Assembly: GCF_022448905.1 (NCBI RefSeq)
Contig: NZ_JAKVCW010000017.1
Coordinates: 1-64,000, forward strand
Length of the DNA stretch: 64,000 nt
Direction of reading: 5' to 3'
Origin: Shimia sp.
GTDB lineage: Bacteria > Pseudomonadota > Alphaproteobacteria > Rhodobacterales > Rhodobacteraceae
Position numbers and translations under genes: made by a program. The first letter of the stretch is position 1; each line of letters starts with the position of its first letter. Below, piece by piece: positions 1 through 64,000 of this stretch. The notes below the pieces were generated by a model that was not told the origin of the DNA, searched no databases, and worked only from the letters and a program-made list of their open reading frames with translations.

Positions 1-225
1 ACTCTCTCTTACTTTAGGCCCTCATTGGTTCCAAAAACTCTGACGACGGACAGTTAAGTCGTTGAAATAAAAATTTTGTTTCAAATTCTTGGGTTCGTTT
101 GATCAGCTCAGCGTGACGATTAAGTGGGCGCACTACGTGTCTGAATTTTGCGTTGAGACCGTCACAAAGATTGGATGCGGTTTGCTTTCCTATCGGGTGA
201 GATCGGCCATGGCTTTTGCGCGCGC
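1..225. other. Left-edge stretch with no recognised gene
   Basis: No credible coding frame, hairpin terminator or RNA gene could be recognised here. It lies downstream of the leftward LacI-type regulator gene that ends at 226, so it is that gene's 3' flank. Confidence 0.4.
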
Positions 226-1248
226 TTAATCTGGAGAAATGTTCATAGGCGTGAGGACTTGCGCTGTTGATATTGACTCTGTTGTTGATTCAGGAAGCAG
301 CCTATGGAAGGCAAGAAAGTGGTCGAACGCGGCGCGAATGTCGCGTTGCAGATCATGGTGGAGAACAAAACTGATCTTCTCCTTGGCGAGCAACTCTTTA
401 TTTTCTCGGTCCAGATCGTGGGCCACAAAAACACATGGTTTCAGTCTACAGTGCTCAAGGGTTTCCAGGATCGCCTTGTTTCCGCCTCCCATTGAGTAAA
501 CCGCCTGTAAAGCGGTCACATTCTCTACTCTTTTTGTGAGTTGGTTTGCCGTTGCTGAATGGACTCCACCACCACCTTGTAGCGAGATTATCCGCAGGTT
601 TGGACAGAGATGTAGCAATGCCTCCTTAAATGCGATTTCACGATCCTCCTCTCCCAGGAAGCGCTCGTGGCTGCGGGTTGCCAATACAGCTCCGGACCTG
701 TTCCCCAGAGTTTGGGAAATGAGATAGGCGGCTGTACGTCCGGCGCCTGCATTGTCCAAGCCCACGTAAGCCAATCTGTCGCCGCCGCCGAGATCCGTGA
801 CCAAAGTGACCACGGGAATCTTGGACGCGTGGAGTTTGCGCACCGCGGTCCGTATTGCGGGGGTGTCCTTGGCTTTCAGGCACACGCCTTGACTGCCCCG
901 TTTGTGGATACGTTCAAGCGCAGCGACAACTTCTGCCTCTTGCATGATTTCCTGCAACAAAAAGCGCGGTCGACAGACTGCCAAAGTTATATGCGGCAAT
1001 ACCGCCTCCGCCGCGGATTTGACTTCGCGGCTGAAGCGCGCCGGGGCTTCGATCACAAAGTCAAAAAACATACGCCGCCCGCGTGCGGCAAGCTGCGCTT
1101 CTTGTGCCGCCAGCTCTTCGATTGCGGCGGTGACCCGTTGTTTGGTCTGGGCACTGACATTGGCGCGATTGTTCAAAACCCTGTCAACGGTTGCTGTGCC
1201 AAGGCCGGCTTGCCGTGCAATTTCTTTGATGGGAAAGCGATGTGTCAT
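226..1248 (-). CDS. LacI-type transcriptional regulator with periplasmic-binding-protein effector domain
   Basis: About 340 residues. The first 20-25 residues form a LacI helix-turn-helix (KEIARQAGLGTATVDRVLNN), followed by a hinge and a two-lobed sugar-binding-protein-like effector domain, as in regulators that sense a sugar or polyol. It is divergent from the phytanoyl-CoA dioxygenase gene at 1328, which is its most likely target. Start chosen at the ATG at 1248 because the HTH then begins at the usual distance. An in-frame TTG at 1284, with GGGAG six bases upstream, is an alternative that adds 12 residues. No palindromic operator is obvious in the short divergent gap. Effector unknown; family assignment is secure. 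Confidence 0.88.
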   Translation of the reverse strand: MTHRFPIKEIARQAGLGTATVDRVLNNRANVSAQTKQRVTAAIEELAAQEAQLAARGRRMFFDFVIEAPARFSREVKSAAEAVLPHITLAVCRPRFLLQEIMQEAEVVAALERIHKRGSQGVCLKAKDTPAIRTAVRKLHASKIPVVTLVTDLGGGDRLAYVGLDNAGAGRTAAYLISQTLGNRSGAVLATRSHERFLGEEDREIAFKEALLHLCPNLRIISLQGGGGVHSATANQLTKRVENVTALQAVYSMGGGNKAILETLEHCRLKPCVFVAHDLDRENKELLAKEKISFVLHHDLQRDIRAAFDHFLAFHRLLPESTTESISTAQVLTPMNISPD

Positions 1249-1270
1249 TGATGTGTTTTTGATGTGTTTT
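1249..1270 (-). repeat. Two tandem 11-bp direct repeats at a regulator start
   Basis: TGATGTGTTTT occurs twice head to tail immediately upstream of the LacI-type gene's ATG. If the upstream TTG start is used the repeat is translated; if the ATG is used it lies in the leader. It could be an autoregulatory site or a slippage-prone tract; nothing decides which. Confidence 0.5.
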
Positions 1271-1327
1271 GGGCGGAAAATCAATCTTCACTCCCAGTAA
1301 GCTGAGGGCAAATAGGGAGGAAACTGC

Positions 1328-2506
1328 ATGGCGAACAGGGCTGATTTAATCGGGTACTACGATCCCCAACACTGCGACGTGAGAGACTTTGAAGCGTGTC
1401 TGGACCAGGTAACACGTCCGGAAAACGTGCCGCTGGCAATGGCAATCGAAAAGAACATTCCCGTCTATGACAGCGGTAAGCTTCTGTCCGCCTTAGAAGG
1501 CGGGGGCCGCCGAACGGTGATGACCGAATGGGCGCAGGTATTGCAAAGCGGGGCCGGCATTGTCGTGCTGAAAGGGGCGTACCGTGACACCTGCGTGTTG
1601 GATCAGGCCACTGAAATTTACGGCCGAATTATTGAGCAGGAAAAGCAAAACGCGGGCGGAGGCGCGGATCACTTTGCGGCGTCCGGCGCCAATGATCGCA
1701 TTTGGAATTCGCTTCAGAAGCTTTGCGAGGCCGCCCCTGGTGTTTTCATGCGCTACTTTGCCAATCCGGCGATTTCGGCTGTGTGTGAGGCTTGGCTGGG
1801 GCCAAATTATCAAATGACGGCCCAAGTCAATTTGGTGCATCCCGGTGGTGCGGCGCAGCAGGCGCATCGAGATTATCACCTAGGGTTTCAGACTGCGGAT
1901 GTGAGCGCAGCTTATCCAGCGCATGTGCATGAGGTGTCACCGATTTTGACCCTTCAGGGCGCGGTCGCGCATTGTGACATGCCGTTGGAAAGCGGCCCAA
2001 CCAAGCTGTTGCCGTTTTCGCAAACCTACAAGCCTGGCTATGCCGCCTGGCGGCGGGAGGATTTCCGAGCGGTGTTTGAGGCGCGTTGCGTGCAATTACC
2101 CCTCTCCAAAGGGGACGCCGTCTTTTTTAATCCGGCACTGTTTCATGCCGCTGGCGCAAACAGCAGTTCCGATATCCATCGGTTTGTGAATCTGCTGCAA
2201 GTGTCTTCTGCCTTTGGGCAGGCTATGGAGACGGTTGACCGAGAGAAGATGTGCCGTTTGGTGTTTCCCCATGCCGTGCGGGCTTCCTCTGAAGGGACTT
2301 TGACGCAGGCTGAGCTCTCAGCAGCTATTGCCGCCACCGCAGAGGGCTACTCGTTCCCGACAAATCTGGACCGCGATCCTCCGTCAAATGGGTTGGCGCC
2401 AGAAACACAGGCTGCCTACTTTACGCGTGCCATTGAGGAGGGCTTGAGTGAGGACGAGTTCGGTGCCAGACTTGCAGAAATGAAGACTGTCAAACTGGCG
2501 ACCTAA
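1328..2506 (+). CDS. Phytanoyl-CoA dioxygenase (PhyH) family Fe(II)/2-oxoglutarate oxygenase
   Basis: 392 residues, longer than many PhyH proteins. The iron-binding HxD motif is visible near residue 180 (AHRDYHLGF); a distal His is in FFNPALFHAAG around residue 270, with a downstream Arg in HRFVNLLQ as expected for 2-oxoglutarate binding. The double-stranded beta-helix core should therefore be an active non-haem iron hydroxylase acting in the cytoplasm. A strong AGGGAGG ribosome site precedes the ATG. It is monocistronic, divergent from a LacI-type regulator and followed by a terminator. Substrate is unknown; PhyH enzymes act on phytanoyl-CoA but also on many small metabolites, and the sugar-type regulator suggests a small polar substrate rather than a lipid. 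Confidence 0.85.
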   Translation: MANRADLIGYYDPQHCDVRDFEACLDQVTRPENVPLAMAIEKNIPVYDSGKLLSALEGGGRRTVMTEWAQVLQSGAGIVVLKGAYRDTCVLDQATEIYGRIIEQEKQNAGGGADHFAASGANDRIWNSLQKLCEAAPGVFMRYFANPAISAVCEAWLGPNYQMTAQVNLVHPGGAAQQAHRDYHLGFQTADVSAAYPAHVHEVSPILTLQGAVAHCDMPLESGPTKLLPFSQTYKPGYAAWRREDFRAVFEARCVQLPLSKGDAVFFNPALFHAAGANSSSDIHRFVNLLQVSSAFGQAMETVDREKMCRLVFPHAVRASSEGTLTQAELSAAIAATAEGYSFPTNLDRDPPSNGLAPETQAAYFTRAIEEGLSEDEFGARLAEMKTVKLAT

Positions 2507-2534
2507 GCAAGTTGGTGTGCCTTATTTAGGAAAG

Positions 2535-2575
2535 AACGGGGCATCGTTAGTTTCACACGATGGCCCGTTTGTTTT
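2535..2575 (+). terminator. Rho-independent terminator after the PhyH gene
   Basis: A 12-bp stem with one mismatch (ACGGGGCATCGT against ACGATGGCCCGT) is followed by TTTGTTTTT. It separates the rightward dioxygenase gene from the convergent leftward iol operon and may serve both. Confidence 0.8.
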
Positions 2576-2593
2576 TGGGGAGCCTGCTTAGAG

Positions 2594-3583
2594 TCAGGTG
2601 AGGTCGACCGGTTTGCCAGTTTTCAGGGACTGATCCGCCGCATCTGCCAGTAACTGCGCCTGCAAGCCGTCTTCAATGCTTGGCGCTGGCGGCGTGCTGT
2701 TTGCGGCGGCGTCAACAAAATGCGCCATCTCGGCACGATAGGCCGCTTCATACCGCTCCAAGAAGAAGTGTTGCACCGGCGCCCGTGCGAAGCCAGCCTC
2801 GGTCGCCATTTCGACCGTTGTTTCGTGCACGTTTTCGGCACGCAACATGCCGCGTGATCCGTGCACTTCGATCCGTTGGTCGTACCCATAGCTTGCGCGT
2901 CGCGAGTTGGTGATTTGACAGATTTTGCCGCTGGCTGTGGAGAGCGTGACTGCAGCGGTATCCACATCACCGGCTTTGCCGATTTCCGCATCCACAAGCG
3001 CAGACCCGATGGCGTAAACGCGAACGGGGTTCTCTCCCAACAGGAAACGGGCCATGTCCAAGTCGTGGATCATCATGTCGCGGAAAATGCCGCCGGAGCT
3101 TTTGATGTAGCTGACCGGGGGCGGGGAAGGGTCGCGAGATTGAATTGTGATGATCTCAGTGTCGCCAATCTGGCCTTGCTGCAGTCGCGCCTGCAAGTCA
3201 GCGAAGTTTGGGTCAAAACGCCTGTTGAAGGCCGTCAGGAACGGCACACCAGCGGTTTCAACAACAGCTTTGCAGTCGCGAATTCTGTCGGAAGACAGGT
3301 CCACAGGTTTCTCGCAAAAGATGGCTTTGCCCGCTATGGCGGCGGCGTGAATGAGGTCGTAGTGGGTGTCGGTTGGCGTACCAATGACAACTGCGTCGAC
3401 ATCCGCGCTGTTGATCAGCTCCATGGCATCCATGACCTTGGCGTTTGTCTGGTTGGCCAAGTCCCGAGCAGGCGCCGGGAAGGCGTCGGCCACCGCCGTG
3501 ACAGTAGCGCCCTCAATCTGTGATATGGATCGGGCGTGCACCTGGCCGATCCGGCCGCACCCCAATAGTCCAATACGTGTCAT
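2594..3583 (-). CDS. iolG: Inositol 2-dehydrogenase
   Basis: 329 residues, Gfo/Idh/MocA family. It oxidises myo-inositol to scyllo-inosose with NAD, the first step of inositol catabolism. An N-terminal Rossmann motif (GLLGCGRIGQVHA), the family EKP lysine at residues 91-93 and the catalytic DxxxH-type segment in GGIFRDMMIHDLDMARFL are all visible. It is the last gene of the leftward operon iolD-iolC-iolB-aldolase-iolG and abuts the aldolase gene with no gap. Position inside a complete iol set makes the substrate call stronger than family membership alone would allow; scyllo-inositol is the main alternative. Confidence 0.88.
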   Translation of the reverse strand: MTRIGLLGCGRIGQVHARSISQIEGATVTAVADAFPAPARDLANQTNAKVMDAMELINSADVDAVVIGTPTDTHYDLIHAAAIAGKAIFCEKPVDLSSDRIRDCKAVVETAGVPFLTAFNRRFDPNFADLQARLQQGQIGDTEIITIQSRDPSPPPVSYIKSSGGIFRDMMIHDLDMARFLLGENPVRVYAIGSALVDAEIGKAGDVDTAAVTLSTASGKICQITNSRRASYGYDQRIEVHGSRGMLRAENVHETTVEMATEAGFARAPVQHFFLERYEAAYRAEMAHFVDAAANSTPPAPSIEDGLQAQLLADAADQSLKTGKPVDLT

Positions 3584-4414
3584 CTATGCCCCCTTGAAGC
3601 TGCGCAAGACTTGGCGGGTTTTGGCCACCAATGGATCGTGGGTCTCTTTCAGAATCTGCACGCGATCAAAGCGCGTTGGGTCGGCGTTCACTGCCGCGCG
3701 CATCGCGTCGCCAAACGCCATGCGCAGTTCTGTTCCTATATTGAATTTGCAAATCTTGGAGTCACGCGCCAAGGCTTGCCTTTGTGCCACGGGCACACCG
3801 GAGCCGCCATGGATTACCAAGGGCACGTCGGTCAAAGCTTCAATGGCGTTGATGCGGTCAACGTCCAGCCCGCCTTCTTTGTCTTGTTGCAGATGCACAT
3901 TCCCGACGGAGATCGCCATAGCGTCAACGCCAGTGTCCCGCGCAAATTGTGCAGCTTCTTCAGGATCGGTACCGGCTGAGCCTTCGCCGCCTGAGTAGCC
4001 GACAAAGCCGATTTCCCCTTCGCACGACACGCCCGCCGCATGCGCCATTTCGGCAATCACGGCAGTGTCGTGGATGTTTTGCGTCAAAGGTGTGCGCGAG
4101 CCATCAAACATCACCGAAGTGAAGCCGCTTTCGATGGCGATGCGGCACTCGTCTGCCGTGTAGCCGTGATCGAGATGCGCGACGACGGGCACGGAGGCGT
4201 TTTCCGCGAGATGCGTGAACATTTTTCCCAGCACAGGAAGCGGTGTGTGCTCCCGACAAGAGGGACCGGCCTGCAAAATCACCGGCACGTTTTCCGCTTC
4301 TGCCGCTGCCACATAAGCGCGCATGTCTTCCCAGCCAAGCGTGACCAATCCGGCCACGGCATAACCGTCCTTCAGCGCCGGCTGAAGGACATCTTTTAAT
4401 GTCACCAGGGTCAT
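3584..4414 (-). CDS. iolJ: Class II aldolase, probable 6-phospho-5-dehydro-2-deoxy-D-gluconate aldolase
   Basis: 276 residues, class II (zinc) fructose-bisphosphate aldolase family. Zinc-ligand segments AHLDHG and HGGSGV are present, as is the NIGTELR phosphate-binding segment near the C-terminus. In inositol breakdown the aldolase splits the IolC product into dihydroxyacetone phosphate and malonate semialdehyde. Sandwiched between iolB (4-bp ATGA overlap) and iolG, it is best read as the IolJ-type enzyme; a general FBP or tagatose aldolase role cannot be excluded from sequence. Many proteobacteria instead fuse a DUF2090-type aldolase to IolC; no such fusion is present here, so this gene fills that step. 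Confidence 0.8.
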   Translation of the reverse strand: MTLVTLKDVLQPALKDGYAVAGLVTLGWEDMRAYVAAAEAENVPVILQAGPSCREHTPLPVLGKMFTHLAENASVPVVAHLDHGYTADECRIAIESGFTSVMFDGSRTPLTQNIHDTAVIAEMAHAAGVSCEGEIGFVGYSGGEGSAGTDPEEAAQFARDTGVDAMAISVGNVHLQQDKEGGLDVDRINAIEALTDVPLVIHGGSGVPVAQRQALARDSKICKFNIGTELRMAFGDAMRAAVNADPTRFDRVQILKETHDPLVAKTRQVLRSFKGA

Positions 4415-5268
4415 TTGAACTTCGCAACCATATCCATAATGCCGGGGATCGTGTGCAGCTGTTCCTCATGGGTTGGCTGGAAATACTGCTTCAGGCTGCG
4501 TTGGCTCAACCCGCCGAGGATGGTGAAGTAATACATCTGATAGCCGGGCAGCACGGCGCAGGGGTGATAGCCTTTGTCGAGCATGATCGTTGAGCCATCC
4601 ATGATGTGATACGCGTCGCCTGGCTTGTTATCTTCGCGCTGCAGCATTTGAACGCCAGAGCCGTAGTTCGGCTTGAAACGGAAGTTGTAGGTTTCGTCGT
4701 GGCGGGTTTCGATCATCTCGCCGTCTGCGCCCTTACGGTCCGTGTCATGCTTGTGAGATGGGAAACCGGACCAGCCGCCTTCGCCGACCGTGAAGAGTTC
4801 ACTGACCAGAAGACGGCCCACTTTGTCATGGTGGTTGGCGCCGAGGATGTGTTTGATCTTGCGATGGGTTTTGGTGTCGTCGGAGCCGTATTGCACCAGA
4901 TCAAGCTCCGGCACGCGCACGTCAAACGGCTCGAGAACTTTGTCGTATTTGGCACCCGCAATGAAGGTTTCGGTGGTGTCGGTTTTGCAGGTGATGCGCA
5001 CGGTCGCACCAACCGGCACATAGACCCCTTCAGGATCGCCGTCCCAGACGTCTTCTGTTCGGTTGCCCAGGTCAGGATAGACTGCGCCCTCTACATCGAC
5101 ATCCACGGTGCCGGTGGCCGGTACCACACAGGTTTCGTAGCCGGGCACAGCGTATTCAAACACTTCACCACGTTTGAGTTTCACGATGTTGAAGTAGTTC
5201 AGCGGCACCAGGTCATGGTTCGCATCAACGATGGGTTTGTTCTGGTTGTCATGGGGCGCAATGTGCAT
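4411..5268 (-). CDS. iolB: 5-deoxy-glucuronate isomerase
   Basis: 285 residues, KduI/IolB cupin family. It converts 5-deoxy-D-glucuronate, the IolD product, into 5-dehydro-2-deoxy-D-gluconate. The metal-binding cupin core is visible in the second half: HKHD, then ETRHDETYNFRF and a downstream GYHPC. Length matches the family. The ATG is preceded by AAAGGAG that overlaps the end of iolC, so translation is probably coupled. It overlaps the aldolase gene by 4 bp. Confidence 0.93.
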   Translation of the reverse strand: MHIAPHDNQNKPIVDANHDLVPLNYFNIVKLKRGEVFEYAVPGYETCVVPATGTVDVDVEGAVYPDLGNRTEDVWDGDPEGVYVPVGATVRITCKTDTTETFIAGAKYDKVLEPFDVRVPELDLVQYGSDDTKTHRKIKHILGANHHDKVGRLLVSELFTVGEGGWSGFPSHKHDTDRKGADGEMIETRHDETYNFRFKPNYGSGVQMLQREDNKPGDAYHIMDGSTIMLDKGYHPCAVLPGYQMYYFTILGGLSQRSLKQYFQPTHEEQLHTIPGIMDMVAKFK

Positions 5269-5280
5269 TGGGCTCTCCTT

Positions 5281-6255
5281 TCAAAGAGTTGGTCCGGAGT
5301 GCGAGGACAAAAAGGCCTCAAGCTCGGTGGTTGTGGGCATGGCGTTGGCGCAGCCGGGCTGGGACACCACAATGGAGGCGCAGGCGGAGCCGCGCAGGAC
5401 GGCGTCGCGGAGGCTGTGGCCTGTGGCGATTGAGGCAAGGAGGCCAGCCATAAAGCTGTCTCCGGCGCCGTTGGGCTTGACGGCGGTGACGGGGTAGATG
5501 CCGGTGCGGATTTCTTCACCAGCACTCAGCGTGATGGCGCCTTCATGGCCCATTTTGTAGATCACCAGCTTGCCGCTGGCGGCCAATTCCCGCGCCTTAT
5601 CGAGGCCTTTTCCGATGCCACCCGCCATGAAGCCGAATTCTTCATCGTTGCCAACAATCAGGTCGCTGGCGTCGCCCGCGCGCGATAGCACGTCAGCGGC
5701 CACTTCTGCAGATGGCCAGCTGTATGGGCGGTAGTCGATGTCAAATATCACCGGCAGACCGGCGGCCTTCGCATTGTCAAAAGCGCGAAAGGTTGCGGAC
5801 CGCGATGGTTCGGCGGCAAAGACCGTTCCCGCGGTTATGAGCGCGGTGAATGCGCGGTAGTCAACCGCGTCCATATCCTCGTCTGAGACTTGAAAATCCG
5901 CCGCACCGTTGCGGTAGATCACGTTCTGGAAGTCTTCGATGCAGCTTTCGTAGACCGCCAGTGACGTCCGGGCTTCTCCACCGACAGAACGGACGTAGCG
6001 CGTGCCGACGCCGTAGTCCTGTAGGCGGTTGAAGCAAAACCGGCCTACTGCGTCGTCAGACACTGAGGTGACAAGGGACGCCTCCGATCCAAGCTTCACC
6101 AGACCGGCGCAGATATTGGCGGAGGATCCGCCCAGGTCCGCGCGGAAGGTGGTGGCATCCTCGCTTTTAACTCCAATGGGGTCGGCAAACATGTCCATGC
6201 CTGCGCGCCCAAACACCGCAAAGCGATTGCCCTTGATGGCGTCAATCAAAGTCAT
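5281..6255 (-). CDS. iolC: 5-dehydro-2-deoxygluconokinase
   Basis: 324 residues, PfkB sugar kinase family. It phosphorylates 5-dehydro-2-deoxy-D-gluconate to its 6-phosphate. The PfkB signature with the catalytic aspartate (KPNGAGDSFMAGLL) is near residue 265, and the N-terminal ribokinase-type G-rich segment (GGSSANICAGLVKLG) is intact. Start placed at the ATG at 6255, which overlaps the iolD stop as ATGA; a frame extending to 6294 would lie inside iolD. The protein is a stand-alone kinase without the C-terminal aldolase-like domain found in fused IolC proteins. Confidence 0.92.
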   Translation of the reverse strand: MTLIDAIKGNRFAVFGRAGMDMFADPIGVKSEDATTFRADLGGSSANICAGLVKLGSEASLVTSVSDDAVGRFCFNRLQDYGVGTRYVRSVGGEARTSLAVYESCIEDFQNVIYRNGAADFQVSDEDMDAVDYRAFTALITAGTVFAAEPSRSATFRAFDNAKAAGLPVIFDIDYRPYSWPSAEVAADVLSRAGDASDLIVGNDEEFGFMAGGIGKGLDKARELAASGKLVIYKMGHEGAITLSAGEEIRTGIYPVTAVKPNGAGDSFMAGLLASIATGHSLRDAVLRGSACASIVVSQPGCANAMPTTTELEAFLSSHSGPTL

Positions 6256-8123
6256 CACACACCCCGACGCTGTTTGACGCGGCTGGCTTCCCACGCAATA
6301 TGCGCTTCGCGCACAGAGTCATCTTCGGTGATGTGAGGGGTGCCTACCTCCCACCAAGCATGACCTTCTGTGGTCCAGCCTTCGTAGGGGTCTACGTCCA
6401 TGACAATGACATAGGTCTTGTCGCTGGCCTTAGCCCGTTTGAAGGCTTCCGCCAACTCTGCCGGGTTCGCCACTTTCTCGGCTGTTGCCCCCATCGAGGC
6501 CGCGTGCGCGGTGAAGTCGACGCCAAAGGCCTCTGGAATTGTCGGGCAGTCCTCCAGCAGATTGTTGAAGCTTTCGTTGCCGGTGTTGTTTTGCAGCTTG
6601 TTGATCACGGCAAAACCACCGTTATCCAACACAAGCACGATCATTTTTTTCTGGCTCAGCACAGAAGAATAGATGTCTGAGTTGAGCATCATGTAGGAGC
6701 CGTCCCCACAGAAGGTGATGGTGTCTTGATCCGGTTCCCGTTCTGCCTGGGCGATCCGGGCACCCCAGGCCCCCGCGATTTCATAGCCCATGCAGGAGAA
6801 TCCAAACTCGACGTCCACCGTGCCAATATCCAGCGTGCGCCAGTTGGCGGTGACCTCAGCGGGCAAACCACCCGCGGCCGCCACAACACGATCTCGCGCA
6901 TCGCAAAGCTCATTCACAACACCAATCGCTTGTGCATAGGAATTGGGGCGGTTGCCGTAGGACACGTTGTCAGCCACGTAAGCGTCCCACTTTTTGCGCT
7001 CTTCCTGGGCGAAAGTGACCCATTGTGTGGGCGTTTTCATTTCGAGTTCGCTGTCCAGCGCTGTCAGAGCCAGTTTGGCGTCACCTACCACGGGTAGGGA
7101 CATGTGCTTGCCGGCGTCATGGCGAGCGGCGTTGATCGAAATGAACTGTGCGTCTTGATCAAAGGCAGTCCAGCTGCCGGTGGTGAAGTCTTGCAATCGG
7201 GTGCCAACCGCAAGGATCACGTCTGCTTTTTCGGCAATCGCATTTGCGCTGTCTGAACCGGTGACGCCAATCGGGCCGATGTTCAGCGGGTGGGTAGCGA
7301 GCATGTTGGCGCGACCGGCGATGGTCTCAACCACGGGAATGCTGCGTTTTTCTGCAAAGGCGGTGAGTTCAGTGGCCGCCTGTGAGTATTGAACACCGCC
7401 GCCTGCAATGATCATTGGGCGCTTTGCTGTTGCAAGCATTGCCGCTGCATCGGCAATTTCCGCCGCATCTGGAGATTGACGGCGGATGCGGTGGACCTTC
7501 TTGGCAAAGAACTTTTCGGGGTAGTCGTAAGTCCATCCTTGCACATCCTGCGGCAATCCAAGGAAGGCAGGGCCGCAATCGGCGGGGTCCAACATGGTTG
7601 CAAGGGCGTTTGGCAGGGATTGGATCACCTGAGCTGGGTGGGAAATCCGATCCCAGTAGCGCACGATGGGTTTGAAAGCATCGTTCACGCCAAAAGTTGG
7701 ATCGTTGTAGTTTTCCATCTGCTGCAGCACCGGGTCCGGTAGACGTGTGAGGAAAGTATCCCCGCAGAGCAGCAACATGGGCAGGCGGTTTGCGTGTGCC
7801 AATCCGGCGGCTGTCAGCAGGTTGGCCGTGCCAGGACCCGCCGAGGCCGTGCAGAACATGAAGCGTTGGCGCAGCCATTGCTTGGCGTATCCCGCGGCCG
7901 CGAATCCCATGCTTTGCTCGTTCTGTCCGCGGTACAGAGGCAGCTCTTCACGCACGCCGTTCAGGGCTTCGCCCAAGCAGGTCACATTGCCATGGCCAAA
8001 GATGCCGAATCCGCCGCCACAGACGCGCATTTCCTTCCCGTCGATTTCTATGAACTGATTGGAAAGCCAACGAATAATTGCCTGCGCTGTGGTGAGGCGG
8101 ATAGTGGTGTTTTCTGTCGTCAT
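6255..8123 (-). CDS. iolD: 3D-(3,5/4)-trihydroxycyclohexane-1,2-dione acylhydrolase
   Basis: 622 residues, thiamine-diphosphate-dependent ring-opening hydrolase of the inositol pathway giving 5-deoxy-glucuronate. The activating glutamate is in YRGQNEQSMGFAAAGYA; the ThDP/Mg site begins at CGDGSYMMLNSDIY and ends about 25 residues later at LDNGGFAV. Three acetolactate-synthase-like domains and a typical length are present. It is the first gene of the leftward operon. The ATG at 8123 is preceded by AGAAGGG; an in-frame ATG eight codons upstream lacks a ribosome site. Confidence 0.94.
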   Translation of the reverse strand: MTTENTTIRLTTAQAIIRWLSNQFIEIDGKEMRVCGGGFGIFGHGNVTCLGEALNGVREELPLYRGQNEQSMGFAAAGYAKQWLRQRFMFCTASAGPGTANLLTAAGLAHANRLPMLLLCGDTFLTRLPDPVLQQMENYNDPTFGVNDAFKPIVRYWDRISHPAQVIQSLPNALATMLDPADCGPAFLGLPQDVQGWTYDYPEKFFAKKVHRIRRQSPDAAEIADAAAMLATAKRPMIIAGGGVQYSQAATELTAFAEKRSIPVVETIAGRANMLATHPLNIGPIGVTGSDSANAIAEKADVILAVGTRLQDFTTGSWTAFDQDAQFISINAARHDAGKHMSLPVVGDAKLALTALDSELEMKTPTQWVTFAQEERKKWDAYVADNVSYGNRPNSYAQAIGVVNELCDARDRVVAAAGGLPAEVTANWRTLDIGTVDVEFGFSCMGYEIAGAWGARIAQAEREPDQDTITFCGDGSYMMLNSDIYSSVLSQKKMIVLVLDNGGFAVINKLQNNTGNESFNNLLEDCPTIPEAFGVDFTAHAASMGATAEKVANPAELAEAFKRAKASDKTYVIVMDVDPYEGWTTEGHAWWEVGTPHITEDDSVREAHIAWEASRVKQRRGV

Positions 8124-8211
8124 CTTTGCGCGACCCTTCTGGAGCATTTGGCGGAATCTGAGGGTTCCGAACGAATGCGGCTTGCGAGTTTTCGAATCTC
8201 AAGATACAAGT

Positions 8212-8229
8212 TTTGCAACCGGTTGCAAA
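8212..8229. promoter_or_regulatory. LacI-family operator between the two iol operons
   Basis: TTTGCAACCGGTTGCAAA is a perfect 18-bp palindrome with the central CG step typical of LacI-family sites. It lies between iolD and the divergent Gfo/Idh gene, ending 26 bp before that gene's start. The same 18 bp form the core of the palindrome at 12609-12630 beside the LacI gene at 11531, its likely binder. Confidence 0.85.
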
Positions 8230-8241
8230 TTGAATTTCAAA

Positions 8242-8248
8242 AAGGAGG
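8242..8248 (+). promoter_or_regulatory. Ribosome binding site deciding a GTG start
   Basis: AAGGAGG sits seven bases before the GTG at 8256. It fixes the start of the Gfo/Idh gene and shows that the long open frame upstream (from 7794) is only antisense to iolD. Confidence 0.85.
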
Positions 8249-8255
8249 CTGCGCG

Positions 8256-9359
8256 GTGACTGAGATCGGGATCGGCATTTGTGGCGGCGGCTATATGGGC
8301 AAGGCCCATGCGGTTGCGATGGCCTCTGTGGGGGCGGTGTTCAACACTGCGCTGCGTCCGCGTCTGGAAATGGTCTGCGCGTCGTCTCCCGAGAGCGCGC
8401 AGCGGTATCAAAAAGCTTACGGATTTGCGCGATCTACTGGAGACTGGCGCGCATTGGTGGCTGATCCGAAGGTCGAGGCCGTGGTTATTGCCTCACCGCA
8501 GGAGACGCATCGTGAGATTGCTGAGGCTGCTTTTGCATTGGGTAAGCCTGTGCTTTGCGAGAAACCATTGGGTGCGTCGATGGAAGATGGCGCGGCGATG
8601 GTTGCTGCAGCGGAGACTGCTGGCGCGGCCAATATGGTTGGCTTCAACTACGTGCGCACGCCTGCAACCCAGTTTGCGCGCGATTTGATCGCCCAAGGTG
8701 AAATTGGGGATGTGACTTGGTTTCGCGGTGAGCACACCGAGGATTTCTATGCTGACCCGGACATACCGGCCAGTTGGCGCACGCAGGGTATGGCCAATGG
8801 CACGATGGGCGACTTGGCGCCGCATATGGTCAACTGCGCGCTGGCGTTGATGGGGCCGATTTCCAAGGTTCTGGGTGAGGTGGAGACCGTTCATGCGGAG
8901 CGGCCCGGTGGCGCTGTGACCAACGATGACCATGCGCAAATGATGTGCCGGTTTGAGAGCGGCGCCATGGGGCATATGTATTTCTCGCGCATCGCGACCG
9001 GGCGCAAGATGGGCTATGCCTATGAAATATCGGGCACAAAGGGCGCAATTCGCTTTGATCAGGAGGATCAAAATGCGCTTTGGCTCTATCGTATGGAGGG
9101 TGCGGAGGCGACGCGAGGGTTTGTGAAAATCCTGACCGGTCCTGCGCATCCCGATTACGAGCCGTTCTGCCAGGGGCAAGGGCACGGAACGGGTTATCAA
9201 GATCAGATCATCATCGAATCGCGGGATTTCCTGCGGGCGATCGAAACAGGGGAGGCGGTGTTCCCGACCTTCCGAGACGGACATGAGGTGAATCGTGTCA
9301 TTGCGGCTGCGTTGGCCAGTCATGATGCGAAAACCTGGAAACATATCAACAGCTTCTGA
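8256..9359 (+). CDS. Gfo/Idh/MocA-family NAD(P)-dependent dehydrogenase in the inositol locus
   Basis: 367 residues from a GTG start that has a near-perfect Shine-Dalgarno site. The Rossmann segment is GICGGGYMGKAHAVA, with the family EKP lysine in CEKPLGASMEDG near residue 105 and a catalytic-region DLAPHMVNCALALMG. It lacks close resemblance to iolG in this window, so it is a separate specificity, plausibly another inositol isomer or an inosose derivative (role like IolX/IolW of Bacillus; inferred from context only). First gene of the rightward operon with iolE (16-bp gap), controlled from the palindrome at 8212. Confidence 0.85.
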   Translation: MTEIGIGICGGGYMGKAHAVAMASVGAVFNTALRPRLEMVCASSPESAQRYQKAYGFARSTGDWRALVADPKVEAVVIASPQETHREIAEAAFALGKPVLCEKPLGASMEDGAAMVAAAETAGAANMVGFNYVRTPATQFARDLIAQGEIGDVTWFRGEHTEDFYADPDIPASWRTQGMANGTMGDLAPHMVNCALALMGPISKVLGEVETVHAERPGGAVTNDDHAQMMCRFESGAMGHMYFSRIATGRKMGYAYEISGTKGAIRFDQEDQNALWLYRMEGAEATRGFVKILTGPAHPDYEPFCQGQGHGTGYQDQIIIESRDFLRAIETGEAVFPTFRDGHEVNRVIAAALASHDAKTWKHINSF

Positions 9360-9375
9360 CTTTGGAGTGAGCGAA

Positions 9376-10269
9376 ATGAGCATTCGGATTGGCAATGCAC
9401 CCTGTTCCTGGGGCGTGGAGTTTGCGGAGGACGACCGCAATCCAACCTGGCAAACCGTTTTGAAACAGTGTGCCGAGGCGGGCTACAAGGGGATTGAGCT
9501 TGGGCCTGTGGGCTTCATGCCGGAGGACCCGGCGGTGCTGGGAGAGGCTTTGGCCGAGCATGATTTGGAGCTGATCGGCGGGGTTGTGTTCCGCGCCTAT
9601 CACGATCCGGACGCATGGGACGATGTGCTGGATGCCACCCACCGCACGGCCAAGGCGCTTCAGGCGCATGGGGCGCAACATCTTGTTTTAATTGATTCAA
9701 TCTCTCCGCGTCGAGCGCCAACCGCTGGGCGTGTGGGGGAGGCTGAACAGATGGATAAGGCCGAGTGGACCGCCTATCGGGATCGTATTGCTGAGACCGC
9801 GCGGATCGGGAGCGAAGAGTATGGGTTGACCGTTGGTATTCATGCGCACGCTGCTGGGTTCATGGACTTTGAGCCGGAGCTGGAGCGTTTGCTGAATGAG
9901 GTTGACGAAAGCATCTTGAAGATCTGCTTTGACACCGGACACCACAGCTACGCAGGCTTTGATCCCGTGGCCTTCATGAAGAAACACATTGGCCGCATTT
10001 CCTATATGCACTTCAAAGACATAGATCCGAAGGTGAAGGCCGAGGTGATCGCCAATCGCACCGGATTCTATGATGCCTGTGGTCAGGGGATCTTCTGTAA
10101 TCTCGGTGACGGAGATGTCGATTTCCCAGCCGTGCGTCAGGTGCTTTTGGATGCCGGATTTGAAGGCTGGTGCACGGTGGAGCAGGACTGCGACCCACTT
10201 CTGGACCCGGATCCTGTGGGCGATGCGCGCAAGAACCGTGAGTATCTGGAATCCATCGGATTCAGCTAA
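9376..10269 (+). CDS. iolE: Inosose dehydratase (xylose-isomerase-like TIM barrel)
   Basis: 297 residues. It dehydrates scyllo-inosose to the trihydroxycyclohexanedione that IolD opens. The characteristic N-terminus IGNAPCSWGVEF and metal-site segments HAHAAGFMDF, CFDTGHHSYAG and MHFKDID are visible, ending with a glutamate segment TVEQDCD. Start at the ATG at 9376 with GGAG eight bases upstream. With iolG, iolD, iolB, iolC and the aldolase on the opposite strand, this completes the route from inositol to malonate semialdehyde. No iolA (malonate-semialdehyde dehydrogenase) is present in the window. Confidence 0.9.
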   Translation: MSIRIGNAPCSWGVEFAEDDRNPTWQTVLKQCAEAGYKGIELGPVGFMPEDPAVLGEALAEHDLELIGGVVFRAYHDPDAWDDVLDATHRTAKALQAHGAQHLVLIDSISPRRAPTAGRVGEAEQMDKAEWTAYRDRIAETARIGSEEYGLTVGIHAHAAGFMDFEPELERLLNEVDESILKICFDTGHHSYAGFDPVAFMKKHIGRISYMHFKDIDPKVKAEVIANRTGFYDACGQGIFCNLGDGDVDFPAVRQVLLDAGFEGWCTVEQDCDPLLDPDPVGDARKNREYLESIGFS

Positions 10270-10311
10270 ATCTGGACGTCGGTATGACGTCTGTATCACG
10301 ACTGTATTGCG

Positions 10312-10334
10312 GAGGTGCCAAATTCTGGCACCTC
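10312..10334 (+). other. Intercistronic hairpin after iolE
   Basis: GAGGTGCCA and TGGCACCTC form a perfect 9-bp stem with a 5-nt AATTC loop, without a T tract. It lies in the 94-bp gap before the next dehydrogenase and could protect the upstream message from 3' exonucleases or dampen read-through. Confidence 0.6.
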
Positions 10335-10363
10335 AGGTGACATCATGAGGAGGAGACAAGCTC

Positions 10364-11497
10364 ATGACAAAGCTGAAATGGGGCATGATTGGCGGCGGCG
10401 AAGGCAGCCAGATTGGGCCAGCTCACAGATTGGGGGCGCTTGCGGATGGGCGGTTTGAATTTGCTGCCGGCGCGTTGGATCATCGCCCGGATGTGGGTAA
10501 GGAGTATGCGCAGCGTCTCGGTGTGGCCGAAGATCGGGCGTATGGTGATTGGCAGGAGATGCTTGCCGGCGAGCGGGGCCGTGATGACCGGATCGATCTG
10601 GTCACGGTGGCCACGCCCAACTCGACGCACTTTGAGATCACCAAGGCGTTTCTTGAGAGCGGTTTCAATGTGCTTTGCGAAAAGCCAATGACCATGACCG
10701 TCGAGGAAGGCGAAGAAATCGTGAAGGTCGCTGAGAAGAGCGGCAAGATCTGCGCAGTGAACTACTGCTACTCGGCGTATCCAATGGTGCGTCAGGCGCG
10801 AGCGATGGTTCGGGCGGGTGAGATTGGCAAAGTGCGTTTGGTGGTCACAAACTTCAGCCATGGGCATCACGGCGACGCCACAGATGCGGATAACCCGCGT
10901 GTGCGTTGGCGCTATGATCCGGCGATGGCCGGGGTGTCCGGGCAGTTTGCGGACTGTGGCATCCATGCGATGCATATGGCCGGGTTCATTGCCGATGATG
11001 AGGTCGAAAGCCTGTCAGCCGACTTTGCCTCCACCATTGCCAGCCGTGAGTTGGAAGATGACGCGATGGTCAATTTCCGTATGAGCGGCGGCACGGTTGG
11101 GCGGCTCTGGACATCTTCGGTGGCGATTGGCCGGCAGCACGGCTTTGATATTCAGGTGTTTGGCGAGACCGGCGGTCTGCGCTGGGCTTCAGAGCAGCCA
11201 AACCAGTTGATCTACACGCCCGTTGGCGGGCGCACGCAGATCATTGAAAAAGGTGAGGGCGGTCTGCACGAAGATGCGCAGCGTTTGAGCCGTGTGGCGA
11301 TTGCGCATCCCGAAGGCTTCCCTCTGGCGGTGGCCAATATCTACTGTGATTTGGCGGATGCCATTTCCGGCGAGCTGCGTGATGGATTGCCAAATGCCGC
11401 GGACGGCGTGCGGTCCATGGCGGCGGTCTACACGGCGGTGGCCTCTGCGAAAGATGGCGGTGCCTGGATCGATGCCCGTCCACCTATGTTCCGCTGA
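10364..11497 (+). CDS. Gfo/Idh/MocA-family dehydrogenase
   Basis: 377 residues. The Rossmann segment GMIGGGEGSQIGPAHR and EKP lysine (CEKPMTMTVEEGEE) are clear; the C-terminal domain carries GQFADCGIHAMHMAGF, the catalytic His-containing helix. It is related in layout to the protein at 21692 (both start with a GGG-x-x-x-x-IG-x-x-HR pattern) more than to iolG. A GAGGAG site precedes the ATG. As third gene of the rightward iol operon it may oxidise another inositol or a glycosylated/deoxy cyclitol; the substrate cannot be read from sequence. Confidence 0.84.
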   Translation: MTKLKWGMIGGGEGSQIGPAHRLGALADGRFEFAAGALDHRPDVGKEYAQRLGVAEDRAYGDWQEMLAGERGRDDRIDLVTVATPNSTHFEITKAFLESGFNVLCEKPMTMTVEEGEEIVKVAEKSGKICAVNYCYSAYPMVRQARAMVRAGEIGKVRLVVTNFSHGHHGDATDADNPRVRWRYDPAMAGVSGQFADCGIHAMHMAGFIADDEVESLSADFASTIASRELEDDAMVNFRMSGGTVGRLWTSSVAIGRQHGFDIQVFGETGGLRWASEQPNQLIYTPVGGRTQIIEKGEGGLHEDAQRLSRVAIAHPEGFPLAVANIYCDLADAISGELRDGLPNAADGVRSMAAVYTAVASAKDGGAWIDARPPMFR

Positions 11498-11504
11498 CGG
11501 AGAG

Positions 11505-11534
11505 CTGAGGCTGCGCCAAGTGGTGTGGCCTCAG
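11505..11534. terminator. Hairpin spanning two convergent gene ends
   Basis: CTGAGGC pairs with GCCTCAG, with an inner CGCCA/TGGTG stem. It covers the 33-bp gap between the rightward dehydrogenase gene and the leftward LacI gene and overlaps the latter's stop codon. No T tract follows, so termination strength is uncertain. Confidence 0.45.
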
Positions 11535-12529
11535 ACCTCTGCCTTCAAGGTGCCGCGCTCCACGATAGAGCATGGGAAAATCCGGGTTTCCGGATAGCGC
11601 TCCGGGTCGTCCAGCATCGCCACCATCAGCTCTATTGAGCTCGTTACAATCTGGCGGATTGGTTGGTGAATGGTGGTCAGGTCGATGTTTTCCCATCGTG
11701 ACATTTCCATGTCGTTGAGGCCGATAAGGCCAATGTCGTCCGGGCAGGCCAGGCCGCTGTCATCAATGGCGGACAGTGCGCCAATGGACAGAACGTCGTC
11801 GCCGCAGAAGTAGGCTTGTGCAGGGCTGTTTTTTAGCAGCCTGAGCATTTCGCGACGTCCGGCATCAAAGGAGTAGGCGTCTGCAAAGGAGTAACTGGCC
11901 TTGATGCCCGGATTGGCTGACATCTCTGACATAAAGCCTGTGTAGCGATCCTGGGTCGAGGTGGCGCCTTCCGGGCCGCCCATGAAGCCCAGATGCGTGT
12001 AGCCGCGCTCAATAAGTTCGCGAGCAGCCATGCGGCCACATTCAACGTTGTCAATTCCCACGACGTGCACCTGCGGCGCTGATGAGGCCCGTCCAAAAGA
12101 ATGCACCACAGGAACGCCTGCATCGCGAAAGGCTTTGGCAAATCCCGGGGGGAGCGTGGAGGAGGCGACCACCACGCCGTCTACAGAATATTGGCGTAAC
12201 ATACGGACCGAGTTCTCGGGGTCGGTCTCGTCAGTGAGGTTCACCAGCAAGGGGCGCAGTCCACGGTCCTGTAGTCCGCGGGTGAACAGGTCAAAGACTT
12301 CCAGAAAGATCGGGTTGTGAAAGTTGTTGGACACAAGGCCGATCAATTTGGTGCGCCCGGTTGTGAGGGAAGAAGCCAGGGCGTTGGGGCTATAGCCCAG
12401 CTCTTTGGCGGCCTTTTCGACTTTGCGCCGCATCTTGTCGGAAACAGAAGCGCCGTCGGTGAAGGTGCGCGATACGGCTGACCGTGAAACGCCTGCGCGT
12501 TCTGCAACCTCTTTCAAAGTGACGGCCAT
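11531..12529 (-). CDS. LacI-family repressor, probable regulator of the inositol regulon
   Basis: 332 residues. N-terminal helix-turn-helix (LKEVAERAGVSRSAVSRTF) and hinge helix segment NALASSLTTGR are typical, followed by a periplasmic-binding-protein-like effector domain (IGLVSNNFHNPIFLEV onward). It is divergent from the sugar ABC transporter at 12714. A 22-bp palindrome lies upstream of its own start and an 18-bp copy of the core lies between the two iol operons, so it probably represses itself, uptake and catabolism together. Most studied inositol clusters use DeoR/RpiR-type IolR; a LacI-type controller is a variation. Effector presumably inositol or an intermediate (inferred). Confidence 0.88.
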   Translation of the reverse strand: MAVTLKEVAERAGVSRSAVSRTFTDGASVSDKMRRKVEKAAKELGYSPNALASSLTTGRTKLIGLVSNNFHNPIFLEVFDLFTRGLQDRGLRPLLVNLTDETDPENSVRMLRQYSVDGVVVASSTLPPGFAKAFRDAGVPVVHSFGRASSAPQVHVVGIDNVECGRMAARELIERGYTHLGFMGGPEGATSTQDRYTGFMSEMSANPGIKASYSFADAYSFDAGRREMLRLLKNSPAQAYFCGDDVLSIGALSAIDDSGLACPDDIGLIGLNDMEMSRWENIDLTTIHQPIRQIVTSSIELMVAMLDDPERYPETRIFPCSIVERGTLKAEV

Positions 12530-12608
12530 TTTTTGTCGGTCCTTAGTTCGTTATGACGGCTTGTTTACAAGGTTTTTTTAATAAGTGCAGCATGAAACAG
12601 CGCCTGCA

Positions 12609-12630
12609 ATTTTGCAACCGGTTGCAAAAT
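12609..12630. promoter_or_regulatory. LacI-family operator upstream of regulator and ABC transporter
   Basis: A perfect 22-bp palindrome whose central 18 bases, TTTGCAACCGGTTGCAAA, are identical to the site at 8212-8229. It lies 80 bp upstream of the LacI gene and about 85 bp upstream of the substrate-binding protein gene, placing both under one site. Confidence 0.87.
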
Positions 12631-12713
12631 GGGTTGGAGTGTGGTTTAAATTGAGTCGGAGAGGCGGGAACAGCCGCCCACGTGCCATGAAGACGTGATT
12701 TTGGGAGGAAAAC

Positions 12714-13664
12714 ATGACGTCAATTACAAAGAAGCTGGCTCTGGCCGCTGCCGTGGTGGCAGCACCGTTTGCCGTGGCAACTTCGGCAGTGGCCGAAGGT
12801 GAGAAATATGTTCTGGTCAGCCACGCACCGGACAGCGACAGCTGGTGGAACACAATCAAAAACGGCATCGCGCTTGCGGGCGATCAGATGGGTGTTGAGG
12901 TTGAATACCGCAACCCGCCAACCGGTGACCTCGCCGACATGGCGCGTATCATTGAGCAGGCCGCGGCCTCCGGTCCAAACGGCATCATCACCACTCTGTC
13001 TGATTACGATGTCCTGTCCGGTCCAATCAAAGCGGCAGTGGACAGTGGCGTTGACGTGATCATCATGAACTCCGGCACGCCAGATCAGGCGCGCGAAGTT
13101 GGTGCGCTGATGTATGTGGGTCAGCCAGAGTATGACGCAGGCTATGCAGCGGGTGTACGCGCCAAAGGTGACGGCGTGGGCAGCTTCCTCTGCGTGAACC
13201 ACTACATTTCTTCGCCATCTTCGACCGAGCGCTGTCAGGGCTTTGCCGATGGTCTGGGCGTGGATCTGGGTGACCAGATGATCGACAGTGGCCAAGACCC
13301 GGCAGAGATCAAAAACCGTGTTCTGGCGTATCTGAATGCCAACCCGGAAACCGACGCCATTCTGACGCTTGGCCCAACATCCGCAGATCCAACCCTGTTG
13401 GCGCTGGATGAAAACGGCATGGCTGGTGACATCTACTTTGGCACCTTTGACCTCGGTGAAGAGATCGTGAAAGGCATTAAGGCCGGCGTGATCAACTGGG
13501 GCATCGACCAGCAGCCATTCCTGCAGGCCTACCTGCCGGTTGTGGTGCTCACCAACTACCACCGCTACGGCGTTCTGCCAGGCAACAACATCAACTCCGG
13601 CCCTGGTTTTGTGACCGCAGACGGCCTGGAGAAAGTTGAAGAGTTCGCGGGCGAATACCGCTAA
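12714..13664 (+). CDS. Sugar/inositol ABC transporter, periplasmic substrate-binding protein
   Basis: 316 residues, ribose/galactose-type (Peripla_BP_4) binding protein. A Sec signal peptide covers about the first 27 residues (basic start, Ala-rich core, cleavage near AVA-E). The binding-cleft segment SHAPDSDSWWNTIKNG has the aromatic pair typical of sugar binders. AGGGAGGAAAAC-like ribosome site upstream: GGGAGG precedes the ATG closely. First gene of a three-gene transporter with FrcBCA-like make-up. Because its promoter carries the same operator as the iol operons, inositol is the best guess for the ligand; related systems carry fructose, ribose or mannose. Confidence 0.87.
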   Translation: MTSITKKLALAAAVVAAPFAVATSAVAEGEKYVLVSHAPDSDSWWNTIKNGIALAGDQMGVEVEYRNPPTGDLADMARIIEQAAASGPNGIITTLSDYDVLSGPIKAAVDSGVDVIIMNSGTPDQAREVGALMYVGQPEYDAGYAAGVRAKGDGVGSFLCVNHYISSPSSTERCQGFADGLGVDLGDQMIDSGQDPAEIKNRVLAYLNANPETDAILTLGPTSADPTLLALDENGMAGDIYFGTFDLGEEIVKGIKAGVINWGIDQQPFLQAYLPVVVLTNYHRYGVLPGNNINSGPGFVTADGLEKVEEFAGEYR

Positions 13665-13682
13665 GCGTCACTCACTTCGCGC

Positions 13683-13704
13683 GGGGCGCTTGCATTGGCG
13701 CCCC
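13683..13704 (+). other. Intercistronic hairpin after the binding-protein gene
   Basis: GGGGCGC pairs with GCGCCCC across an 8-nt loop in the 91-bp gap between the binding-protein and permease genes, without a T tract. Such hairpins commonly keep binding-protein message more abundant than membrane-component message. Confidence 0.6.
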
Positions 13705-13755
13705 TCGCACACTGTACTCCAAATCCTACAATTCAGACCAAACGGGAGATGTCGC

Positions 13756-14880
13756 ATGACAAGCGCGACGCAGCCCACGGCCAACACCGACGAACGCGTC
13801 AAGGAAATTTCCAGTTTCCGCAATGCGTTGATCCGCCCAGAACTGGGTGGGATTGTCGGCACCGTCGCCGTGTTCACTTTTTTCCTTCTCTTCGCTTTTG
13901 ACAGCGGGATGTTCAACAGCCAGGGCATCATGAACTGGAGCCAGATCTCGGCGCAATTCATGATCATCGCCGTTGGGGCCTGTCTGTTGATGATCGCAGG
14001 GGAGTTTGATCTCTCGGTTGGCTCGATGATCGGTTTCGCGGGGATGCTGATTGCGATTTTCAGTGTGACGCTCGGCTGGCCGGTTTGGATGGCGATTATT
14101 GTCACTTTCGTGATTGCCGTGTCCATCGGTGCGTTAAACGGGTTCATCGTGGTGCGCACCGGGCTGCCAAGCTTTATCGTGACCTTGGCGTTCCTGTTTA
14201 TCCTGCGCGGCTTTGCGATCTACCTGCCGCAGACCATCGAGCGCAAAACCATCATTGGCGGCGTAAGCGACGTTGCTGAGGGGGATTGGTTGGCGGCCGT
14301 GTTTGGCGGCAAGATCTTCACCGGCTTTTTCCAGTGGATGGGCGACAACGGCATCATTGCGGTGTTTGAGCGCGGCACCCGTAAAGGGCAGCCCGTGGTC
14401 GAAGGCCTGCCAATGCTGATCGTTTGGGCCATTGGTCTGGTGATTGTCGGGCACATCATTTTGACCAAAACCAAGTTCGGTAACTGGATCTATGCGGCTG
14501 GTGGCGACGCTGAGGCGGCGCGGAACTCTGGTGTGCCGGTGAACAAGGTGAAAATCCTGATGTTCATGTTCACCGCCTTCTGCGCGACTGTGTTTGCTGT
14601 GTGTCAGGTTATGGAGTTCGGCTCTGCCGGTGCAGACCGCGGCTTGCTCAAGGAGTTTGAAGCTATCATCGCGGTGGTTATTGGGGGAGCGTTGCTGACC
14701 GGTGGCTACGGATCGGTGATTGGGGCCGCGCTTGGCGCGTTGATCTTCGGCGTGGTGCAGCAAGGTCTGTTCTTTGCCGGTGTGGAAAGCTCTCTGTTCC
14801 GCGTTTTCCTTGGCGTGATCCTGCTGGGGGCAGTAATCCTGAACACCTACATCCGTCGCATCATCACAGGGGAGCGCTGA
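13756..14880 (+). CDS. Sugar ABC transporter permease (RbsC/FrcC type)
   Basis: 374 residues, BPD_transp_2 family, with roughly eight to ten hydrophobic helices beginning near residue 40. The family signature GEFDLSVGSMIGFAGML near residue 90 and the late GGALLTGGYGSVIGAALGALI segment are present. A loop of about 50 residues between mid helices (around ERKTIIGGVSDVAEGD) resembles FrcC-type permeases. Start set at the ATG at 13756 with GGGAG upstream; frames further upstream have no ribosome site. Forms the inner-membrane channel with the ATPase at 14882. Confidence 0.88.
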   Translation: MTSATQPTANTDERVKEISSFRNALIRPELGGIVGTVAVFTFFLLFAFDSGMFNSQGIMNWSQISAQFMIIAVGACLLMIAGEFDLSVGSMIGFAGMLIAIFSVTLGWPVWMAIIVTFVIAVSIGALNGFIVVRTGLPSFIVTLAFLFILRGFAIYLPQTIERKTIIGGVSDVAEGDWLAAVFGGKIFTGFFQWMGDNGIIAVFERGTRKGQPVVEGLPMLIVWAIGLVIVGHIILTKTKFGNWIYAAGGDAEAARNSGVPVNKVKILMFMFTAFCATVFAVCQVMEFGSAGADRGLLKEFEAIIAVVIGGALLTGGYGSVIGAALGALIFGVVQQGLFFAGVESSLFRVFLGVILLGAVILNTYIRRIITGER

Positions 14881-14881
14881 T

Positions 14882-15670
14882 ATGAACCCTGAACATGCTC
14901 CCATCATTCAAATGAAAAACATCGAGAAACACTTTGGTCGCGTGATCGCATTGGCGGGTGTTTCGGTCGATATCTTTCCCGGCGAGTGTCATTGTTTGCT
15001 TGGCGACAACGGCGCGGGGAAGTCGACTTTCATCAAAACCATGTCCGGTGTGCATAAGCCGACCAAAGGAGAGATCCTATTTGAAGGTCAGCAGATGCAT
15101 TTTGCCGACCCGCGTGATGCGATTTCTGCCGGGATTGCGACGGTGCACCAGCACCTGGCCATGATCCCTTTGATGTCGGTGAGCCGGAACTTCTTCATGG
15201 GCAATGAGCCGGTGAAGAAGATCGGCCCAATGAACTTCTTCGATCACGATTACGCCAATAAGGTCACGATGGACGAGATGCGCAAAATGGGCATCAACCT
15301 TCGCGGGCCGGATCAGGCGGTTGGTACTTTGTCAGGCGGTGAGCGGCAGACAGTCGCGATCGCGCGCGCGGTTCACTTCGGGGCAAAGGTCTTGATCTTG
15401 GACGAACCAACCTCCGCATTGGGTGTGAGGCAAACGGCGAACGTTCTGGCGACCATCGACAAGGTGCGCAAGCAGGGCGTGGCTGTGGTGTTTATCACCC
15501 ACAACGTCCGCCACGCGCTGGCGGTTGGAGATCGCTTTACGGTGCTTAATCGCGGTCAAACCCTAGGCACGTCGCAACGCGGGCAGATCACCCCGGATGA
15601 GCTGCAGGATATGATGGCCGGCGGCCAGGAACTGGTTGCGCTGGAAGACAGTCTCGGCGGCACCGTTTAG
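14882..15670 (+). CDS. Sugar ABC transporter ATP-binding protein (single-domain, FrcA type)
   Basis: 262 residues with one nucleotide-binding domain, unlike the double-domain RbsA-type protein at 16959. Walker A is GDNGAGKST near residue 42, the signature is LSGGERQ near residue 146 and Walker B is KVLILDEPTSALG. Starts one base after the permease stop. Powers the importer made with the two preceding genes. Confidence 0.9.
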   Translation: MNPEHAPIIQMKNIEKHFGRVIALAGVSVDIFPGECHCLLGDNGAGKSTFIKTMSGVHKPTKGEILFEGQQMHFADPRDAISAGIATVHQHLAMIPLMSVSRNFFMGNEPVKKIGPMNFFDHDYANKVTMDEMRKMGINLRGPDQAVGTLSGGERQTVAIARAVHFGAKVLILDEPTSALGVRQTANVLATIDKVRKQGVAVVFITHNVRHALAVGDRFTVLNRGQTLGTSQRGQITPDELQDMMAGGQELVALEDSLGGTV

Positions 15671-15741
15671 AAGATCGAAGCCAACTGGTGTTGCGCTCTA
15701 TATCAATGCAAAGTCCCCTCCCGTGGTTTCGGGGTGGGGCA

Positions 15742-16770
15742 TTAGCTGCGCCCTGCAGGCCCGCAGCTTTCTCTCACAACCAAATCGCCGTGAAGCCGCT
15801 CATTGGTTTTCTCCGTGCTTTGCCCCTCTAACCCATCCAAAAGCACCGCCATGGCGCGCTCGCCAATCTTGTTGCGTGGTTGGCGGATCGTGGTCAGAGC
15901 CGGGGTGATGTTGCTGGCAAAGGGAATGTCGTCAAAGCCTATCACGGAAAAATCGCCGGGCACGTCAAACCCACGCAGGCGCAGGGCCGCGATCACGCCA
16001 ATGGCGGTGTTGTCATTGAAGCAGAAAAAGGCCGTCGGCAGTGTATCCTTGATGAAAAGGCGCTCCACAGCCGCACGCCCGCCTTCGCTGCTGCCATCCC
16101 CCTCGACGCGCCAATCGGCCAGTTCTTCGGCGCATTCTGCCAGGCCTTTGCGATAGCCTTCGTGACGCAAATCGGACAGCACATCGCCGGTGCCGCCGCC
16201 GACAAACACGATGCGGCGATGGCCAAGTGACACCAGATATTCGGTTGCCATTTTGGAGGCGGCCACGTCGTCCACCCCGACAAAATCGGTCTCGGTGGTC
16301 TCCAGAGGGCGGCCCACAGCCACAAGCGGGGGCAGTTGCGTAACCGGATCTTGTGGCGCGCCAGCCACGGGCAGGTGCCCGGTCAGAAGAACAAGCCCAT
16401 CTGCCACACCCGTTGCCAGAAAGCGCATGTGGTTTTCTTCCAGTGAAATTGCGCCTTCGGTGTTGCCGATCAACACGCCGTAGCCGCGCGCGTGTGCCTC
16501 TTTCTCCAGTCCAATCAGCACGCCCGGAAAGTTGGGGTCCGCAATGGAGGGCGTCAGCACCATGACCATCTTGGAGCGTTTCATGCGCAGGTTCTGCGCC
16601 ATCACATTGGCGGTGTAGCCGGTGCGCGCGATGGCATTGGTCACTTTCTTGCGCGTGCTCTCCGCCACCTTTTCCGGGTTTCGAATCGCGCGGCTGACCG
16701 TGGCAATGGAGACGCCGGCCAGCTTGGCGACGTCCTCAATTGTGGCAGATTTCTTGGGTGGCAATGACAC
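15742..16770 (-). CDS. LacI-family regulator of the second sugar ABC operon
   Basis: About 342 residues from a GTG at 16770, chosen because the helix-turn-helix (IEDVAKLAGVSIATVSRAI) then starts around residue 10; an in-frame codon at 16848 would add 26 unlikely residues and neither start has a strong ribosome site. Hinge NVMAQNLRMKRS and a LacI-type effector domain follow. It is divergent from the ABC operon at 16959, with three operator-like boxes between. Its last ~108 codons are closely copied at 59861-60184, where only a fragment survives. Confidence 0.87.
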   Translation of the reverse strand: MSLPPKKSATIEDVAKLAGVSIATVSRAIRNPEKVAESTRKKVTNAIARTGYTANVMAQNLRMKRSKMVMVLTPSIADPNFPGVLIGLEKEAHARGYGVLIGNTEGAISLEENHMRFLATGVADGLVLLTGHLPVAGAPQDPVTQLPPLVAVGRPLETTETDFVGVDDVAASKMATEYLVSLGHRRIVFVGGGTGDVLSDLRHEGYRKGLAECAEELADWRVEGDGSSEGGRAAVERLFIKDTLPTAFFCFNDNTAIGVIAALRLRGFDVPGDFSVIGFDDIPFASNITPALTTIRQPRNKIGERAMAVLLDGLEGQSTEKTNERLHGDLVVRESCGPAGRS

Positions 16771-16850
16771 GTTTGGCGCGCCTGTTGGTTTGGTGTTTTT
16801 GTTTATGCGCACGAGGCGGTTAGGAGCCTTATAGCCGCAATGCGGCATTG

Positions 16851-16907
16851 TGAAAAGGTTTACAGCGCTCTATGTAAAGGTTTACATGATTGATGAAAAC
16901 GTTTACA
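16851..16907. promoter_or_regulatory. Three phased LacI-type operator boxes
   Basis: TGAAAAGGTTTACA at 16851-16864, TGTAAAGGTTTACA at 16873-16886 and TGAAAACGTTTACA at 16894-16907 share the half-site TTTACA and begin 22 and 21 bp apart, i.e. about two helical turns each. They lie in the divergent gap between the LacI gene and the RbsA-type ATPase gene, so cooperative repression in both directions is likely. Confidence 0.8.
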
Positions 16908-16958
16908 TAAATCAATCAACGCCTCCGCAGTGAGGCGAAAATTCAGGGAGGAGACGAC

Positions 16959-18482
16959 GTGCCGGATGGCCAGTCTATAGGTGTGCCGATTTTGTCGGCG
17001 GACGGGATCAGCAAGTCATTTGGCTCGGTCCCGGTTCTGTTCAGCGTGAGCATGGATATTCGCGCCGGGGAGGTGCACGCGCTCATCGGAGAGAATGGCG
17101 CGGGAAAGTCGACGTTTATGAAAATCCTTTCCGGGTTCTTGCAGCCCACGTCCGGCCATATCCGGTTGGATGGTGTGGACACCGAGTTGCCCGGCAACGG
17201 TCAATCCGAAGAGCTGGGGATTGTTTTGATCCACCAAGAGCTCAATCTCGCCGAGCAGATGACCGTTGAGGAAAACATTTTCCTTGGGCGGGAAATCATG
17301 AACAGGGGGGTGCTGGATCGGGCCACAATGCGCGCCATGGTGCGCGGCTATCTGGATGACATCGGCCTCGACATTTCGCCCGAAGACCGGATTTCCGATC
17401 TCTCGATTGCGCAAAAGCAGATGGTGGAGATTGTTAAAGCCATCAGCCGTGACGCACGTGTTCTGATCATGGACGAACCAACGGCGGTTTTGACCGAAGC
17501 GGAAACGGAGCTGTTCTTCGCACAGGTGCGCCGCTTGAAAGCGCGCGGCACGGCGATTGTCTTTGTTTCCCATAAGCTGGCCGAAGTCAGCGCGATTTCC
17601 GATCAAGTTACCGTGCTAAGGGACGGGCAGTGGATCGGCACCCATGCGGCGAAAGACGTGACGCCGGACACGATGGCGCAGATGATGGTGGGGCGCGAGT
17701 TGAGCGACCTGTACCCGCCGATGAACGAAGTGGATGTGGATGCAGATCGCGTGCTGGACGTGCGCGATCTGGTGGCGCCCGGCGTACACAACGTCAGCTT
17801 TGACCTGAGGAAAGGGGAAATCCTTGGGTTCTCAGGGCTGATTGGCGCCGGGCGTACAGCGGTTTTTGAGGCCATCTGCGGCCTGACACCGCGCGAGGGC
17901 GGAAGTGTCGCCTTTGATGGCGCGCCTGCAAACTTCACTTCTGTGGCGGCGGCACGCGATGCGGGGATTGTGTATCTGACCAAAGACCGCAAAGAGAAAG
18001 GTCTGCTGCTTGGGCAGAAGATGCTCCCGAACCTTTCGCTTTTTGCTTTGCCGAAGTTTGTCAAAGGCTTGAGCGTGGACCGCAAGGCTGAGGACGCCGC
18101 GCTGGAGCGTGCTATTCGGCGCTTTGATATTCGGGCGCGGGACCCCAATGTGAACGTGGGCGACCTGTCTGGCGGCAACCAGCAAAAGCTTCTGCTCGCC
18201 AAAGTCATGGAGTGTGATCCGCGTATCCTGATCATCGACGAGCCGACGCGCGGCATCGACGTGGGCACCAAACAGCAGATCTATCACTTTATCGCCGCCA
18301 TCGCCGCCGAAGGCGTGTCTGTGGTCGTGGTATCCTCTGAAATGCCGGAGATCATTGGCCTGTGTCACCGCGTGGTGGTGATGCGCGAAGGCGAAATCAC
18401 TGGGGTCGTGACCGGCGACCGCATCAACGAAACAGAAATCGTGCGCTACGCCGCAGGACTTAAGCGGGAGCAACAGCAATGA
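16959..18482 (+). CDS. Sugar ABC transporter ATP-binding protein (RbsA/XylG type, two domains)
   Basis: 507 residues with two fused nucleotide-binding domains. The first has Walker A GENGAGKST near residue 45 and Walker B RVLIMDEPTAVLT. The second has a degenerate Walker A (GLIGAGRTAVFEA) but a good LSGGNQQK signature and IDEPTRGIDVGTK, as usual in RbsA-type proteins. GTG start with AGGGAGGAG just upstream. First gene of an operon with permease, binding protein, TIM-barrel enzyme and Gfo/Idh dehydrogenase. Confidence 0.92.
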   Translation: MPDGQSIGVPILSADGISKSFGSVPVLFSVSMDIRAGEVHALIGENGAGKSTFMKILSGFLQPTSGHIRLDGVDTELPGNGQSEELGIVLIHQELNLAEQMTVEENIFLGREIMNRGVLDRATMRAMVRGYLDDIGLDISPEDRISDLSIAQKQMVEIVKAISRDARVLIMDEPTAVLTEAETELFFAQVRRLKARGTAIVFVSHKLAEVSAISDQVTVLRDGQWIGTHAAKDVTPDTMAQMMVGRELSDLYPPMNEVDVDADRVLDVRDLVAPGVHNVSFDLRKGEILGFSGLIGAGRTAVFEAICGLTPREGGSVAFDGAPANFTSVAAARDAGIVYLTKDRKEKGLLLGQKMLPNLSLFALPKFVKGLSVDRKAEDAALERAIRRFDIRARDPNVNVGDLSGGNQQKLLLAKVMECDPRILIIDEPTRGIDVGTKQQIYHFIAAIAAEGVSVVVVSSEMPEIIGLCHRVVVMREGEITGVVTGDRINETEIVRYAAGLKREQQQ

Positions 18483-19495
18483 CCGAGACAACCATGAGTA
18501 CAGCCAAACCTTCGATGCTGCGCGGCTTTGACCTCAAGACGGCAGGACCCGCGATTGCGCTCCTGATCCTCTGTGTGATCGGCTTTCTGCTCAACCCGGC
18601 CTTCCTGAGTGAAGGCAATATCACCAACCTGCTGACCCGTTCGGCCTTCATTGGCATCATTGCGGTGGGCGCGACTTTTGTGATCACCGCTGGCGGCATT
18701 GACCTGTCGGTTGGGTCCATGGCCGCAGTGATCGCGGGCGTGATGATCATTGTGATGAACAGCGCGGTGGACACGTTTGGCACCGGCGTCACAACTGTTC
18801 TGATTGGCTGTGGATGTTCGGTGATCCTTGGGCTTGGGGCGGGTCTTGTGAACGGGCTTTTGACCACCAAAGGCAAGATCGAAGCCTTCATCGTGACGCT
18901 TGGCACCATGGGTATTTACCGCTCGCTGGTGACCTATTTCGCTGACGGCGGAACCCTGTCGCTCAACTATGACATTCGCGGCGTGTATCGCCCGGTCTAC
19001 TACGACAGTTTCTTTGGTCTGCCGATCCCGGTGTGGGTGTTTATCGTTGTCTCCATTGCAGGTTGGTTCCTGATGAACCGCACCGCTTTCGGGCGCTACT
19101 GCACCGCGATTGGCTCCAACGAGAGCGTGGCAAAATACTCCGCCATCAAGGTGGATCGGGTGAAAACACTGACCTATGTGATCCAGGGTCTCTGCGTGTC
19201 GCTCGCTACCATCATTTACGTGCCGCGTCTCGGCTCCGCGTCGTCTTCAACCGGCGTTTTGTGGGAACTGGAAGCCATCGCTGCGGTGATCATTGGGGGT
19301 ACGGTGCTCAAGGGCGGCTATGGCCGGATTGGCGGCACTATTTTGGGCGCGCTGATCCTGACCACCATCGGCAATATTCTGAACTTCACGGACATGATCT
19401 CCAACTATCTGAACGGGACCATGCAGGGCCTCATCATCATCGTGGCCGTCTGGCTGCAACGCGGAGATTGGGGCCGCAACACGTCGGCAGACTAG
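18479..19495 (+). CDS. Sugar ABC transporter permease (RbsC type)
   Basis: 338 residues, BPD_transp_2 family, about ten hydrophobic helices starting near residue 20. Signature segment TAGGIDLSVGSMAAVIAG near residue 75 and GGTVLKGGYGRIGGTILGALIL near residue 275. Its start overlaps the end of the ATPase gene by 4 bp (ATGA), indicating coupled translation. Partner of the ATPase at 16959 and the binding protein at 19616. Confidence 0.9.
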   Translation: MTETTMSTAKPSMLRGFDLKTAGPAIALLILCVIGFLLNPAFLSEGNITNLLTRSAFIGIIAVGATFVITAGGIDLSVGSMAAVIAGVMIIVMNSAVDTFGTGVTTVLIGCGCSVILGLGAGLVNGLLTTKGKIEAFIVTLGTMGIYRSLVTYFADGGTLSLNYDIRGVYRPVYYDSFFGLPIPVWVFIVVSIAGWFLMNRTAFGRYCTAIGSNESVAKYSAIKVDRVKTLTYVIQGLCVSLATIIYVPRLGSASSSTGVLWELEAIAAVIIGGTVLKGGYGRIGGTILGALILTTIGNILNFTDMISNYLNGTMQGLIIIVAVWLQRGDWGRNTSAD

Positions 19496-19615
19496 GCGCT
19501 GACACACCACACGAAGAATTTCTCGCAGAGCTTTGTGCGAAAGAACCGGGCGTCACCGGAGAGGAGAGGTGCGTCCAAATCACAGGGAAGTCAAAGGACT
19601 TTTAGGGAGGAAAAC

Positions 19616-20569
19616 ATGAAGACCTTTACCAAAATTGGCGCATTGGCCACGGCGGCCACAATCGCCCTTACCGGCTGGGCAAGTGCTGAGACCATCAAGA
19701 TCGGTGTGAGCTACCCAACCCCAACCCATGCATGGGCCGCTGGTATGAACTGGCACGCGGAAAAGGCCGAAGAGCGGCTGGAAGCGCTCTATCCGGATGT
19801 GGACTTGATCCTGGTGAACTCGCCAGATCCATCCGCGCAGGCCAGCGCGTTGGAAGACCTCGTGTCCGTGCACCAAATCGACGCGCTTGTGGTGCTGCCG
19901 TTTGAATCCGAGCCACTCACCGATCCGGTTCTGAACGTCAAGAAGTCCGGCGCGCTGATCACCGTTGTGGACCGTGGCCTGAGCCAGCCGGGCATTGAGG
20001 ACATCTATGTGGCGGGCAACAACCCGGAACTGGGTCGCGTGTCAGCTGAGTACATGAAAACCCGCCTGAAGGATGGCGATAACATTGTGGTTCTGCGCGG
20101 TATTCCGACGCTGATCGACAACGAGCGCTTTGACGCCTTCATGGCCGAAATCGAAGGCTCCGGCATCAACGTTCTGGATCACAAGCACGCCAACTGGAAC
20201 CGTGACGACGGTTTTGAAGTGATGCAGGACTTCCTGTCTCGCTTCCCGGATATTGACGCGGTTTGGGCGCAGGATGATGACATCGCAATTGGTGTTGTTG
20301 CCGCGCTGAAACAGGCCGGCCGTGATGGCGATGGCATGTTTGTTGTTGGCGGTGCCGGCATGAAAGAGACCATCAAAGGCATCATGGATGGCAACGAGCT
20401 GGTGCCAGTCGACGTGCTCTATCCGCCAGCGATGATTGCCACCGCGATGGATGTGACCGTGTCTGCGTTCAAATCCAATGGCCCTGTGGCTGGGCGCTAC
20501 ATCCTGGGTGCGACGCTGATCACACCTGAGAACGCGGCGAGCTTCTACTTCCCGGATTCGCCGTTCTAA
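19616..20569 (+). CDS. Sugar ABC transporter, periplasmic substrate-binding protein
   Basis: 317 residues from the ATG at 19616, which follows AGGGAGG; the open frame extends to 19535 without a ribosome site. A signal peptide spans about the first 23 residues (cleavage near ASA-E). Peripla_BP_4 fold; the segment GVSYPTPTHAWAAGMNWHAE carries the aromatic residues expected to stack on a sugar, and WAQDDDIAIGV is a typical second-lobe motif. Ligand unknown; the adjacent isomerase and dehydrogenase suggest a cyclitol, rare sugar or glycoside. Confidence 0.87.
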   Translation: MKTFTKIGALATAATIALTGWASAETIKIGVSYPTPTHAWAAGMNWHAEKAEERLEALYPDVDLILVNSPDPSAQASALEDLVSVHQIDALVVLPFESEPLTDPVLNVKKSGALITVVDRGLSQPGIEDIYVAGNNPELGRVSAEYMKTRLKDGDNIVVLRGIPTLIDNERFDAFMAEIEGSGINVLDHKHANWNRDDGFEVMQDFLSRFPDIDAVWAQDDDIAIGVVAALKQAGRDGDGMFVVGGAGMKETIKGIMDGNELVPVDVLYPPAMIATAMDVTVSAFKSNGPVAGRYILGATLITPENAASFYFPDSPF

Positions 20570-20589
20570 AGCGCCATTCGGGTACCCGA

Positions 20590-20620
20590 GAAGAGGCCCT
20601 TTCTCCCAAGGGGCCTCTTC
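20590..20620 (+). other. Intercistronic hairpin after the second binding-protein gene
   Basis: GAAGAGGCCC and GGGCCTCTTC form a perfect 10-bp stem with an 11-nt loop, in the 70-bp gap before the TIM-barrel gene, with only two T residues after it. It may be a partial terminator or an mRNA stabiliser. Confidence 0.65.
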
Positions 20621-20639
20621 TTCAAACAGGAGAAAAATC

Positions 20640-21695
20640 ATGCAGACAATCAAAGGTCCCGCATTGTTTCTGGCGCAGCTCGCCGGCGACGAGGCCCCCT
20701 TCAATTCCTGGGACAGCATCACCAAATGGGCCGCTGATTGTGGTTATAAGGGCGTGCAGGTGCCGAGCTGGGACGGGCGTCTATTTGATCTCGCCCGTGC
20801 GGCCAGCTCGCAGAGTTATTGCGAAGAACTGGTCGGCGTGGCGCGCGAGAACGGCGTTGAAATCACAGAGCTTTCCACCCACTTGCAAGGACAATTGGTG
20901 GCGGTGCATCCCGCCTACGATGAAGCGTTTGATGGCTTTGCTGCGCCGGAAGTGCGCGGCAATCCAAAGGCGCGGCAAGCTTGGGCTGTGGAACAGATGA
21001 AGCTGGCGGTTACGGCGAGCTATAACCTTGGCATCACATCTCACGTGACCTTTTCCGGCGCGTTGGCGTGGCCCTACATCTATCCCTGGCCACAACGCCC
21101 GCCGGGGCTGATCGACACGGCTTTTGACGAGTTGGCCAAACGCTGGCGGCCCATTCTGGATCATGCGGATCAGATGGGTGTCGACATTTGTTACGAAATC
21201 CATCCGGGCGAAGACCTGCATGACGGGGTGACATTTGAGATGTTCCTTGACCGCGTCGACAACCATGCGCGTTGCAACATGCTCTATGACCCGAGCCACT
21301 TTGTGCTGCAGTGTCTGGATTACGTCGGTCACATCGATGACTACGCTGACCGGATCAAGATGTTTCACGTCAAAGATGCCGAGTTCAATCCAACCACCAA
21401 ACAGGGCGTCTATGGCGGCTATCAAAGCTGGGTTGATCGCGCAGGGCGGTTCCGTAGCCTTGGTGATGGTCAAGTCGATTTTGGCAAGGTCTTCAGCAAG
21501 ATGGCGGCCAAAAACTTTGATGGTTGGGCCGTGGTGGAATGGGAATGCTGCCTGAAGCATCCGGAAGACGGCGCCCGCGAAGGCGCGGCCTTTGTGCGCG
21601 ATCATATCATTCGCGTGACCGAAACTGCCTTTGACGACTTTGCCGATGGTGGCACCGATGAAGAGGCCAACAAACGCATGCTGGGGATTTCATGA
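20640..21695 (+). CDS. Sugar phosphate isomerase/epimerase-like TIM-barrel enzyme
   Basis: 351 residues, xylose-isomerase-like AP-endonuclease-2 fold. Metal-site carboxylates and histidines appear in VDICYEIHPGEDLHDG, MLYDPSHF, MFHVKDAEF and the terminal VVEWEC. It is longer than IolE and does not carry the IolE N-terminus. CAGGAG precedes the ATG. It overlaps the following Gfo/Idh gene, so the two enzymes probably act in sequence, for example dehydrogenation followed by epimerisation, hydration or beta-elimination of a 3-keto sugar; that pairing is known for oxidative glycoside pathways but is only inferred here. Confidence 0.83.
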   Translation: MQTIKGPALFLAQLAGDEAPFNSWDSITKWAADCGYKGVQVPSWDGRLFDLARAASSQSYCEELVGVARENGVEITELSTHLQGQLVAVHPAYDEAFDGFAAPEVRGNPKARQAWAVEQMKLAVTASYNLGITSHVTFSGALAWPYIYPWPQRPPGLIDTAFDELAKRWRPILDHADQMGVDICYEIHPGEDLHDGVTFEMFLDRVDNHARCNMLYDPSHFVLQCLDYVGHIDDYADRIKMFHVKDAEFNPTTKQGVYGGYQSWVDRAGRFRSLGDGQVDFGKVFSKMAAKNFDGWAVVEWECCLKHPEDGAREGAAFVRDHIIRVTETAFDDFADGGTDEEANKRMLGIS

Positions 21696-22846
21696 TGAGT
21701 GAGTTTGAGAGACCAATCCGGTTAGGCATGGTCGGCGGCGGCAATGATGCCTTTATTGGCGCGGTGCACAGGATCGCAGCGCGCATTGATGGGCAATTTG
21801 ACCTGGTTGCGGGTGCGTTATCGTCTACGCCGGAAAAGGCGCAAGCCTCCGGGCAGGCGCTGGGCTTGTCGCCGGACCGGACCTATGACGATTTCAAAGC
21901 TATGGCGATCCGCGAGGCGCGGTTGAAGGATGGCATCGAAGCCGTGGCAATTGTCACACCAAACCATGTGCACATGGCTGCGGCGCGGGAGTTTCTAAAA
22001 CGCGGTATCCATGTGATCTGCGATAAGCCGCTGACCTCGACTTTGGCGGATGCGCGCAAGATGGCGCAAGCGGTGGAGAAATCGGACGCGCTGTTTGTTT
22101 TGACCCACAACTACACAGGTTACCCGCTGATCCGGCAGGCGCGGGATATGATCGCCAACGGCGATCTGGGGGACATCCGTGTGGTGCAGGTGGAGTACCC
22201 GCAGGACTGGCTGACCGAGCCGCAGCCGGAGGGCAACAAACAGGCCAGTTGGCGCACGGACCCTGCGCGCTCCGGCGCTGGCGGGTCCACAGGGGACATT
22301 GGCACCCATGCCTTTAACCTTGCCTGCTTTGTAACCGGCCTGACGCCGGAAAGTCTCTGCGCTGACCTTCAGAGCTTTGTCGATGGGCGGCAGGTGGATG
22401 ACAACGCCCATGTGATGCTGCGCTTTGCCGAAGGCGCGCGGGGGATGTTGTGGTGTTCGCAAGTTGCTCCGGGCAATGAAAATGCACTGCGATTGCGAGT
22501 TTATGGCTCAAAAGGTGGCATCGAGTGGGAGCAAGAAACACCCAATGTGATGCGCTATACGCCTTTTGGTGAACCGACACGTCTCCTGACACGGGCTGGT
22601 GCCGGCGCAGCTGGACAGCCGGATTATCTCACCCGCACGCCCAGCGGACATCCCGAAGGGTATTTGGAAGGCTTTGCCAATATCTACCTCGAAACAGCGG
22701 CTTGCATTCGGCTAATGCAGGCGGGACAGCAGGGGAGCCCTCTCACTGTTTTGCCGGGGCTAGAGGAAGGCTTGCAAGGGATGGCGTTCATTGATGCTTG
22801 CGTACGCAGCTCGGGGCGGAACTCTGCGTGGGTTTCTCTAGTCTAG
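21692..22846 (+). CDS. Gfo/Idh/MocA-family dehydrogenase paired with the TIM-barrel enzyme
   Basis: 384 residues. Rossmann segment GMVGGGNDAFIGAVHRIA, family lysine in CDKPLTSTLADARK (DKP in place of the more common EKP) and catalytic-region GGSTGDIGTHAFNLACF are visible. It is co-translational with the TIM-barrel gene (4-bp ATGA overlap) and closes the ABC operon. It most resembles the dehydrogenase at 10364 in overall pattern. Likely oxidises the imported sugar or a glycoside at C3 or a cyclitol hydroxyl; substrate not identifiable. Confidence 0.84.
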   Translation: MMSEFERPIRLGMVGGGNDAFIGAVHRIAARIDGQFDLVAGALSSTPEKAQASGQALGLSPDRTYDDFKAMAIREARLKDGIEAVAIVTPNHVHMAAAREFLKRGIHVICDKPLTSTLADARKMAQAVEKSDALFVLTHNYTGYPLIRQARDMIANGDLGDIRVVQVEYPQDWLTEPQPEGNKQASWRTDPARSGAGGSTGDIGTHAFNLACFVTGLTPESLCADLQSFVDGRQVDDNAHVMLRFAEGARGMLWCSQVAPGNENALRLRVYGSKGGIEWEQETPNVMRYTPFGEPTRLLTRAGAGAAGQPDYLTRTPSGHPEGYLEGFANIYLETAACIRLMQAGQQGSPLTVLPGLEEGLQGMAFIDACVRSSGRNSAWVSLV

Positions 22847-23408
22847 GAATGTTTGTTTGTTGGCGGGCGTCGCGGACAGTTTGAGCGCGGCGCAAAATAA
22901 GACTCTGGCGCCAGCTATGTCAGTTTCGTGGTGCTTGAAATGTGATGGTTTTGGCACTGTTGTGGCAGCTTCAAAAGTCGGTCTGTGGCCAATTGATACC
23001 TGTGTTTGACGCGTCAATTGCTTACCCCCAAAGAGGTCCGCTTGAGTGTGGAGGAATCTGGCAGGCCTTTTTTTAAATGCTCAATCGTCCGGCAAAATGC
23101 TGTCGCAATACCAGCTGCAGGCGTCACATTTTTATGCGCGTGTCAGAAAAAGAGCTCAAAAATTATGCACCTAGCGCGGGGGGAGGGCGTTTTGCCTCGG
23201 CGAGTTTGCCAACCAAGCAGCAATAAAGAAACGCTCTAGCCACCATCCGTCGACGCTGTGTCGTGAAATCGGAGGGTGTGTGACGACCGACGAATTGGAC
23301 CTCGACACGGCCGCCACACGGTTTGCAACACGAAGTTGCGGGGATCAGGTAATGGCAGCGGGCACATGAGTGCAAGCGCTTCCGTGGCCGCCCCGCCAGG
23401 AGAAAAGA
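22847..23408. other. 562-bp gap upstream of urtA
   Basis: No convincing gene. A 77-codon open frame at 23006-23239 has no good start or recognisable content. The stretch holds a candidate sigma-54 promoter at 22951 and the presumed urt control region. No terminator hairpin was found after the preceding dehydrogenase gene. Confidence 0.5.
22951..22967 (+). promoter_or_regulatory. Candidate sigma-54 promoter for urea transport genes
   Basis: TTGGCAC-N5-TGGCA matches the -24/-12 consensus with correct GG-to-GC spacing of 10 bp and one mismatch in the -12 element. It would fit nitrogen (NtrC) control of urea uptake but lies about 440 bp before urtA, and no clear NtrC site was found. Confidence 0.3.
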
Positions 23409-24689
23409 ATGACCTTTCTGAAATCCACGCTCGCCGGATCTCTGGTTTTTGCGTCTCTCGCCGGCGCTGTCATGGCCGACGAAGACACCATCAAAGTGGG
23501 TGTTTTGCACTCGCTGTCCGGTACCATGGCAATTTCTGAAACCACGCTGAAAGACACCATGCTGATGCTGATTGACCAACAGAACGCCAAAGGCGGTCTG
23601 CTTGGCAAGCAGCTGGAAGCGGTTGTCGTGGACCCGGCGTCCGACTGGCCTCTGTTTGCCGAAAAAGCCCGTGAGCTGCTGACCGTGCACGAGGTCGACG
23701 TTATCTTCGGCAACTGGACATCGGTGTCCCGTAAATCGGTGCTGCCAGTGATCGAAGAGCTGAACGGTCTGCTGTTCTACCCGGTTCAGTACGAAGGCGA
23801 AGAAAGCTCCAAAAACGTGTTCTACACCGGTGCGGCGCCAAACCAGCAGGCGATCCCGGCAACCGACTACTTCCTGGACGAATTGGGCGTTGAGAAATTC
23901 GCCTTGCTCGGCACCGACTATGTGTACCCACGTACCACCAACAATATTCTCGAGTCTTACCTGAAGGGCAAAGGCATCGCGGATGACGATATCTTTGTGA
24001 ACTACACCCCATTTGGCCACTCTGACTGGTCCAAGATCGTGGCGGACGTTGTTGCACTGGGCGCAGACGGCAAAAAAGTTGGCGTGATCTCCACCATCAA
24101 CGGTGACGCAAACATCGGCTTCTACAAAGAGCTGGCCGCGGCGGGCATTTCTGCGGATGACATTCCTGTGGTGGCCTTCTCCGTGGGTGAAGAAGAACTG
24201 GCCGGTCTGGACACGTCCAATCTCGTGGGTCACCTGGCCGCATGGAACTACTTTCAGTCTGCCGATGCCGACGTGAACGCAGAGTTTGTGGAAACCTGGA
24301 AGGCGACCATGGGCGAAGAGCGTGTGACCAACGACCCGATGGAAGCGCACTACATCGGCTTCAACATGTGGCTGAACGCAGCGACAGAGGCAGGCTCCAC
24401 TGACGTGGACGCGGTGCGTTCCAAAATGTACGGCCAGGAATTCCCGAACCTGACCGGTGGTACCGCCGTGATGCTGCCAAACCACCATCTGGCGAAGCCG
24501 GTTCTGATTGGCGAAATTCAGGAAGACGGTCAGTTTGACATCATTTCCCAGACTTCCGAAGTGCCGGGCGATGCTTGGACAGACTTCCTGCCAGAATCCG
24601 CTGTGCTGATGTCGGATTGGAAAGAGCTGGACTGCGGTATGTACAACACCGAGACCAAAACCTGCGTTCAGACGCTGTCCAACTACTAA
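23409..24689 (+). CDS. urtA: Urea ABC transporter, substrate-binding protein
   Basis: 426 residues from the ATG at 23409, preceded by AGGAG. Signal peptide of about 22 residues (cleavage near VMA-D). It matches UrtA in the early segment VGVLHSLSGTMAISE, the FGNWTSVSRKSVLPV segment and GLLFYPVQYEGEESSKN. It delivers urea to the UrtBC channel. The five urt genes follow in the standard order A-B-C-D-E. No urease genes are in the window. Confidence 0.95.
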   Translation: MTFLKSTLAGSLVFASLAGAVMADEDTIKVGVLHSLSGTMAISETTLKDTMLMLIDQQNAKGGLLGKQLEAVVVDPASDWPLFAEKARELLTVHEVDVIFGNWTSVSRKSVLPVIEELNGLLFYPVQYEGEESSKNVFYTGAAPNQQAIPATDYFLDELGVEKFALLGTDYVYPRTTNNILESYLKGKGIADDDIFVNYTPFGHSDWSKIVADVVALGADGKKVGVISTINGDANIGFYKELAAAGISADDIPVVAFSVGEEELAGLDTSNLVGHLAAWNYFQSADADVNAEFVETWKATMGEERVTNDPMEAHYIGFNMWLNAATEAGSTDVDAVRSKMYGQEFPNLTGGTAVMLPNHHLAKPVLIGEIQEDGQFDIISQTSEVPGDAWTDFLPESAVLMSDWKELDCGMYNTETKTCVQTLSNY

Positions 24690-24702
24690 GTTGAGACCTA
24701 CT

Positions 24703-24726
24703 GGGGCCGCCTCACGTGGCGGCCCC
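24703..24726 (+). other. Intercistronic hairpin between urtA and urtB
   Basis: GGGGCCGCC and GGCGGCCCC form a perfect 9-bp stem with a 6-nt loop, without a T tract. It is the third binding-protein gene in this window followed by such a structure. Confidence 0.65.
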
Positions 24727-24751
24727 TCACTAAATTCGCGGACCTCCTCAC

Positions 24752-26719
24752 ATGAGACAGATCTTCTTGGCAGGCCTTGCCTTCTTGGCCGCTTGCCTGA
24801 TTTCGCCCGACAGGGCGCAGGCGCAAGACGCCGCTATCCAGCCAATCCTGCAAGAGCATCAGGCGCTGATTGTGAAAAGTTCGCGCAAGACCATTGGGCC
24901 CGCGATTGACGCTGTGGCCAGTTCTGGTTTGCCCCAAGCGCAGACCGTTCTTGAGGTTTGGGCCGCCAAGAACATGTGGCAGCGCAAGGAAGACGGGCTG
25001 TTTTTCATTGGCGAGAAGATCGACAGCAAGACCTATGCGCTCACCGACTTTGATAGCGGCGAAACGGTTGGAGAATTTCCCAAGAAAGAGCTGAAACAGC
25101 TCAAACCCAACAGCGGCATCCGTGCGCTGATTGGGACGGCGTTGGTGCAATTCCAATTGAGTGATCCCGACATTGAAGCCCGCAAGGCCGCGCTTTTGTC
25201 CATCGAGAGAGACCCGGAGGCCAGTCTGCTCGCCCCTTTGCGCGCGTCCATCGATGGCGAGCCGGATGCAGCGCTCAAAGCGCAGAAACAGCGTCTCGAA
25301 CGACTGTTGACCATTGGCTATGACACGGACGAGACCGCGCGCCTGTCAGCCATTGCCGATATGTCCGGTGATCTTGGCGTGGACGTGCGTGCCACTTTGA
25401 ACCCACTTCTGACCACCACACGCGAAGTCGCCGCTGGCGCGGTTCCGGAAGGCGCGAATGTCGCACAGATTTTGCATCCGGGGCAGGACAGTTTCGACAA
25501 GATCACTGCTTATGACTTGCTGGCTGACAAAGGGATTGCGCCAGCGCGTGTGACCTCTGATGACATCCGCCTCGCCTTGGGCGAGCATATTGAGGGAGGC
25601 AGCGTTGGCGGTGTGCCGGTGGCGACACTGCACACCCAAGCAGCGCGCTTGAAGGCTTACACCGTTCTGGCTGCCGAAGGCGAGGTGCCCACCTATGTAG
25701 ATGAGGCTGCGATTGACTCCGCGCTGAAGGTAAATGTGTTTTTTGACGCCTATGCAGAGCCATCCAAATCTGTCACCGATGCTGCTGCAAAGGCACTCAA
25801 GGACATTGAACTGAAGGTTGGCCTCAACCAAACACTTGATTTGACGCTGGATGCGCTGTCGCTCGCCTCAATCTATTTTTTGGCCGCGATTGGCCTCGCC
25901 ATCACCTTTGGTGTGATGGGCGTGATCAATATGGCGCATGGTGAGTTCATCATGATGGGCGCCTACACGGGCTATGTGGTGCAGCAGTTCATCCCGGATC
26001 ACACGGTGTCGATCATCGTGGCGATCCCAACGGCCTTTGCTGTGACCTTTGCCGCCGGAGTGGCCATGGAACGTCTTGTGATCCGCTGGTTGCAAGCCCG
26101 CCCTTTGGAGACATTGCTGGCGACTTTCGGGATTTCCATCGCCTTGCAACAGCTGGCCAAAAACATCTTTGGCACACAGGCGCGCCCTCTGACCGCTCCG
26201 GGCTGGTTGGATGGCGCGTGGGTGATGAACGACGTGGTCTCGATCAGTTATATTCGCATCGCGATCTTCATCCTTGCGCTGATCTTCCTCGGCATTTTCC
26301 TTTACATCATGAAGCGCACACGCCTTGGCCTAGAGACCCGCGCCGTGACGCAGAACCCGCGCATGGCGGCGTCCATGGGCATCAATCCAGACAAGGTGAA
26401 CATGCTGACTTTCGGGTTGGGCTCCGGAATCGCAGGTATTGCCGGCGTGGCCATTGGCCTCTTTGCCAAGGTGACCTCAGAACTGGGCAGCGACTACATC
26501 GTGCAGAGCTTCATGACCGTCGTGGTCGGCGGTGTCGGCAATATCTGGGGCACGCTTGCGGGCGCTGCGATGATCGGCTTCCTGCAGAAAGGCATCGAAT
26601 GGATGAACCCATCCAATACGCTGGCCGCCCAGACTTACATGATTATCTTCATCATCATCTTCATCCAATTCCGGCCGCGGGGCATCATCGCCCTCAAAGG
26701 CCGCGCGGCGGGGGAATAA
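24752..26719 (+). CDS. urtB: Urea ABC transporter, permease UrtB
   Basis: 655 residues. UrtB proteins have an exported N-terminal region before the LivH-type permease; here a signal-like start (AGLAFLAACLI, then AQAQD) leads a ~350-residue soluble part, then the permease from about residue 365 (SLASIYFLAAIGLAITFGVM) with eight or so helices and the LivH motif INMAHGEFIMMGAYTG. Length and layout match the family. Forms the channel with UrtC. Confidence 0.94.
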   Translation: MRQIFLAGLAFLAACLISPDRAQAQDAAIQPILQEHQALIVKSSRKTIGPAIDAVASSGLPQAQTVLEVWAAKNMWQRKEDGLFFIGEKIDSKTYALTDFDSGETVGEFPKKELKQLKPNSGIRALIGTALVQFQLSDPDIEARKAALLSIERDPEASLLAPLRASIDGEPDAALKAQKQRLERLLTIGYDTDETARLSAIADMSGDLGVDVRATLNPLLTTTREVAAGAVPEGANVAQILHPGQDSFDKITAYDLLADKGIAPARVTSDDIRLALGEHIEGGSVGGVPVATLHTQAARLKAYTVLAAEGEVPTYVDEAAIDSALKVNVFFDAYAEPSKSVTDAAAKALKDIELKVGLNQTLDLTLDALSLASIYFLAAIGLAITFGVMGVINMAHGEFIMMGAYTGYVVQQFIPDHTVSIIVAIPTAFAVTFAAGVAMERLVIRWLQARPLETLLATFGISIALQQLAKNIFGTQARPLTAPGWLDGAWVMNDVVSISYIRIAIFILALIFLGIFLYIMKRTRLGLETRAVTQNPRMAASMGINPDKVNMLTFGLGSGIAGIAGVAIGLFAKVTSELGSDYIVQSFMTVVVGGVGNIWGTLAGAAMIGFLQKGIEWMNPSNTLAAQTYMIIFIIIFIQFRPRGIIALKGRAAGE

Positions 26720-26722
26720 GCC

Positions 26723-26920
26723 ATGCAATTTCTCGCCAAAGGCGGCCCCCGGACCGCACGGGGCGCGTCCAGCCAACGGAACGCTTTGAAGTGCCAAGCC
26801 TCTTTCAAACCGCACAATACTTGCAACGAAGCCCCCGCCCCGTGGGGGGGCGGTACGGGGGCTGCCCGAGCTTTCGGTCGGGAGGTGCAGCTTGCAGGAG
26901 GATTTTCCGATGCAGCGTAG
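26723..26920 (+). CDS. Possible small protein between urtB and urtC
   Basis: 65 codons, Gly/Ala/Arg-rich, no recognised domain. ATG three bases after the urtB stop, with a GGGGG run upstream that could act as a ribosome site; its stop overlaps the urtC start by 11 bp, which could couple translation. The DNA is unusually G-rich and also forms hairpins, so it may be only a structured spacer. Weak call. Confidence 0.25.
   Translation: MQFLAKGGPRTARGASSQRNALKCQASFKPHNTCNEAPAPWGGGTGAARAFGREVQLAGGFSDAA
26831..26862 (+). other. GC-rich hairpin upstream of urtC
   Basis: GCCCCCG pairs with CGGGGGC, with an inner CCCC/GGGG stem; a second small stem (CCCGA/TCGGG) follows before the urtC ribosome site. 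Probably modulates urtC translation or message processing; no riboswitch family recognised. Confidence 0.5.
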
Positions 26921-28139
26921 TTTTATTGCCAAGAACCCATCGGTTCTCGTCTTCCTTGCGATACTCGCGCTCTTCACTTTGCTGGTGACGGTGATGTCCG
27001 AAGGCTTTGGCGTTGGTGGCATTTCCACAAGTTTCATCAAGACGTTGGGCAAGACGCTTTGCCTCTGCCTCATCGCGCTCGCGATGGATGTGATTTGGGG
27101 CTACACCGGCATCCTGAGCCTTGGTCACTTCGCCTTTTTTGGACTGGGCGGTTACATGATTGGCATGTGGCTCATGTATGAGCGCACGCGTCTGATAGTG
27201 GTGGACAGTCTTGCCCAAGCGGAGATCCCCCCAACCGACGGCGAAGTCATTGACGCCGTCGGCAATCAGATCTTCGGCGTGGTTGGGAGCAGCGAGTTCC
27301 CTTTGATCTGGGCTTTTGCCGACAGTTTGGTGATCCAGTTGATCTTAGTCGTTTTTGTGCCTGGCATACTGGCGCTGGTCTTTGGCTGGCTCGCCTTCCG
27401 TTCGCGCGTCACCGGGGTGTATCTGTCGATCTTGACGCAAGCTATGACCCTCGCACTGGCGCTCTATCTGTTTCAGAACGACAGCGGTCTGCGCGGCAAC
27501 AACGGTCTGTCCGGTTTGCAAAATTTGCCCGGTGTCACGGCGTCCCAAGATTATGTGTCTCTCTGGTTCTTCTGGGCGTCTGCTGCGGCGCTGGGTGGGG
27601 GGTATGTGCTCTGCGCTTGGCTCGTCAGCGGCAAGTTCGGCTCGGTTCTGCGCGCCATTCGTGACAATGAGGCGCGCGTGCGCTTCCTTGGCTATTCGGT
27701 AGAGATGTACAAACTGGTGATCTTTACGCTCACCGCTTGCATCGCTGCTGTCGCGGGCGCGCTCTACTACCCGCAAGCAGGCATCATCAATCCGGCGGAG
27801 ATTGCGCCTATCGCGTCGATCTACCTCGCGGTCTGGGTCGCCATCGGCGGACGCGGGCGGCTTTACGGTGCGATCATCGGTGCCGCGTTTGTTAGTCTGC
27901 TGTCCACTTGGTTTACCGGCGGGCAGGCGCCTGACATCAACCTTGGTTTTTACACAGTCAAATGGGTTGACTGGTGGTTGGTGCTTTTGGGGCTGTCCTT
28001 TGTGCTTGTCACACTTTTCGCGCCTAAAGGCATCGGGGGGCTTATCGATCTCTACACAGAGCGCCGCAGCCCATCCCGCCATGGGGCCGATCTGGGGCCA
28101 GATGACGGGGCATTGCGCGAACAGGAGGCCAGCCAATGA
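26910..28139 (+). CDS. urtC: Urea ABC transporter, permease UrtC
   Basis: 409 residues from the ATG at 26910, which has AGGAGG eight bases upstream; an in-frame TTG at 26892 overlaps that site and is unlikely. LivM-type permease with about nine to ten helices. Motif GYTGILSLGHFAFFGLGGYMIGMW near residue 65 is characteristic, and ALRAIRDNEARVRFLGY-type loop (VLRAIRDNEARV) contacts the ATPases. Its stop overlaps the urtD start (ATGA). Confidence 0.94.
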   Translation: MQRSFIAKNPSVLVFLAILALFTLLVTVMSEGFGVGGISTSFIKTLGKTLCLCLIALAMDVIWGYTGILSLGHFAFFGLGGYMIGMWLMYERTRLIVVDSLAQAEIPPTDGEVIDAVGNQIFGVVGSSEFPLIWAFADSLVIQLILVVFVPGILALVFGWLAFRSRVTGVYLSILTQAMTLALALYLFQNDSGLRGNNGLSGLQNLPGVTASQDYVSLWFFWASAAALGGGYVLCAWLVSGKFGSVLRAIRDNEARVRFLGYSVEMYKLVIFTLTACIAAVAGALYYPQAGIINPAEIAPIASIYLAVWVAIGGRGRLYGAIIGAAFVSLLSTWFTGGQAPDINLGFYTVKWVDWWLVLLGLSFVLVTLFAPKGIGGLIDLYTERRSPSRHGADLGPDDGALREQEASQ

Positions 28140-28876
28140 ACACGCTGCTTGAAGTATCGGGTGTGTCTGTCACCTTTGATGGCTTCCGTGCCATCAACAA
28201 CCTGTCGTTTCAGATCGCTGAGGCGGAAATGCGCGCCGTGATTGGGCCAAACGGCGCTGGCAAGACCACCTTTATGGACATCGTCACGGGCAAGACCAGG
28301 CCTGACGAAGGGCGCGTGATCTGGGGCGAAAGCTCAATGAATCTGCTGCGCATGAACGAGGCCAAGATCGCGCAGGCAGGGATAGGGCGGAAGTTCCAGA
28401 AACCGACAGTGTTTGAGGACCAGTCGGTACAGGAAAACCTGCTGATGGCGCTTAAGAACAACCGCGGCTGGCTGGCGGTGTTGCGCTATCGGCCTACAAA
28501 AGTCGATTTGGCCAAAGTGGATGATCTGGCGGAACAGATCGGGCTGAAAGACCAGTTGGGCCGTAAGTCCGGCGAATTGAGCCATGGCCAGAAACAGTGG
28601 CTGGAGATCGGCATGCTGCTCGCCCAAGAGCCGCGTCTCTTGCTCGTGGATGAACCGGCCGCTGGCATGACACCTTCTGAACGGGAACACACCACTGATA
28701 TTTTGGTGGAAGCCGCCAAAACCCGCGCGGTTGTGGTGGTGGAACATGACATGGAGTTTGTCCGCCGCCTGAACTGCAAAGTCACGGTGTTGCATGAAGG
28801 GGCTGTACTGGCCGAAGGCAGCCTGGATCACGTTACTTCCGATCAGAATGTGATCGACGTTTATCTGGAGCGCTAA
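28136..28876 (+). CDS. urtD: Urea ABC transporter, ATP-binding protein UrtD
   Basis: 246 residues, LivG-type ATPase. Walker A GPNGAGKTT near residue 38; signature in the variant LSHGQKQW typical of UrtD; Walker B LLLVDEPAAGMT; switch His in VVVVEHDMEFV. Overlaps urtC by 4 bp and is one base from urtE. Energises urea uptake together with UrtE. Confidence 0.95.
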   Translation: MNTLLEVSGVSVTFDGFRAINNLSFQIAEAEMRAVIGPNGAGKTTFMDIVTGKTRPDEGRVIWGESSMNLLRMNEAKIAQAGIGRKFQKPTVFEDQSVQENLLMALKNNRGWLAVLRYRPTKVDLAKVDDLAEQIGLKDQLGRKSGELSHGQKQWLEIGMLLAQEPRLLLVDEPAAGMTPSEREHTTDILVEAAKTRAVVVVEHDMEFVRRLNCKVTVLHEGAVLAEGSLDHVTSDQNVIDVYLER

Positions 28877-28877
28877 G

Positions 28878-29573
28878 ATGCTGAAACTCGAAGACATTAC
28901 GCTGCATTATGGCCACTCCCAGATCCTCAACGGCATCTCGATGGAAGCGAAACAGGGCGAGGTCACCTGTGTCATGGGCACAAATGGGGTGGGTAAAACC
29001 AGTCTGATTAAAGCCATCTCTGGGACGCATCCGCGCTCTGGCGGCATGCTGACATTGGATGGCGAAGCTCTGCCGCCGCTGCCAGCTCAGGCGTTGGCCC
29101 ACAAAGGTGTCGCCTACGTCCCTCAGGGGCGCGAAATATTCCCGCTGTTGACGGTGCGTGAGAACATGGAGACCGGATTCAACTGTCTGCCCAAGGGGGA
29201 CCGCGCAGTGCCGGAAGAGATGTTTGAACTTTTTCCTGTGCTCAAGGAAATGCAGGGACGCCGCGGGGGCGACCTTTCTGGGGGGCAACAGCAGCAACTT
29301 GCCATTGCCCGAGCCCTCATCACACGCCCGAAGCTCCTCCTCCTGGACGAACCAACCGAAGGGATTCAACCCAATATCATCCAACAAATCGGAGAGGTGA
29401 TTAAGTTGTTGCGCGACAAGGGCGACATGGCGATCATGCTAGTCGAGCAATACTTCGAATTTGCCTATGATCTCGCTGACAGCTTTGTTGTCCTGCGTCG
29501 CGGCGAGGTTATGTTATCTGGGACAAAAGCAACTCTCTCAAAAGAGGGGGTTCTGGACGCCGTTTCAGTATGA
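28878..29573 (+). CDS. urtE: Urea ABC transporter, ATP-binding protein UrtE
   Basis: 231 residues, LivF-type ATPase. Walker A GTNGVGKTS near residue 35, signature LSGGQQQQLAIARAL, Walker B LLLLDEPTEGIQPN, switch segment IMLVEQYFEFA. Last gene of the urt operon; length and motifs match UrtE. No terminator hairpin was recognised after it. Confidence 0.95.
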   Translation: MLKLEDITLHYGHSQILNGISMEAKQGEVTCVMGTNGVGKTSLIKAISGTHPRSGGMLTLDGEALPPLPAQALAHKGVAYVPQGREIFPLLTVRENMETGFNCLPKGDRAVPEEMFELFPVLKEMQGRRGGDLSGGQQQQLAIARALITRPKLLLLDEPTEGIQPNIIQQIGEVIKLLRDKGDMAIMLVEQYFEFAYDLADSFVVLRRGEVMLSGTKATLSKEGVLDAVSV

Positions 29574-29990
29574 ACCTGTATTGTATTCTCTCTTGCGACT
29601 TCGAGACGGAAGAGGCGCGGGGCCAACGATAGGGACATTGAAGCCGGGATCATTGGACTGATGAGCAAATGGCTTGGATGGGTCTCTGACAGTTCGGCTC
29701 ACAAAAACTCTACGCCCCGATCAGATTGCGATAGCAAAGGCCGGTCCGAGAAGGCGCTGTTGCCAATAAAAACGAGGCGTCTTTTGGCGTCCGAAGGGTT
29801 CGCCATGCAGACGTGCCTTTGTTCCGTTAGGGGGGGGCTTCCGGCACACGAAGAGACCTCGTCGTTTGCCAGTATTGTTTTGAGGCGGGCACACAACCTG
29901 TTTGCAATATGCGTTCGCCACTGTAAGCAAGGGTCGATTATGGATTGGAAACTCGTTTCGACGCCAGATGTCACACCGTTTTTGCCTAAA
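29574..29990. other. 417-bp gap between convergent urt and EamA genes
   Basis: No credible gene. Contains short G-runs and a direct (not inverted) GGCGTC repeat near 29782-29797, but no terminator or RNA element I can support. Confidence 0.45.
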
Positions 29991-30881
29991 TCAATTGCCT
30001 TGGGTGGCTCTTTTTGAGCTTGATTTTCCTTCCGTGACATTCAGCCAAAGTGCCGCAAGGATGAGGGTCGTGGACAAGTAGAACGCGGCTTCAGGGACGA
30101 TCTGAAACAGCACAAGGTCTGCCAGCACGGCAAACACCAGCGACAGGTATTCAAACGGGGCCAGCTTGGACACTTCGCTGTGCTGCAGGGCCAGCGTCAT
30201 CATGATGTGTGCCACGCCGCCAGCGAGGCCAGCTCCGCAAAGCCAGACCCAAGCCATTGGCGTTGGGGCGACCCAGCCCCACAAAACGGTCATCAGCCCA
30301 GCAAGTGAACACGTAGCAGCAAAGTAGAAGGCAATGGCGCCCGCGTTTTCGGTTTGCGCCAGGCTGCGGATTTGCACTTTGGCACCGGCGGTAAAGACGG
30401 CCATTGTTAAGGCCAGTCCCGCGCCGATGAGATAAGATGTATCAACACTGGTCGCGGAAGCTTGTGGGACAACCAACACCAACATGCCCAAGAATCCGAG
30501 CGCCACTGCGCCCCAACGGGCGGGCGTCATCTGTTCGCCAAGGAACATTTGCGCGAGGATAACCGCCAGGATCGGTGCGAGGTAGCCAATGATCGAGGCG
30601 TGTGCGAGGGGAAGGTATTCCAGTGAGGCAAATGAAGCGAACAAGGCGGCACAACCCAGAAGGCAGCGTAGGACATGGCCAAACGGGCGTTTGGTGTGCA
30701 GCCCGCCGGGGAAGTCGCCAGTCCACATGAGGAACAACACCAATGGCACCAAGGCCACCGCGCTGCGGAAAAAGACAATTTGTCCAAGCGGGACTGTGCC
30801 TGACAAAAACTTCACGCAGACAACCATCAACGTGAAAAAGAACGTGGCGCCAATGCGCAGCGCAATGCCTGTCGTATCCAT
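29991..30881 (-). CDS. EamA/DMT-superfamily transporter
   Basis: 296 residues with ten predicted membrane helices in two EamA repeats (first from about residue 5 to 135, second from about 145 to 280). Such proteins export small metabolites or metal chelators. It is the last gene of a leftward run of nickel/peptide-type ABC genes, 18 bp after the second permease gene, so probably co-transcribed. EamA exporters accompany opine-metallophore uptake operons in some bacteria, but no metallophore synthase is visible here. Substrate unknown. Confidence 0.82.
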   Translation of the reverse strand: MDTTGIALRIGATFFFTLMVVCVKFLSGTVPLGQIVFFRSAVALVPLVLFLMWTGDFPGGLHTKRPFGHVLRCLLGCAALFASFASLEYLPLAHASIIGYLAPILAVILAQMFLGEQMTPARWGAVALGFLGMLVLVVPQASATSVDTSYLIGAGLALTMAVFTAGAKVQIRSLAQTENAGAIAFYFAATCSLAGLMTVLWGWVAPTPMAWVWLCGAGLAGGVAHIMMTLALQHSEVSKLAPFEYLSLVFAVLADLVLFQIVPEAAFYLSTTLILAALWLNVTEGKSSSKRATQGN

Positions 30882-30899
30882 AACGAGCTCTTTTTTAGG

Positions 30900-31748
30900 T
30901 TAGGTTTTGCCTGCCATGAGATCGCGCAAGCGGTCTCCGGTGAGGTTGATGACCATCACCGCCAACAAAACGGCGAGGCCCGGGAAAATCATGATGTGCG
31001 GTGCGGTTTGCATGTAGGCTTTGCCATCCAACAGCATGGCGCCCCACTCGGCTGACGGCGGTTGTACGCCAAATCCAAGGAAGCTCAAGCCGGAGACCGA
31101 CAAAATGGTGCGCGACCAGCTGTTTGTCCAAAGCACCAATAGGGACGGCAGGATATTTGGCAAAAGGTGTCGCCACAGGATCAACCGGCTGCTCAGCCCA
31201 TTCAAACGCGCCTGGGTGATGTAATCGCTCTCGCCAAGGCTGAGTGTCAGCGCGCGGGCGAGACGGGCGAATTTCATCCAGCTGACCACCATTAGCGCGA
31301 TCACAAGGTTGGAAGTACTGGGGCCAAACAGGCCCGCGAAGGTCACCGCTGCGATCAACTCGGGGAAAGCAAAGAAGCTGTCGGTCACGCGCATGACGGC
31401 AAAGTCGCCCGCCGGGCCAGAGCGGGCGGCGAGAATGCCAACCACGGTGCCGACCACAAATCCTGTTAGTGAGATGGCAAGTGACAGTCCTAGCGACCAT
31501 CCCGCACCGTAGAGCAGTCGCGTGGCAATGTCGCGCCCAAGGTGGTCTGTGCCAGCCCAATGCGCGGCGCTTGGCGGTGCCAGCCGGTTGAGAAAGTCAG
31601 CGGCGGCGGGTTCATAGGGTGTCAGCCAGAGGGCGAGGCTCCACAATCCCAAGAGGACAAGCGTCGCCACGCCAACGCGCTTTGTGAACTGCCGCAAGGG
31701 ATCCGCAGGGTGGCTATCTGAAATGCTGATCGACTGGCTCAGGCTCAT
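30900..31748 (-). CDS. ABC transporter permease, nickel/peptide type (NikC/DppC-like)
   Basis: 282 residues, BPD_transp_1 family with five to six helices. The NikC/OppC-type entry segment AHWAGTDHLGRDIATRLLYG near residue 65 is diagnostic, and the EAA loop lies in YITQARLNGLSSRLILWRHLLPN. Overlaps the preceding permease gene by 4 bp. Second membrane subunit of the importer. Confidence 0.88.
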   Translation of the reverse strand: MSLSQSISISDSHPADPLRQFTKRVGVATLVLLGLWSLALWLTPYEPAAADFLNRLAPPSAAHWAGTDHLGRDIATRLLYGAGWSLGLSLAISLTGFVVGTVVGILAARSGPAGDFAVMRVTDSFFAFPELIAAVTFAGLFGPSTSNLVIALMVVSWMKFARLARALTLSLGESDYITQARLNGLSSRLILWRHLLPNILPSLLVLWTNSWSRTILSVSGLSFLGFGVQPPSAEWGAMLLDGKAYMQTAPHIMIFPGLAVLLAVMVINLTGDRLRDLMAGKT

Positions 31749-32692
31749 GATGCTTTCGCCCTCTTTAGATTGCGTGGGTCGCAGAGGTGTTGAACACCAT
31801 CAATCACGGAGTTGATGACCACATAAGCGGTGGCAAAGAACATCACGAGGAACATCACGACAGGCAGATCCCGTGACAGCACCGCGCCAGCCAGCAGAGA
31901 CCCAAGACCGGAGCGGGAAAACGTGAGTTCCACGATGATGGCGCCTTCGAGCAGGCTGGCCATATCGAGGCCAATCATAGTGAGCGTCGGGACAAAAGAA
32001 TGCCGCAGGACATGGCGGGAAAAGATCTCCCGCTCGGGTATGCCGCGCAAGCGCAGGGTTTCGATAAACGGCTGGTTGTAGGCTTCCAGCATGAAAGTGC
32101 GCAGAAGGCGGGTTTGCGAGGTCATGACCCAGAAGGCCAGCGTTGCAGCCGGCAGGATCAGATGGGCAAAAGTGCCGGTCCCATAGGCGGGCAGCCAGCC
32201 GAGGTACACGGACACGCCCAGAATAAGCAGCAAGGCAAGCCAGTAGCTCGGCATCGCGGCGCCAATGGAAGAGATAATCACCGCGCCGCGATCCCAGATG
32301 GTGTTTGGATAGCGAACCGCAAAAGCGGACAGCAAGAACGCCGCAGCCAGCCCAATGGCTAACGAGGTCAGCGTGAGCGTGACCGTTTCACCAAGGTTGT
32401 CGACAAAGATCACCCAAACTGAAGTGCGTGATGAGTAAGAAACGCCGAAATCTCCGCGCATCACGTCTGCCAGCCAATGGGTGTATTGGGAAAAGAACGG
32501 CGCATCGAGGTTGAACTCCTCGCGGATGCCCTGCAGCACCTCTGGCGCGATGCCAAAATCACCCGGGTAGCGGGCATGGGCAATTGCCTCGGCTTTGTCA
32601 CCGGGGGCGAAGTAACTGATGGTGAAGGTGATCAGGGTGATCCCGAACAGGACCGCCAACAGGCCGGCAAATCGGATGAGAAGCGTTTTCAT
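31745..32692 (-). CDS. ABC transporter permease, nickel/peptide type (NikB/DppB-like)
   Basis: 315 residues, six helices. The start FAGLLAVLFGITLITFTISYFAPGD is typical of NikB/DppB permeases; the EAA loop is in FIETLRLRGIPEREIFSRHVLRH. Overlaps both neighbours by 4 bp. First membrane subunit of the importer encoded from 35.8 to 30.9 kb. Confidence 0.88.
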   Translation of the reverse strand: MKTLLIRFAGLLAVLFGITLITFTISYFAPGDKAEAIAHARYPGDFGIAPEVLQGIREEFNLDAPFFSQYTHWLADVMRGDFGVSYSSRTSVWVIFVDNLGETVTLTLTSLAIGLAAAFLLSAFAVRYPNTIWDRGAVIISSIGAAMPSYWLALLLILGVSVYLGWLPAYGTGTFAHLILPAATLAFWVMTSQTRLLRTFMLEAYNQPFIETLRLRGIPEREIFSRHVLRHSFVPTLTMIGLDMASLLEGAIIVELTFSRSGLGSLLAGAVLSRDLPVVMFLVMFFATAYVVINSVIDGVQHLCDPRNLKRAKAS

Positions 32693-33471
32693 GCGGCGGC
32701 CTCCGGGAGTGCGCCGAGGCTTTGCGCAGCAGCGACCAAGTCTTTGGCGTAGTCACTTTGCGGGTTGGCAAAAAAGGCCGTGCGAGATTGATACGCCGAG
32801 ACGGTGCCATCGCGCAGCAGCAGCACCTTGTCGGCATAGGCGGCTGCGAAGCCAAGATCGTGTGTGACGGCGATGTAGGTCGTGGTTGTGGCCCGGCGCA
32901 GGCTTTCCATCCTTTGGGCAATCTTTTTCTGCACCAAAGCATCCAGCGCGCTGAGCGGCTCGTCAAAGAAGATCAGCTTGGGCTGCGCGATCAGTGCGCG
33001 AGCCAAACAGGCCCGCTGCGCCTGCCCCAAAGACACTTGGGACGGCAGGCGGTCGTAAAAATCGGCTGTTAGTTCAACGTCATCCAGCGCCGAAAGCACG
33101 CGTTTGCGCAGTTGGTCCTTTGGGAGGTTTTCCTTGTGCAGGCTCTCTGCAATGGACCGTCCAAGGGGCTGACGCGGGTTTAGTGCGGCGAGTGGATCTT
33201 GCATCACCCACCGGGCTTGAGCCAATCCAAGTCCTGCAGGTATCGCGCCACAAACCTCGGTGCTGGAGGGGGCATAGGTGAAGCGATCACAGTGTCCGGG
33301 CATCATGCCTTGCAGGGCTTTGACCAATGTGGATTTGCCCGCACCGCTTTCCCCAACAATGCAGAGCATCTCGCCTTCGCTCAGGTCAAACGACACGTTC
33401 GAGAGAAGCGGTTTGCCGCCCATAGACACTTGCAAGTTGGACACAGAAATCAGCGGCTTATTCTGCTGCAC
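32689..33471 (-). CDS. ABC transporter ATP-binding protein, nickel/peptide type (NikE-like)
   Basis: 260 residues. Walker A GESGAGKST near residue 40; signature region is VSLGQAQRACLARAL, a divergent form of LSGGQ; Walker B LIFFDEPLSALD; switch His in AVTHDLGF. Overlaps the other ATPase gene by 14 bp. Lacks the long C-terminal oligopeptide-binding-type extension, as in Nik ATPases. Confidence 0.87.
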   Translation of the reverse strand: MQQNKPLISVSNLQVSMGGKPLLSNVSFDLSEGEMLCIVGESGAGKSTLVKALQGMMPGHCDRFTYAPSSTEVCGAIPAGLGLAQARWVMQDPLAALNPRQPLGRSIAESLHKENLPKDQLRKRVLSALDDVELTADFYDRLPSQVSLGQAQRACLARALIAQPKLIFFDEPLSALDALVQKKIAQRMESLRRATTTTYIAVTHDLGFAAAYADKVLLLRDGTVSAYQSRTAFFANPQSDYAKDLVAAAQSLGALPEAAA

Positions 33472-34228
33472 GACACAGGTCCTCGGTGGTGGTTTGCCAA
33501 TGGCGATGCGCTACTAGGTCTTTTGTGTAGGAAGCTTGTGGCTGAGACAGCAGGGCTTCAGTTGGACCAGTTTCCACAAGGCGCCCTTCCGCCATCACCG
33601 CGATGTGGCTGGCAAATTGGGCGGCCATGCCAAGGTCATGGGTCACCATCAAAACAGAGATGCCCTGTGCCTTCGAAATCTGGCGCACTTTTTCCAGAAC
33701 CTGCGCGGCAATCAATGGGTCCAAGGCGGAGGTGGGCTCATCCAAAATCAACAGCTTGGGCTGTTCAATCAACGCCATGGCGAGCAGCAGGCGTTGTTGC
33801 ATGCCGCGGCTCCATTGATGTGGATAGCTTTCGTCAAGTGAAGGCAAGCCAAGTGAGGAGATCACTGCGTCTTGCTCGGCAACGCTTAACGGGGATTTTC
33901 GCTTGGCGACCTGTCGCCATTGCCAGCGGAGCCGTCGCAGGGGATCAAACCCATGCGCGGGGCTTTGGGGAACGAGGGCGATCCCTTTGCGATCCGGAGC
34001 ATAGTGCGCGGTGCAATTCCAGTGTTGCCCATCAAAGGTGATATGTCCTGCCGATGGCCGAGCCGGTTTGCGCAGACCCATAATCAACCGCAGCAAAGTC
34101 GACTTACCCGCGCCAGAGCCACCAACAACGGCGAGCCAGTCACCTTCGTTAAGCGTGAGATTGATGTCGTGCAGGACTCCCTGCCTGCCAATCGCGGCAG
34201 ACAGGGCATCAATTGTCAAAAGCGACAT
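33458..34228 (-). CDS. ABC transporter ATP-binding protein, nickel/peptide type (NikD-like)
   Basis: 256 residues from the ATG at 34228, four bases after the binding-protein stop; an in-frame codon at 34264 lies inside the previous gene. Walker A GGSGAGKST near residue 36; signature WSRGMQQRLLLAMAL, a variant common in NikD-type proteins; Walker B LLILDEPTSALD; MVTHDLGM switch. Works with the NikE-like subunit. Confidence 0.87.
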   Translation of the reverse strand: MSLLTIDALSAAIGRQGVLHDINLTLNEGDWLAVVGGSGAGKSTLLRLIMGLRKPARPSAGHITFDGQHWNCTAHYAPDRKGIALVPQSPAHGFDPLRRLRWQWRQVAKRKSPLSVAEQDAVISSLGLPSLDESYPHQWSRGMQQRLLLAMALIEQPKLLILDEPTSALDPLIAAQVLEKVRQISKAQGISVLMVTHDLGMAAQFASHIAVMAEGRLVETGPTEALLSQPQASYTKDLVAHRHWQTTTEDLCRAAE

Positions 34229-34232
34229 GGGT

Positions 34233-35798
34233 TTACTTGGCAATCGCCAACTCCGGTGAGGCAAAATAGGTCTCAGCCGGGTGGATTTGGTAGCCTTCCA
34301 CCTTGCCGTTGCCCACAGACACCTGCGTTTTGTGGAACACGGGGATCACAGGCAGGTCACGGTTGATGATCTCCTGCACTTCCGCGTAGATCGGCTGCCG
34401 TTCCTCTGTTGTGAACAGGCCACGGCCTTTTTCCAAGAGCGCGTCCAGCTCCGGGTTGGAGTAGCCGGACACATTGTAGCTAGCGCCGGTTGCAACCAGC
34501 GTGCTTGGGAAATAGTCCGGGTCGCCTTGTGGTGCGGTGCCCCAGGCTTGCAGGTGCAGATCGATCTCACCCGCTTTCAGCGCGTCGTTGTTTGCGCCGA
34601 ATTCCCCCATTGCGATCTCTGCACCCAGGCCAATCTGCTGCAACAGTACTTGTGAGATTTCCAACGTTGGGCGCAGGGCCGCGCGCCCTTCATAGCTGCG
34701 CAGTTTCAGCACCACGTCTTTGCCGTCCAGTTCGCGAATGCCGTTGCCATCGGAGTCTGTGATACCCGCCGCATCCAACACTTCAGCCGCCTTCGTTGGG
34801 TCGTAAGGCAGAGACAGATCTGCGTTGGCCCATGACGCCATATTGGCAGGGAAAAGGGCGTTTGCCGGGGAGCCGCCCACGCCAACAAGGGCAGCGGCGA
34901 CGATGGTTTCACGGTCCAGCCCAAGCGACACGGCTTCGCGCAACGCGGGGTTTGCCAATGGGCCATCGGTCATGTTGGGTTGGAAAAAGAACAAACGGGT
35001 TGTGGCGCCCGCAAACAATTGCCCTTCACCGCTTTCTTTCAATTTGGCGAAATCCGGCTCGGGATAGTTGGTGACCAGATCCACATCTCCGGCCTGGAGC
35101 GCCAGTGCGGCCACAGACGGATCAGAGATTGCGTCGATCTTCAATTTGTCCAATTTCGGCGCGCCGCCCCAGTAGTCGGCAAAGCCTTTCACCTCATAAG
35201 ATTTCTCCGCCTCTGCCTTCACAAAGACAAACGGGCCCGTGCCGATCAAAGGCAGCGCGTCGGTGCCTTCTTTCATTACGGCGGCAGATGGCTCGGTCAG
35301 GGACCAAAGGAACGCGGAGTTCGGCTCTTTGGTGGTGAAGATTAGCGTTTTGTCGTCAGGTGTCTGAATATCGGCGATGCCCAGAAGCTTGGACAGGCGC
35401 GGGTTGTGTGCCGCATGGCCTTCGACGTCCAGTTTGGCAAACGACTCTTTGACGGATTGTGCGGTCACGGGAGTGCCATCATGGAACGTCACACCGTCAC
35501 GCAAAGTGAGCTGCCATTCGTTCGGGGACAGGTTTTCATAAGACACAGCAAGTCGTGGCTGCATCGACATGTCATAGCCCAGACCAATCAGGGTTTCAGA
35601 TACCCCTGCGCGATTGCTTAACCAACCGTTCTGGCGCGCGCGCGGGTCAGGAATGCTGCTTTTCGGGCCAAATGGCGCAGCAACAACCATGGTGTTTTCT
35701 GCTGCAAGCTGGGTGGCGGAAAGGGAGGCAATGGATGTGGCAATTGCTAATAGAGATACAGACAAAGACCGGCCAAATTTCGGCGATACAATCGACAC
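34233..35798 (-). CDS. ABC transporter substrate-binding protein, nickel/peptide family (SBP_bac_5)
   Basis: About 521 residues from a GTG at 35798 with AAGGGA eight bases upstream; a TTG at 35819 is possible. Signal peptide of about 32 residues. NikA/DppA-type features: ETLIGLGYDMSMQPRLAVSY, LTLRDGVTFHDGTPVTAQSV, LIGTGPFVFV and the late YAEVQEIINRDLPVIPVFHK. First gene of the leftward importer operon. Proximity to a urea transporter suggests nickel for urease, but peptide or metallophore-metal import is equally compatible with the fold; specific metal-ligand residues cannot be assigned. Confidence 0.85.
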   Translation of the reverse strand: MSIVSPKFGRSLSVSLLAIATSIASLSATQLAAENTMVVAAPFGPKSSIPDPRARQNGWLSNRAGVSETLIGLGYDMSMQPRLAVSYENLSPNEWQLTLRDGVTFHDGTPVTAQSVKESFAKLDVEGHAAHNPRLSKLLGIADIQTPDDKTLIFTTKEPNSAFLWSLTEPSAAVMKEGTDALPLIGTGPFVFVKAEAEKSYEVKGFADYWGGAPKLDKLKIDAISDPSVAALALQAGDVDLVTNYPEPDFAKLKESGEGQLFAGATTRLFFFQPNMTDGPLANPALREAVSLGLDRETIVAAALVGVGGSPANALFPANMASWANADLSLPYDPTKAAEVLDAAGITDSDGNGIRELDGKDVVLKLRSYEGRAALRPTLEISQVLLQQIGLGAEIAMGEFGANNDALKAGEIDLHLQAWGTAPQGDPDYFPSTLVATGASYNVSGYSNPELDALLEKGRGLFTTEERQPIYAEVQEIINRDLPVIPVFHKTQVSVGNGKVEGYQIHPAETYFASPELAIAK

Positions 35799-35839
35799 TA
35801 TGGAGTTCCCTTGAACCAAGTTTATGATGAAACTCCCCT

Positions 35840-35860
35840 TATGATAAATGTTATATCATA
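35840..35860. promoter_or_regulatory. Inverted repeat upstream of the metal/peptide ABC operon
   Basis: TATGATA and TATCATA, separated by 7 bp, lie just upstream of the binding-protein gene in an A/T-rich promoter-like stretch. The site includes AAATGTTATA, reminiscent of half of an alphaproteobacterial Zur-type box. Regulator identity is a guess (metal-responsive Fur/Zur or NikR type). Confidence 0.4.
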
Positions 35861-36011
35861 TCAATATTAATCCGACTGTTTGCGTAGGTTTTGTGCTGCA
35901 CCACATCCTCCCTGGGTTTCTGGACTTTGAACTGGGAGATTGAACCGCCAGGCGAGTTCCCTCGCAAACTATACGAATGCACGCCCTGTTCGTGCGCCAA
36001 ACCGGCATATT

Positions 36012-36027
36012 CTAACCTTTGGGTTAG
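36012..36027. promoter_or_regulatory. Palindrome upstream of alg44, shared with the two-component locus
   Basis: CTAACCTTTGGGTTAG has 6-bp perfect half-sites. Its reverse complement matches 14 of 16 bases at 45795-45810. It lies 95 bp before the alg44 start. A separate identical decamer, CAAACTATAC, also occurs in both regions (35965 and 45791). Confidence 0.5.
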
Positions 36028-36122
36028 TTGATTTCTCTTTAGATCGCCGTTCCATACAGCCGCGCGGGCCTCAGGCTGCGCCCTTGTTCCTAGTTTGATG
36101 TCGAACATCTCATGAGGTCGCT

Positions 36123-37547
36123 GTGAAAATTCGCCATCAACCCGCTGGCTCTGACATGAGCTGGACCGTGCAAGCGCCGCTGACGTTTGAAACGCCAGCA
36201 GGAGAGGCTGTGCGGATTGAGGCGTGGTCGCTGGCAGGGCTGCACTGGCCTGAAGGCGCTGGGGACTGTCCTCAGACGGGCGTGCTGAGTGTGCCATTCC
36301 AAGGTGTGGATGTGCGCTTTCCGGTGCGGCTTACCCAACCAAACGACGCCGGTCTGGTAGAATTTGAAGGCCTCAGCGGACGGCAGCGCGAGACGCTGGC
36401 ATTGTTTTACCGCGCGCTCCTGTCCGGCCAGATGGCCAGCAGTGGGGATGTCATCACCAGCTTGGACACGCCTGTCGACCTGGTTCCGATGAGTGAGACA
36501 GATGAAGAGAAAGAAGCCAGCATTAGGGGGCGCTGGCCCACACCAATCCGCGTGGCTCTGCATGTTTTGATCTATAGCGTGATCGCCCTGACCGTCGCCA
36601 CCATTCTTGGTGCGTCCGTATTCAACAGCGTAACCCGCATCAATGTGCAACATGGGCGGGTGGTCGCGCCAATTGCAGAGCACCTGCCTGCCAGCGAAGG
36701 GTACGTGAAGTCGATTTCCGTGGAACCGGGCGAGGCTGTCGTTGCGGGGCAGGTTCTTGTGCGCCTGAAAGACCCTCAAGCGGAAGGCAAATTGGATTTG
36801 GCGCGGGCGAAGCTGGCGCAGGAACAAAACGAACTGCTCCAAATCAACGAAACACTGGAGGCGTTGATGGCCTATCACACGGTTGCGGCACCGAAGGTGC
36901 GGGCGGCGGTAGTGGGGCAGGCCTATGCGCGGTTTGTTGGGGATCGTGGCTTTGACACTTTGTGGGACCGCTGGCAGGCGATGTTGGGGAAAAACCCGCA
37001 GGCCGCCATTGCGCTGGACCCGTTTGAGTTTGCTGTGACCCGCCTGCAAGAAGTAGAGGCCGCGCAATTGGCGAAAGTGCGCGGTTTGCGGGCAACGCGG
37101 GATGCGCACAAAGCTGCGATCTCGCTGAGCCACGTACGTGCGCCCTCCGATGGCGTGGTGCATGAAGTTCTGGTGCGTAAGGGGCAGCCCTATGACCATG
37201 ATGACATGGCTGTGGTGTTTGAGGGCGATACACCGCGCGTGGCGCAAGGCTGGGTCAGCGAGCGCTTTGCCGAAACGATCTTTGTCGGCATGCCCGCCAG
37301 CATTGGGATCAACACCATGGGGCAAAAACAGACGCTGCCGGGCGTGGTGACGGATGTTCAGGCCGGTGCGGACCCGCGGCGTCCTGGGGAGTTTGGCATC
37401 ATCGTCACCGTCACGCCGCGAGATCTGAGTGCGGCGGATACCAAAGTGGCCTTGCGCCGCGATGCGCCGGTCAACCTTGAGGTGCGACGTCCCTGGGCGC
37501 AGCGGGTGATTGAGCGCGTCAAAACGCTGTGGCCGTCCGATGTATGA
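36123..37547 (+). CDS. alg44: Alg44-like protein: PilZ-like domain, one membrane helix, HlyD-type periplasmic domain
   Basis: 474 residues from a GTG with GAGG five bases upstream. Residues ~10-125 are PilZ-like (VRIEAWSLAGLHW, then a FYRALLSGQM segment), ~143-166 a membrane helix, and ~180-460 a HlyD/biotinyl-lipoyl adaptor fold with a coiled coil. In Pseudomonas, Alg44 binds c-di-GMP through PilZ and activates the Alg8 polymerase. Here the PilZ RxxxR motif is not evident near the N-terminus and the D/NxSxxG motif reads AWSLAG, so c-di-GMP binding may be lost. Overlaps the alg8-like gene by 8 bp, confirming partnership. Confidence 0.82.
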   Translation: MKIRHQPAGSDMSWTVQAPLTFETPAGEAVRIEAWSLAGLHWPEGAGDCPQTGVLSVPFQGVDVRFPVRLTQPNDAGLVEFEGLSGRQRETLALFYRALLSGQMASSGDVITSLDTPVDLVPMSETDEEKEASIRGRWPTPIRVALHVLIYSVIALTVATILGASVFNSVTRINVQHGRVVAPIAEHLPASEGYVKSISVEPGEAVVAGQVLVRLKDPQAEGKLDLARAKLAQEQNELLQINETLEALMAYHTVAAPKVRAAVVGQAYARFVGDRGFDTLWDRWQAMLGKNPQAAIALDPFEFAVTRLQEVEAAQLAKVRGLRATRDAHKAAISLSHVRAPSDGVVHEVLVRKGQPYDHDDMAVVFEGDTPRVAQGWVSERFAETIFVGMPASIGINTMGQKQTLPGVVTDVQAGADPRRPGEFGIIVTVTPRDLSAADTKVALRRDAPVNLEVRRPWAQRVIERVKTLWPSDV

Positions 37548-39126
37548 GCCAGAGTCCGAATATGCCTTTGACAAAGACCTAACAACGCGGTTGCGGGATT
37601 CGCAGACGCCGATCAAACCTTATTGGGCGCGCTGGACCTTTCCGCATCTAATAGCCTTGATGGTGGTGATAAAGGCGCTCTATTGGCTGCTGGCCAATGT
37701 GCCCAACCGGTTCCTTGATCCCAATGCAGGCCATATCACGGTGGTGCTTGGCACTTTGGGTTTGTGGCGGTTTGGCTGGTGGTTCACTCATTCCATCCGC
37801 GCGATGATCTACGCCCGGTGCAAATGGCCGGGTATGCGCCGGGAGGCGGATGCGCTTTGGGAGGCAGGCTGGCGGCCCAAACGGCTGCATATCCAAATGA
37901 CCACCTACTATGAGGAGCCCTCGATCACAAAACGGGTGATCGGGTCCATTCTGGGCCAAATCCGGCGTGAGCTCATACCCACCACGCTCTATATCGGCAC
38001 CGGTAGCGCCTATGACGAAATGATCATCCGGGAGTTTGTCGAGACCTACGCGCAAGACATACCCGACGATCTCGCCGAACTGGTGTTTATCCGTCAAAAC
38101 CAACCGGGCAAGCGCATGGCCATCGGCCTGATCCTGCGCGCAATCAGCCGCACGGCGGCCGATCCTGAGGAGCTGGTGATCTTCATGGATGGGGATGCTT
38201 TGTTTGGCGACGAGGTGCTCAAGAAAACCCTTTCGATGTTTGCCTATGATCCCGAGTTGCAGGCGCTGACCACCGACGAAGAGGTCATTTGCTACGGGCC
38301 GCAGTGGATCGCCAAGTGGCTCGACATGCGTTTTGCCCAACGGAGGCTGGCAATGCAGAGCCACGCCTTGTCCAACCGTGTTCTCACATTGACCGGCCGC
38401 ACGAGCGTGTTTCGCGCCCGCCACATCGTGGACCCGAAGTTCATCCGCGCCATTGAGGCCGATCACCTGAACCACTGGCTCTGGGGTCGGTTCCGTTTCT
38501 TGTCTGGGGATGACAAATCAACCTGGTACCGCTTGCTGAGTGTGGGGGCGAAGATGACCTATGTGCCGGATGCAACGGTCTACACCATTGAGGTGATCAA
38601 AGAGAACGGGCTGATGCGGATGATCCAGAACTTCCGCCGCTGGTCTGGCAACATGTTGCGCAATGGCAGTCGTGCCATTGCGTTGGGCCCACGCCGGATG
38701 CCGTTCTTCATCTGGTGGTGTGTGGTGGACCAACGCATCGCCATGTGGACCATGATGGTCAGTCCGGTCATGGCGGTTTTGGGCAGTATGGTGGCCCCCG
38801 GATATTTCTGGAACTGCCTGATTTGGGTGTTGTTTTCCCGCGTGGTGCTGTGCTTGTTTCTGATGGGATACAGTCGCCGCGCGGACATGACTTGGCCGTT
38901 TATTCTCTATCTGAATCAGGTGATTAACGCGTCGGTGAAGATTTACATGATCTTTCACCTGTCCAAACAGAAATGGTCCAATCGCGGCAATCAAAGCGCG
39001 GGAGAAGGCACGAGTATGCTGGATCGTTTGCGCAATGGATTCGCGCTGTTCCAATTGGTCACAGCCACGTCCGCCTTTCTCACCCTGTTGATGCTCTATG
39101 TCGGGCTGATCGACCTGCCCCTTTGA
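37540..39126 (+). CDS. alg8: Alg8-like family 2 glycosyltransferase (mannuronan synthase type)
   Basis: 528 residues from the ATG at 37540, inside the end of alg44. Membrane helices flank a GT2 domain: two near residues 25-80 and several from about 385 to the end. Catalytic features: FMDGDALF near residue 217, TTDEEV, SGDDKSTW near residue 325 and the RRWSGN acceptor-site motif near residue 365, all in the Alg8 arrangement. It should polymerise mannuronic acid from GDP-mannuronate at the inner membrane. Only the precursor genes algA and algD accompany it; the periplasmic and outer-membrane alginate genes are absent, so the mature polymer is uncertain. Confidence 0.87.
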   Translation: MYEPESEYAFDKDLTTRLRDSQTPIKPYWARWTFPHLIALMVVIKALYWLLANVPNRFLDPNAGHITVVLGTLGLWRFGWWFTHSIRAMIYARCKWPGMRREADALWEAGWRPKRLHIQMTTYYEEPSITKRVIGSILGQIRRELIPTTLYIGTGSAYDEMIIREFVETYAQDIPDDLAELVFIRQNQPGKRMAIGLILRAISRTAADPEELVIFMDGDALFGDEVLKKTLSMFAYDPELQALTTDEEVICYGPQWIAKWLDMRFAQRRLAMQSHALSNRVLTLTGRTSVFRARHIVDPKFIRAIEADHLNHWLWGRFRFLSGDDKSTWYRLLSVGAKMTYVPDATVYTIEVIKENGLMRMIQNFRRWSGNMLRNGSRAIALGPRRMPFFIWWCVVDQRIAMWTMMVSPVMAVLGSMVAPGYFWNCLIWVLFSRVVLCLFLMGYSRRADMTWPFILYLNQVINASVKIYMIFHLSKQKWSNRGNQSAGEGTSMLDRLRNGFALFQLVTATSAFLTLLMLYVGLIDLPL

Positions 39127-39228
39127 GGCACACCTATCCTTTTGCGCATCCGCATACCCCTCCGACATTCCAACTGGCGTCCTTCGCACAGCTAGATTGT
39201 TCTCAACACACAACAAAAGGATGTATTC

Positions 39229-40644
39229 ATGATCACGCCTGTCATTCTCGCCGGAGGCTCCGGTACCCGTCTGTGGCCTGTATCGCGCAAGAGTTTCCCA
39301 AAGCAGTTTGCCAATCTGCTTGATGGTCCAAGCCTGTTTCAACGCACAGTCGACAGGGTGATGGCTCCTGGATTTGCCGAGCCCACGGTGATCACCGGTG
39401 AGGATTACCGCTTCATTGCGCAGAAGCAGATGACGGAGATGCAAGCCATCTGCGGTGCACTGATTGTGGAGCCGGAGGGGCGCAACACCGCACCGGCCGT
39501 TTTGACAGCCGCGTTGGTACACAAGGACACGCCGGACAAGGTATTGCTTGTGGTGCCCAGCGACCATCAGATTACTGACGACCGCACTTTTCGCCAGGTG
39601 ATTGCAAAGGCGGCGCGGGTGGCAGAGAAAGGTTTGATCGTGACCTTGGGTATCAAACCGGATCACGCCGCTACAGGCTTTGGGTATCTGCGTGTCGAGG
39701 GTGGTAATGATGACGCGCTCATGATCTCTCAGTTTGCGGAAAAACCGGACGCTGACACCGCCGCCGCAATGCTGGAGGAGGGCAACTGGCTGTGGAATGC
39801 GGGCATGTTCTTGTTCCGCGTCGATACGGCTCTGAAGGCTTTCGAAACCCATGCGCCAGATTTGATTGGCCCGACGGAGGCGGCGTTGGCGCTGGGTGCG
39901 GAAGATTTCGGGTTCACCCGTCTGAACGCCGAAGCCTACAAACGTTGCGCGGATATCTCCTTTGATCATGCGATTATGGAAAATATCCAGGAATGTGCAG
40001 CCCTGCCGCTCACCTGCGGCTGGTCGGATCTGGGCAGCTGGCAAGCGCTCAAGGACATTGGCGCGCCAAACAGCCAAGACACGGTGACGGCTGGTAATGC
40101 CACCGCAATTGACTGTGAAGGCAGCTTGCTGAAGTCCGAAAACCCGGATGTGAAGCTTGTGGGGTTGGGCCTCAAAAACGTCATGGCCGTGGCCACCGAT
40201 GATGGCATCCTGATCGCCGACCGGTCTGAAAGTGCCAATGTCGGCCAAGTGGTGGAAACGCTGCGCGCCGAAGGGGTCCCGCAAGCTGATGGGTTCAAAC
40301 GCTGCTACCGCCCATGGGGGTACTACGAAACGCTGTCTCTCGGCCCGAGGTTCCAAGTGAAATGCCTCATGGTGGAGCCGGGCGCCAAGCTGTCCCTGCA
40401 AAGTCATGTGCATCGCGCAGAGCACTGGGTAGTGGTCAGTGGCTCGGCAAAAGTGACGGTGAATGACGACGTCAAACTGCTGACGGAAAACGAGAGCACC
40501 TACATCCCATTGGGCGCCGTGCACCGGCTCGAAAACCCCGGAAAGCTGCCGCTGCATCTGATTGAGGTCCAGTCTGGTTGCTACCTCGGTGAAGACGACA
40601 TCATTCGCTACGAAGACATCTATCACCGCGAAGAACTGGCCTGA
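39229..40644 (+). CDS. algA: Mannose-1-phosphate guanylyltransferase / mannose-6-phosphate isomerase
   Basis: 471 residues, bifunctional type II enzyme. Nucleotidyltransferase domain with GGSGTRLWPVSRKSFPKQF at residues 8-26 and the FAEKP site near residue 170; C-terminal cupin isomerase domain from about residue 350 (RPWGYYE, then SLQSHVHRAEHWVVVSG and HRLENPG). It supplies GDP-mannose to AlgD. Lies 102 bp after alg8 and is followed by a strong terminator. Confidence 0.93.
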   Translation: MITPVILAGGSGTRLWPVSRKSFPKQFANLLDGPSLFQRTVDRVMAPGFAEPTVITGEDYRFIAQKQMTEMQAICGALIVEPEGRNTAPAVLTAALVHKDTPDKVLLVVPSDHQITDDRTFRQVIAKAARVAEKGLIVTLGIKPDHAATGFGYLRVEGGNDDALMISQFAEKPDADTAAAMLEEGNWLWNAGMFLFRVDTALKAFETHAPDLIGPTEAALALGAEDFGFTRLNAEAYKRCADISFDHAIMENIQECAALPLTCGWSDLGSWQALKDIGAPNSQDTVTAGNATAIDCEGSLLKSENPDVKLVGLGLKNVMAVATDDGILIADRSESANVGQVVETLRAEGVPQADGFKRCYRPWGYYETLSLGPRFQVKCLMVEPGAKLSLQSHVHRAEHWVVVSGSAKVTVNDDVKLLTENESTYIPLGAVHRLENPGKLPLHLIEVQSGCYLGEDDIIRYEDIYHREELA

Positions 40645-40700
40645 TCCTTTCCCCCGGATCGTTCGCCGCTTTATAGCCCACCCAGCTTGGCGAACGCGGC

Positions 40701-40734
40701 AAACCTGCATGGAACTCCATGCAGGTTTTGTTGT
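40701..40734 (+). terminator. Rho-independent terminator after algA
   Basis: AAACCTGCATGG pairs perfectly with CCATGCAGGTTT across a 4-nt loop and is followed by TTGTTGTTTT. It splits alg44-alg8-algA from algD and the RTX gene, implying a second promoter in 40735-40865. Confidence 0.9.
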
Positions 40735-40865
40735 TTTGAAGGCTCCCAAAAGGGGGACACTCGAAAGGATAGTGGGCTGACCCTCGGGGCGTTCAGGCTG
40801 ACCTAATTCCAGAAAATTTGATGAAAAAAATCCTCTAAGATGACTTCAAGAAGGAGTTCGACATT

Positions 40866-42260
40866 ATGGAATACCGCAGGTTTTCACCGCAGGACTTAGA
40901 GATTGTCGTCCCGGTCCCACGTCAAAAATCCAGCATCAGTGTTGTGGGTCTTGGCTATGTCGGCGCGGTTTCAACCGCATGCCTGGCGTCGCTGGGCCAC
41001 CGGGTGATTGGCGTGGATTTGGACCAGACCAAAGTGAATCAGATTGGCCTCGGCCAAAGCCCCATCCACGAAGATCGGCTTACCGAAACCCTAACCGCGG
41101 GTGTTGAAGACGGCTTGATCAGCGCCACAGATGATCTGCGTCAAGCGGTCATCGACACGGATGTGACCTTTGTGTCTGTAGGAACCCCTACCGCTGCGGA
41201 CGGGGGCTGTGATCACAACTTCATCAAGCTGGCGTGTGATGCGATGGCGCGAGGGCTGCGAGATAAAGAGGGCTTTCACGTCTTCGCCATGCGCTGCTCC
41301 ATACCGCCGGGCACCACGATGAAGGTTATGGCACCCATTCTGGAGGCCGTATCGGGCAAAGCGGTAGGTCGTGATTTTGGCATCTGCTTCAACCCGGAGT
41401 TCCTGCGCGAAGGTGTGGCGATCGATGATTTCCACAACCCACCCAAAACCGTGATCGGGACCACTGATTTCGCCACGGCAGAGATCATGCGCCGTATTTA
41501 TGCGCCGGTGGACGACAAGCCCATTCTGACCACAATCGAGGTGGCCGAGACCATCAAATATGTCGACAATGTATGGCACGCCACCAAAGTGTGTTTTGCC
41601 AATGAAGTTGGGCGTTTGTGCAAGCCCTTGGGCGTGGACAGCCACGCGGTGATGGAGATCTTCACACAGGATCAAAAACTTAACCTGTCCGCCTATTACC
41701 TGAAGCCGGGCTTTGCCTATGGCGGCTCCTGCCTGCCCAAAGAGGTGCGCGCGGTACAGCATGTGGCCAGCACCCTTGGGGTCGATCTTCCGATGATCGG
41801 CGCACTGGAACAGTCTAACGCTGAGCAAATCCAACAGGCTGTGGAGATGGTGCAGAAAACCGGCGCCAAGCGGGTGGGAATTCTGGGCCTGGCGTTCAAA
41901 CCAGGCACAGATGACCTGCGGGAGAGCCCCATTCTGGAAGCCATGGCGACGCTGCAACAACAAGGCGTTGAGCTGCTCGTCCATGATGAGGCCGTGACCA
42001 AAGACACCCCTCTGGACGGGCTGGCGAGCTACACCAAGTACGGCAGCCAGGGTCTGACAAAACTGGCAGAAGGCCTCTCCGACATGCTGCGTGACGATGT
42101 CGAGAGCGTCATGGTAGCGGCCGACGTGGTGATCGTGTGCCACGCCAGCGACACTTACCGAGACGCCGTGCAGCGACACAAGAATGTGGCGGTCGTGGAT
42201 GTGGTCCGGCTGTTTGACAGCGCCCCACAGGATCTCGCGATTAACGGCATTGGCTGGTGA
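40866..42260 (+). CDS. algD: GDP-mannose 6-dehydrogenase
   Basis: 464 residues, UDP-glucose/GDP-mannose dehydrogenase family, with an extra ~25-residue N-terminus before the Rossmann motif VVGLGYVGAVSTACLASLGH. The catalytic cysteine is near residue 289 in GGSCLPKEV; the preceding QKLNLSAYYLKPGFAYGG and the later FKPGTDDLRESP segment follow the AlgD pattern closely. It oxidises GDP-mannose to GDP-mannuronate, the monomer for the Alg8-like synthase. AAGGAG lies upstream of the ATG. Forms a second transcription unit with the RTX gene 44 bp downstream. Confidence 0.9.
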   Translation: MEYRRFSPQDLEIVVPVPRQKSSISVVGLGYVGAVSTACLASLGHRVIGVDLDQTKVNQIGLGQSPIHEDRLTETLTAGVEDGLISATDDLRQAVIDTDVTFVSVGTPTAADGGCDHNFIKLACDAMARGLRDKEGFHVFAMRCSIPPGTTMKVMAPILEAVSGKAVGRDFGICFNPEFLREGVAIDDFHNPPKTVIGTTDFATAEIMRRIYAPVDDKPILTTIEVAETIKYVDNVWHATKVCFANEVGRLCKPLGVDSHAVMEIFTQDQKLNLSAYYLKPGFAYGGSCLPKEVRAVQHVASTLGVDLPMIGALEQSNAEQIQQAVEMVQKTGAKRVGILGLAFKPGTDDLRESPILEAMATLQQQGVELLVHDEAVTKDTPLDGLASYTKYGSQGLTKLAEGLSDMLRDDVESVMVAADVVIVCHASDTYRDAVQRHKNVAVVDVVRLFDSAPQDLAINGIGW

Positions 42261-42304
42261 TCGGCCAAAGTCACAACCTGTTCAGACATATGTGAGGACA
42301 TGAC

Positions 42305-44920
42305 ATGCCCACAAGCAACCTAAATCTCATCACTGGAACGGGCCTCTCCGACGTGCTCGATGGGACTGGCACAGGAGACTTGATCGTTGGCTTGTCCGGA
42401 GACGACAGCATCACCAGCGGCGCGGGCAACGACGCCCTGTATGGCGACTATGAACAGGCCAATCTGTTGGAAGGCACTGACAACGCAACCGGGTTTACCG
42501 ACTACGCCAACAGCGGAAACTGGACGGTGTCTGCGTTGGATGGCGGCCATCAGCAGATGAGCCAAACCCTCACCACCGAAGTCGGAGGCGTTTACAATCT
42601 GTCCTTCGACCTCGCCGCCAATTTTGCGGCGGGACAGCCGGGCGCCACAGTAGAAGTGCTCATCAACGGCGCGATTGTGGGGACCTATTCCACGGAAAGC
42701 GGCGCTTACAATGCCTTTGACACAAGCTTCACTGCCATTGGCGGTGAAACCGAGATCACCTTGCGCTCGATTGACGGTCCAAGTTCGGGGCCATCGATAG
42801 ATACATCCGGTCCAATCTTCCACTATGCGCGCGAGATGCAGATCGGTGGGCAGACAGTGGAAGTGGCCGCATTTGCCGACGGTCAGGCCAACCTCTATCA
42901 GGTACTGAACGGCACGCTGCATGTGTTTGATGTGGAAACTCAGACCTATGAGGTCGCGGGTGCAGCGGGCACAGTGAACGTGAACTCCATGGGCTACAAC
43001 GCGCAAGACGATCTTCTGTATGCCATCGCGGTGGGAACCGGTGTTGATAGCCTCGGCAACGCGGTGCAGCGCTCTGACTTGATCATGCTGGATGCAGAGG
43101 GCAACAGTTACCGGATTGGCGAAACGCCTTATCGGTCCTGGACCGGCGACTTTGATGATCAGGGCAACCTTTGGTCGTTTCAATCCAGCATGGACCGGAT
43201 TGCGGTGATCGATGTGGATCAGCTAGACGCCAATGGAAACCCGGTGGTGACAGTGCACAAGCTCCCCAGCGCGCTTGTCACCCACCGGGTTTATGACGTG
43301 GCCTTTGATGCCAAAACTCAAAGCTTCTACGGCGTGGCGCGTCCGCCATCCGAAGGAGCAGACACCATTCTTTTGGTGGCCGATATTTCCAGTGGCGTAC
43401 CGGAGTTCACCTTGGTGCCGGTGACCTCGACGGTTGTGGACGGCGTCACGCTGGACGGCGCGCCGGCCGTGACCTTTGGCGCGGCGATCATGGACGCGGA
43501 CGGCAACCTCTTTGTTGGTGGCAACTCCGGCGATCACGACATGAACAACGCCACGGGCAACAGTGGCGGCATCTACCAAGTGGTGATCGATCCCGCGACC
43601 GGCGAAGCCAGCCTTGTGTTGCTGACCGAAGCGCCCAGTTCTTACTCTAACGATGGCGCGGCTGATCCAACCGCGGAAAGTCCCTTTGTCGAGGTTGATT
43701 TGTCGTCCTCTGTTTTGATCCGTGATTTGAGCTTGGTTGCGACCACGGAGGGCGAACTGACCTACGACGACTCGCTCGAAGGCAACGGTGGCAATGACAC
43801 GCTGGACGGTGGCATTGGCGAAGATGACCTGATTGGCGGCGGTCTTGGTGACACGCTTCTGGGTGGCGATGGCGATGACTATTTGCACGGCGGCGCAGGT
43901 CCGGATGGCAACAGCACCATTGTCTCTCACTATGACAGTGACGGGTTGCGTTATGACCAATTTGGTAACCTTCTGCCGGAAAATGATGACTTTCTGCTGG
44001 GCGGTGAAGGCAGCGACACGCTGGAAGGGTCTGCAGGTCATGACACGTTGGACGGCGGCGAGGCCGCGGACGTTCTGAGAGGGGGATCGGGGTCTGACAT
44101 GCTCTTTGGCAGCGCCGGTGACGATACGCTGTCGGGCGGTGGGCAAGACGATGTGCTGTCTGGAGGCAGCGGTGCAGATATATTGCGCGGGGGCTCTGGA
44201 GATGACGACCTCTCTGGAGGTTCTTTTGATGACGTTCTTAACGGCGGTTCCGGCAATGACAGCCTGGCTGGCGATGAAGGCGCTGATGAGCTAACAGGTG
44301 GCAGCGGCAACGACACGCTGAACGGCGGTAACGGTGCCGACCAGTTGGTTGGTGGCTCCGGGCAAGATGCGCTTACAGGTGGCGCAGGCGATGACGATTT
44401 GCGTGGCGGCTCCGGCAATGATGCGCTGGATGGCGGCTTGGGAAGCGACAATCTCCGTGGCGGCGCGAACGATGATGTGCTTAACGGAGGCGAGGGGCGC
44501 GACAGTCTCCGAGGCGACCGAGGCAATGACGAGCTGTCGGGTGGCGCAGGCCGCGATTATCTCAGCGGTGCGATTGGCGATGACACGCTGGATGGCGGCG
44601 CAGACGCTGATCGCCTGTATTTGGGGGCAGGGAACGACGTGGCCACTGGCGGCATCGGTGCTGACACCTTCATATTCCGCAACGACGATCTGGACGGGTC
44701 GCAAGACCTCATTCTGGACTATTCCGTTGCCGAAGGGGACCGGCTGCACCTTCGCGGTTTGGACCTTGGGGGCAGCGAAAGCGAGTACTCTGATTGGTTT
44801 GGCAACCATGTCAGCGTCAGCGGTGAAGACGTTTCCATCCAACTCGGAAACAACACAACGCTTCTGTTGCAGGACACTGCGGAAGACTTTGCACTGCTCT
44901 CAGACAGCTTTGTGTTCTAA
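42305..44920 (+). CDS. Large RTX calcium-binding protein, probably secreted
   Basis: 871 very acidic residues, no Sec signal. A short RTX block at residues ~10-50; a beta-rich jelly-roll-like domain at ~55-165 (NWTVSALDGG to GETEITLRSID); a propeller-like region at ~170-460 with repeated short YQV/YAI blade segments; about 30 GGxGxDxLx nonapeptides at ~490-790; and a C-terminal TFIFRNDDLDGSQDLILDY-type cap ending in a hydrophobic VF, as in type I secretion substrates. No epimerase or lyase domain was recognised. No type I secretion ABC gene is nearby. Its place after algD suggests it binds or cross-links the acidic polymer with calcium. Confidence 0.85.
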   Translation: MPTSNLNLITGTGLSDVLDGTGTGDLIVGLSGDDSITSGAGNDALYGDYEQANLLEGTDNATGFTDYANSGNWTVSALDGGHQQMSQTLTTEVGGVYNLSFDLAANFAAGQPGATVEVLINGAIVGTYSTESGAYNAFDTSFTAIGGETEITLRSIDGPSSGPSIDTSGPIFHYAREMQIGGQTVEVAAFADGQANLYQVLNGTLHVFDVETQTYEVAGAAGTVNVNSMGYNAQDDLLYAIAVGTGVDSLGNAVQRSDLIMLDAEGNSYRIGETPYRSWTGDFDDQGNLWSFQSSMDRIAVIDVDQLDANGNPVVTVHKLPSALVTHRVYDVAFDAKTQSFYGVARPPSEGADTILLVADISSGVPEFTLVPVTSTVVDGVTLDGAPAVTFGAAIMDADGNLFVGGNSGDHDMNNATGNSGGIYQVVIDPATGEASLVLLTEAPSSYSNDGAADPTAESPFVEVDLSSSVLIRDLSLVATTEGELTYDDSLEGNGGNDTLDGGIGEDDLIGGGLGDTLLGGDGDDYLHGGAGPDGNSTIVSHYDSDGLRYDQFGNLLPENDDFLLGGEGSDTLEGSAGHDTLDGGEAADVLRGGSGSDMLFGSAGDDTLSGGGQDDVLSGGSGADILRGGSGDDDLSGGSFDDVLNGGSGNDSLAGDEGADELTGGSGNDTLNGGNGADQLVGGSGQDALTGGAGDDDLRGGSGNDALDGGLGSDNLRGGANDDVLNGGEGRDSLRGDRGNDELSGGAGRDYLSGAIGDDTLDGGADADRLYLGAGNDVATGGIGADTFIFRNDDLDGSQDLILDYSVAEGDRLHLRGLDLGGSESEYSDWFGNHVSVSGEDVSIQLGNNTTLLLQDTAEDFALLSDSFVF
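43781..44680 (+). repeat. RTX nonapeptide repeat coding region
   Basis: About 30 degenerate 27-bp units encode GGxGxDxLx calcium-binding turns, interrupted once near 43905-43980 by a ~30-residue spacer rich in Asp and Tyr. Confidence 0.9.
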
Positions 44921-44932
44921 CGAAACCAAGGC

Positions 44933-44963
44933 GAGGCGGGCTTATTCAAAGCCTGCCTCTTTT
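44933..44963 (+). terminator. Terminator after the RTX gene, overlapping the response-regulator 3' end
   Basis: GAGGCGGGCTT pairs with AAGCCTGCCTC (one G-U pair), followed by TTTT. It includes the last codons and stop of the convergent LuxR-type gene. Confidence 0.7.
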
Positions 44964-45658
44964 GCGATCAAGGCCGCCTGCGTGCGGTTTTTTGCGTTGA
45001 GTTTTTTGCACAGGGTGCGCACGTGCAGCTTGATGGTCACTTCTTGCAAATCGAGATCCCGAGCGATTTCCTTGTTGGATTGCCCTTTGCACAGACCGGT
45101 AAGAACTTGCTTCTCACGCTGGCTCAGCTGCTTCTCAAAATCGCTTTCTTCCGCTTCGCCGCCGGCAGAAAGCACACTGGCTGGTACAAAGGTTTCGCCA
45201 GCGATCATAAAACGCACCGCGTTGACCAAAGACTTGGCTCCCATGGTTTTGGGCAAAAAACCAATGGCCCCGGCTTCCAAGGCGTCTTGCGCCACTTTGT
45301 TTGGGGCAGTGCCGCTGACAATGGCAAAAGCCTGATCCGGGTAGGCCGCCACGGCGTCGATCAGGCCTTGAAGCCCGTTCATGCCCGGCATGCTGAAGTC
45401 CAGCAGAACCAGATCAAATGGACCTTTTTGGTCCAGAAGCTTCATGGCCTCAAAATAATCTGATCCGGCCACAACTGTGGCACGGCCTTCAGAGGTGATG
45501 TAGGCAGAGATGGTTTCGCGAACCATTCCGTGGTCATCAGCTAACAAAATACGCATAGAAACGGGGCGTCCTACTCTTGGGTTCTGGGAGGACCCTACGA
45601 GGCCCTGCGCGTGTAAACCAGTCGTGACACCCTGACTTTGCCGTAAATCTTGCGACAT
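44942..45658 (-). CDS. NarL/FixJ-family response regulator (REC plus LuxR HTH)
   Basis: 238 residues from an ATG at 45658, which has AAAGGAG six bases upstream. This adds a 34-residue N-terminal extension before the receiver domain (MRILLADDHGMVRETI); an internal ATG at 45556 has no ribosome site. Phosphoacceptor Asp is near residue 87 in LVLLDFSMPGMNG. The LuxR HTH at the C-terminus has SQREKQVLTGLCKGQSNKEIA. Likely output of the hybrid kinase encoded at 46449 and candidate regulator of the neighbouring polysaccharide genes through the palindromes at 36012 and 45795. Confidence 0.88.
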   Translation of the reverse strand: MSQDLRQSQGVTTGLHAQGLVGSSQNPRVGRPVSMRILLADDHGMVRETISAYITSEGRATVVAGSDYFEAMKLLDQKGPFDLVLLDFSMPGMNGLQGLIDAVAAYPDQAFAIVSGTAPNKVAQDALEAGAIGFLPKTMGAKSLVNAVRFMIAGETFVPASVLSAGGEAEESDFEKQLSQREKQVLTGLCKGQSNKEIARDLDLQEVTIKLHVRTLCKKLNAKNRTQAALIAKEAGFE

Positions 45659-45664
45659 ACCTAG

Positions 45665-45671
45665 CTCCTTT
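45665..45671 (-). promoter_or_regulatory. Ribosome binding site fixing the response-regulator start
   Basis: AAAGGAG on the minus strand, six bases before the ATG at 45658, against no such site for the internal ATG at 45556 that would give a standard-length regulator. Confidence 0.8.
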
Positions 45672-45794
45672 AAAACCATGTGTCCTGGTGTGCCGATGCT
45701 GACACCAACAGGATAACTGCAGGTAAATTCGCATAGTTTGAGTAAAATCCGTTGGGGCATCAGATGACCGCCAACTAGCGAAGGGTCAGACAAA

Positions 45795-45810
45795 CTATAC
45801 CAAAGGTTAG
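45795..45810. promoter_or_regulatory. Palindrome in the response regulator / sensor divergent gap
   Basis: CTATACCAAAGGTTAG matches the reverse complement of the palindrome upstream of alg44 in 14 of 16 positions. It lies 80 bp before the SUOX-type gene and about 140 bp before the response-regulator gene. Confidence 0.45.
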
Positions 45811-45890
45811 TGGCCTAGCCTGATGCCCAAACACGCACCTCGCCCCCACATGTCACCAAGAGACAAACCAACCCAATCTCGGAGTGTCTC

Positions 45891-46412
45891 ATGCAACGTT
45901 TCAAAAAACTGCTCGCTGCCCCCACCACACCAAGCTTTCTGACCGGCGCCATCCTGCTCGCCATGGTGGCATCACAGGCCATGGCCGACACTTTGTTGAC
46001 GGTCAGCGGAGATGTTTCAGCGACAGATGCGGGACTGACCTGGCAATTCGAAGAAAGCGACCTGCGCGCCCTGCCAAAAGTGCAGTTTGAGACAGACACC
46101 ATTTGGACCGAAGGAACCCAGGTTTTTGAAGGCGTCTCCTTGTCCGCACTGCTTACCCATGTGGGTGCTAGCGACGGCAATCTACTGGCCACAGCCGCTA
46201 ATGATTACACCGTGTCGATCCCGACGTCTGATGCGGTAGAGAATGGTCCGATAATCGCCTATCTGCGCAATGGCGAAAAAATGACCTTGCGTGACAAGGG
46301 GCCATTGTGGATCGTTTACCCATTCGCAGGCAACGACGCCTATAAAACAGAAGAGTATTATTCCCGCAGCATTTGGCAGCTTGATCGAATTGAAGTTGTT
46401 GCCAATGAGTAA
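45891..46412 (+). CDS. Exported SUOX-fold (molybdopterin-oxidoreductase-like) small protein
   Basis: 173 residues. Signal peptide of about 32 residues (cleavage near AMA-D), then a reduced sulfite-oxidase-type domain (LTVSGDV, DLRALPKVQFET, FEGVSLSALLTHVG, WIVYPFAGN). It lacks the pterin-binding cysteine seen in real sulfite oxidases: no cysteine occurs in the mature part. So it is probably not catalytic. GGAG precedes the ATG. It is 36 bp upstream of the hybrid kinase, and such small proteins often sit beside sensor kinases, so a periplasmic ligand-binding accessory is likely (inference). Confidence 0.8.
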   Translation: MQRFKKLLAAPTTPSFLTGAILLAMVASQAMADTLLTVSGDVSATDAGLTWQFEESDLRALPKVQFETDTIWTEGTQVFEGVSLSALLTHVGASDGNLLATAANDYTVSIPTSDAVENGPIIAYLRNGEKMTLRDKGPLWIVYPFAGNDAYKTEEYYSRSIWQLDRIEVVANE

Positions 46413-46448
46413 CTTGAGGCCCACATCCCGCGCATCAGGCTCCTTCTT

Positions 46449-48938
46449 ATGAATGGCAGATGGCCGTTTGTCCTCTTCGCAGGCTTGCTATTGGCAAGCT
46501 TGCTTTTGGTTGGTGGCTTGGGGCGTACGGTGTTCACGGACCTGCGGGTTCTGTCGACCGCGCAAAACGATGACGTGAGTTGGACGATGTCGCAGCTTGA
46601 GGTGGAGCTGTTGCGGCTGCAAAGCGCGGTGCTGTCTGCGCGGTCCAATGAGAACGCTGGGCTGGGCGAAGTCCGCAAACGCTTTGACATCTTCTACAGC
46701 CGGATCACAACGACCCGACAAAGTGCCTTCTTTGCGCCGATGGTGGAGGCCCCAACGGTGGCAGGAAGCACGGTTGCCGCCACACAGTTTTTGGACCGTA
46801 GTATCCCTTTGATCGACGGCCCGGATGAAACGCTCCAGGCTTACCTGCCCACACTGTTGTCGGACATTGATGCGTTGCGCCCAAAAGTGCGGGCCTTGGC
46901 GCTGGCAGGAGTCGACCACTTTACAACGCAGGAAACCGCAGATCGCAACCGGTTGTCGGTCACCTTACAGCGGCTCGCCTATGGTCTGACCGCGCTGATT
47001 GCGGTGCTGTTTTTGTCGCTGGCCAGTTTGATCCAGTTGTATCGCCAAGGGCAAAGGGCCTCACAGAAGAGAGAGCAGGCGCGGGCCCGGTTTGAGGCTG
47101 TTGTGTCGTCATCGCTGAATGCGGTTCTGGTTGCGGACACAGAAGGTCATATTGTGGAGTTCAACGGCGCGGCGGAAACCGTGTTTGGCTACACGCGTGA
47201 TGAGGCGTTGGGCGCGGATTTGGCGGAGCTGATTGTGCCGGAAGAGCTGCGAGAAGCACATCGGGCGGGGATGAAACGGTTTGTGGAAACCGGCGAACGC
47301 AAAGTTATCGGGGCAGGGCGCGTGCGCCTGAAAGGGATGCGCAAAGGCGGCGAGGTCTTTCCGGTGGAGCTGTCTATCTCCCTGTCGGAGGCCAGTGGCG
47401 AAACGGTGTTTGTGTCGTTCCTGCGGGACATCACCAAAGAGCTGAAAGCTGAAGAGGATTTAAAAGACGCGCTGGAAAAAGCGCAGGTGGGCGAAAAGGC
47501 GAAGTCCAACCTGCTGACCGTCATGAGCCATGAAATGCGCACACCGCTGAATGGTATTTTGGGGTCACTTGAGTTGATGGATCAGTCAGACCTGAGTGAC
47601 GCGCAAAAACGGCATTTGGCGTCGATTGGTATTTCCGGCGAGTTGCTGCTGTCCCATGTCAACGACGTTTTGGATTTGTCCTCTTTGACGTCTGAGGCTG
47701 AGGCTCCCAAACATGCGCTCTTCAACCTCACAGATTTGGTGCAGGACGTGGTGGACAGCCTGCAAAGCAACGCTTCCCAGCATGCAAACGCGCTTTCAGT
47801 AGACTTCCTGACGGAGGATCTGCAAACCGTGAGTGGGGATCGTGGCTCCTTGCAGCGCTGCCTGGTGAACTTGGTTGGCAATGCGCTGAAATTCACCCGT
47901 GAGGGCAGCGTCGCAATAGAGGTTGAACGAGTGTCTTCTGGCGATCTGGTCGAGTTCAGAGTGGCCGACACCGGGGTTGGTATTGCGCCGGAAAACCTCA
48001 GCCGGATTTTTGAAGAGTTTGTCACGATCGACACCGCCTTTGATCGGGAGAATTCCGGCACAGGGCTCGGGCTGGCCATCACCAAACGCTTGATCGAGCG
48101 CAACGGAGGCGAATTGGAGGCTGACAGCCTGTTGGGAGAGGGCAGCCTGTTTACCTTCCGCTTGCCTTTGCCAACCACGACGGATGTGGCGGACCTTCAA
48201 ACGCATGCGACCGCGCATTCCTTACGGGACTTGCCTGCAGGGTTTCGGGCTCTGGTGGTGGATGACAACGACATCAACCGCGAAATCCTCACAGACATTG
48301 TCCGCGATCTGGGGGGCGTCACGCAGGAAGCTAGTAACGGCTTTGAGGCAATAGAAACCTGCGAGACTTCGGGTTTCGACGTTTTGCTTCTGGACATCAG
48401 CATGCCAGGTATCGACGGGTTGGAAACGCTGAAGCGTATTCGAGAAGGCACGTCACCAAATGTCGCGACACCGGCCGTGGCTGTCACCGCACATGCGGCG
48501 CAAAAGGACCATGAGGCCATTCTGGCGCAAGATTTTCAAACGCTGATCCTAAAGCCGGTGCGACGGGCCGCGATCCATGGTGCTTTGGCCGATGTGTTCG
48601 GTGTGGGAGATGGCGTCGAAGCGTTTACAGCCGCGACGCAAGACGCCCCAGAGTTTCTGAAGCAATTTGGCCTCGAGCGCTATACAGAAGCCGTACAGGA
48701 AACTCAGGCAGAGATTTCACAGTTCCTGACCGGGAAGCAAGTCACCGACCCGTTGACGGAAGCGGAACGAGAAGAAGCGCACCGTTTGTCTGGGTCTGCC
48801 GCAGTCTTGGGGTGGATGGAGCTTTGGGGCGCGCTGCAAGCGGTGCAAAACGCGCCTGAAGACCGCTGGGGGGCACATTTGAACCACTTGCAGTCTGAAT
48901 TCGATCGTGTGTTCCCAGATCAAATACATCAGCGCTAA
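46449..48938 (+). CDS. Hybrid sensor histidine kinase with PAS, receiver and Hpt domains
   Basis: 829 residues: membrane helices at ~6-24 and ~175-197 bracket a periplasmic sensor of about 150 residues; PAS at ~215-330; HisKA with His near 361 (VMSHEMRTPLNG); HATPase with FRVADTGVGIAPENL and GTGLGLAI; receiver with Asp near 649 (DVLLLDISMPGIDG); Hpt with His near 778 (AHRLSGSAAVLG). The full phosphorelay leads outward from its own Hpt, probably to the LuxR-type regulator at 44942. The SUOX-fold protein just upstream may be its periplasmic partner. Confidence 0.92.
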   Translation: MNGRWPFVLFAGLLLASLLLVGGLGRTVFTDLRVLSTAQNDDVSWTMSQLEVELLRLQSAVLSARSNENAGLGEVRKRFDIFYSRITTTRQSAFFAPMVEAPTVAGSTVAATQFLDRSIPLIDGPDETLQAYLPTLLSDIDALRPKVRALALAGVDHFTTQETADRNRLSVTLQRLAYGLTALIAVLFLSLASLIQLYRQGQRASQKREQARARFEAVVSSSLNAVLVADTEGHIVEFNGAAETVFGYTRDEALGADLAELIVPEELREAHRAGMKRFVETGERKVIGAGRVRLKGMRKGGEVFPVELSISLSEASGETVFVSFLRDITKELKAEEDLKDALEKAQVGEKAKSNLLTVMSHEMRTPLNGILGSLELMDQSDLSDAQKRHLASIGISGELLLSHVNDVLDLSSLTSEAEAPKHALFNLTDLVQDVVDSLQSNASQHANALSVDFLTEDLQTVSGDRGSLQRCLVNLVGNALKFTREGSVAIEVERVSSGDLVEFRVADTGVGIAPENLSRIFEEFVTIDTAFDRENSGTGLGLAITKRLIERNGGELEADSLLGEGSLFTFRLPLPTTTDVADLQTHATAHSLRDLPAGFRALVVDDNDINREILTDIVRDLGGVTQEASNGFEAIETCETSGFDVLLLDISMPGIDGLETLKRIREGTSPNVATPAVAVTAHAAQKDHEAILAQDFQTLILKPVRRAAIHGALADVFGVGDGVEAFTAATQDAPEFLKQFGLERYTEAVQETQAEISQFLTGKQVTDPLTEAEREEAHRLSGSAAVLGWMELWGALQAVQNAPEDRWGAHLNHLQSEFDRVFPDQIHQR

Positions 48939-48942
48939 AACC

Positions 48943-48970
48943 AAAAAGGGGCGCTGGGTGCGCCCCTTTT
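48943..48970. terminator. Bidirectional terminator between kinase and Sel1 genes
   Basis: AAAAGGGGCGC pairs perfectly with GCGCCCCTTTT around a 5-nt TGGGT loop, giving A and T tracts on both sides for the two convergent genes. Confidence 0.92.
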
Positions 48971-48987
48971 ATCGGTCTGTGTTTGGA

Positions 48988-50046
48988 TTACAATTCAGCG
49001 CGAACCTGCGCCAGTTCTCCTGCGACAGCTTTGATGCTCTTGGATTTTAAAGGCCCATAGAGGCACGCGCTTTGCTGGTTGGTATCGCGGCAAAAGGCGT
49101 TGATGGACCGGATCAAAGGGCGGTTCATATAGGGGCTGGCGCGCCCAACGGCATAGCCAAGATCGCGTAGCTCCATCTGCACAATCCGCACATATGCGTT
49201 TTTGTTGATTTTGGCCGCCACCGAGAGCCCGCGTGCAAACACATCATTTGGCGCCGCGCGCACAATCTCTTCAGAGGCACGCCAGAACTGAGCCGGGTTT
49301 TGATCTCTTGCCAGATACAACCCTTCTTCGACTTGGATTTTTGCACGCAATCCTTCGGTTTGCAGAAGCCGGTCACGGGTGGCGAGCGTGCCACGTGCAT
49401 GTCCAACAACCCGATAGTATTTCAGCAAGGCTTCTGCCGCTTTGGCGTCGCCATCCGCATGACGCTTGTGCAGCTGGTCCAGAGTGTCGGTCACATCAAC
49501 CCGTTGCGAGAGATCCCGCGTCAGGGCGTCTAGTAACAGCATCTGACCATCGCGGCTGTCTGCCTTTGCCAACTTGACCAGTGTTGGAATACCCAAATGG
49601 GGATCGGACAAGGGGCCCAGGCGGCCCGTCGCATGGGCCCAGGCAAGAACCGCCTCACCTTGTTGCAGACCTAGGGCTGACGCGGCCAACAAGCTCTGCT
49701 GCGCAGCCTCGTAGTCTTGCGACGAAAGCTGTACTTTGCCCAAGGACACAAGGGACTTGCTTTGTCCCAGCTCAACGGCTTTGTCATAGTAAGCGATGGC
49801 CTGCGCGGTGTCTTGGTTTCCGCCGATCCCCTTGAAACGAAAGTAGCCCAACCGATCACAGGCCCGCGCATAGCCGTCGGTACAAATCGACTGCAAGGTG
49901 CGGATGGCCTCTTTCGGCGCATCTGAGAGAGATGCCATCGCCTCGTTGTAGAGCGCTTTAGGGGAAACCTCTGCATGGGCTTGCGGCAGGCTGACCACCC
50001 CGCCAGCGACACAGCCTAGCGCGAGACATTTGAGCATGTGTAACAT
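48988..50046 (-). CDS. Exported Sel1-like repeat protein, possible AlgK-like scaffold
   Basis: 352 residues. Signal peptide of about 25 residues (cleavage near AHA-E). Sel1/TPR-type helical repeats follow (YARACDRLGYFRFKGIGG, then AIAYYDKAVELGQSKSLVSLG). The C-terminal ~60 residues, from LRDLGYAVGRASPYMNRPLI, resemble a peptidoglycan-binding-like fold with two cysteines (FCRD, SACLYG). Pseudomonas AlgK is also a Sel1-repeat periplasmic protein, so this could do a comparable job for the alginate-like system 3 kb away, but general envelope roles are equally possible. No lipobox of good quality. Confidence 0.75.
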   Translation of the reverse strand: MLHMLKCLALGCVAGGVVSLPQAHAEVSPKALYNEAMASLSDAPKEAIRTLQSICTDGYARACDRLGYFRFKGIGGNQDTAQAIAYYDKAVELGQSKSLVSLGKVQLSSQDYEAAQQSLLAASALGLQQGEAVLAWAHATGRLGPLSDPHLGIPTLVKLAKADSRDGQMLLLDALTRDLSQRVDVTDTLDQLHKRHADGDAKAAEALLKYYRVVGHARGTLATRDRLLQTEGLRAKIQVEEGLYLARDQNPAQFWRASEEIVRAAPNDVFARGLSVAAKINKNAYVRIVQMELRDLGYAVGRASPYMNRPLIRSINAFCRDTNQQSACLYGPLKSKSIKAVAGELAQVRAEL

Positions 50047-50278
50047 TTCAACCTCCTACTGATTGGCAACCAGTATGGTGGCGATGCTGAAGTCCGAAGC
50101 GCGCGCGAAAGTATAGTGGGACGCGCATTTGGCGATACTGCGGTTCTGATGTGGGGTCACTCAGCTTGGTGGCTTGTGAGCCCGTCGGCCTTTTGTCTTG
50201 CCGGTCTCTCGGCGACGGTGATCGGCGCATGGGGCGTTGGCGTTGCAGTGCCAATCAAAAACCATGCGCCAAAGCTGT

Positions 50279-51385
50279 TTAGGTGATCTCCGACATCTCG
50301 ACGGATCGCTTCTCTTGGATGGAGGTTTGCGCCGCGATGCCCATCAGGACAGCCATTTTGCCGTCGGTCAAGCTCACCTCGGGTGTGGACCGCTCACCGC
50401 GCACCAATTCCAGGAAATATTTGTGCTGATAAAAGGTTGAGCCGTTGTGGTCGCCAGCATCGAGGATGTCCGGGTCCACAGGGATCTCTTTTTCAACGGG
50501 ACCTTTGGGCGCACGCGGAGACAGGATGAGCTTGGGGGTGGGCGCGGCGCCAAGATGTGCAGGCCAGAAACGGCCTGGTCCGGGGACCAGCGCCTCGATT
50601 TTGCCTTTGGGGCCGACTGCCGCGATTTCTTCCTGATATTCGGCACCTTCGGCAAACATGCACAGTTCGAGCATCGCGCGGGCACCGTTATCGAAATCGA
50701 CGATGACATATCCATTGTCGAGAATGTCCGGCGCTTGCCCGTCATAGAGTTCGTCCAGATGGTTCGCGTCCTGCCCGCCCGAGGCCATCACGCGCACCGG
50801 CTCTGATCCAAGCGTCAGGCGCATGAGATCAAAGAAGTGGCAGCACTTTTCCACAAATGTCCCGCCGGATTTGGCGTTGAAACGGTTCCAGTCATCGACC
50901 TTTTCAAGAAAGGGAAACCGGTGTTCACGGATGGTCAGCATTTTGATGCCGCCGGTGACATCTGCTGCGTTTTTTAGGAACGCCGCGACCGGCGGCATAT
51001 AGCGGTACTCCATCGCAACCCAGGCCGGGGCGGGATAGCTGGCGATGAACGCGTCGATTTGGGCCAGATCTTGCGGATCGGTGTACAACGGTTTCTCGAC
51101 AAGGATGGGCAAAGGACGGAGCTGGGCGATCTCTTGCAGCTGGGCTACATGGCAGAAATTCGGGCTGGCGATCAGCAGGCAGTCCAGAGTGTCTACGGCC
51201 AGCAGTTCTTCCAGGCTGTCAACAAACCGCGCATCGGGCGCGAAACGCGCGCTCTCCGTGCGCATTTGGGCGTTGGGTTCGAAGATGGCCCCAACTTCCG
51301 TGTTCGGGAGGAGTGCAATGTTGCGCAGGTGTTCTTGCCCCATCATGCCGCAGCCGATGATCCCGTAGGTGGTGGGTTTCGTCAT
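50279..51385 (-). CDS. Gfo/Idh/MocA-family protein of the sulfoquinovose cluster, possible NAD-dependent sulfoquinovosidase
   Basis: 368 residues. Rossmann segment GIIGCGMMGQEHLRN, EKP lysine (VEKPLYTDPQDL) near residue 100, and FVEKCCHFFDLMRL in the substrate domain. Its last codons lie beside a GntR gene that is divergent from smoC-smoB-smoA. Oxidative sulfoquinovose clusters usually carry a GH31 sulfoquinovosidase to release sulfoquinovose from its glycosides; none is here. NAD-dependent sulfoquinovosidases with this fold are known (GH188), so this gene may fill that step. A sugar dehydrogenase remains possible. Confidence 0.75.
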   Translation of the reverse strand: MTKPTTYGIIGCGMMGQEHLRNIALLPNTEVGAIFEPNAQMRTESARFAPDARFVDSLEELLAVDTLDCLLIASPNFCHVAQLQEIAQLRPLPILVEKPLYTDPQDLAQIDAFIASYPAPAWVAMEYRYMPPVAAFLKNAADVTGGIKMLTIREHRFPFLEKVDDWNRFNAKSGGTFVEKCCHFFDLMRLTLGSEPVRVMASGGQDANHLDELYDGQAPDILDNGYVIVDFDNGARAMLELCMFAEGAEYQEEIAAVGPKGKIEALVPGPGRFWPAHLGAAPTPKLILSPRAPKGPVEKEIPVDPDILDAGDHNGSTFYQHKYFLELVRGERSTPEVSLTDGKMAVLMGIAAQTSIQEKRSVEMSEIT

Positions 51386-51393
51386 AGTGCCTC

Positions 51394-52104
51394 CTAAGTC
51401 AGGCGTTGGATGTAGATAGAGTGTTCCGGGTCAAACCAGGTGCGGGAAAACTCGACTGGGGCGGTGGCTTGCGACCAACTCAGGCGTTCGATGTAGCCTG
51501 AAACTGCCCCCGGCTTCTGTCCAAATGTCTCTGGCGCCCAGTCTGGCACGTGCCCGATGGAGACGCGGTCTTCGGCGCGGCGAATCCAGAAGCCGAGCTG
51601 TTTTTGATAATAGTGGTAAAGTGATTCCGACAGTTTTGCCGGGTCCACTTTGCCTGCGTCGCCGTCTAGCCAGATTTCTTCGACGGCGATCACAACCTCG
51701 TCCAGATACCGCAACCTGCGAATCCGTGTGCCGTGATTCGACGTGCCAAATGTTGGGAGGTCGACCGGCTTCTCCATGCCATGCACCGAGAGGATGTCTG
51801 CGGTTGGCAATCCGCCACCCTCGGGCAACTCCAATCGGAACATGGAGTAAACGCTGCGTCCGCTTTGCGTAGCACGCACGTAGTTGCCTGACCCTTGAAC
51901 GCGCTCCAGCATGCCTTGCTTCTCCAGCTCGGCAAGAGATTTGCGCAATGTACGCACGGTGGTTCCGTATTGCTTGGCAAGCTCGCGTTCAGGCGGCAAG
52001 CGCTCTCCGTCCACCAGACGGCCCGCCGCGATCTCGCGGATCAGGGTTTCGCTGATCTGCAAATAGAGCGGCAAGGCCGTGCTGGAGAGGTCTGGATTTG
52101 ACAT
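51394..52104 (-). CDS. GntR-family regulator (HutC/UTRA type)
   Basis: 236 residues. Winged HTH at ~10-75 (GERLPPERELAKQYGTTVRTLRKSL) and a UTRA ligand domain from ~95 to the end. It is divergent from the sulfoquinovose monooxygenase gene and 8 bp upstream of the Gfo/Idh gene. Characterised sulfo-SMO clusters also use a GntR-type regulator, so it likely represses both divergent units until a sulfoquinovose-related ligand binds. Confidence 0.86.
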   Translation of the reverse strand: MSNPDLSSTALPLYLQISETLIREIAAGRLVDGERLPPERELAKQYGTTVRTLRKSLAELEKQGMLERVQGSGNYVRATQSGRSVYSMFRLELPEGGGLPTADILSVHGMEKPVDLPTFGTSNHGTRIRRLRYLDEVVIAVEEIWLDGDAGKVDPAKLSESLYHYYQKQLGFWIRRAEDRVSIGHVPDWAPETFGQKPGAVSGYIERLSWSQATAPVEFSRTWFDPEHSIYIQRLT

Positions 52105-52131
52105 GGATCATCTCGAAAAATTGATACACCA

Positions 52132-52145
52132 TTGATCTACATCAA
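52132..52145. promoter_or_regulatory. Candidate GntR operator upstream of smoC
   Basis: TTGAT-CTAC-ATCAA is an imperfect palindrome in the 91-bp divergent gap; additional TTGAT (52121) and ATCAA (52157) half-sites flank it. Confidence 0.35.
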
Positions 52146-52195
52146 ATCGCAGTTTAATCAAGAGGTAAGGAGAACGAGATTTTGGGAGGAACTCG

Positions 52196-53350
52196 ATGAC
52201 CGTCGTACCGGTGACATCAGCTGATCTGGATGCTGTGGAAGTGTCGTGGTTTGCCGCGCTGTGTTCAGACGATTACCAGTTCCTTGGCGTGCCAGATGGC
52301 GATCTGCGGTCGTCCTGGGCGCATAGCTCAAACATCGTGAAAGAAGCTGAGGCTCAAGGGTTTCGCAACATTTTGTGCCCGTCTTCTTATCAAGTGGGGC
52401 AGGACACGCTGAGCTTCGTGGCGGGTTGCGCACCGATCACCAGCAAGATCAACTTGCTGGCCGCCGTGCGCTGTGGCGAGATGCAGCCGATCATGCTGGC
52501 GCGTACGCTGGCGACGTTGGACCACATGTTGGAAGGTCGGCTGACCGTGAACATCATCTCGTCCGACTTTCCCGGTGAAAAGGCCGAGAGCAGCTATCGC
52601 TACCAGCGCTCGCGGGAAGTTGTCGAAATTCTGAAGCAGGCTTGGACCCAGGGTGAGATCAACCACGAAGGTGAGGTCTACAACTTCCAGGGCCTGACAA
52701 CCGATCCTGTGGTTCCGTATCAGACTGGCGGACCTCTGCTCTACTTTGGTGGCTATTCGCCGGATGCGTTGGAACTCTGCGGGCAGCATTGCGATGTGTA
52801 TCTGATGTGGCCGGAGAAGATGGACGAACTGGCCGGGCGCATGAAGGCGGTGAACGCGGTGGCGGAACGCTATGGCCGGACCCTCGATTACGGCCTGCGC
52901 GTGCATGTGATTGTCCGGGACACCGAGGCCGAAGCCCGTGAATATGCCGACTACATTGTGTCTAAACTCGATGACGAGCAGGGGCGCGCCATCCGTGAAC
53001 GTGCGCTGGACGCGAAATCTCTGGGCGTGTCGCATCAGGCGAAAAACCGCGATGTGGCCGACGATGATGGCTTCATTGAGCCGCATCTCTGGACCGGCGT
53101 GGGCCGGGCGCGATCTGGTTGTGGCGCGGCACTGGTCGGGTCAACCGATCAGGTTTTGTCCAAGCTTGAAGCCTATAAGAAGATGGGGATGCGGGCCTTT
53201 GTTCTGTCTGGCTATCCGCATGTGGACGAGGCCAAGCATTTTGGCGCCCGCGTGATGCCGCATCTCAACACTGTATCGCTGCCGCATGCCTATGGGCGCG
53301 TGCCAGCTTCCACGCCGCAGACCCCCCTTGGTATTGGAGAACGCCGCTGA
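52196..53350 (+). CDS. smoC: Sulfoquinovose monooxygenase (LLM-class flavin-dependent)
   Basis: 384 residues, alkanesulfonate-monooxygenase (SsuD-like) family. Residues VEVSWFAALCSDDYQFLG and the central NIISSDFPGEKAE with RSREVVEILKQAW are typical of the group. With FMNH2 and oxygen it cleaves the C-S bond of sulfoquinovose to give 6-oxo-glucose and sulfite. The gene order monooxygenase, aldo-keto reductase, flavin reductase with overlapping ends matches the oxidative sulfo-SMO pathway characterised in Agrobacterium. GGGAGGA precedes the ATG. A general alkanesulfonate monooxygenase is the alternative, less likely given the partners. Confidence 0.82.
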   Translation: MTVVPVTSADLDAVEVSWFAALCSDDYQFLGVPDGDLRSSWAHSSNIVKEAEAQGFRNILCPSSYQVGQDTLSFVAGCAPITSKINLLAAVRCGEMQPIMLARTLATLDHMLEGRLTVNIISSDFPGEKAESSYRYQRSREVVEILKQAWTQGEINHEGEVYNFQGLTTDPVVPYQTGGPLLYFGGYSPDALELCGQHCDVYLMWPEKMDELAGRMKAVNAVAERYGRTLDYGLRVHVIVRDTEAEAREYADYIVSKLDDEQGRAIRERALDAKSLGVSHQAKNRDVADDDGFIEPHLWTGVGRARSGCGAALVGSTDQVLSKLEAYKKMGMRAFVLSGYPHVDEAKHFGARVMPHLNTVSLPHAYGRVPASTPQTPLGIGERR

Positions 53351-54240
53351 TGAACCGTGTCGAAATCGCAAACGGGCTGAGCTTCAGCCGTCTGGTGTAT
53401 GGCATGTGGCGTGTGGCCGATGATGCGGACACGTCGCCAGAATACGTAGAAGCAAAAATCCAAGCCTGTCTGGATCAGGGGATCACGACCTTTGATCAGG
53501 CGGACATCTATGGTGACTACGGGGCCGAAGCGGTGCTGGGCGGGGCGCTAAAAGCCAACCCGGCGTTGCGCAATCAGATCGAGATTGTGACCAAGTGCGA
53601 TATCGTCGCGCCCATCGGGATTTATGCCGACAAGCCGGTCAAATACTACGACACCTCGCGCGCGCACATCGAAGCCTCAGTGAACCGGTCTCTGAGTGAG
53701 ATGGGGGTGGATCATGTGGATCTTCTGTTGATCCACCGCCCCGACCCTTTGATGGATCACAACGAAACCGGCGCGGCGCTGGATGATCTGGTGGCGTCAG
53801 GCAAGGTGCGCTCCGTCGGCGTCTCCAACTTCCGCCCCTGGGACTGGAAGCTTTTGCAGTCGGCGATGAAGACGCCGCTGGCCACCAACCAAATCGAGAT
53901 TTCACTGGCGGAACTGTCCCCGTTCACAAATGGGGATTTGGCCTTCCATCAACAGCATGACCAGCCTGTCATGGCATGGTCGCCGCTTGGTGGCGGCAGC
54001 CTGATGACCGGAACAGGGGATGTGGCGGATCGTTTGGATCGTATTGCGGCAGAGCAGGGCGTGGATCGCGCCGCTGTGGCCGTGGCGTTCCTGTTGCGCC
54101 ACCCAACCCGTATCCTGCCGGTTCTGGGCACCAACAACCTTGATCGAATCAAGATGATTTCGGACGCGGAGAAGGTCACACTGGACCGCGAAACCTGGTT
54201 CTCTCTCTACGAAGCCGCGCTCGGCAAGGAGGTCCCATGA
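53350..54240 (+). CDS. smoB: 6-oxo-glucose reductase, aldo-keto reductase family
   Basis: 296 residues, YdhF-type aldo-keto reductase. Starts ELSR-like (LSFSRLVYGMWRVADDADTS), catalytic Asp and Tyr in TTFDQADIYGDYGAE, Lys in EIVTKCD and His in LLIHRPDPLMD; cofactor loop near GVSNFRPWDW and C-terminal VLGTNNLDRI. It reduces 6-oxo-glucose to glucose with NADPH in the sulfo-SMO pathway. Start shares one base with the smoC stop (TGATG), and its end overlaps smoA by 4 bp. Its sequence strongly recalls SmoB, which anchors the pathway call. Confidence 0.85.
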   Translation: MNRVEIANGLSFSRLVYGMWRVADDADTSPEYVEAKIQACLDQGITTFDQADIYGDYGAEAVLGGALKANPALRNQIEIVTKCDIVAPIGIYADKPVKYYDTSRAHIEASVNRSLSEMGVDHVDLLLIHRPDPLMDHNETGAALDDLVASGKVRSVGVSNFRPWDWKLLQSAMKTPLATNQIEISLAELSPFTNGDLAFHQQHDQPVMAWSPLGGGSLMTGTGDVADRLDRIAAEQGVDRAAVAVAFLLRHPTRILPVLGTNNLDRIKMISDAEKVTLDRETWFSLYEAALGKEVP

Positions 54241-54764
54241 TGTCTGCTCACACTGTCGGGGGAAAGCTCAGCTTTGTGCCCGACCCGAACAACACACGGC
54301 TGCTGCGTGACGCGTTTGGACGGTTTGCCACCGGGGTGACCATTGTCACGGCCGCATCGGAAAACGGTCCGGTGGCGATCACCGCGAACAGTTTTTCCTC
54401 GGTGTCATTGACCCCGCCTCTGGTGCTGTGGTCCCCTGACAAGAACTCGCGCCGGTTTCCGCATTTTGAGCGCGCAACCCATTATGCGATCCATGTGCTG
54501 TCGGCCGAACAGGACGATCTTTGCTGGACGGTGGCCAAAGATGCCTTTGGCTTGGCGGATGTCGCGCACCAGGTGAACGATTGGGGCGTGCCTATTTTGG
54601 ACAATTGTCTTGCGCGGTTCGAGTGCACTCGCTCTGCGATTTACGAAGGCGGCGATCACGCGATTGTTCTTGGACATGTTGACCGCGCAACCATGCGTGA
54701 AGACGGAGATGCACTGACTTTCTACAAGGGCCAAATGGGCCAGATTGCCGCCGTAAAACAATAA
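54237..54764 (+). CDS. smoA: Flavin reductase (FMN reductase partner of the monooxygenase)
   Basis: 175 residues, flavin_reduct family. RDAFGRFATGVTIVTA and ITANSFSSVSLTPPLVLWSPDK near residues 20-65 are the flavin-binding signature; GDHAIVLGHVDR is near the C-terminus. It supplies FMNH2 to SmoC. ATGA overlap with smoB shows translational coupling. Confidence 0.88.
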   Translation: MMSAHTVGGKLSFVPDPNNTRLLRDAFGRFATGVTIVTAASENGPVAITANSFSSVSLTPPLVLWSPDKNSRRFPHFERATHYAIHVLSAEQDDLCWTVAKDAFGLADVAHQVNDWGVPILDNCLARFECTRSAIYEGGDHAIVLGHVDRATMREDGDALTFYKGQMGQIAAVKQ

Positions 54765-54776
54765 GATCGGCGGCCT

Positions 54777-54799
54777 GCATTCTGAAGAGGACAGAATGC
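54777..54799 (+). other. Intercistronic hairpin between smoA and the TRAP genes
   Basis: GCATTCTG and CAGAATGC form an 8-bp stem with a 7-nt loop in the 57-bp gap. No T tract. It probably allows differential expression of enzymes and transporter. Confidence 0.5.
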
Positions 54800-54821
54800 T
54801 AAACGGGAGGAGAAGAACACG

Positions 54822-55412
54822 ATGAAGGCAGTCTTTGCTGTCTTGAATCTGTTGCGTCCACTGAACTCCGGACTGTTGGCAGTCGGGCGTTGGCTGGGCG
54901 TATTCGCCATTGGCGTGATGGTCGCGGCGATCCTGATCCAAGTGTTTTTTCGCTATGTGTTGGGTAGCGCATTGCCCTGGCCCGACGAGGCGGCACGCTT
55001 CTTCATGTTGTGGATGACGGGCCTGATGGCGCCCACAGCGTTCCGCAATGGGGGCTTTGTGGCGATCGACTTCATTGATGCGGTGATCAAAGGCAAGGCG
55101 ATGCATCTTCTGCAGTTTGCCCTGCTGTTGATCAGCCTGACCGTGCTGATCGTCGGGGCGCAGATCGGCTACAAAGAGGTCACCGGGCTTGGGGGGCGTT
55201 TCGCCACCGCGTCACTGTATCTGCCGACGTCTCTGACGTTTGACGAATGGTACCGGATCCCGCGCAGTTGGATGATGCTGTCCCTTCTGGTGGGCATCGT
55301 GTTGTTGATCCTGGTGAACATCGAGCTGTTGTTGGAGCGCTTTGTCCGGCTCCTGGGCATGGGGGACCGCCTGCCAGCGCGGTCAGGCCTGACAATCGGA
55401 GGGTCTGAGTAA
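54822..55412 (+). CDS. TRAP transporter small permease (DctQ type)
   Basis: 196 residues with four hydrophobic helices (about 20-45, 60-80, 95-115 and 155-180) and the DctQ-like segment QVFFRYVLGSALPWPDEAARFFMLW. Its stop overlaps the large permease start. In sulfo-SMO clusters of Rhizobiales an ABC importer is used; here a TRAP system takes that place. Confidence 0.88.
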   Translation: MKAVFAVLNLLRPLNSGLLAVGRWLGVFAIGVMVAAILIQVFFRYVLGSALPWPDEAARFFMLWMTGLMAPTAFRNGGFVAIDFIDAVIKGKAMHLLQFALLLISLTVLIVGAQIGYKEVTGLGGRFATASLYLPTSLTFDEWYRIPRSWMMLSLLVGIVLLILVNIELLLERFVRLLGMGDRLPARSGLTIGGSE

Positions 55413-56881
55413 TGCTGATCTGGTTCCTTCCGCTGTTTCTGTTCCTTCTTTTGGTGGGGCTGCCGGTGTTTTTCTGCCTGCTGGCTGCGCCCGGCGCGTT
55501 GCTTTGGCTCAACGGGCAAGAGCGCGACATCACGTTGTTGTACCGCAACCTTTACAATGGCATGGACAGCTTCCCCCTGATGGCCATCCCGTTTTTCATG
55601 TTGGCGGGCGAGTTGATGAACCGGGGCGGGATCACCGTGCGTCTGGTTGAGTTCTCCCAAGCTTTGATGGGCCATTTGCGGGGCGGGCTTGCGCAGGTGA
55701 ACATCCTGTCGTCGATCCTGTTTGCCGGGCTGTCGGGTTCGGCGGTCGCAGACACTTCTGCGCTTGGTTCCATGCTGATCCCGGCGATGGAGCGTGAAGG
55801 CTACACCCGGAAATTTGCTGCCGCCGTGACCGCTGCGAGTTCTGTTATTGGGCCGATCATTCCACCCTCAGGCATCATGATCATCTACGCCTACGTTATG
55901 GGCGAAAGCGTTGCCGCGTTGTTCCTGGCGGGCATTGTCCCGGGCATTTTGGTGGGCGTTGGCCTAATGGTGATGGTCCGCGTCATGGCCGACAAATACG
56001 ATCTGCCCGCGGCGCGCCGTGTCACGTTTGAGAACGTCGAGATCGGCGGTTTGGAAAGCTGGGTGTCTTTTGGGCTTGTGCGGCTGAACCTCGGGCTTTT
56101 GCTGGTGCAATTTGCCCCGGCAGCTGACACAACCCTGTCCAAATGGCTGACCTTCCTCGGTGCGGTGCTTCTGGCGCATGGATTGATGCTCGGATTGCGC
56201 CGTGTGGTCAGCCCCGAATTCCGCATTGTCTGCAAGCGCGCGGTGGTGCCACTGCAGACGCCAATCCTGATCCTTGGCGGTATTTTGGCCGGTGTGTTCA
56301 CACCGACAGAGGCCGCCGCTGTCGCAGTTGCCTATGCGCTGTTGGTTGGGTTCCTGGTGCTGCGGACCATGAAGTTGAAAGACTTGCCGGAGGTTTTCAC
56401 TCGGGCCGGGATCACATCCGCCGTGGTGCTGCTGTTGGTGGGCGCGGCCATGTCGTTCAAAACAGTGGTCAGCCTCAGCCACGCGCCAGAAATTCTGGCC
56501 GAGTTCATTCTGACCTTGTCGGAGAACCCTCTGATCTTGCTGTTCCTGATCAACCTGCTGCTCTTCGTGGTGGGCATGTTTCTGGACGCGGGCCCCGCGA
56601 TCATCATTCTTGGCCCGATTTTGGCGCCGGTCTTTGAAGGGCTTGGGGTCGAGTCCGTGCACTTTGCCATCATCATGTGCGTAAACCTGACCGTGGGCTT
56701 GGCCACGCCCCCGATGGGGCTAGTGCTATTTGTCGCTGCCTCAGTCTCGCACGAGCGGGTGACGACCATCGCCAAAGCCATTCTGCCGTTCCTAGCGGTC
56801 GAGGTCGCTGTGATCTTCTTGATCACCTTTGTGCCTGAAATCTCTCTGACCATTCCGAAGCTAACGGGGTTCTTGAACTGA
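55412..56881 (+). CDS. TRAP transporter large permease (DctM type)
   Basis: 489 residues with about 12-14 membrane helices. Typical DctM features: FPLMAIPFFMLAGELMNRGG, LFAGLSGSAVADTSALGSM and ASSVIGPIIPPSGIMIIYAY in the first half and VNLTVGLATPPMGLVLFVA near the end. A central insertion of about 50 residues (around GGLESWVSFGLVRLNLGLLL) is present, somewhat longer than in short DctM proteins. Sodium-driven import of sulfoquinovose or its glycosides is inferred from context. Confidence 0.9.
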   Translation: MLIWFLPLFLFLLLVGLPVFFCLLAAPGALLWLNGQERDITLLYRNLYNGMDSFPLMAIPFFMLAGELMNRGGITVRLVEFSQALMGHLRGGLAQVNILSSILFAGLSGSAVADTSALGSMLIPAMEREGYTRKFAAAVTAASSVIGPIIPPSGIMIIYAYVMGESVAALFLAGIVPGILVGVGLMVMVRVMADKYDLPAARRVTFENVEIGGLESWVSFGLVRLNLGLLLVQFAPAADTTLSKWLTFLGAVLLAHGLMLGLRRVVSPEFRIVCKRAVVPLQTPILILGGILAGVFTPTEAAAVAVAYALLVGFLVLRTMKLKDLPEVFTRAGITSAVVLLLVGAAMSFKTVVSLSHAPEILAEFILTLSENPLILLFLINLLLFVVGMFLDAGPAIIILGPILAPVFEGLGVESVHFAIIMCVNLTVGLATPPMGLVLFVAASVSHERVTTIAKAILPFLAVEVAVIFLITFVPEISLTIPKLTGFLN

Positions 56882-56917
56882 TACCAAAAAAACGACGTGC
56901 AACAGGAGGAAACACGC

Positions 56918-57976
56918 ATGTTTATGAAACTGGCAAAGACGGTGGCACTGTCGGCCTTGATGGCTGGCACTGCGCTGACGGCGAGTGCGGCCGACTACAC
57001 AATCCGTGCAACGGCAAACTCGAATGAAAATGACGAGGACTATGACGGCCTTGTTGTCTTCAAAAACTATGTCGAAGCGGCCTCTAACGGCGCCATCGAA
57101 GTGGAGCTGTTTATCGGCACACAGTTGTGCTCCAACGGCGCCGAATGCCTTCAGGGCGTGGCCGATGGGTCCATTGACGTCTACATCTCGACCTCTGGTG
57201 GCGCGTCCGGCCTGTTCCCCTATGTGCAAGTTCTCGACCTGCCATATCTGATGGCGGACGACCGAATTGCGGAGCATGTCCTGTCTGGCGACTTCACCCG
57301 CAAAATGCGCGCGATGGCGTTGGAGGACAGCGGCGACGCAATCCGCCTGATGACCATCGGTAACACCGGTGGCTGGCGCAACTTTGCCAACACCAAACGT
57401 CGTGTGGCGGCACCTGCCGATATGGAAGGTCTGAAGATCCGGACCGTTGTGGCTGACCTGCCGCAGGAGCTTGTGAAAGCGCTGGGCGCGTCCCCTACGC
57501 CAATCCCATGGCCTGAACTGTTCACCAGCTTCCAGACTGGTGTTGTTGAAGGCTCCAAGAATGGCATCACCGACATCATGGGCATGAAGTTCCCAGATGC
57601 GGGCCTGCAGTATGTGACTTTGGATGGCCACGCTTACATGGGTGCGCTGTGGTGGATGTCGAACCAGACGTTCATGGACATGCCAGAAGACATGCGCCGC
57701 GTGGTGGTGGACGGGTTCTACGCCCTGCAACAGGCCACCTTTGCATCGCCAAAGCGTAAGTCGATCCAGGCCTATGAAGACTTCGTTGCCGGTGGCGGGG
57801 ACCTCTATGTTCCAACCCCTGCAGAGAAAGACGCGTTCAAGCAGGCGGCGTCCCCAGTTTATGACTGGTTCAAATCCAATGTTGCTCGTGGTGATGAGGT
57901 GTTCACCGCACTGACCGATGCTGTTGCCGCAGCAGAAGCAGACGTGAACGGCGCCCGTGATGCGGACCTGAACTAA
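56918..57976 (+). CDS. TRAP transporter substrate-binding protein (DctP type)
   Basis: 352 residues from the ATG at 56918, which follows CAGGAGGA; the frame opens at a GTG at 56897 that overlaps the ribosome site. Signal peptide of about 25 residues (cleavage near ASA-A). The conserved TRAP arginine is in GLKIRTVVADLPQELVKALG and a second family segment is WPELFTSFQTGVVEGSKNG. Binds the substrate for the two permease subunits; ligand presumably sulfoquinovose or sulfoquinovosyl glycerol. Confidence 0.88.
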   Translation: MFMKLAKTVALSALMAGTALTASAADYTIRATANSNENDEDYDGLVVFKNYVEAASNGAIEVELFIGTQLCSNGAECLQGVADGSIDVYISTSGGASGLFPYVQVLDLPYLMADDRIAEHVLSGDFTRKMRAMALEDSGDAIRLMTIGNTGGWRNFANTKRRVAAPADMEGLKIRTVVADLPQELVKALGASPTPIPWPELFTSFQTGVVEGSKNGITDIMGMKFPDAGLQYVTLDGHAYMGALWWMSNQTFMDMPEDMRRVVVDGFYALQQATFASPKRKSIQAYEDFVAGGGDLYVPTPAEKDAFKQAASPVYDWFKSNVARGDEVFTALTDAVAAAEADVNGARDADLN

Positions 57977-57980
57977 GCAC

Positions 57981-58016
57981 AAACGGCGCGAGGGGCAGTC
58001 CCTCGCGCCGTTTTTT
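57981..58016 (+). terminator. Rho-independent terminator ending the sulfoquinovose operon
   Basis: A 14-bp perfect stem, AAACGGCGCGAGGG against CCCTCGCGCCGTTT, around a 5-nt loop, followed by a T tract. Confidence 0.93.
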
Positions 58017-58027
58017 GTCCGGCATTT

Positions 58028-58519
58028 TTACCGGAACGGATACATCCACACGCGGTAGTCCTCGACCAGAATATGCGCTTTATCAATCTCTTCCTTGGTC
58101 ATTTTCTTCACAACCTCTTCAAGGCTGATCGCCGCGTCGGGGTCTCCGCCGATCGCCGACAGCGTGTACCACATATAGGCCCGCACCAAATCCGGCGCGG
58201 GCATGCCGCGCCCGACCTCATAGTACCAGCCAATTCCGGATTGCGCGCCGGGGTGGCCCTTCATGGCGCTGCGCAGATACCACTCAAACGCGCGTTGATC
58301 GTCGCGCTCAACGCCCAGCCCCATCGCATACATCACGCCGATCAATTCCTCGGCGTCGGCATTTCCCGACCGGGCTGCTGGCCACATCGCTTCACGCGCG
58401 GCCTCAAAATCCCCGGCCTCCATAAGATCGCGCGCGGCTTCGATTTCGGCGAGGCCAAATTGGGTCGTTCCCACGACCAACGCGGCCGCCAGAAGAAGCT
58501 TTTTTGTAGGGTGTCGCAT
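58028..58519 (-). CDS. Exported Sel1-repeat protein
   Basis: 163 residues. Signal peptide of about 24 residues (cleavage near GLA-E), then three Sel1-like repeats (ARSGNADAEELIGVMYAMG, AMKGHPGAQSGIGWYYEVG and a third after it). Probably a periplasmic protein-interaction scaffold. Its start overlaps that of the divergent cytochrome c peroxidase gene by 9 bp if the latter begins at 58511. No enzymatic domain. Confidence 0.82.
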   Translation of the reverse strand: MRHPTKKLLLAAALVVGTTQFGLAEIEAARDLMEAGDFEAAREAMWPAARSGNADAEELIGVMYAMGLGVERDDQRAFEWYLRSAMKGHPGAQSGIGWYYEVGRGMPAPDLVRAYMWYTLSAIGGDPDAAISLEEVVKKMTKEEIDKAHILVEDYRVWMYPFR

Positions 58520-59830
58520 GCGCTCTCCGTGATCCTGTTTGCCGCCCCGTCTTTCGCCGAGTTGCCTGCGTTGCCAACACCACTGAGTGCCAATGACTTC
58601 ATGGCGGTGGATGCAGAAAAGGCCGAACTGGGACGCCTGTTATTTTACGACAAGATCCTGTCCGGGAACAGAAATATCAGCTGTGGAACATGTCATCATC
58701 CGCGATTTGGCACCTCTGATGGATTGTCGCTCGGATTGGGGGAAGGCGGGCATGGACTTGGGCCGGAGCGGGTCTCCGATATGGGGGCAAACAAGGTCCA
58801 GAAACGCATTCCACGCAATGCACCCGCGCTATGGAATTTGGGTGCCAAGTCCATTGATACGTTGATGCATGATGGCCGGGTCAGCGTGGACCCGATCTTT
58901 GGAAATGGCTTCAATACGCCCGCAGAAGAGTGGCTTCCTGATGGGCTAAAGTCCGTTCTGGCGGCACAGGCGCTTTTCCCCATGACATCCGGGTTTGAGA
59001 TGGCCGGGAATGTTGGCGAAAACGAGATCGTGGGTGCGACGCGCGACCGGATTGATGCGGCCTGGCCAATCATTGCGAAACGAGTCAGGACGCTGCCGGA
59101 CTATGGTGCCAGATTTGTCTCGGCATTTGACGAGATCGAGGTGGCCGAAGAGGTGACGATTGTCCAAATCGCCGATGCCTTGGCGCATTTCATGGTGCAA
59201 GACTTTACGTCCTTTGACAGCCCGTTTGATGCTTATTTGGCGGGGGATGAACAGGCTCTATCTGCAGTGCAAGTTCAAGGCATGGAGCTGTTTTTTGGCA
59301 AGGCGGGATGTAGCAACTGTCACGCTGGAAATTTGTTTTCTAATCAACAGTTCCATGCTCTGGGGCTGCCGGCCTTTGGACCAGGCCGCACCCGAAGGTT
59401 TGACCCTTATGCGCGGGATGTTGGACGCATGGGGGAATCCGACGACCTTTCGGATGCGTATCGCTTCCGGACCCCCATGCTGAGAAACGTTGCCCTTACA
59501 GGGCCTTACGGGCACAACGGCGCGTATCCGACGCTGGAGCGGATGATCCGGCATCACCTTGATCCCCCTGGGGCGCGCGCCACGTGGAAAGCCGCTGATC
59601 TGACATTGCCCGATGTGCCTTGGCTCAGTCCCATCGATTTTGTCATCCAGCAGGACCGTATCGAAATGGCGCGGCATGCCAAGCACCGCGACATTCATAT
59701 TCCGCCCCGTAGTGATGCTGAGATTGCAGCCTTGGTGGCTTTTCTCGAAAGCCTGACTGGGGCCGATGCCAAAGCAGAAACAAGCCGTATTCCGGAAGAG
59801 GTGCCCAGTGGATTGAAGGTGGACCGGTAA
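58511..59830 (+). CDS. Di-haem cytochrome c peroxidase family protein
   Basis: About 439 residues from a GTG at 58511, giving a short signal peptide (SVILFAAPSFA-E). The open frame extends upstream to 58073 but only antisense to the Sel1 gene. Two c-type haem motifs are visible: SCGTCHH near residue 58 and CSNCHA near residue 268; the late GPYGHNGAYPTLERMIRHHL segment is typical of MauG/CCP-type enzymes. Acts in the periplasm on hydrogen peroxide or as a MauG-like oxidase. Start is the uncertain point: no strong ribosome site is visible. Confidence 0.83.
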   Translation: MSHALSVILFAAPSFAELPALPTPLSANDFMAVDAEKAELGRLLFYDKILSGNRNISCGTCHHPRFGTSDGLSLGLGEGGHGLGPERVSDMGANKVQKRIPRNAPALWNLGAKSIDTLMHDGRVSVDPIFGNGFNTPAEEWLPDGLKSVLAAQALFPMTSGFEMAGNVGENEIVGATRDRIDAAWPIIAKRVRTLPDYGARFVSAFDEIEVAEEVTIVQIADALAHFMVQDFTSFDSPFDAYLAGDEQALSAVQVQGMELFFGKAGCSNCHAGNLFSNQQFHALGLPAFGPGRTRRFDPYARDVGRMGESDDLSDAYRFRTPMLRNVALTGPYGHNGAYPTLERMIRHHLDPPGARATWKAADLTLPDVPWLSPIDFVIQQDRIEMARHAKHRDIHIPPRSDAEIAALVAFLESLTGADAKAETSRIPEEVPSGLKVDR

Positions 59831-59860
59831 CGGGTCGCCACATGCATGACTAGTTGCGTG

Positions 59861-60184
59861 CTATTTGCGCCCCGCAGGCCCGCAGCTTTCCCAGACGACA
59901 AGATCGCCATGCAGTCGTTCGTTGGTCTTCTCACTACTTTGAACTTCTAACCCATCCAAAATGATCGCCATGGCGCGCTCGCCAATTTTGTTGCGTGGTT
60001 GGCGGATTGTGGTCAGAGCCGGGGTGATGTTGCTGGCAAAGGCAATGTCGTCAAAGCCAATCACGGAAAATTCGCGCGGCACGTCAAACCCACGCAGGAG
60101 CAGGGTGGCAATCAGGCCAATGGCGGTGGTGTCGTTGACACAAAGAAAGGCCGTCGACAGCGCATCTTTTATAAAAAGGCGCCC
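59861..60184 (-). pseudogene. 3' fragment of a LacI-family regulator gene
   Basis: Encodes only the last ~108 residues of a LacI effector domain (LFIKDALSTAFLCVNDTT to CGPAGRK), nearly the same as the C-terminus of the intact regulator at 15742. There is no HTH and no start; upstream reading frame (to 60334) is unrelated. The homology stops at the hairpin at 60173, so one terminator arm doubles as LacI sequence. It is a truncated copy or recombination remnant. Confidence 0.85.
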
Positions 60185-60208
60185 CCGTGTTAGCGGAAGC
60201 GCCTTTTT
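60173..60208 (-). terminator. Terminator of the hmu operon, chimeric with the LacI fragment
   Basis: AAAAAGGCGC pairs with GCGCCTTTTT around a 16-nt loop that itself holds CG/CG pairs; on the minus strand the T tract follows 35 bp after the hmuV stop. The distal arm lies inside the LacI-derived sequence. Confidence 0.85.
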
Positions 60209-60242
60209 TGTGGGCTTGAACGCGCCTTCAAGCGCGGCGCCT

Positions 60243-61028
60243 TTAAGACGCCAACTGTGTCGCCACATGCGGCAGCAGGTAAGTCCCAGATGGCGGCGCA
60301 GTATTGACCCGCACGCCACAATGGTAAGCCTCACTCAATAGCTCGTTGGTCAAAACCTCGGCTGGCGCGTCTTGTGCCAGCACGCGGCCATCACTGATCA
60401 GAGCCACTGTATCGGCAAACATCGCGGTGAGGTTCAGATCGTGCATCACGGCCACAACACCGCCCCCAGCGTCGGCAAAGTCACGCGCGATTTGCATGAC
60501 TTGCAACTGGTGCCCGATGTCCAGTGCCGAGACCGGCTCATCCAGGAACAGCCAGCGCGCCGTACCGTCGACAACCGGATCCCAAACCTGGGTCAGAACA
60601 CGGGCCAACTGCACCCGCTGTTGTTCGCCGCCAGAGAGTTCCTGGTAGTAGCGCGCGCCATATCCAGACAGACCGACACGCTCCAACGCCGCTACAATCA
60701 GTCTGACCCTAGCGGCGGAAATGCCGTTTGACAGACCCAACTGCACGACCTCGGACACAGTGAATGGAAACGCCAGTGGCGTGGCCTGAGGAAGGACCGC
60801 GCGAATGGCCGCCAATTCCCAGGCTTTCGCCGCGTCGATGTCCATGTCGTTGAGTGTGACGGTACCACCATGGGCAACTTCGCCAGTGATGGCCTTCAGC
60901 AAAGTTGTCTTGCCGGACCCGTTGGGTCCCACAATGGCGGTGACAGCGCCTGGCTGGGCGTGAAAATCGATATTATGCAGGATGTCGTGCTTGCCATAGC
61001 GCACGGTGATGTTTTGGGCGTTAAGCAT
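60243..61028 (-). CDS. hmuV: Haem ABC transporter ATP-binding protein
   Basis: 261 residues from the ATG at 61028, one base after the hmuU stop. Walker A GPNGSGKTT, signature LSGGEQQRVQLARVL, Walker B WLFLDEPVSALD with the characteristic run of HmuV, and switch VMHDLNLT. Energises haem import through HmuU. Last gene of the leftward hmuS-hmuT-hmuU-hmuV operon. Confidence 0.93.
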   Translation of the reverse strand: MLNAQNITVRYGKHDILHNIDFHAQPGAVTAIVGPNGSGKTTLLKAITGEVAHGGTVTLNDMDIDAAKAWELAAIRAVLPQATPLAFPFTVSEVVQLGLSNGISAARVRLIVAALERVGLSGYGARYYQELSGGEQQRVQLARVLTQVWDPVVDGTARWLFLDEPVSALDIGHQLQVMQIARDFADAGGGVVAVMHDLNLTAMFADTVALISDGRVLAQDAPAEVLTNELLSEAYHCGVRVNTAPPSGTYLLPHVATQLAS

Positions 61029-61029
61029 T

Positions 61030-62106
61030 TCACATATCCAGAATGCCGCGGCGGCGCAGCAAAATCCAAAGGAAGAACGGACCGCCAATCACGGCCATGA
61101 TGATGCCAATCGGCAATTCTGCTGGCGCGATCACCATGCGGCTGATGATGTCGGCCACGAGCAGCAGCGCCGCACCCAGAAGGGCAGAGTTGCGCAGCAA
61201 ATAGCGGTGGTCTGGCCCGACGGCGAGACGCAGCAGATGTGGCACTACAAGGCCGACAAAGCCAATGCCGCCGCTGACCGCGACGGCGGCACCAACAGAG
61301 GCCGCAACCGCAAGAATGGCAACGTTTTTTGTGCGTTGCACATCAATGCCGATATGGCTCGCTGCGGCTTCTCCAAGGGCGAGGCCGTTTAGACCTTTGG
61401 CAATAAAGGGCGCTGCAACAAATGTTGCTGCCATCAAAGGCAAGGCAGCAAACAGTTTGGACCAGGTCGCCCCCGCGATAGAGCCCATGCCCCAGAAGGT
61501 GAGCGTGCGCAATTGGGTGTCATCCGCGATATAGACCAGCAGCCCGGACACCGCACCGGACAGAGCGCCAAGCGCGATACCCGCCAACAGCATGGTGGCC
61601 ACCGAGGTGCGTCCTTTGCGGGTGGACACCCGATACAGGATTAACGTTGTGGCCCAGCTGCCGACAAAAGCGGCAAGAGGTACAACGTAGTATCCCAAAG
61701 CCTGTTGCAGCGCGATCGGCAACAGCCCGCCCAACACGATGGCGACAATTGCCCCCAGGCCGGCACCGGCGCTGACCCCGATCAGACCGGGGTCTGCCAG
61801 AGGGTTGCGAAACAGCCCTTGCATAGTGGCACCGGACACCGCCAAAGCAGCGCCGACAACAGCACCCATGATGGTGCGGGGCAGTCGGATCTCCCAGAGC
61901 ACCACGCGATCACGCAGCGCCAACTCCCCGCCGGTGGCAAGGTCCCAAAGCGCGCCCCAAAGGGACGCGCCAGAGGCGCCAATCGCCAAGGAGCCCAGCA
62001 TGGCAATGCCCAGAACGATCAAGAGAACAAACGTCAGCCGGTTCGCAGCATGGCTGCGGTCCCCGTCCAGGGTCATCTTGGCTGGGATTTCCGAAGCAAG
62101 TGCCAT
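61030..62106 (-). CDS. hmuU: Haem ABC transporter permease
   Basis: 358 residues, FecCD family, about ten helices. Typical segments: LPRTIMGAVVGAALAVSGATMQGLFRN-type stretch near residue 80 and GIGFVGLVVPHLLRLAVGPDHRY near residue 285. Start overlaps the hmuT stop by one base. Forms the haem channel of the inner membrane. Confidence 0.93.
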   Translation of the reverse strand: MALASEIPAKMTLDGDRSHAANRLTFVLLIVLGIAMLGSLAIGASGASLWGALWDLATGGELALRDRVVLWEIRLPRTIMGAVVGAALAVSGATMQGLFRNPLADPGLIGVSAGAGLGAIVAIVLGGLLPIALQQALGYYVVPLAAFVGSWATTLILYRVSTRKGRTSVATMLLAGIALGALSGAVSGLLVYIADDTQLRTLTFWGMGSIAGATWSKLFAALPLMAATFVAAPFIAKGLNGLALGEAAASHIGIDVQRTKNVAILAVAASVGAAVAVSGGIGFVGLVVPHLLRLAVGPDHRYLLRNSALLGAALLLVADIISRMVIAPAELPIGIIMAVIGGPFFLWILLRRRGILDM

Positions 62107-62963
62107 TAGCCCTGAACACCTTCCAGAGCAGCGGCCAGCCGAGATACGGCCTCACCTGTGCGCACGGAGAACCCAAGCAACAGCATGCCATCCATACGCA
62201 CCACGGCACCGGATTGGGCCGCCGGGGTAAGTTTCAGCGATTGGTGTTCACGCAGTTTTTCGAGGCTCGCACTGTGATCGCCACCACGGTCCATCATCAG
62301 GATCACTTCGGCGCCGCTGGTGACAATGGCTTCGTCGGTCACGGGCTTAAAGCCTTCAAAACCGCTCAAGGCGTTCTGACCACCGGAGAGCGCAATGATC
62401 GCATCCGCGCTGGTGTTTTCACCCGCAGCCATGACACGGCCGCCGGCCGTGGACAGGATGAAAATCACTTTGGGACGGATGCTGGTGTCCACGCGGGCCA
62501 CCGCGGCGGCAATTTCGGCATCAACCTTGGCCGCAAGCTCTGCGCCTTTGTCTGACACACCCAGTGTGTCAGCGACCATTTTGATTTTCTCGCTGATGTC
62601 TTCGCGGGTGAAACCGTTGTTTACCTCGACAATCGGCACAGAAGCTTCACGCAGAAGTTCAATGGTTTCCAGAGGGCCGGCACCGGATTCGCTGATGATG
62701 TGATCTGGATTTACAGACAAAACGCCTTCGGCTGACAGCGCGCGAATATAGCCAACGTCTGGCAGGGCTGCGGCTTCTTCCGGATGGTTTGAGGTTGTGT
62801 CACGGGCCACCAAACGATCCTCTTCGCCCAAGGCAAAGACAATCTCGGTCACCGCGCCGCCGATGGAGACCACCCGTTGCGGACCATCCTCCGCCAAAGC
62901 TGTGGTGGACAGGCATGCGGTCATGCCCAGGGCAATTACACTCTGTTTCAGGGAGAACTTCAT
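62106..62963 (-). CDS. hmuT: Haem-binding periplasmic protein
   Basis: 285 residues. Signal peptide of about 24 residues (ALA-E). Periplasmic_binding_2 fold: QRVVSIGGAVTEIVFALGEE at the start, RDTTSNHPEEAAALPDVGYI with a candidate haem ligand region, and VILMMDRGGDHSA late. Receives haem from the outer-membrane receptor, which is not in the window. ATGA overlap with hmuS. Confidence 0.92.
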   Translation of the reverse strand: MKFSLKQSVIALGMTACLSTTALAEDGPQRVVSIGGAVTEIVFALGEEDRLVARDTTSNHPEEAAALPDVGYIRALSAEGVLSVNPDHIISESGAGPLETIELLREASVPIVEVNNGFTREDISEKIKMVADTLGVSDKGAELAAKVDAEIAAAVARVDTSIRPKVIFILSTAGGRVMAAGENTSADAIIALSGGQNALSGFEGFKPVTDEAIVTSGAEVILMMDRGGDHSASLEKLREHQSLKLTPAAQSGAVVRMDGMLLLGFSVRTGEAVSRLAAALEGVQG

Positions 62964-64000
62964 TGCGCTGCAACCTCTGTAAAGTCTTGTTCTATGTCTG
63001 TGATGAGGGCGTTCCAGGCCTCGGCTGCGGTTTCCTCACGCAGGACGCCGAAGAACTGAATGATCAGGGCACCTTCGGCGTCAAAAGCCTCGACCGAAAT
63101 CGCCGGTCCACGACGGGTGTTTTTTGTGACCGCATAGACCTCTGCGATGTGATCCATACGCAGGTGCAGGTCGTGCCCCTTGTCCAGAACATTGATCCAG
63201 GGGCCCATCTCTACAATGCGTTCAACCGGTCCCGAATGGATCTCGATACAGCCGCGGTTGCCGACAAAGATCATCAACGGAACGGATTTTTCCGAGGCTT
63301 TGTGCAGTAACGCTTCCACTGACTTGGGGGCAAGCGCGCGGGTATATGGTGCGCCAGCGATGCGATAGGCGCCCAGACGGTTTATTTTCAGCTTGCGGGT
63401 CAACGACATAAACTGGTGGGTGTCGGTGAGTTTGTCCCACTCTTCGCAGAGCTTTTCACGTTGGTCTGCAGTGCCTTTTGCGCCTTCTGTAGGCTCGCGC
63501 GTTTCGACCTCAAGGGTGTCGGATTGCTCCTTAAGGCGCAGCTGCGCGACAATCTCGTCCCACTGATCCAAATTTGACGCATCACGCAGGTGGACTTTGT
63601 GCACGGCATCTCCAGCGGCATCAAACACTTGAATGGAGCGGCGCACACCTTTGTCAGTCTGTTTCTCAACCGCAAAGGCGCTGACCCAAATGCGCGGGAA
63701 CATCCGCAGATCGATGTTTTCGTTTACCACCATCGATGCGTGCTGGCCGGAGGTGTAGTTTTCATACACACCGACCTTCTCGATGACGCAGGACGGGTTG
63801 CGGGTTAGCGCCATCACTTCGCCGAGGCGCTCAAACGCAGCAAACAGCGGGTCCAATTCAGCGGTAATACGGGTGACACCCTCGCCAACATGTGCGGCCA
63901 CCAACTGGCCTTCGGAGATACCTAACTTATCCGCGAGATCACGTTCACGTAACTTACTATGTTCTTTCCGCGCTTCGCGAATGTCATGCGAAGAGACGGC
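62960..64000 (-). CDS. hmuS: Haem-degrading/haem-trafficking factor, 5' end beyond the window
   Basis: 346 codons remain open to the right edge, so the start lies outside. HemS/HmuS family with two repeated halves; the first ends near the middle and the second includes MIFVGNRGCIEIHSGPVERI, where the second-half haem ligand His lies. The N-terminal segment at the edge (DIREARKEHSKLRERDLADK, then LGISEGQLVAAHVG) is the usual HmuS opening, so few residues are missing. Binds haem in the cytoplasm and hands it on or degrades it. Confidence 0.92.
   Translation of the reverse strand, partial: AVSSHDIREARKEHSKLRERDLADKLGISEGQLVAAHVGEGVTRITAELDPLFAAFERLGEVMALTRNPSCVIEKVGVYENYTSGQHASMVVNENIDLRMFPRIWVSAFAVEKQTDKGVRRSIQVFDAAGDAVHKVHLRDASNLDQWDEIVAQLRLKEQSDTLEVETREPTEGAKGTADQREKLCEEWDKLTDTHQFMSLTRKLKINRLGAYRIAGAPYTRALAPKSVEALLHKASEKSVPLMIFVGNRGCIEIHSGPVERIVEMGPWINVLDKGHDLHLRMDHIAEVYAVTKNTRRGPAISVEAFDAEGALIIQFFGVLREETAAEAWNALITDIEQDFTEVAAQ

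Follow-up and report, generated by a model that had tools for sequence, protein, structure and literature searches.

A divergent alginate-type locus of a Shimia-like roseobacter with a recurrent RTX partner gene and acetylation genes at a second locus

In Pseudomonas and Azotobacter, the alginate genes are arranged in the order algD-alg8-alg44-algK-algE-algG-algX-algL-algI-J-F-algA, and the repeats of AlgK are of the Sel1 type. According to studies of P. aeruginosa, alginate exits through AlgE (PMC4118822) and c-di-GMP is required on Alg44, where it is bound at an RxxxR site formed by R17 and R21 (PMC8461298). Published alginate operons already include some that lack algKE; a survey of 64 alginate operons in 1733 genomes (Bundalovic-Torma 2020; PMC7112194) includes "atypical" operons lacking algKE or acetylation genes (S5 Fig iii). 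In the openly accessible literature searched, no paper appeared to deal with this roseobacter locus.

Analysis of a 64,000-nucleotide stretch of DNA from a Shimia-like roseobacter (contig NZ_JAKVCW010000017.1; referred to here as the window) confirmed five genes, all on the plus strand, at 36123-44920, i.e., alg44 (36123-37547), alg8 (37537-39126; the mechanical ORF starts at 37510), manC/algA (39229-40644), algD (40866-42260) and a large RTX gene (42305-44920). This arrangement is not due to chance, as the gene order recurs in many genomes. Long antisense ORFs (743 and 508 aa) that overlap the alg genes were taken as mechanical, since the family matches fall in the plus frames. No blastp labels for algF, algI, algJ, algX, algG or a lyase were found within positions 30001-56000 of the window. 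Locus counts given below refer to 59 uncut loci of the window-type Alg8 clade and 20 loci of other Alg8 groups; some of these loci are related, several being from Shimia and Ruegeria, and the named loci overlap the genome set, so that the counts are not independent. It appears fairly probable that this locus encodes the synthesis half of a divergent system of the alginate (polymannuronate) type, which would produce an O-acetylated polymer from two loci under phosphorelay control and with a secreted, Ca2+-binding RTX protein as partner.

The manC/algA product (mannose-1-phosphate guanylyltransferase/mannose-6-phosphate isomerase) matched TIGR01479 with 559 bits, against a cut-off of 373, while AlgD (GDP-mannose 6-dehydrogenase) showed the motif LNLSxYYLKPGFAYGGSCLPK and matched a solved GDP-mannose 6-dehydrogenase (1mfz) with 380 bits, compared to 262 bits for the best UDP-glucose dehydrogenase. 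At the sequence level, a role of ManC and AlgD in supplying GDP-mannuronate is strongly supported. By homology, Alg8 would act with Alg44 in polymerisation of GDP-mannuronate and translocation of the chain, and an earlier note on this DNA, which had claimed that alg44, alg8, algA and algD are enough to make and polymerise GDP-mannuronate, was right in that this core should do so.

The AF2 model of Alg44 (pLDDT 86.9) comprises a PilZ-like barrel, one transmembrane helix and a periplasmic adaptor of the HlyD type, whose helical hairpin (residues 218-334) is long and adaptor-like. The adaptor is also identified by a Pfam HlyD match and by Foldseek matches to MacA and EmrA; Pfam gave no PilZ match, and the barrel and transmembrane helix were read from the model only. 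The c-di-GMP arginines of the RxxxR site were absent from 51 of 54 aligned Alg44 sequences, including that of the window, which has D and T in their place, and both arginines were found in 3/54. Following the RTX gene, the window encodes a LuxR-type response regulator (44942-45793, minus strand, with a true start probably near 45556; Pfam REC and GerE), a small molybdopterin-binding-domain protein that is a putative sensor partner of the kinase (45891-46412, plus strand; Pfam Oxidored_molyb) and a hybrid histidine kinase with PAS, HisKA, HATPase, REC and Hpt domains (46449-48938, plus strand; Pfam, with Hpt below the cut-off). The respective labels were found in 42 (LuxR, near alg8), 33 (molybdopterin-domain protein) and 44 (histidine kinase) of the 59 uncut loci. 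Control is probably exerted by a phosphorelay rather than by c-di-GMP, and these three proteins may replace the lost c-di-GMP control of Alg44.

The earlier note had also described the locus as lacking export and modification genes. For algX and the acetylation genes this is correct at the locus itself, but not in the genome, as an algF-algI-algJ-algX operon was found on another contig (C12, approximately 426328-430619); the search for algE and algX homologues that the note proposed recovered algX and no algE. DTH and GTS/SSFS motifs are visible in AlgJ/AlgX. Several relatives carry the algF-I-J-X module upstream of alg44-alg8, sometimes with algE first, and all four genes are near alg8 in 12 of the 59 uncut named loci. 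Judging from these genes, AlgF, AlgI, AlgJ and AlgX from the second locus could O-acetylate the chain in the periplasm; acetylation is not universal, since an AlgJ/AlgX-family match was absent from 7/18 window-type genomes. A phosphomannomutase gene adjoins algF in one locus (L037, Pfam) and alg44 in another (L160), and lies two genes from alg44 in a third (L170). Nor were algE, algG and algL, which the note had listed as missing, found in the genome: whole-genome searches of Shimia detected no AlgE (using PF13372 and an alignment of AlgE sequences of close relatives, both weakly controlled in that the matching named controls appeared to include no Pseudomonas and the alignment matched only its own two source genomes) and, at E 0.001, neither AlgG (a single AlgG-like query) nor AlgL (PF05426). 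The description as a locus without export genes mostly holds, AlgE being found in 2/20 window-type genomes, both of which had contributed to the query alignment. The note had named a complete alginate operon at another place in the genome as refuting its reading; no such operon was found in Shimia, with one Alg8 match in this genome at E 1e-30. The earlier interpretation is thus partly supported, with the synthesis core and the absence of AlgE, AlgG and AlgL upheld and the absence of acetylation genes not.

The outer-membrane exit in Shimia does not appear to be a recognised AlgE, and a TolC-type channel docked by the Alg44 hairpin is the most concrete, though weakly supported, guess. Three TolC-type genes are present in the genome. 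It is conceivable, but doubtful, that the locus belongs to a distinct class of mannuronate-polymer systems, in which Alg44 would serve as a TolC-type export adaptor without AlgE, a phosphorelay would act instead of c-di-GMP, and a dedicated RTX propeller protein, secreted by a type I system and binding Ca2+, would replace AlgG epimerisation for gelling an all-mannuronate polymer. A TolC-docking motif in the Alg44 hairpin was rejected, as the pattern assumed for it occurred in 7/54 hairpins with 6.4 expected from shuffled sequences, which is not above chance. Moreover, the five AlgE-bearing loci aligned also have the hairpin, with 126 residues there, and it therefore did not arise as an AlgE replacement.

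An ordinary Pseudomonas-type alginate system working in the textbook manner, with an exporter and an epimerase too divergent for the searches, is unlikely. The weak control of the AlgE searches and the few relatives that keep AlgE could be reconciled with such a system, as could a Sel1-repeat protein in the window (48988-50046, minus strand; Pfam Sel1 with 28 bits, cut-off 30.7), which might stand in for AlgK as a periplasmic scaffold and has homologues beside algF or alg44 in three loci (L095, L040 and L170). However, neither AlgE search found anything in the Shimia genome, the RxxxR site of Alg44 is lost, and among the 20 window-type genomes a strong AlgG match, and AlgL, were found only in G072 and G264, which own a second cluster (AlgG matches in G040 and G234 were weak, with 52 and 28 bits, respectively). 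Homology of the Sel1 protein to AlgK was not supported, as its PDB matches were mostly generic Sel1 and TPR repeats and hhalign of the Sel1 alignment gave a probability of 5.8% against an AlgK-position protein; against a Roseibium Sel1 protein the value was 85.8% over approximately 100 columns. Strong Sel1 homologues were found in 7/20 window-type genomes, three of them being the alignment's own rows. Neither this protein nor the RTX gene, which lies inside the span described without being named there, was used by the earlier note.

Alg8, a GT2 synthase (Pfam Glyco_tranf_2_3), forms a clade of its own with its relatives (support 100/99) on a long branch and is approximately 33% identical to Pseudomonas-type Alg8. 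These observations, together with a manC label in 40/59 uncut loci, 5 of the 40 with an ORF of 133-161 aa only, could indicate that GDP-mannuronate is used for a different uronate polymer, with another linkage or as a copolymer. This explanation is rather improbable, as the aligned GT2 motifs DGD, DHLxHW and RW are common to the window and Pseudomonas-type Alg8, and alginate-type acetylation genes are found alongside in many genomes. Residues H323, T457 and E460, named for Alg8 in PMC8461298, could not be used as markers, other residues being found at these numbers in the Pseudomonas-type rows aligned, and a phmmer search of Alg8 against the PDB gave no match.

With regard to the RTX protein, Pfam and an AF2 model (pLDDT 90.8; Foldseek matches to propellers and RTX rolls) revealed a jelly-roll-like part (74-190), a propeller-like part (197-480; DUF6923), an RTX roll (490-790) and a C-terminal segment. 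GGxGxDxUx repeats forming a beta-roll are present, and the protein presumably binds Ca2+. An RTX ORF was found within 6.5 kb of alg8 in 54/59 uncut window-clade loci compared to 3/20 loci of other Alg8 groups; the RTX gene, with alg44 and algD among the most constant partners, is a hallmark of this Alg8 clade. The N-terminal half matched in 31 of 295 genomes. At 430 bits or more, a threshold chosen after a gap from 436 to 384 bits was seen, it matched in 14 genomes; these and G180, where the copy is split over two contigs, are all among the 20 window-type genomes. A strong match was absent from five window-type genomes. Another 16 genomes have weaker homologues, and most of these genomes have no Alg8 match at E 1e-30, indicating that this domain is not exclusive to the alginate-type system. 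In Bermanella MAGs, a type I ABC/HlyD gene pair comes next after the RTX gene, and a paralogue in the Shimia genome (contig C2) adjoins type I ABC/HlyD genes, with the ABC domain split over two ORFs; ABC genes in the window (32689-34264) adjoin a peptide-type binding protein and permeases. The RTX protein may be secreted, with a type I system as the probable route, and could decorate or cross-link the extracellular polymer. A role as C5-epimerase was rejected, because no catalytic A-module (beta-helix) was found in the Pfam scan or the model. Although the Shimia genome has at least 20 RTX-bearing ORFs (150 of 241 candidates scored), it is very improbable that the RTX gene is unrelated to the alg genes beside it, as the neighbourhood is kept in 54/59 uncut loci and in the gammaproteobacterium Bermanella, and a strong match also occurs in two genomes without adjacency to alg8 (G053 and G270).

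A conserved lineage that mostly lacks the Alg44 c-di-GMP site and AlgE, yet carries the synthase and often acetylation genes, would reveal which parts are truly required, and provides a testable case of an alginate-type polymer, a seaweed-like slime, made without the parts that serve export and control in the textbook system. That an RTX partner recurs points to a protein-based organisation of a Ca2+-binding polyuronate, possibly without guluronate blocks. The system also has a bearing on the slime of marine roseobacters.

Compared with Pseudomonas and Azotobacter alginate, the Shimia system shares AlgD, Alg8, the Alg44 fold, AlgA and, unlinked, AlgF, AlgI, AlgJ and AlgX; it differs in that no AlgE, AlgG or AlgL was found and the Alg44 arginines are lost, and in its long Alg44 hairpin, RTX partner, two-component genes, two loci and separate Alg8 clade. 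The parts of PMC7112194 on which this comparison draws name no RTX partner, roseobacters or PilZ loss for the atypical operons. RTX repeats are shared with the extracellular AlgE-type C5-epimerases of Azotobacter, whose R-modules gave remote matches, but the window protein has jelly-roll- and propeller-like parts instead of a recognised A-module. Other Alg8 clusters of the same bacterial family, Rhodobacteraceae (L051-L068), share AlgD, Alg8 and AlgA with the window and have AlgX-family genes in most cases and AlgI in some. An AlgE-like C-terminal half in the Sel1 protein of these clusters was rejected (hhalign 0.1%). Their own features are a NosD-type AlgG-like gene and often this Sel1 protein of 909-946 aa and a polysaccharide lyase gene, and their Alg8 is closer in the tree to that of Pseudomonas than the window Alg8 is.

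The locus under study is a run of five genes in one direction (36123-44920) encoding an Alg44-like protein, an Alg8-like protein, ManC/AlgA, AlgD and an RTX protein of 871 aa, followed 3' by genes for a LuxR-type response regulator, a molybdopterin-domain protein, a hybrid kinase and a Sel1-repeat protein. Antisense ORFs of 743 aa (38518-40749) and 508 aa (36090-37616) lie over the alg genes on the minus strand. The host reads as a Shimia-like roseobacter, its Alg8 sharing 94-95% identity with proteins of Shimia sagamensis, two Shimia MAGs and two other Rhodobacteraceae. Alg8 matches (E 1e-30) were found in 41 of 295 family genomes, of which 20 are window-type, comprising the own genome plus 19 others that are 62-81% identical; the remaining 21 share 28-40%. 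A draw across the phylum gave matches in 24 of 398 genomes (E 1e-40). Among 57 Alg8 proteins selected for a tree, the 32 of the window type (group A), which include those of two gammaproteobacterial Bermanella MAGs and one Roseibium MAG, lay together on the same side of a branch (support 100/99). Pseudomonas-type rows, identified through gene order, and 12 of 13 rows of group B, the other Rhodobacteraceae clusters, were placed opposite; the thirteenth, L069, is very long and fixes the root, the position of which is unsure.

An earlier note described this locus as lacking both export and modification genes. For acetylation this does not hold genome-wide, since contig C12 carries an algF-algI-algJ-algX operon with two adjacent AlgX/AlgJ-family copies (approximately 426328-430619, minus strand). 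The absence of algE, algG and algL was borne out: neither the Pfam profile nor an alignment built from the AlgE proteins of two relatives found AlgE in the own genome, and searches for AlgG-like proteins and AlgL gave no match there. The window locus is therefore one half of a split system whose outer-membrane step is unaccounted for. Three TolC-type ORFs (six half-matches) and three Poly_export matches are present in the own genome. Among the 20 window-type genomes, the AlgE alignment matched only its two source genomes, and strong AlgG and AlgL matches were confined to G072 and G264, which also carry a second, group B alg8 cluster; weak AlgG-like matches occurred in G040 (52 bits) and G234 (28 bits). 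The AlgX/AlgJ family was found in 11 of the 18 window-type genomes searched (all except G139 and G180) and not in G053, G078, G215, G234, G040, G132 or G252.

Of 80 window-type loci from relatives, the 59 with at least 7 kb on either side of alg8 were counted and 21 cut loci left out. Labels (phmmer, at least 35 bits within 10 kb) were assigned to Alg44 in 58, AlgD in 54, histidine kinase in 44, LuxR in 42, ManC in 40 (five with only an ORF of 133-161 aa) and the molybdopterin protein in 33, where the kinase and LuxR counts may take in unrelated genes. AlgI, AlgJ and AlgX were each near alg8 in 14 loci, AlgF in 12 and AlgE in five, with all four acetylation genes together in 12. These genes lie immediately 5' of alg44 in Thalassovita, Flavimaricola, Loktanella, Cognatiyoonia and Tritonibacter, and are separated from it by kinase and molybdopterin genes in Halocynthiibacter, Sulfitobacter and Roseobacter isolates. 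An AlgE-family porin gene starts the acetylation module in 6 of the 80 loci; of these porins, those of L044 and L100 were compared with PF13372 and scored 62-63 bits.

The RTX gene 3' of algD is, with alg44 and algD, among the most constant partners of alg8 in this clade. With at least four GGxGxD repeats within 6.5 kb of alg8 as the criterion, it was found in 54 of the 59 uncut loci (all except L156, L170, L177, L185 and L186) versus 3 of 20 loci of other Alg8 groups, these being the loci fetched from 24 matches. The N-terminal 430 residues matched in 31 of 295 genomes, 14 of them scoring 436-931 bits and the next 384 bits. All 14, and also G180, in which two contigs each hold part of the gene, belong to the 20 window-type genomes (15 of 15; 2.6e-21 under a random draw that ignores kinship, with a threshold chosen after the fact), and the other 16 carry weaker homologues. 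Strong matches were absent from window-type G215, G234, G040, G132 and G252, whose apparent counterparts (L194, L182, L184, L189 and L193) have RTX ORFs of 275-545 aa. The modelled protein (pLDDT 90.8) has jelly-roll-like, propeller-like and RTX-roll parts, and from its repeats we infer that it would bind Ca2+. In Bermanella, ABC exporter and HlyD genes follow the RTX gene. The own genome has a second, weaker N-terminal copy, a paralogue on contig C2 (133500-153400; 5043-10910 of the fetched locus L256) that is 46% identical in its N-terminal half and likewise adjoins ABC and HlyD genes, making secretion by a type I system likely. The C2 genes are a possible exporter of the window protein; their ABC domain is divided between two ORFs (7337-8485 and 6356-7294), as if the gene were broken or misassembled. 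The own genome contains no fewer than 20 RTX-repeat ORFs, one of 2292 aa on C11.

In P. aeruginosa Alg44, the RxxxR arginines bind c-di-GMP, according to PMC8461298. Among 54 aligned Alg44 proteins (the window protein and 53 of 65 that were length-filtered), RxxxR was absent from 51 and present in two Bermanella rows and the Roseibium row, and the D/NxSxxG motif was intact in nine; group B rows, examined by eye, also lack RxxxR. The model (pLDDT 86.9) retains a PilZ-like barrel. It also shows a single long helix, presumably transmembrane, and an adaptor whose two helices span 36 and 35 residues; the best structural matches were MacA and EmrA. The lipoyl halves are separated by a median of 122 residues (range 93-164), whereas the Pseudomonas-type Alg44 used for comparison has approximately 40 by eye. 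Docking of TolC through this hairpin is a guess; a TolC-docking pattern was not above chance, and the hairpin also occurs in all five AlgE-bearing loci aligned.

The window AlgD is, judged by sequence, a GDP-mannose dehydrogenase (380 bits against a solved GDP-mannose dehydrogenase versus 262 bits against the best UDP-glucose dehydrogenase), and its motif LNLSxYYLKPGFAYGGSCLPK matches Pseudomonas-type AlgD (L246) and differs from the L236 counterpart. Where Pseudomonas-type AlgD has the Arg/Lys of LNLS(R/K)YY, group A proteins carry Ala, Ser or Pro (Glu in L195), a change that may bear on substrate handling. In some loci (L043:8147-8602, L035:10940-11371, L149, L150, L153, L162 and L183) an ORF of 133-161 aa replaces full-length manC; the two scanned contain the cupin domain of mannose-6-phosphate isomerase and nothing else, and the guanylyltransferase would therefore need another source.

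One gene family, present in 11 loci, adjoins the hybrid kinase in ten (L147, L148, L149, L151, L154, L160, L161, L166, L191 and L194; the eleventh is L170) and holds the place taken elsewhere by the molybdopterin protein. The member tested (L148) is a FIST-domain protein, which hints at an exchange of the input sensed; FIST proteins of the NosP type are NO sensors.

Other alginate-type clusters are arranged differently. Group B (L051-L068, other roseobacters) has the order algD-alg8-alg44-algA-algG(NosD)-...-algX, with a Sel1 protein of 909-946 aa in nine loci and a polysaccharide lyase family gene in ten. The Sel1 protein stands where AlgK and AlgE might be; hhalign found no match to AlgE in its C-terminal half. 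Clusters in G478 (L243) and G474 (L245) read algD-algA-alg8-...-algI-algJ-algF-algX, carry no algG or algL label and may be polymannuronate-only variants; G478 has an additional Pseudomonas-type operon (L244). Alginate operons without algKE have been reported previously (PMC7112194), and thus loss of algKE alone is not new. A literature search, mostly at the level of titles and abstract openings, returned no publication that appeared to cover the RTX link or this Alg8 clade. Compared with these systems, the one described here is a variant of the alginate kind that is split, coupled to an RTX protein, degenerate at its c-di-GMP site and without a recognised porin.
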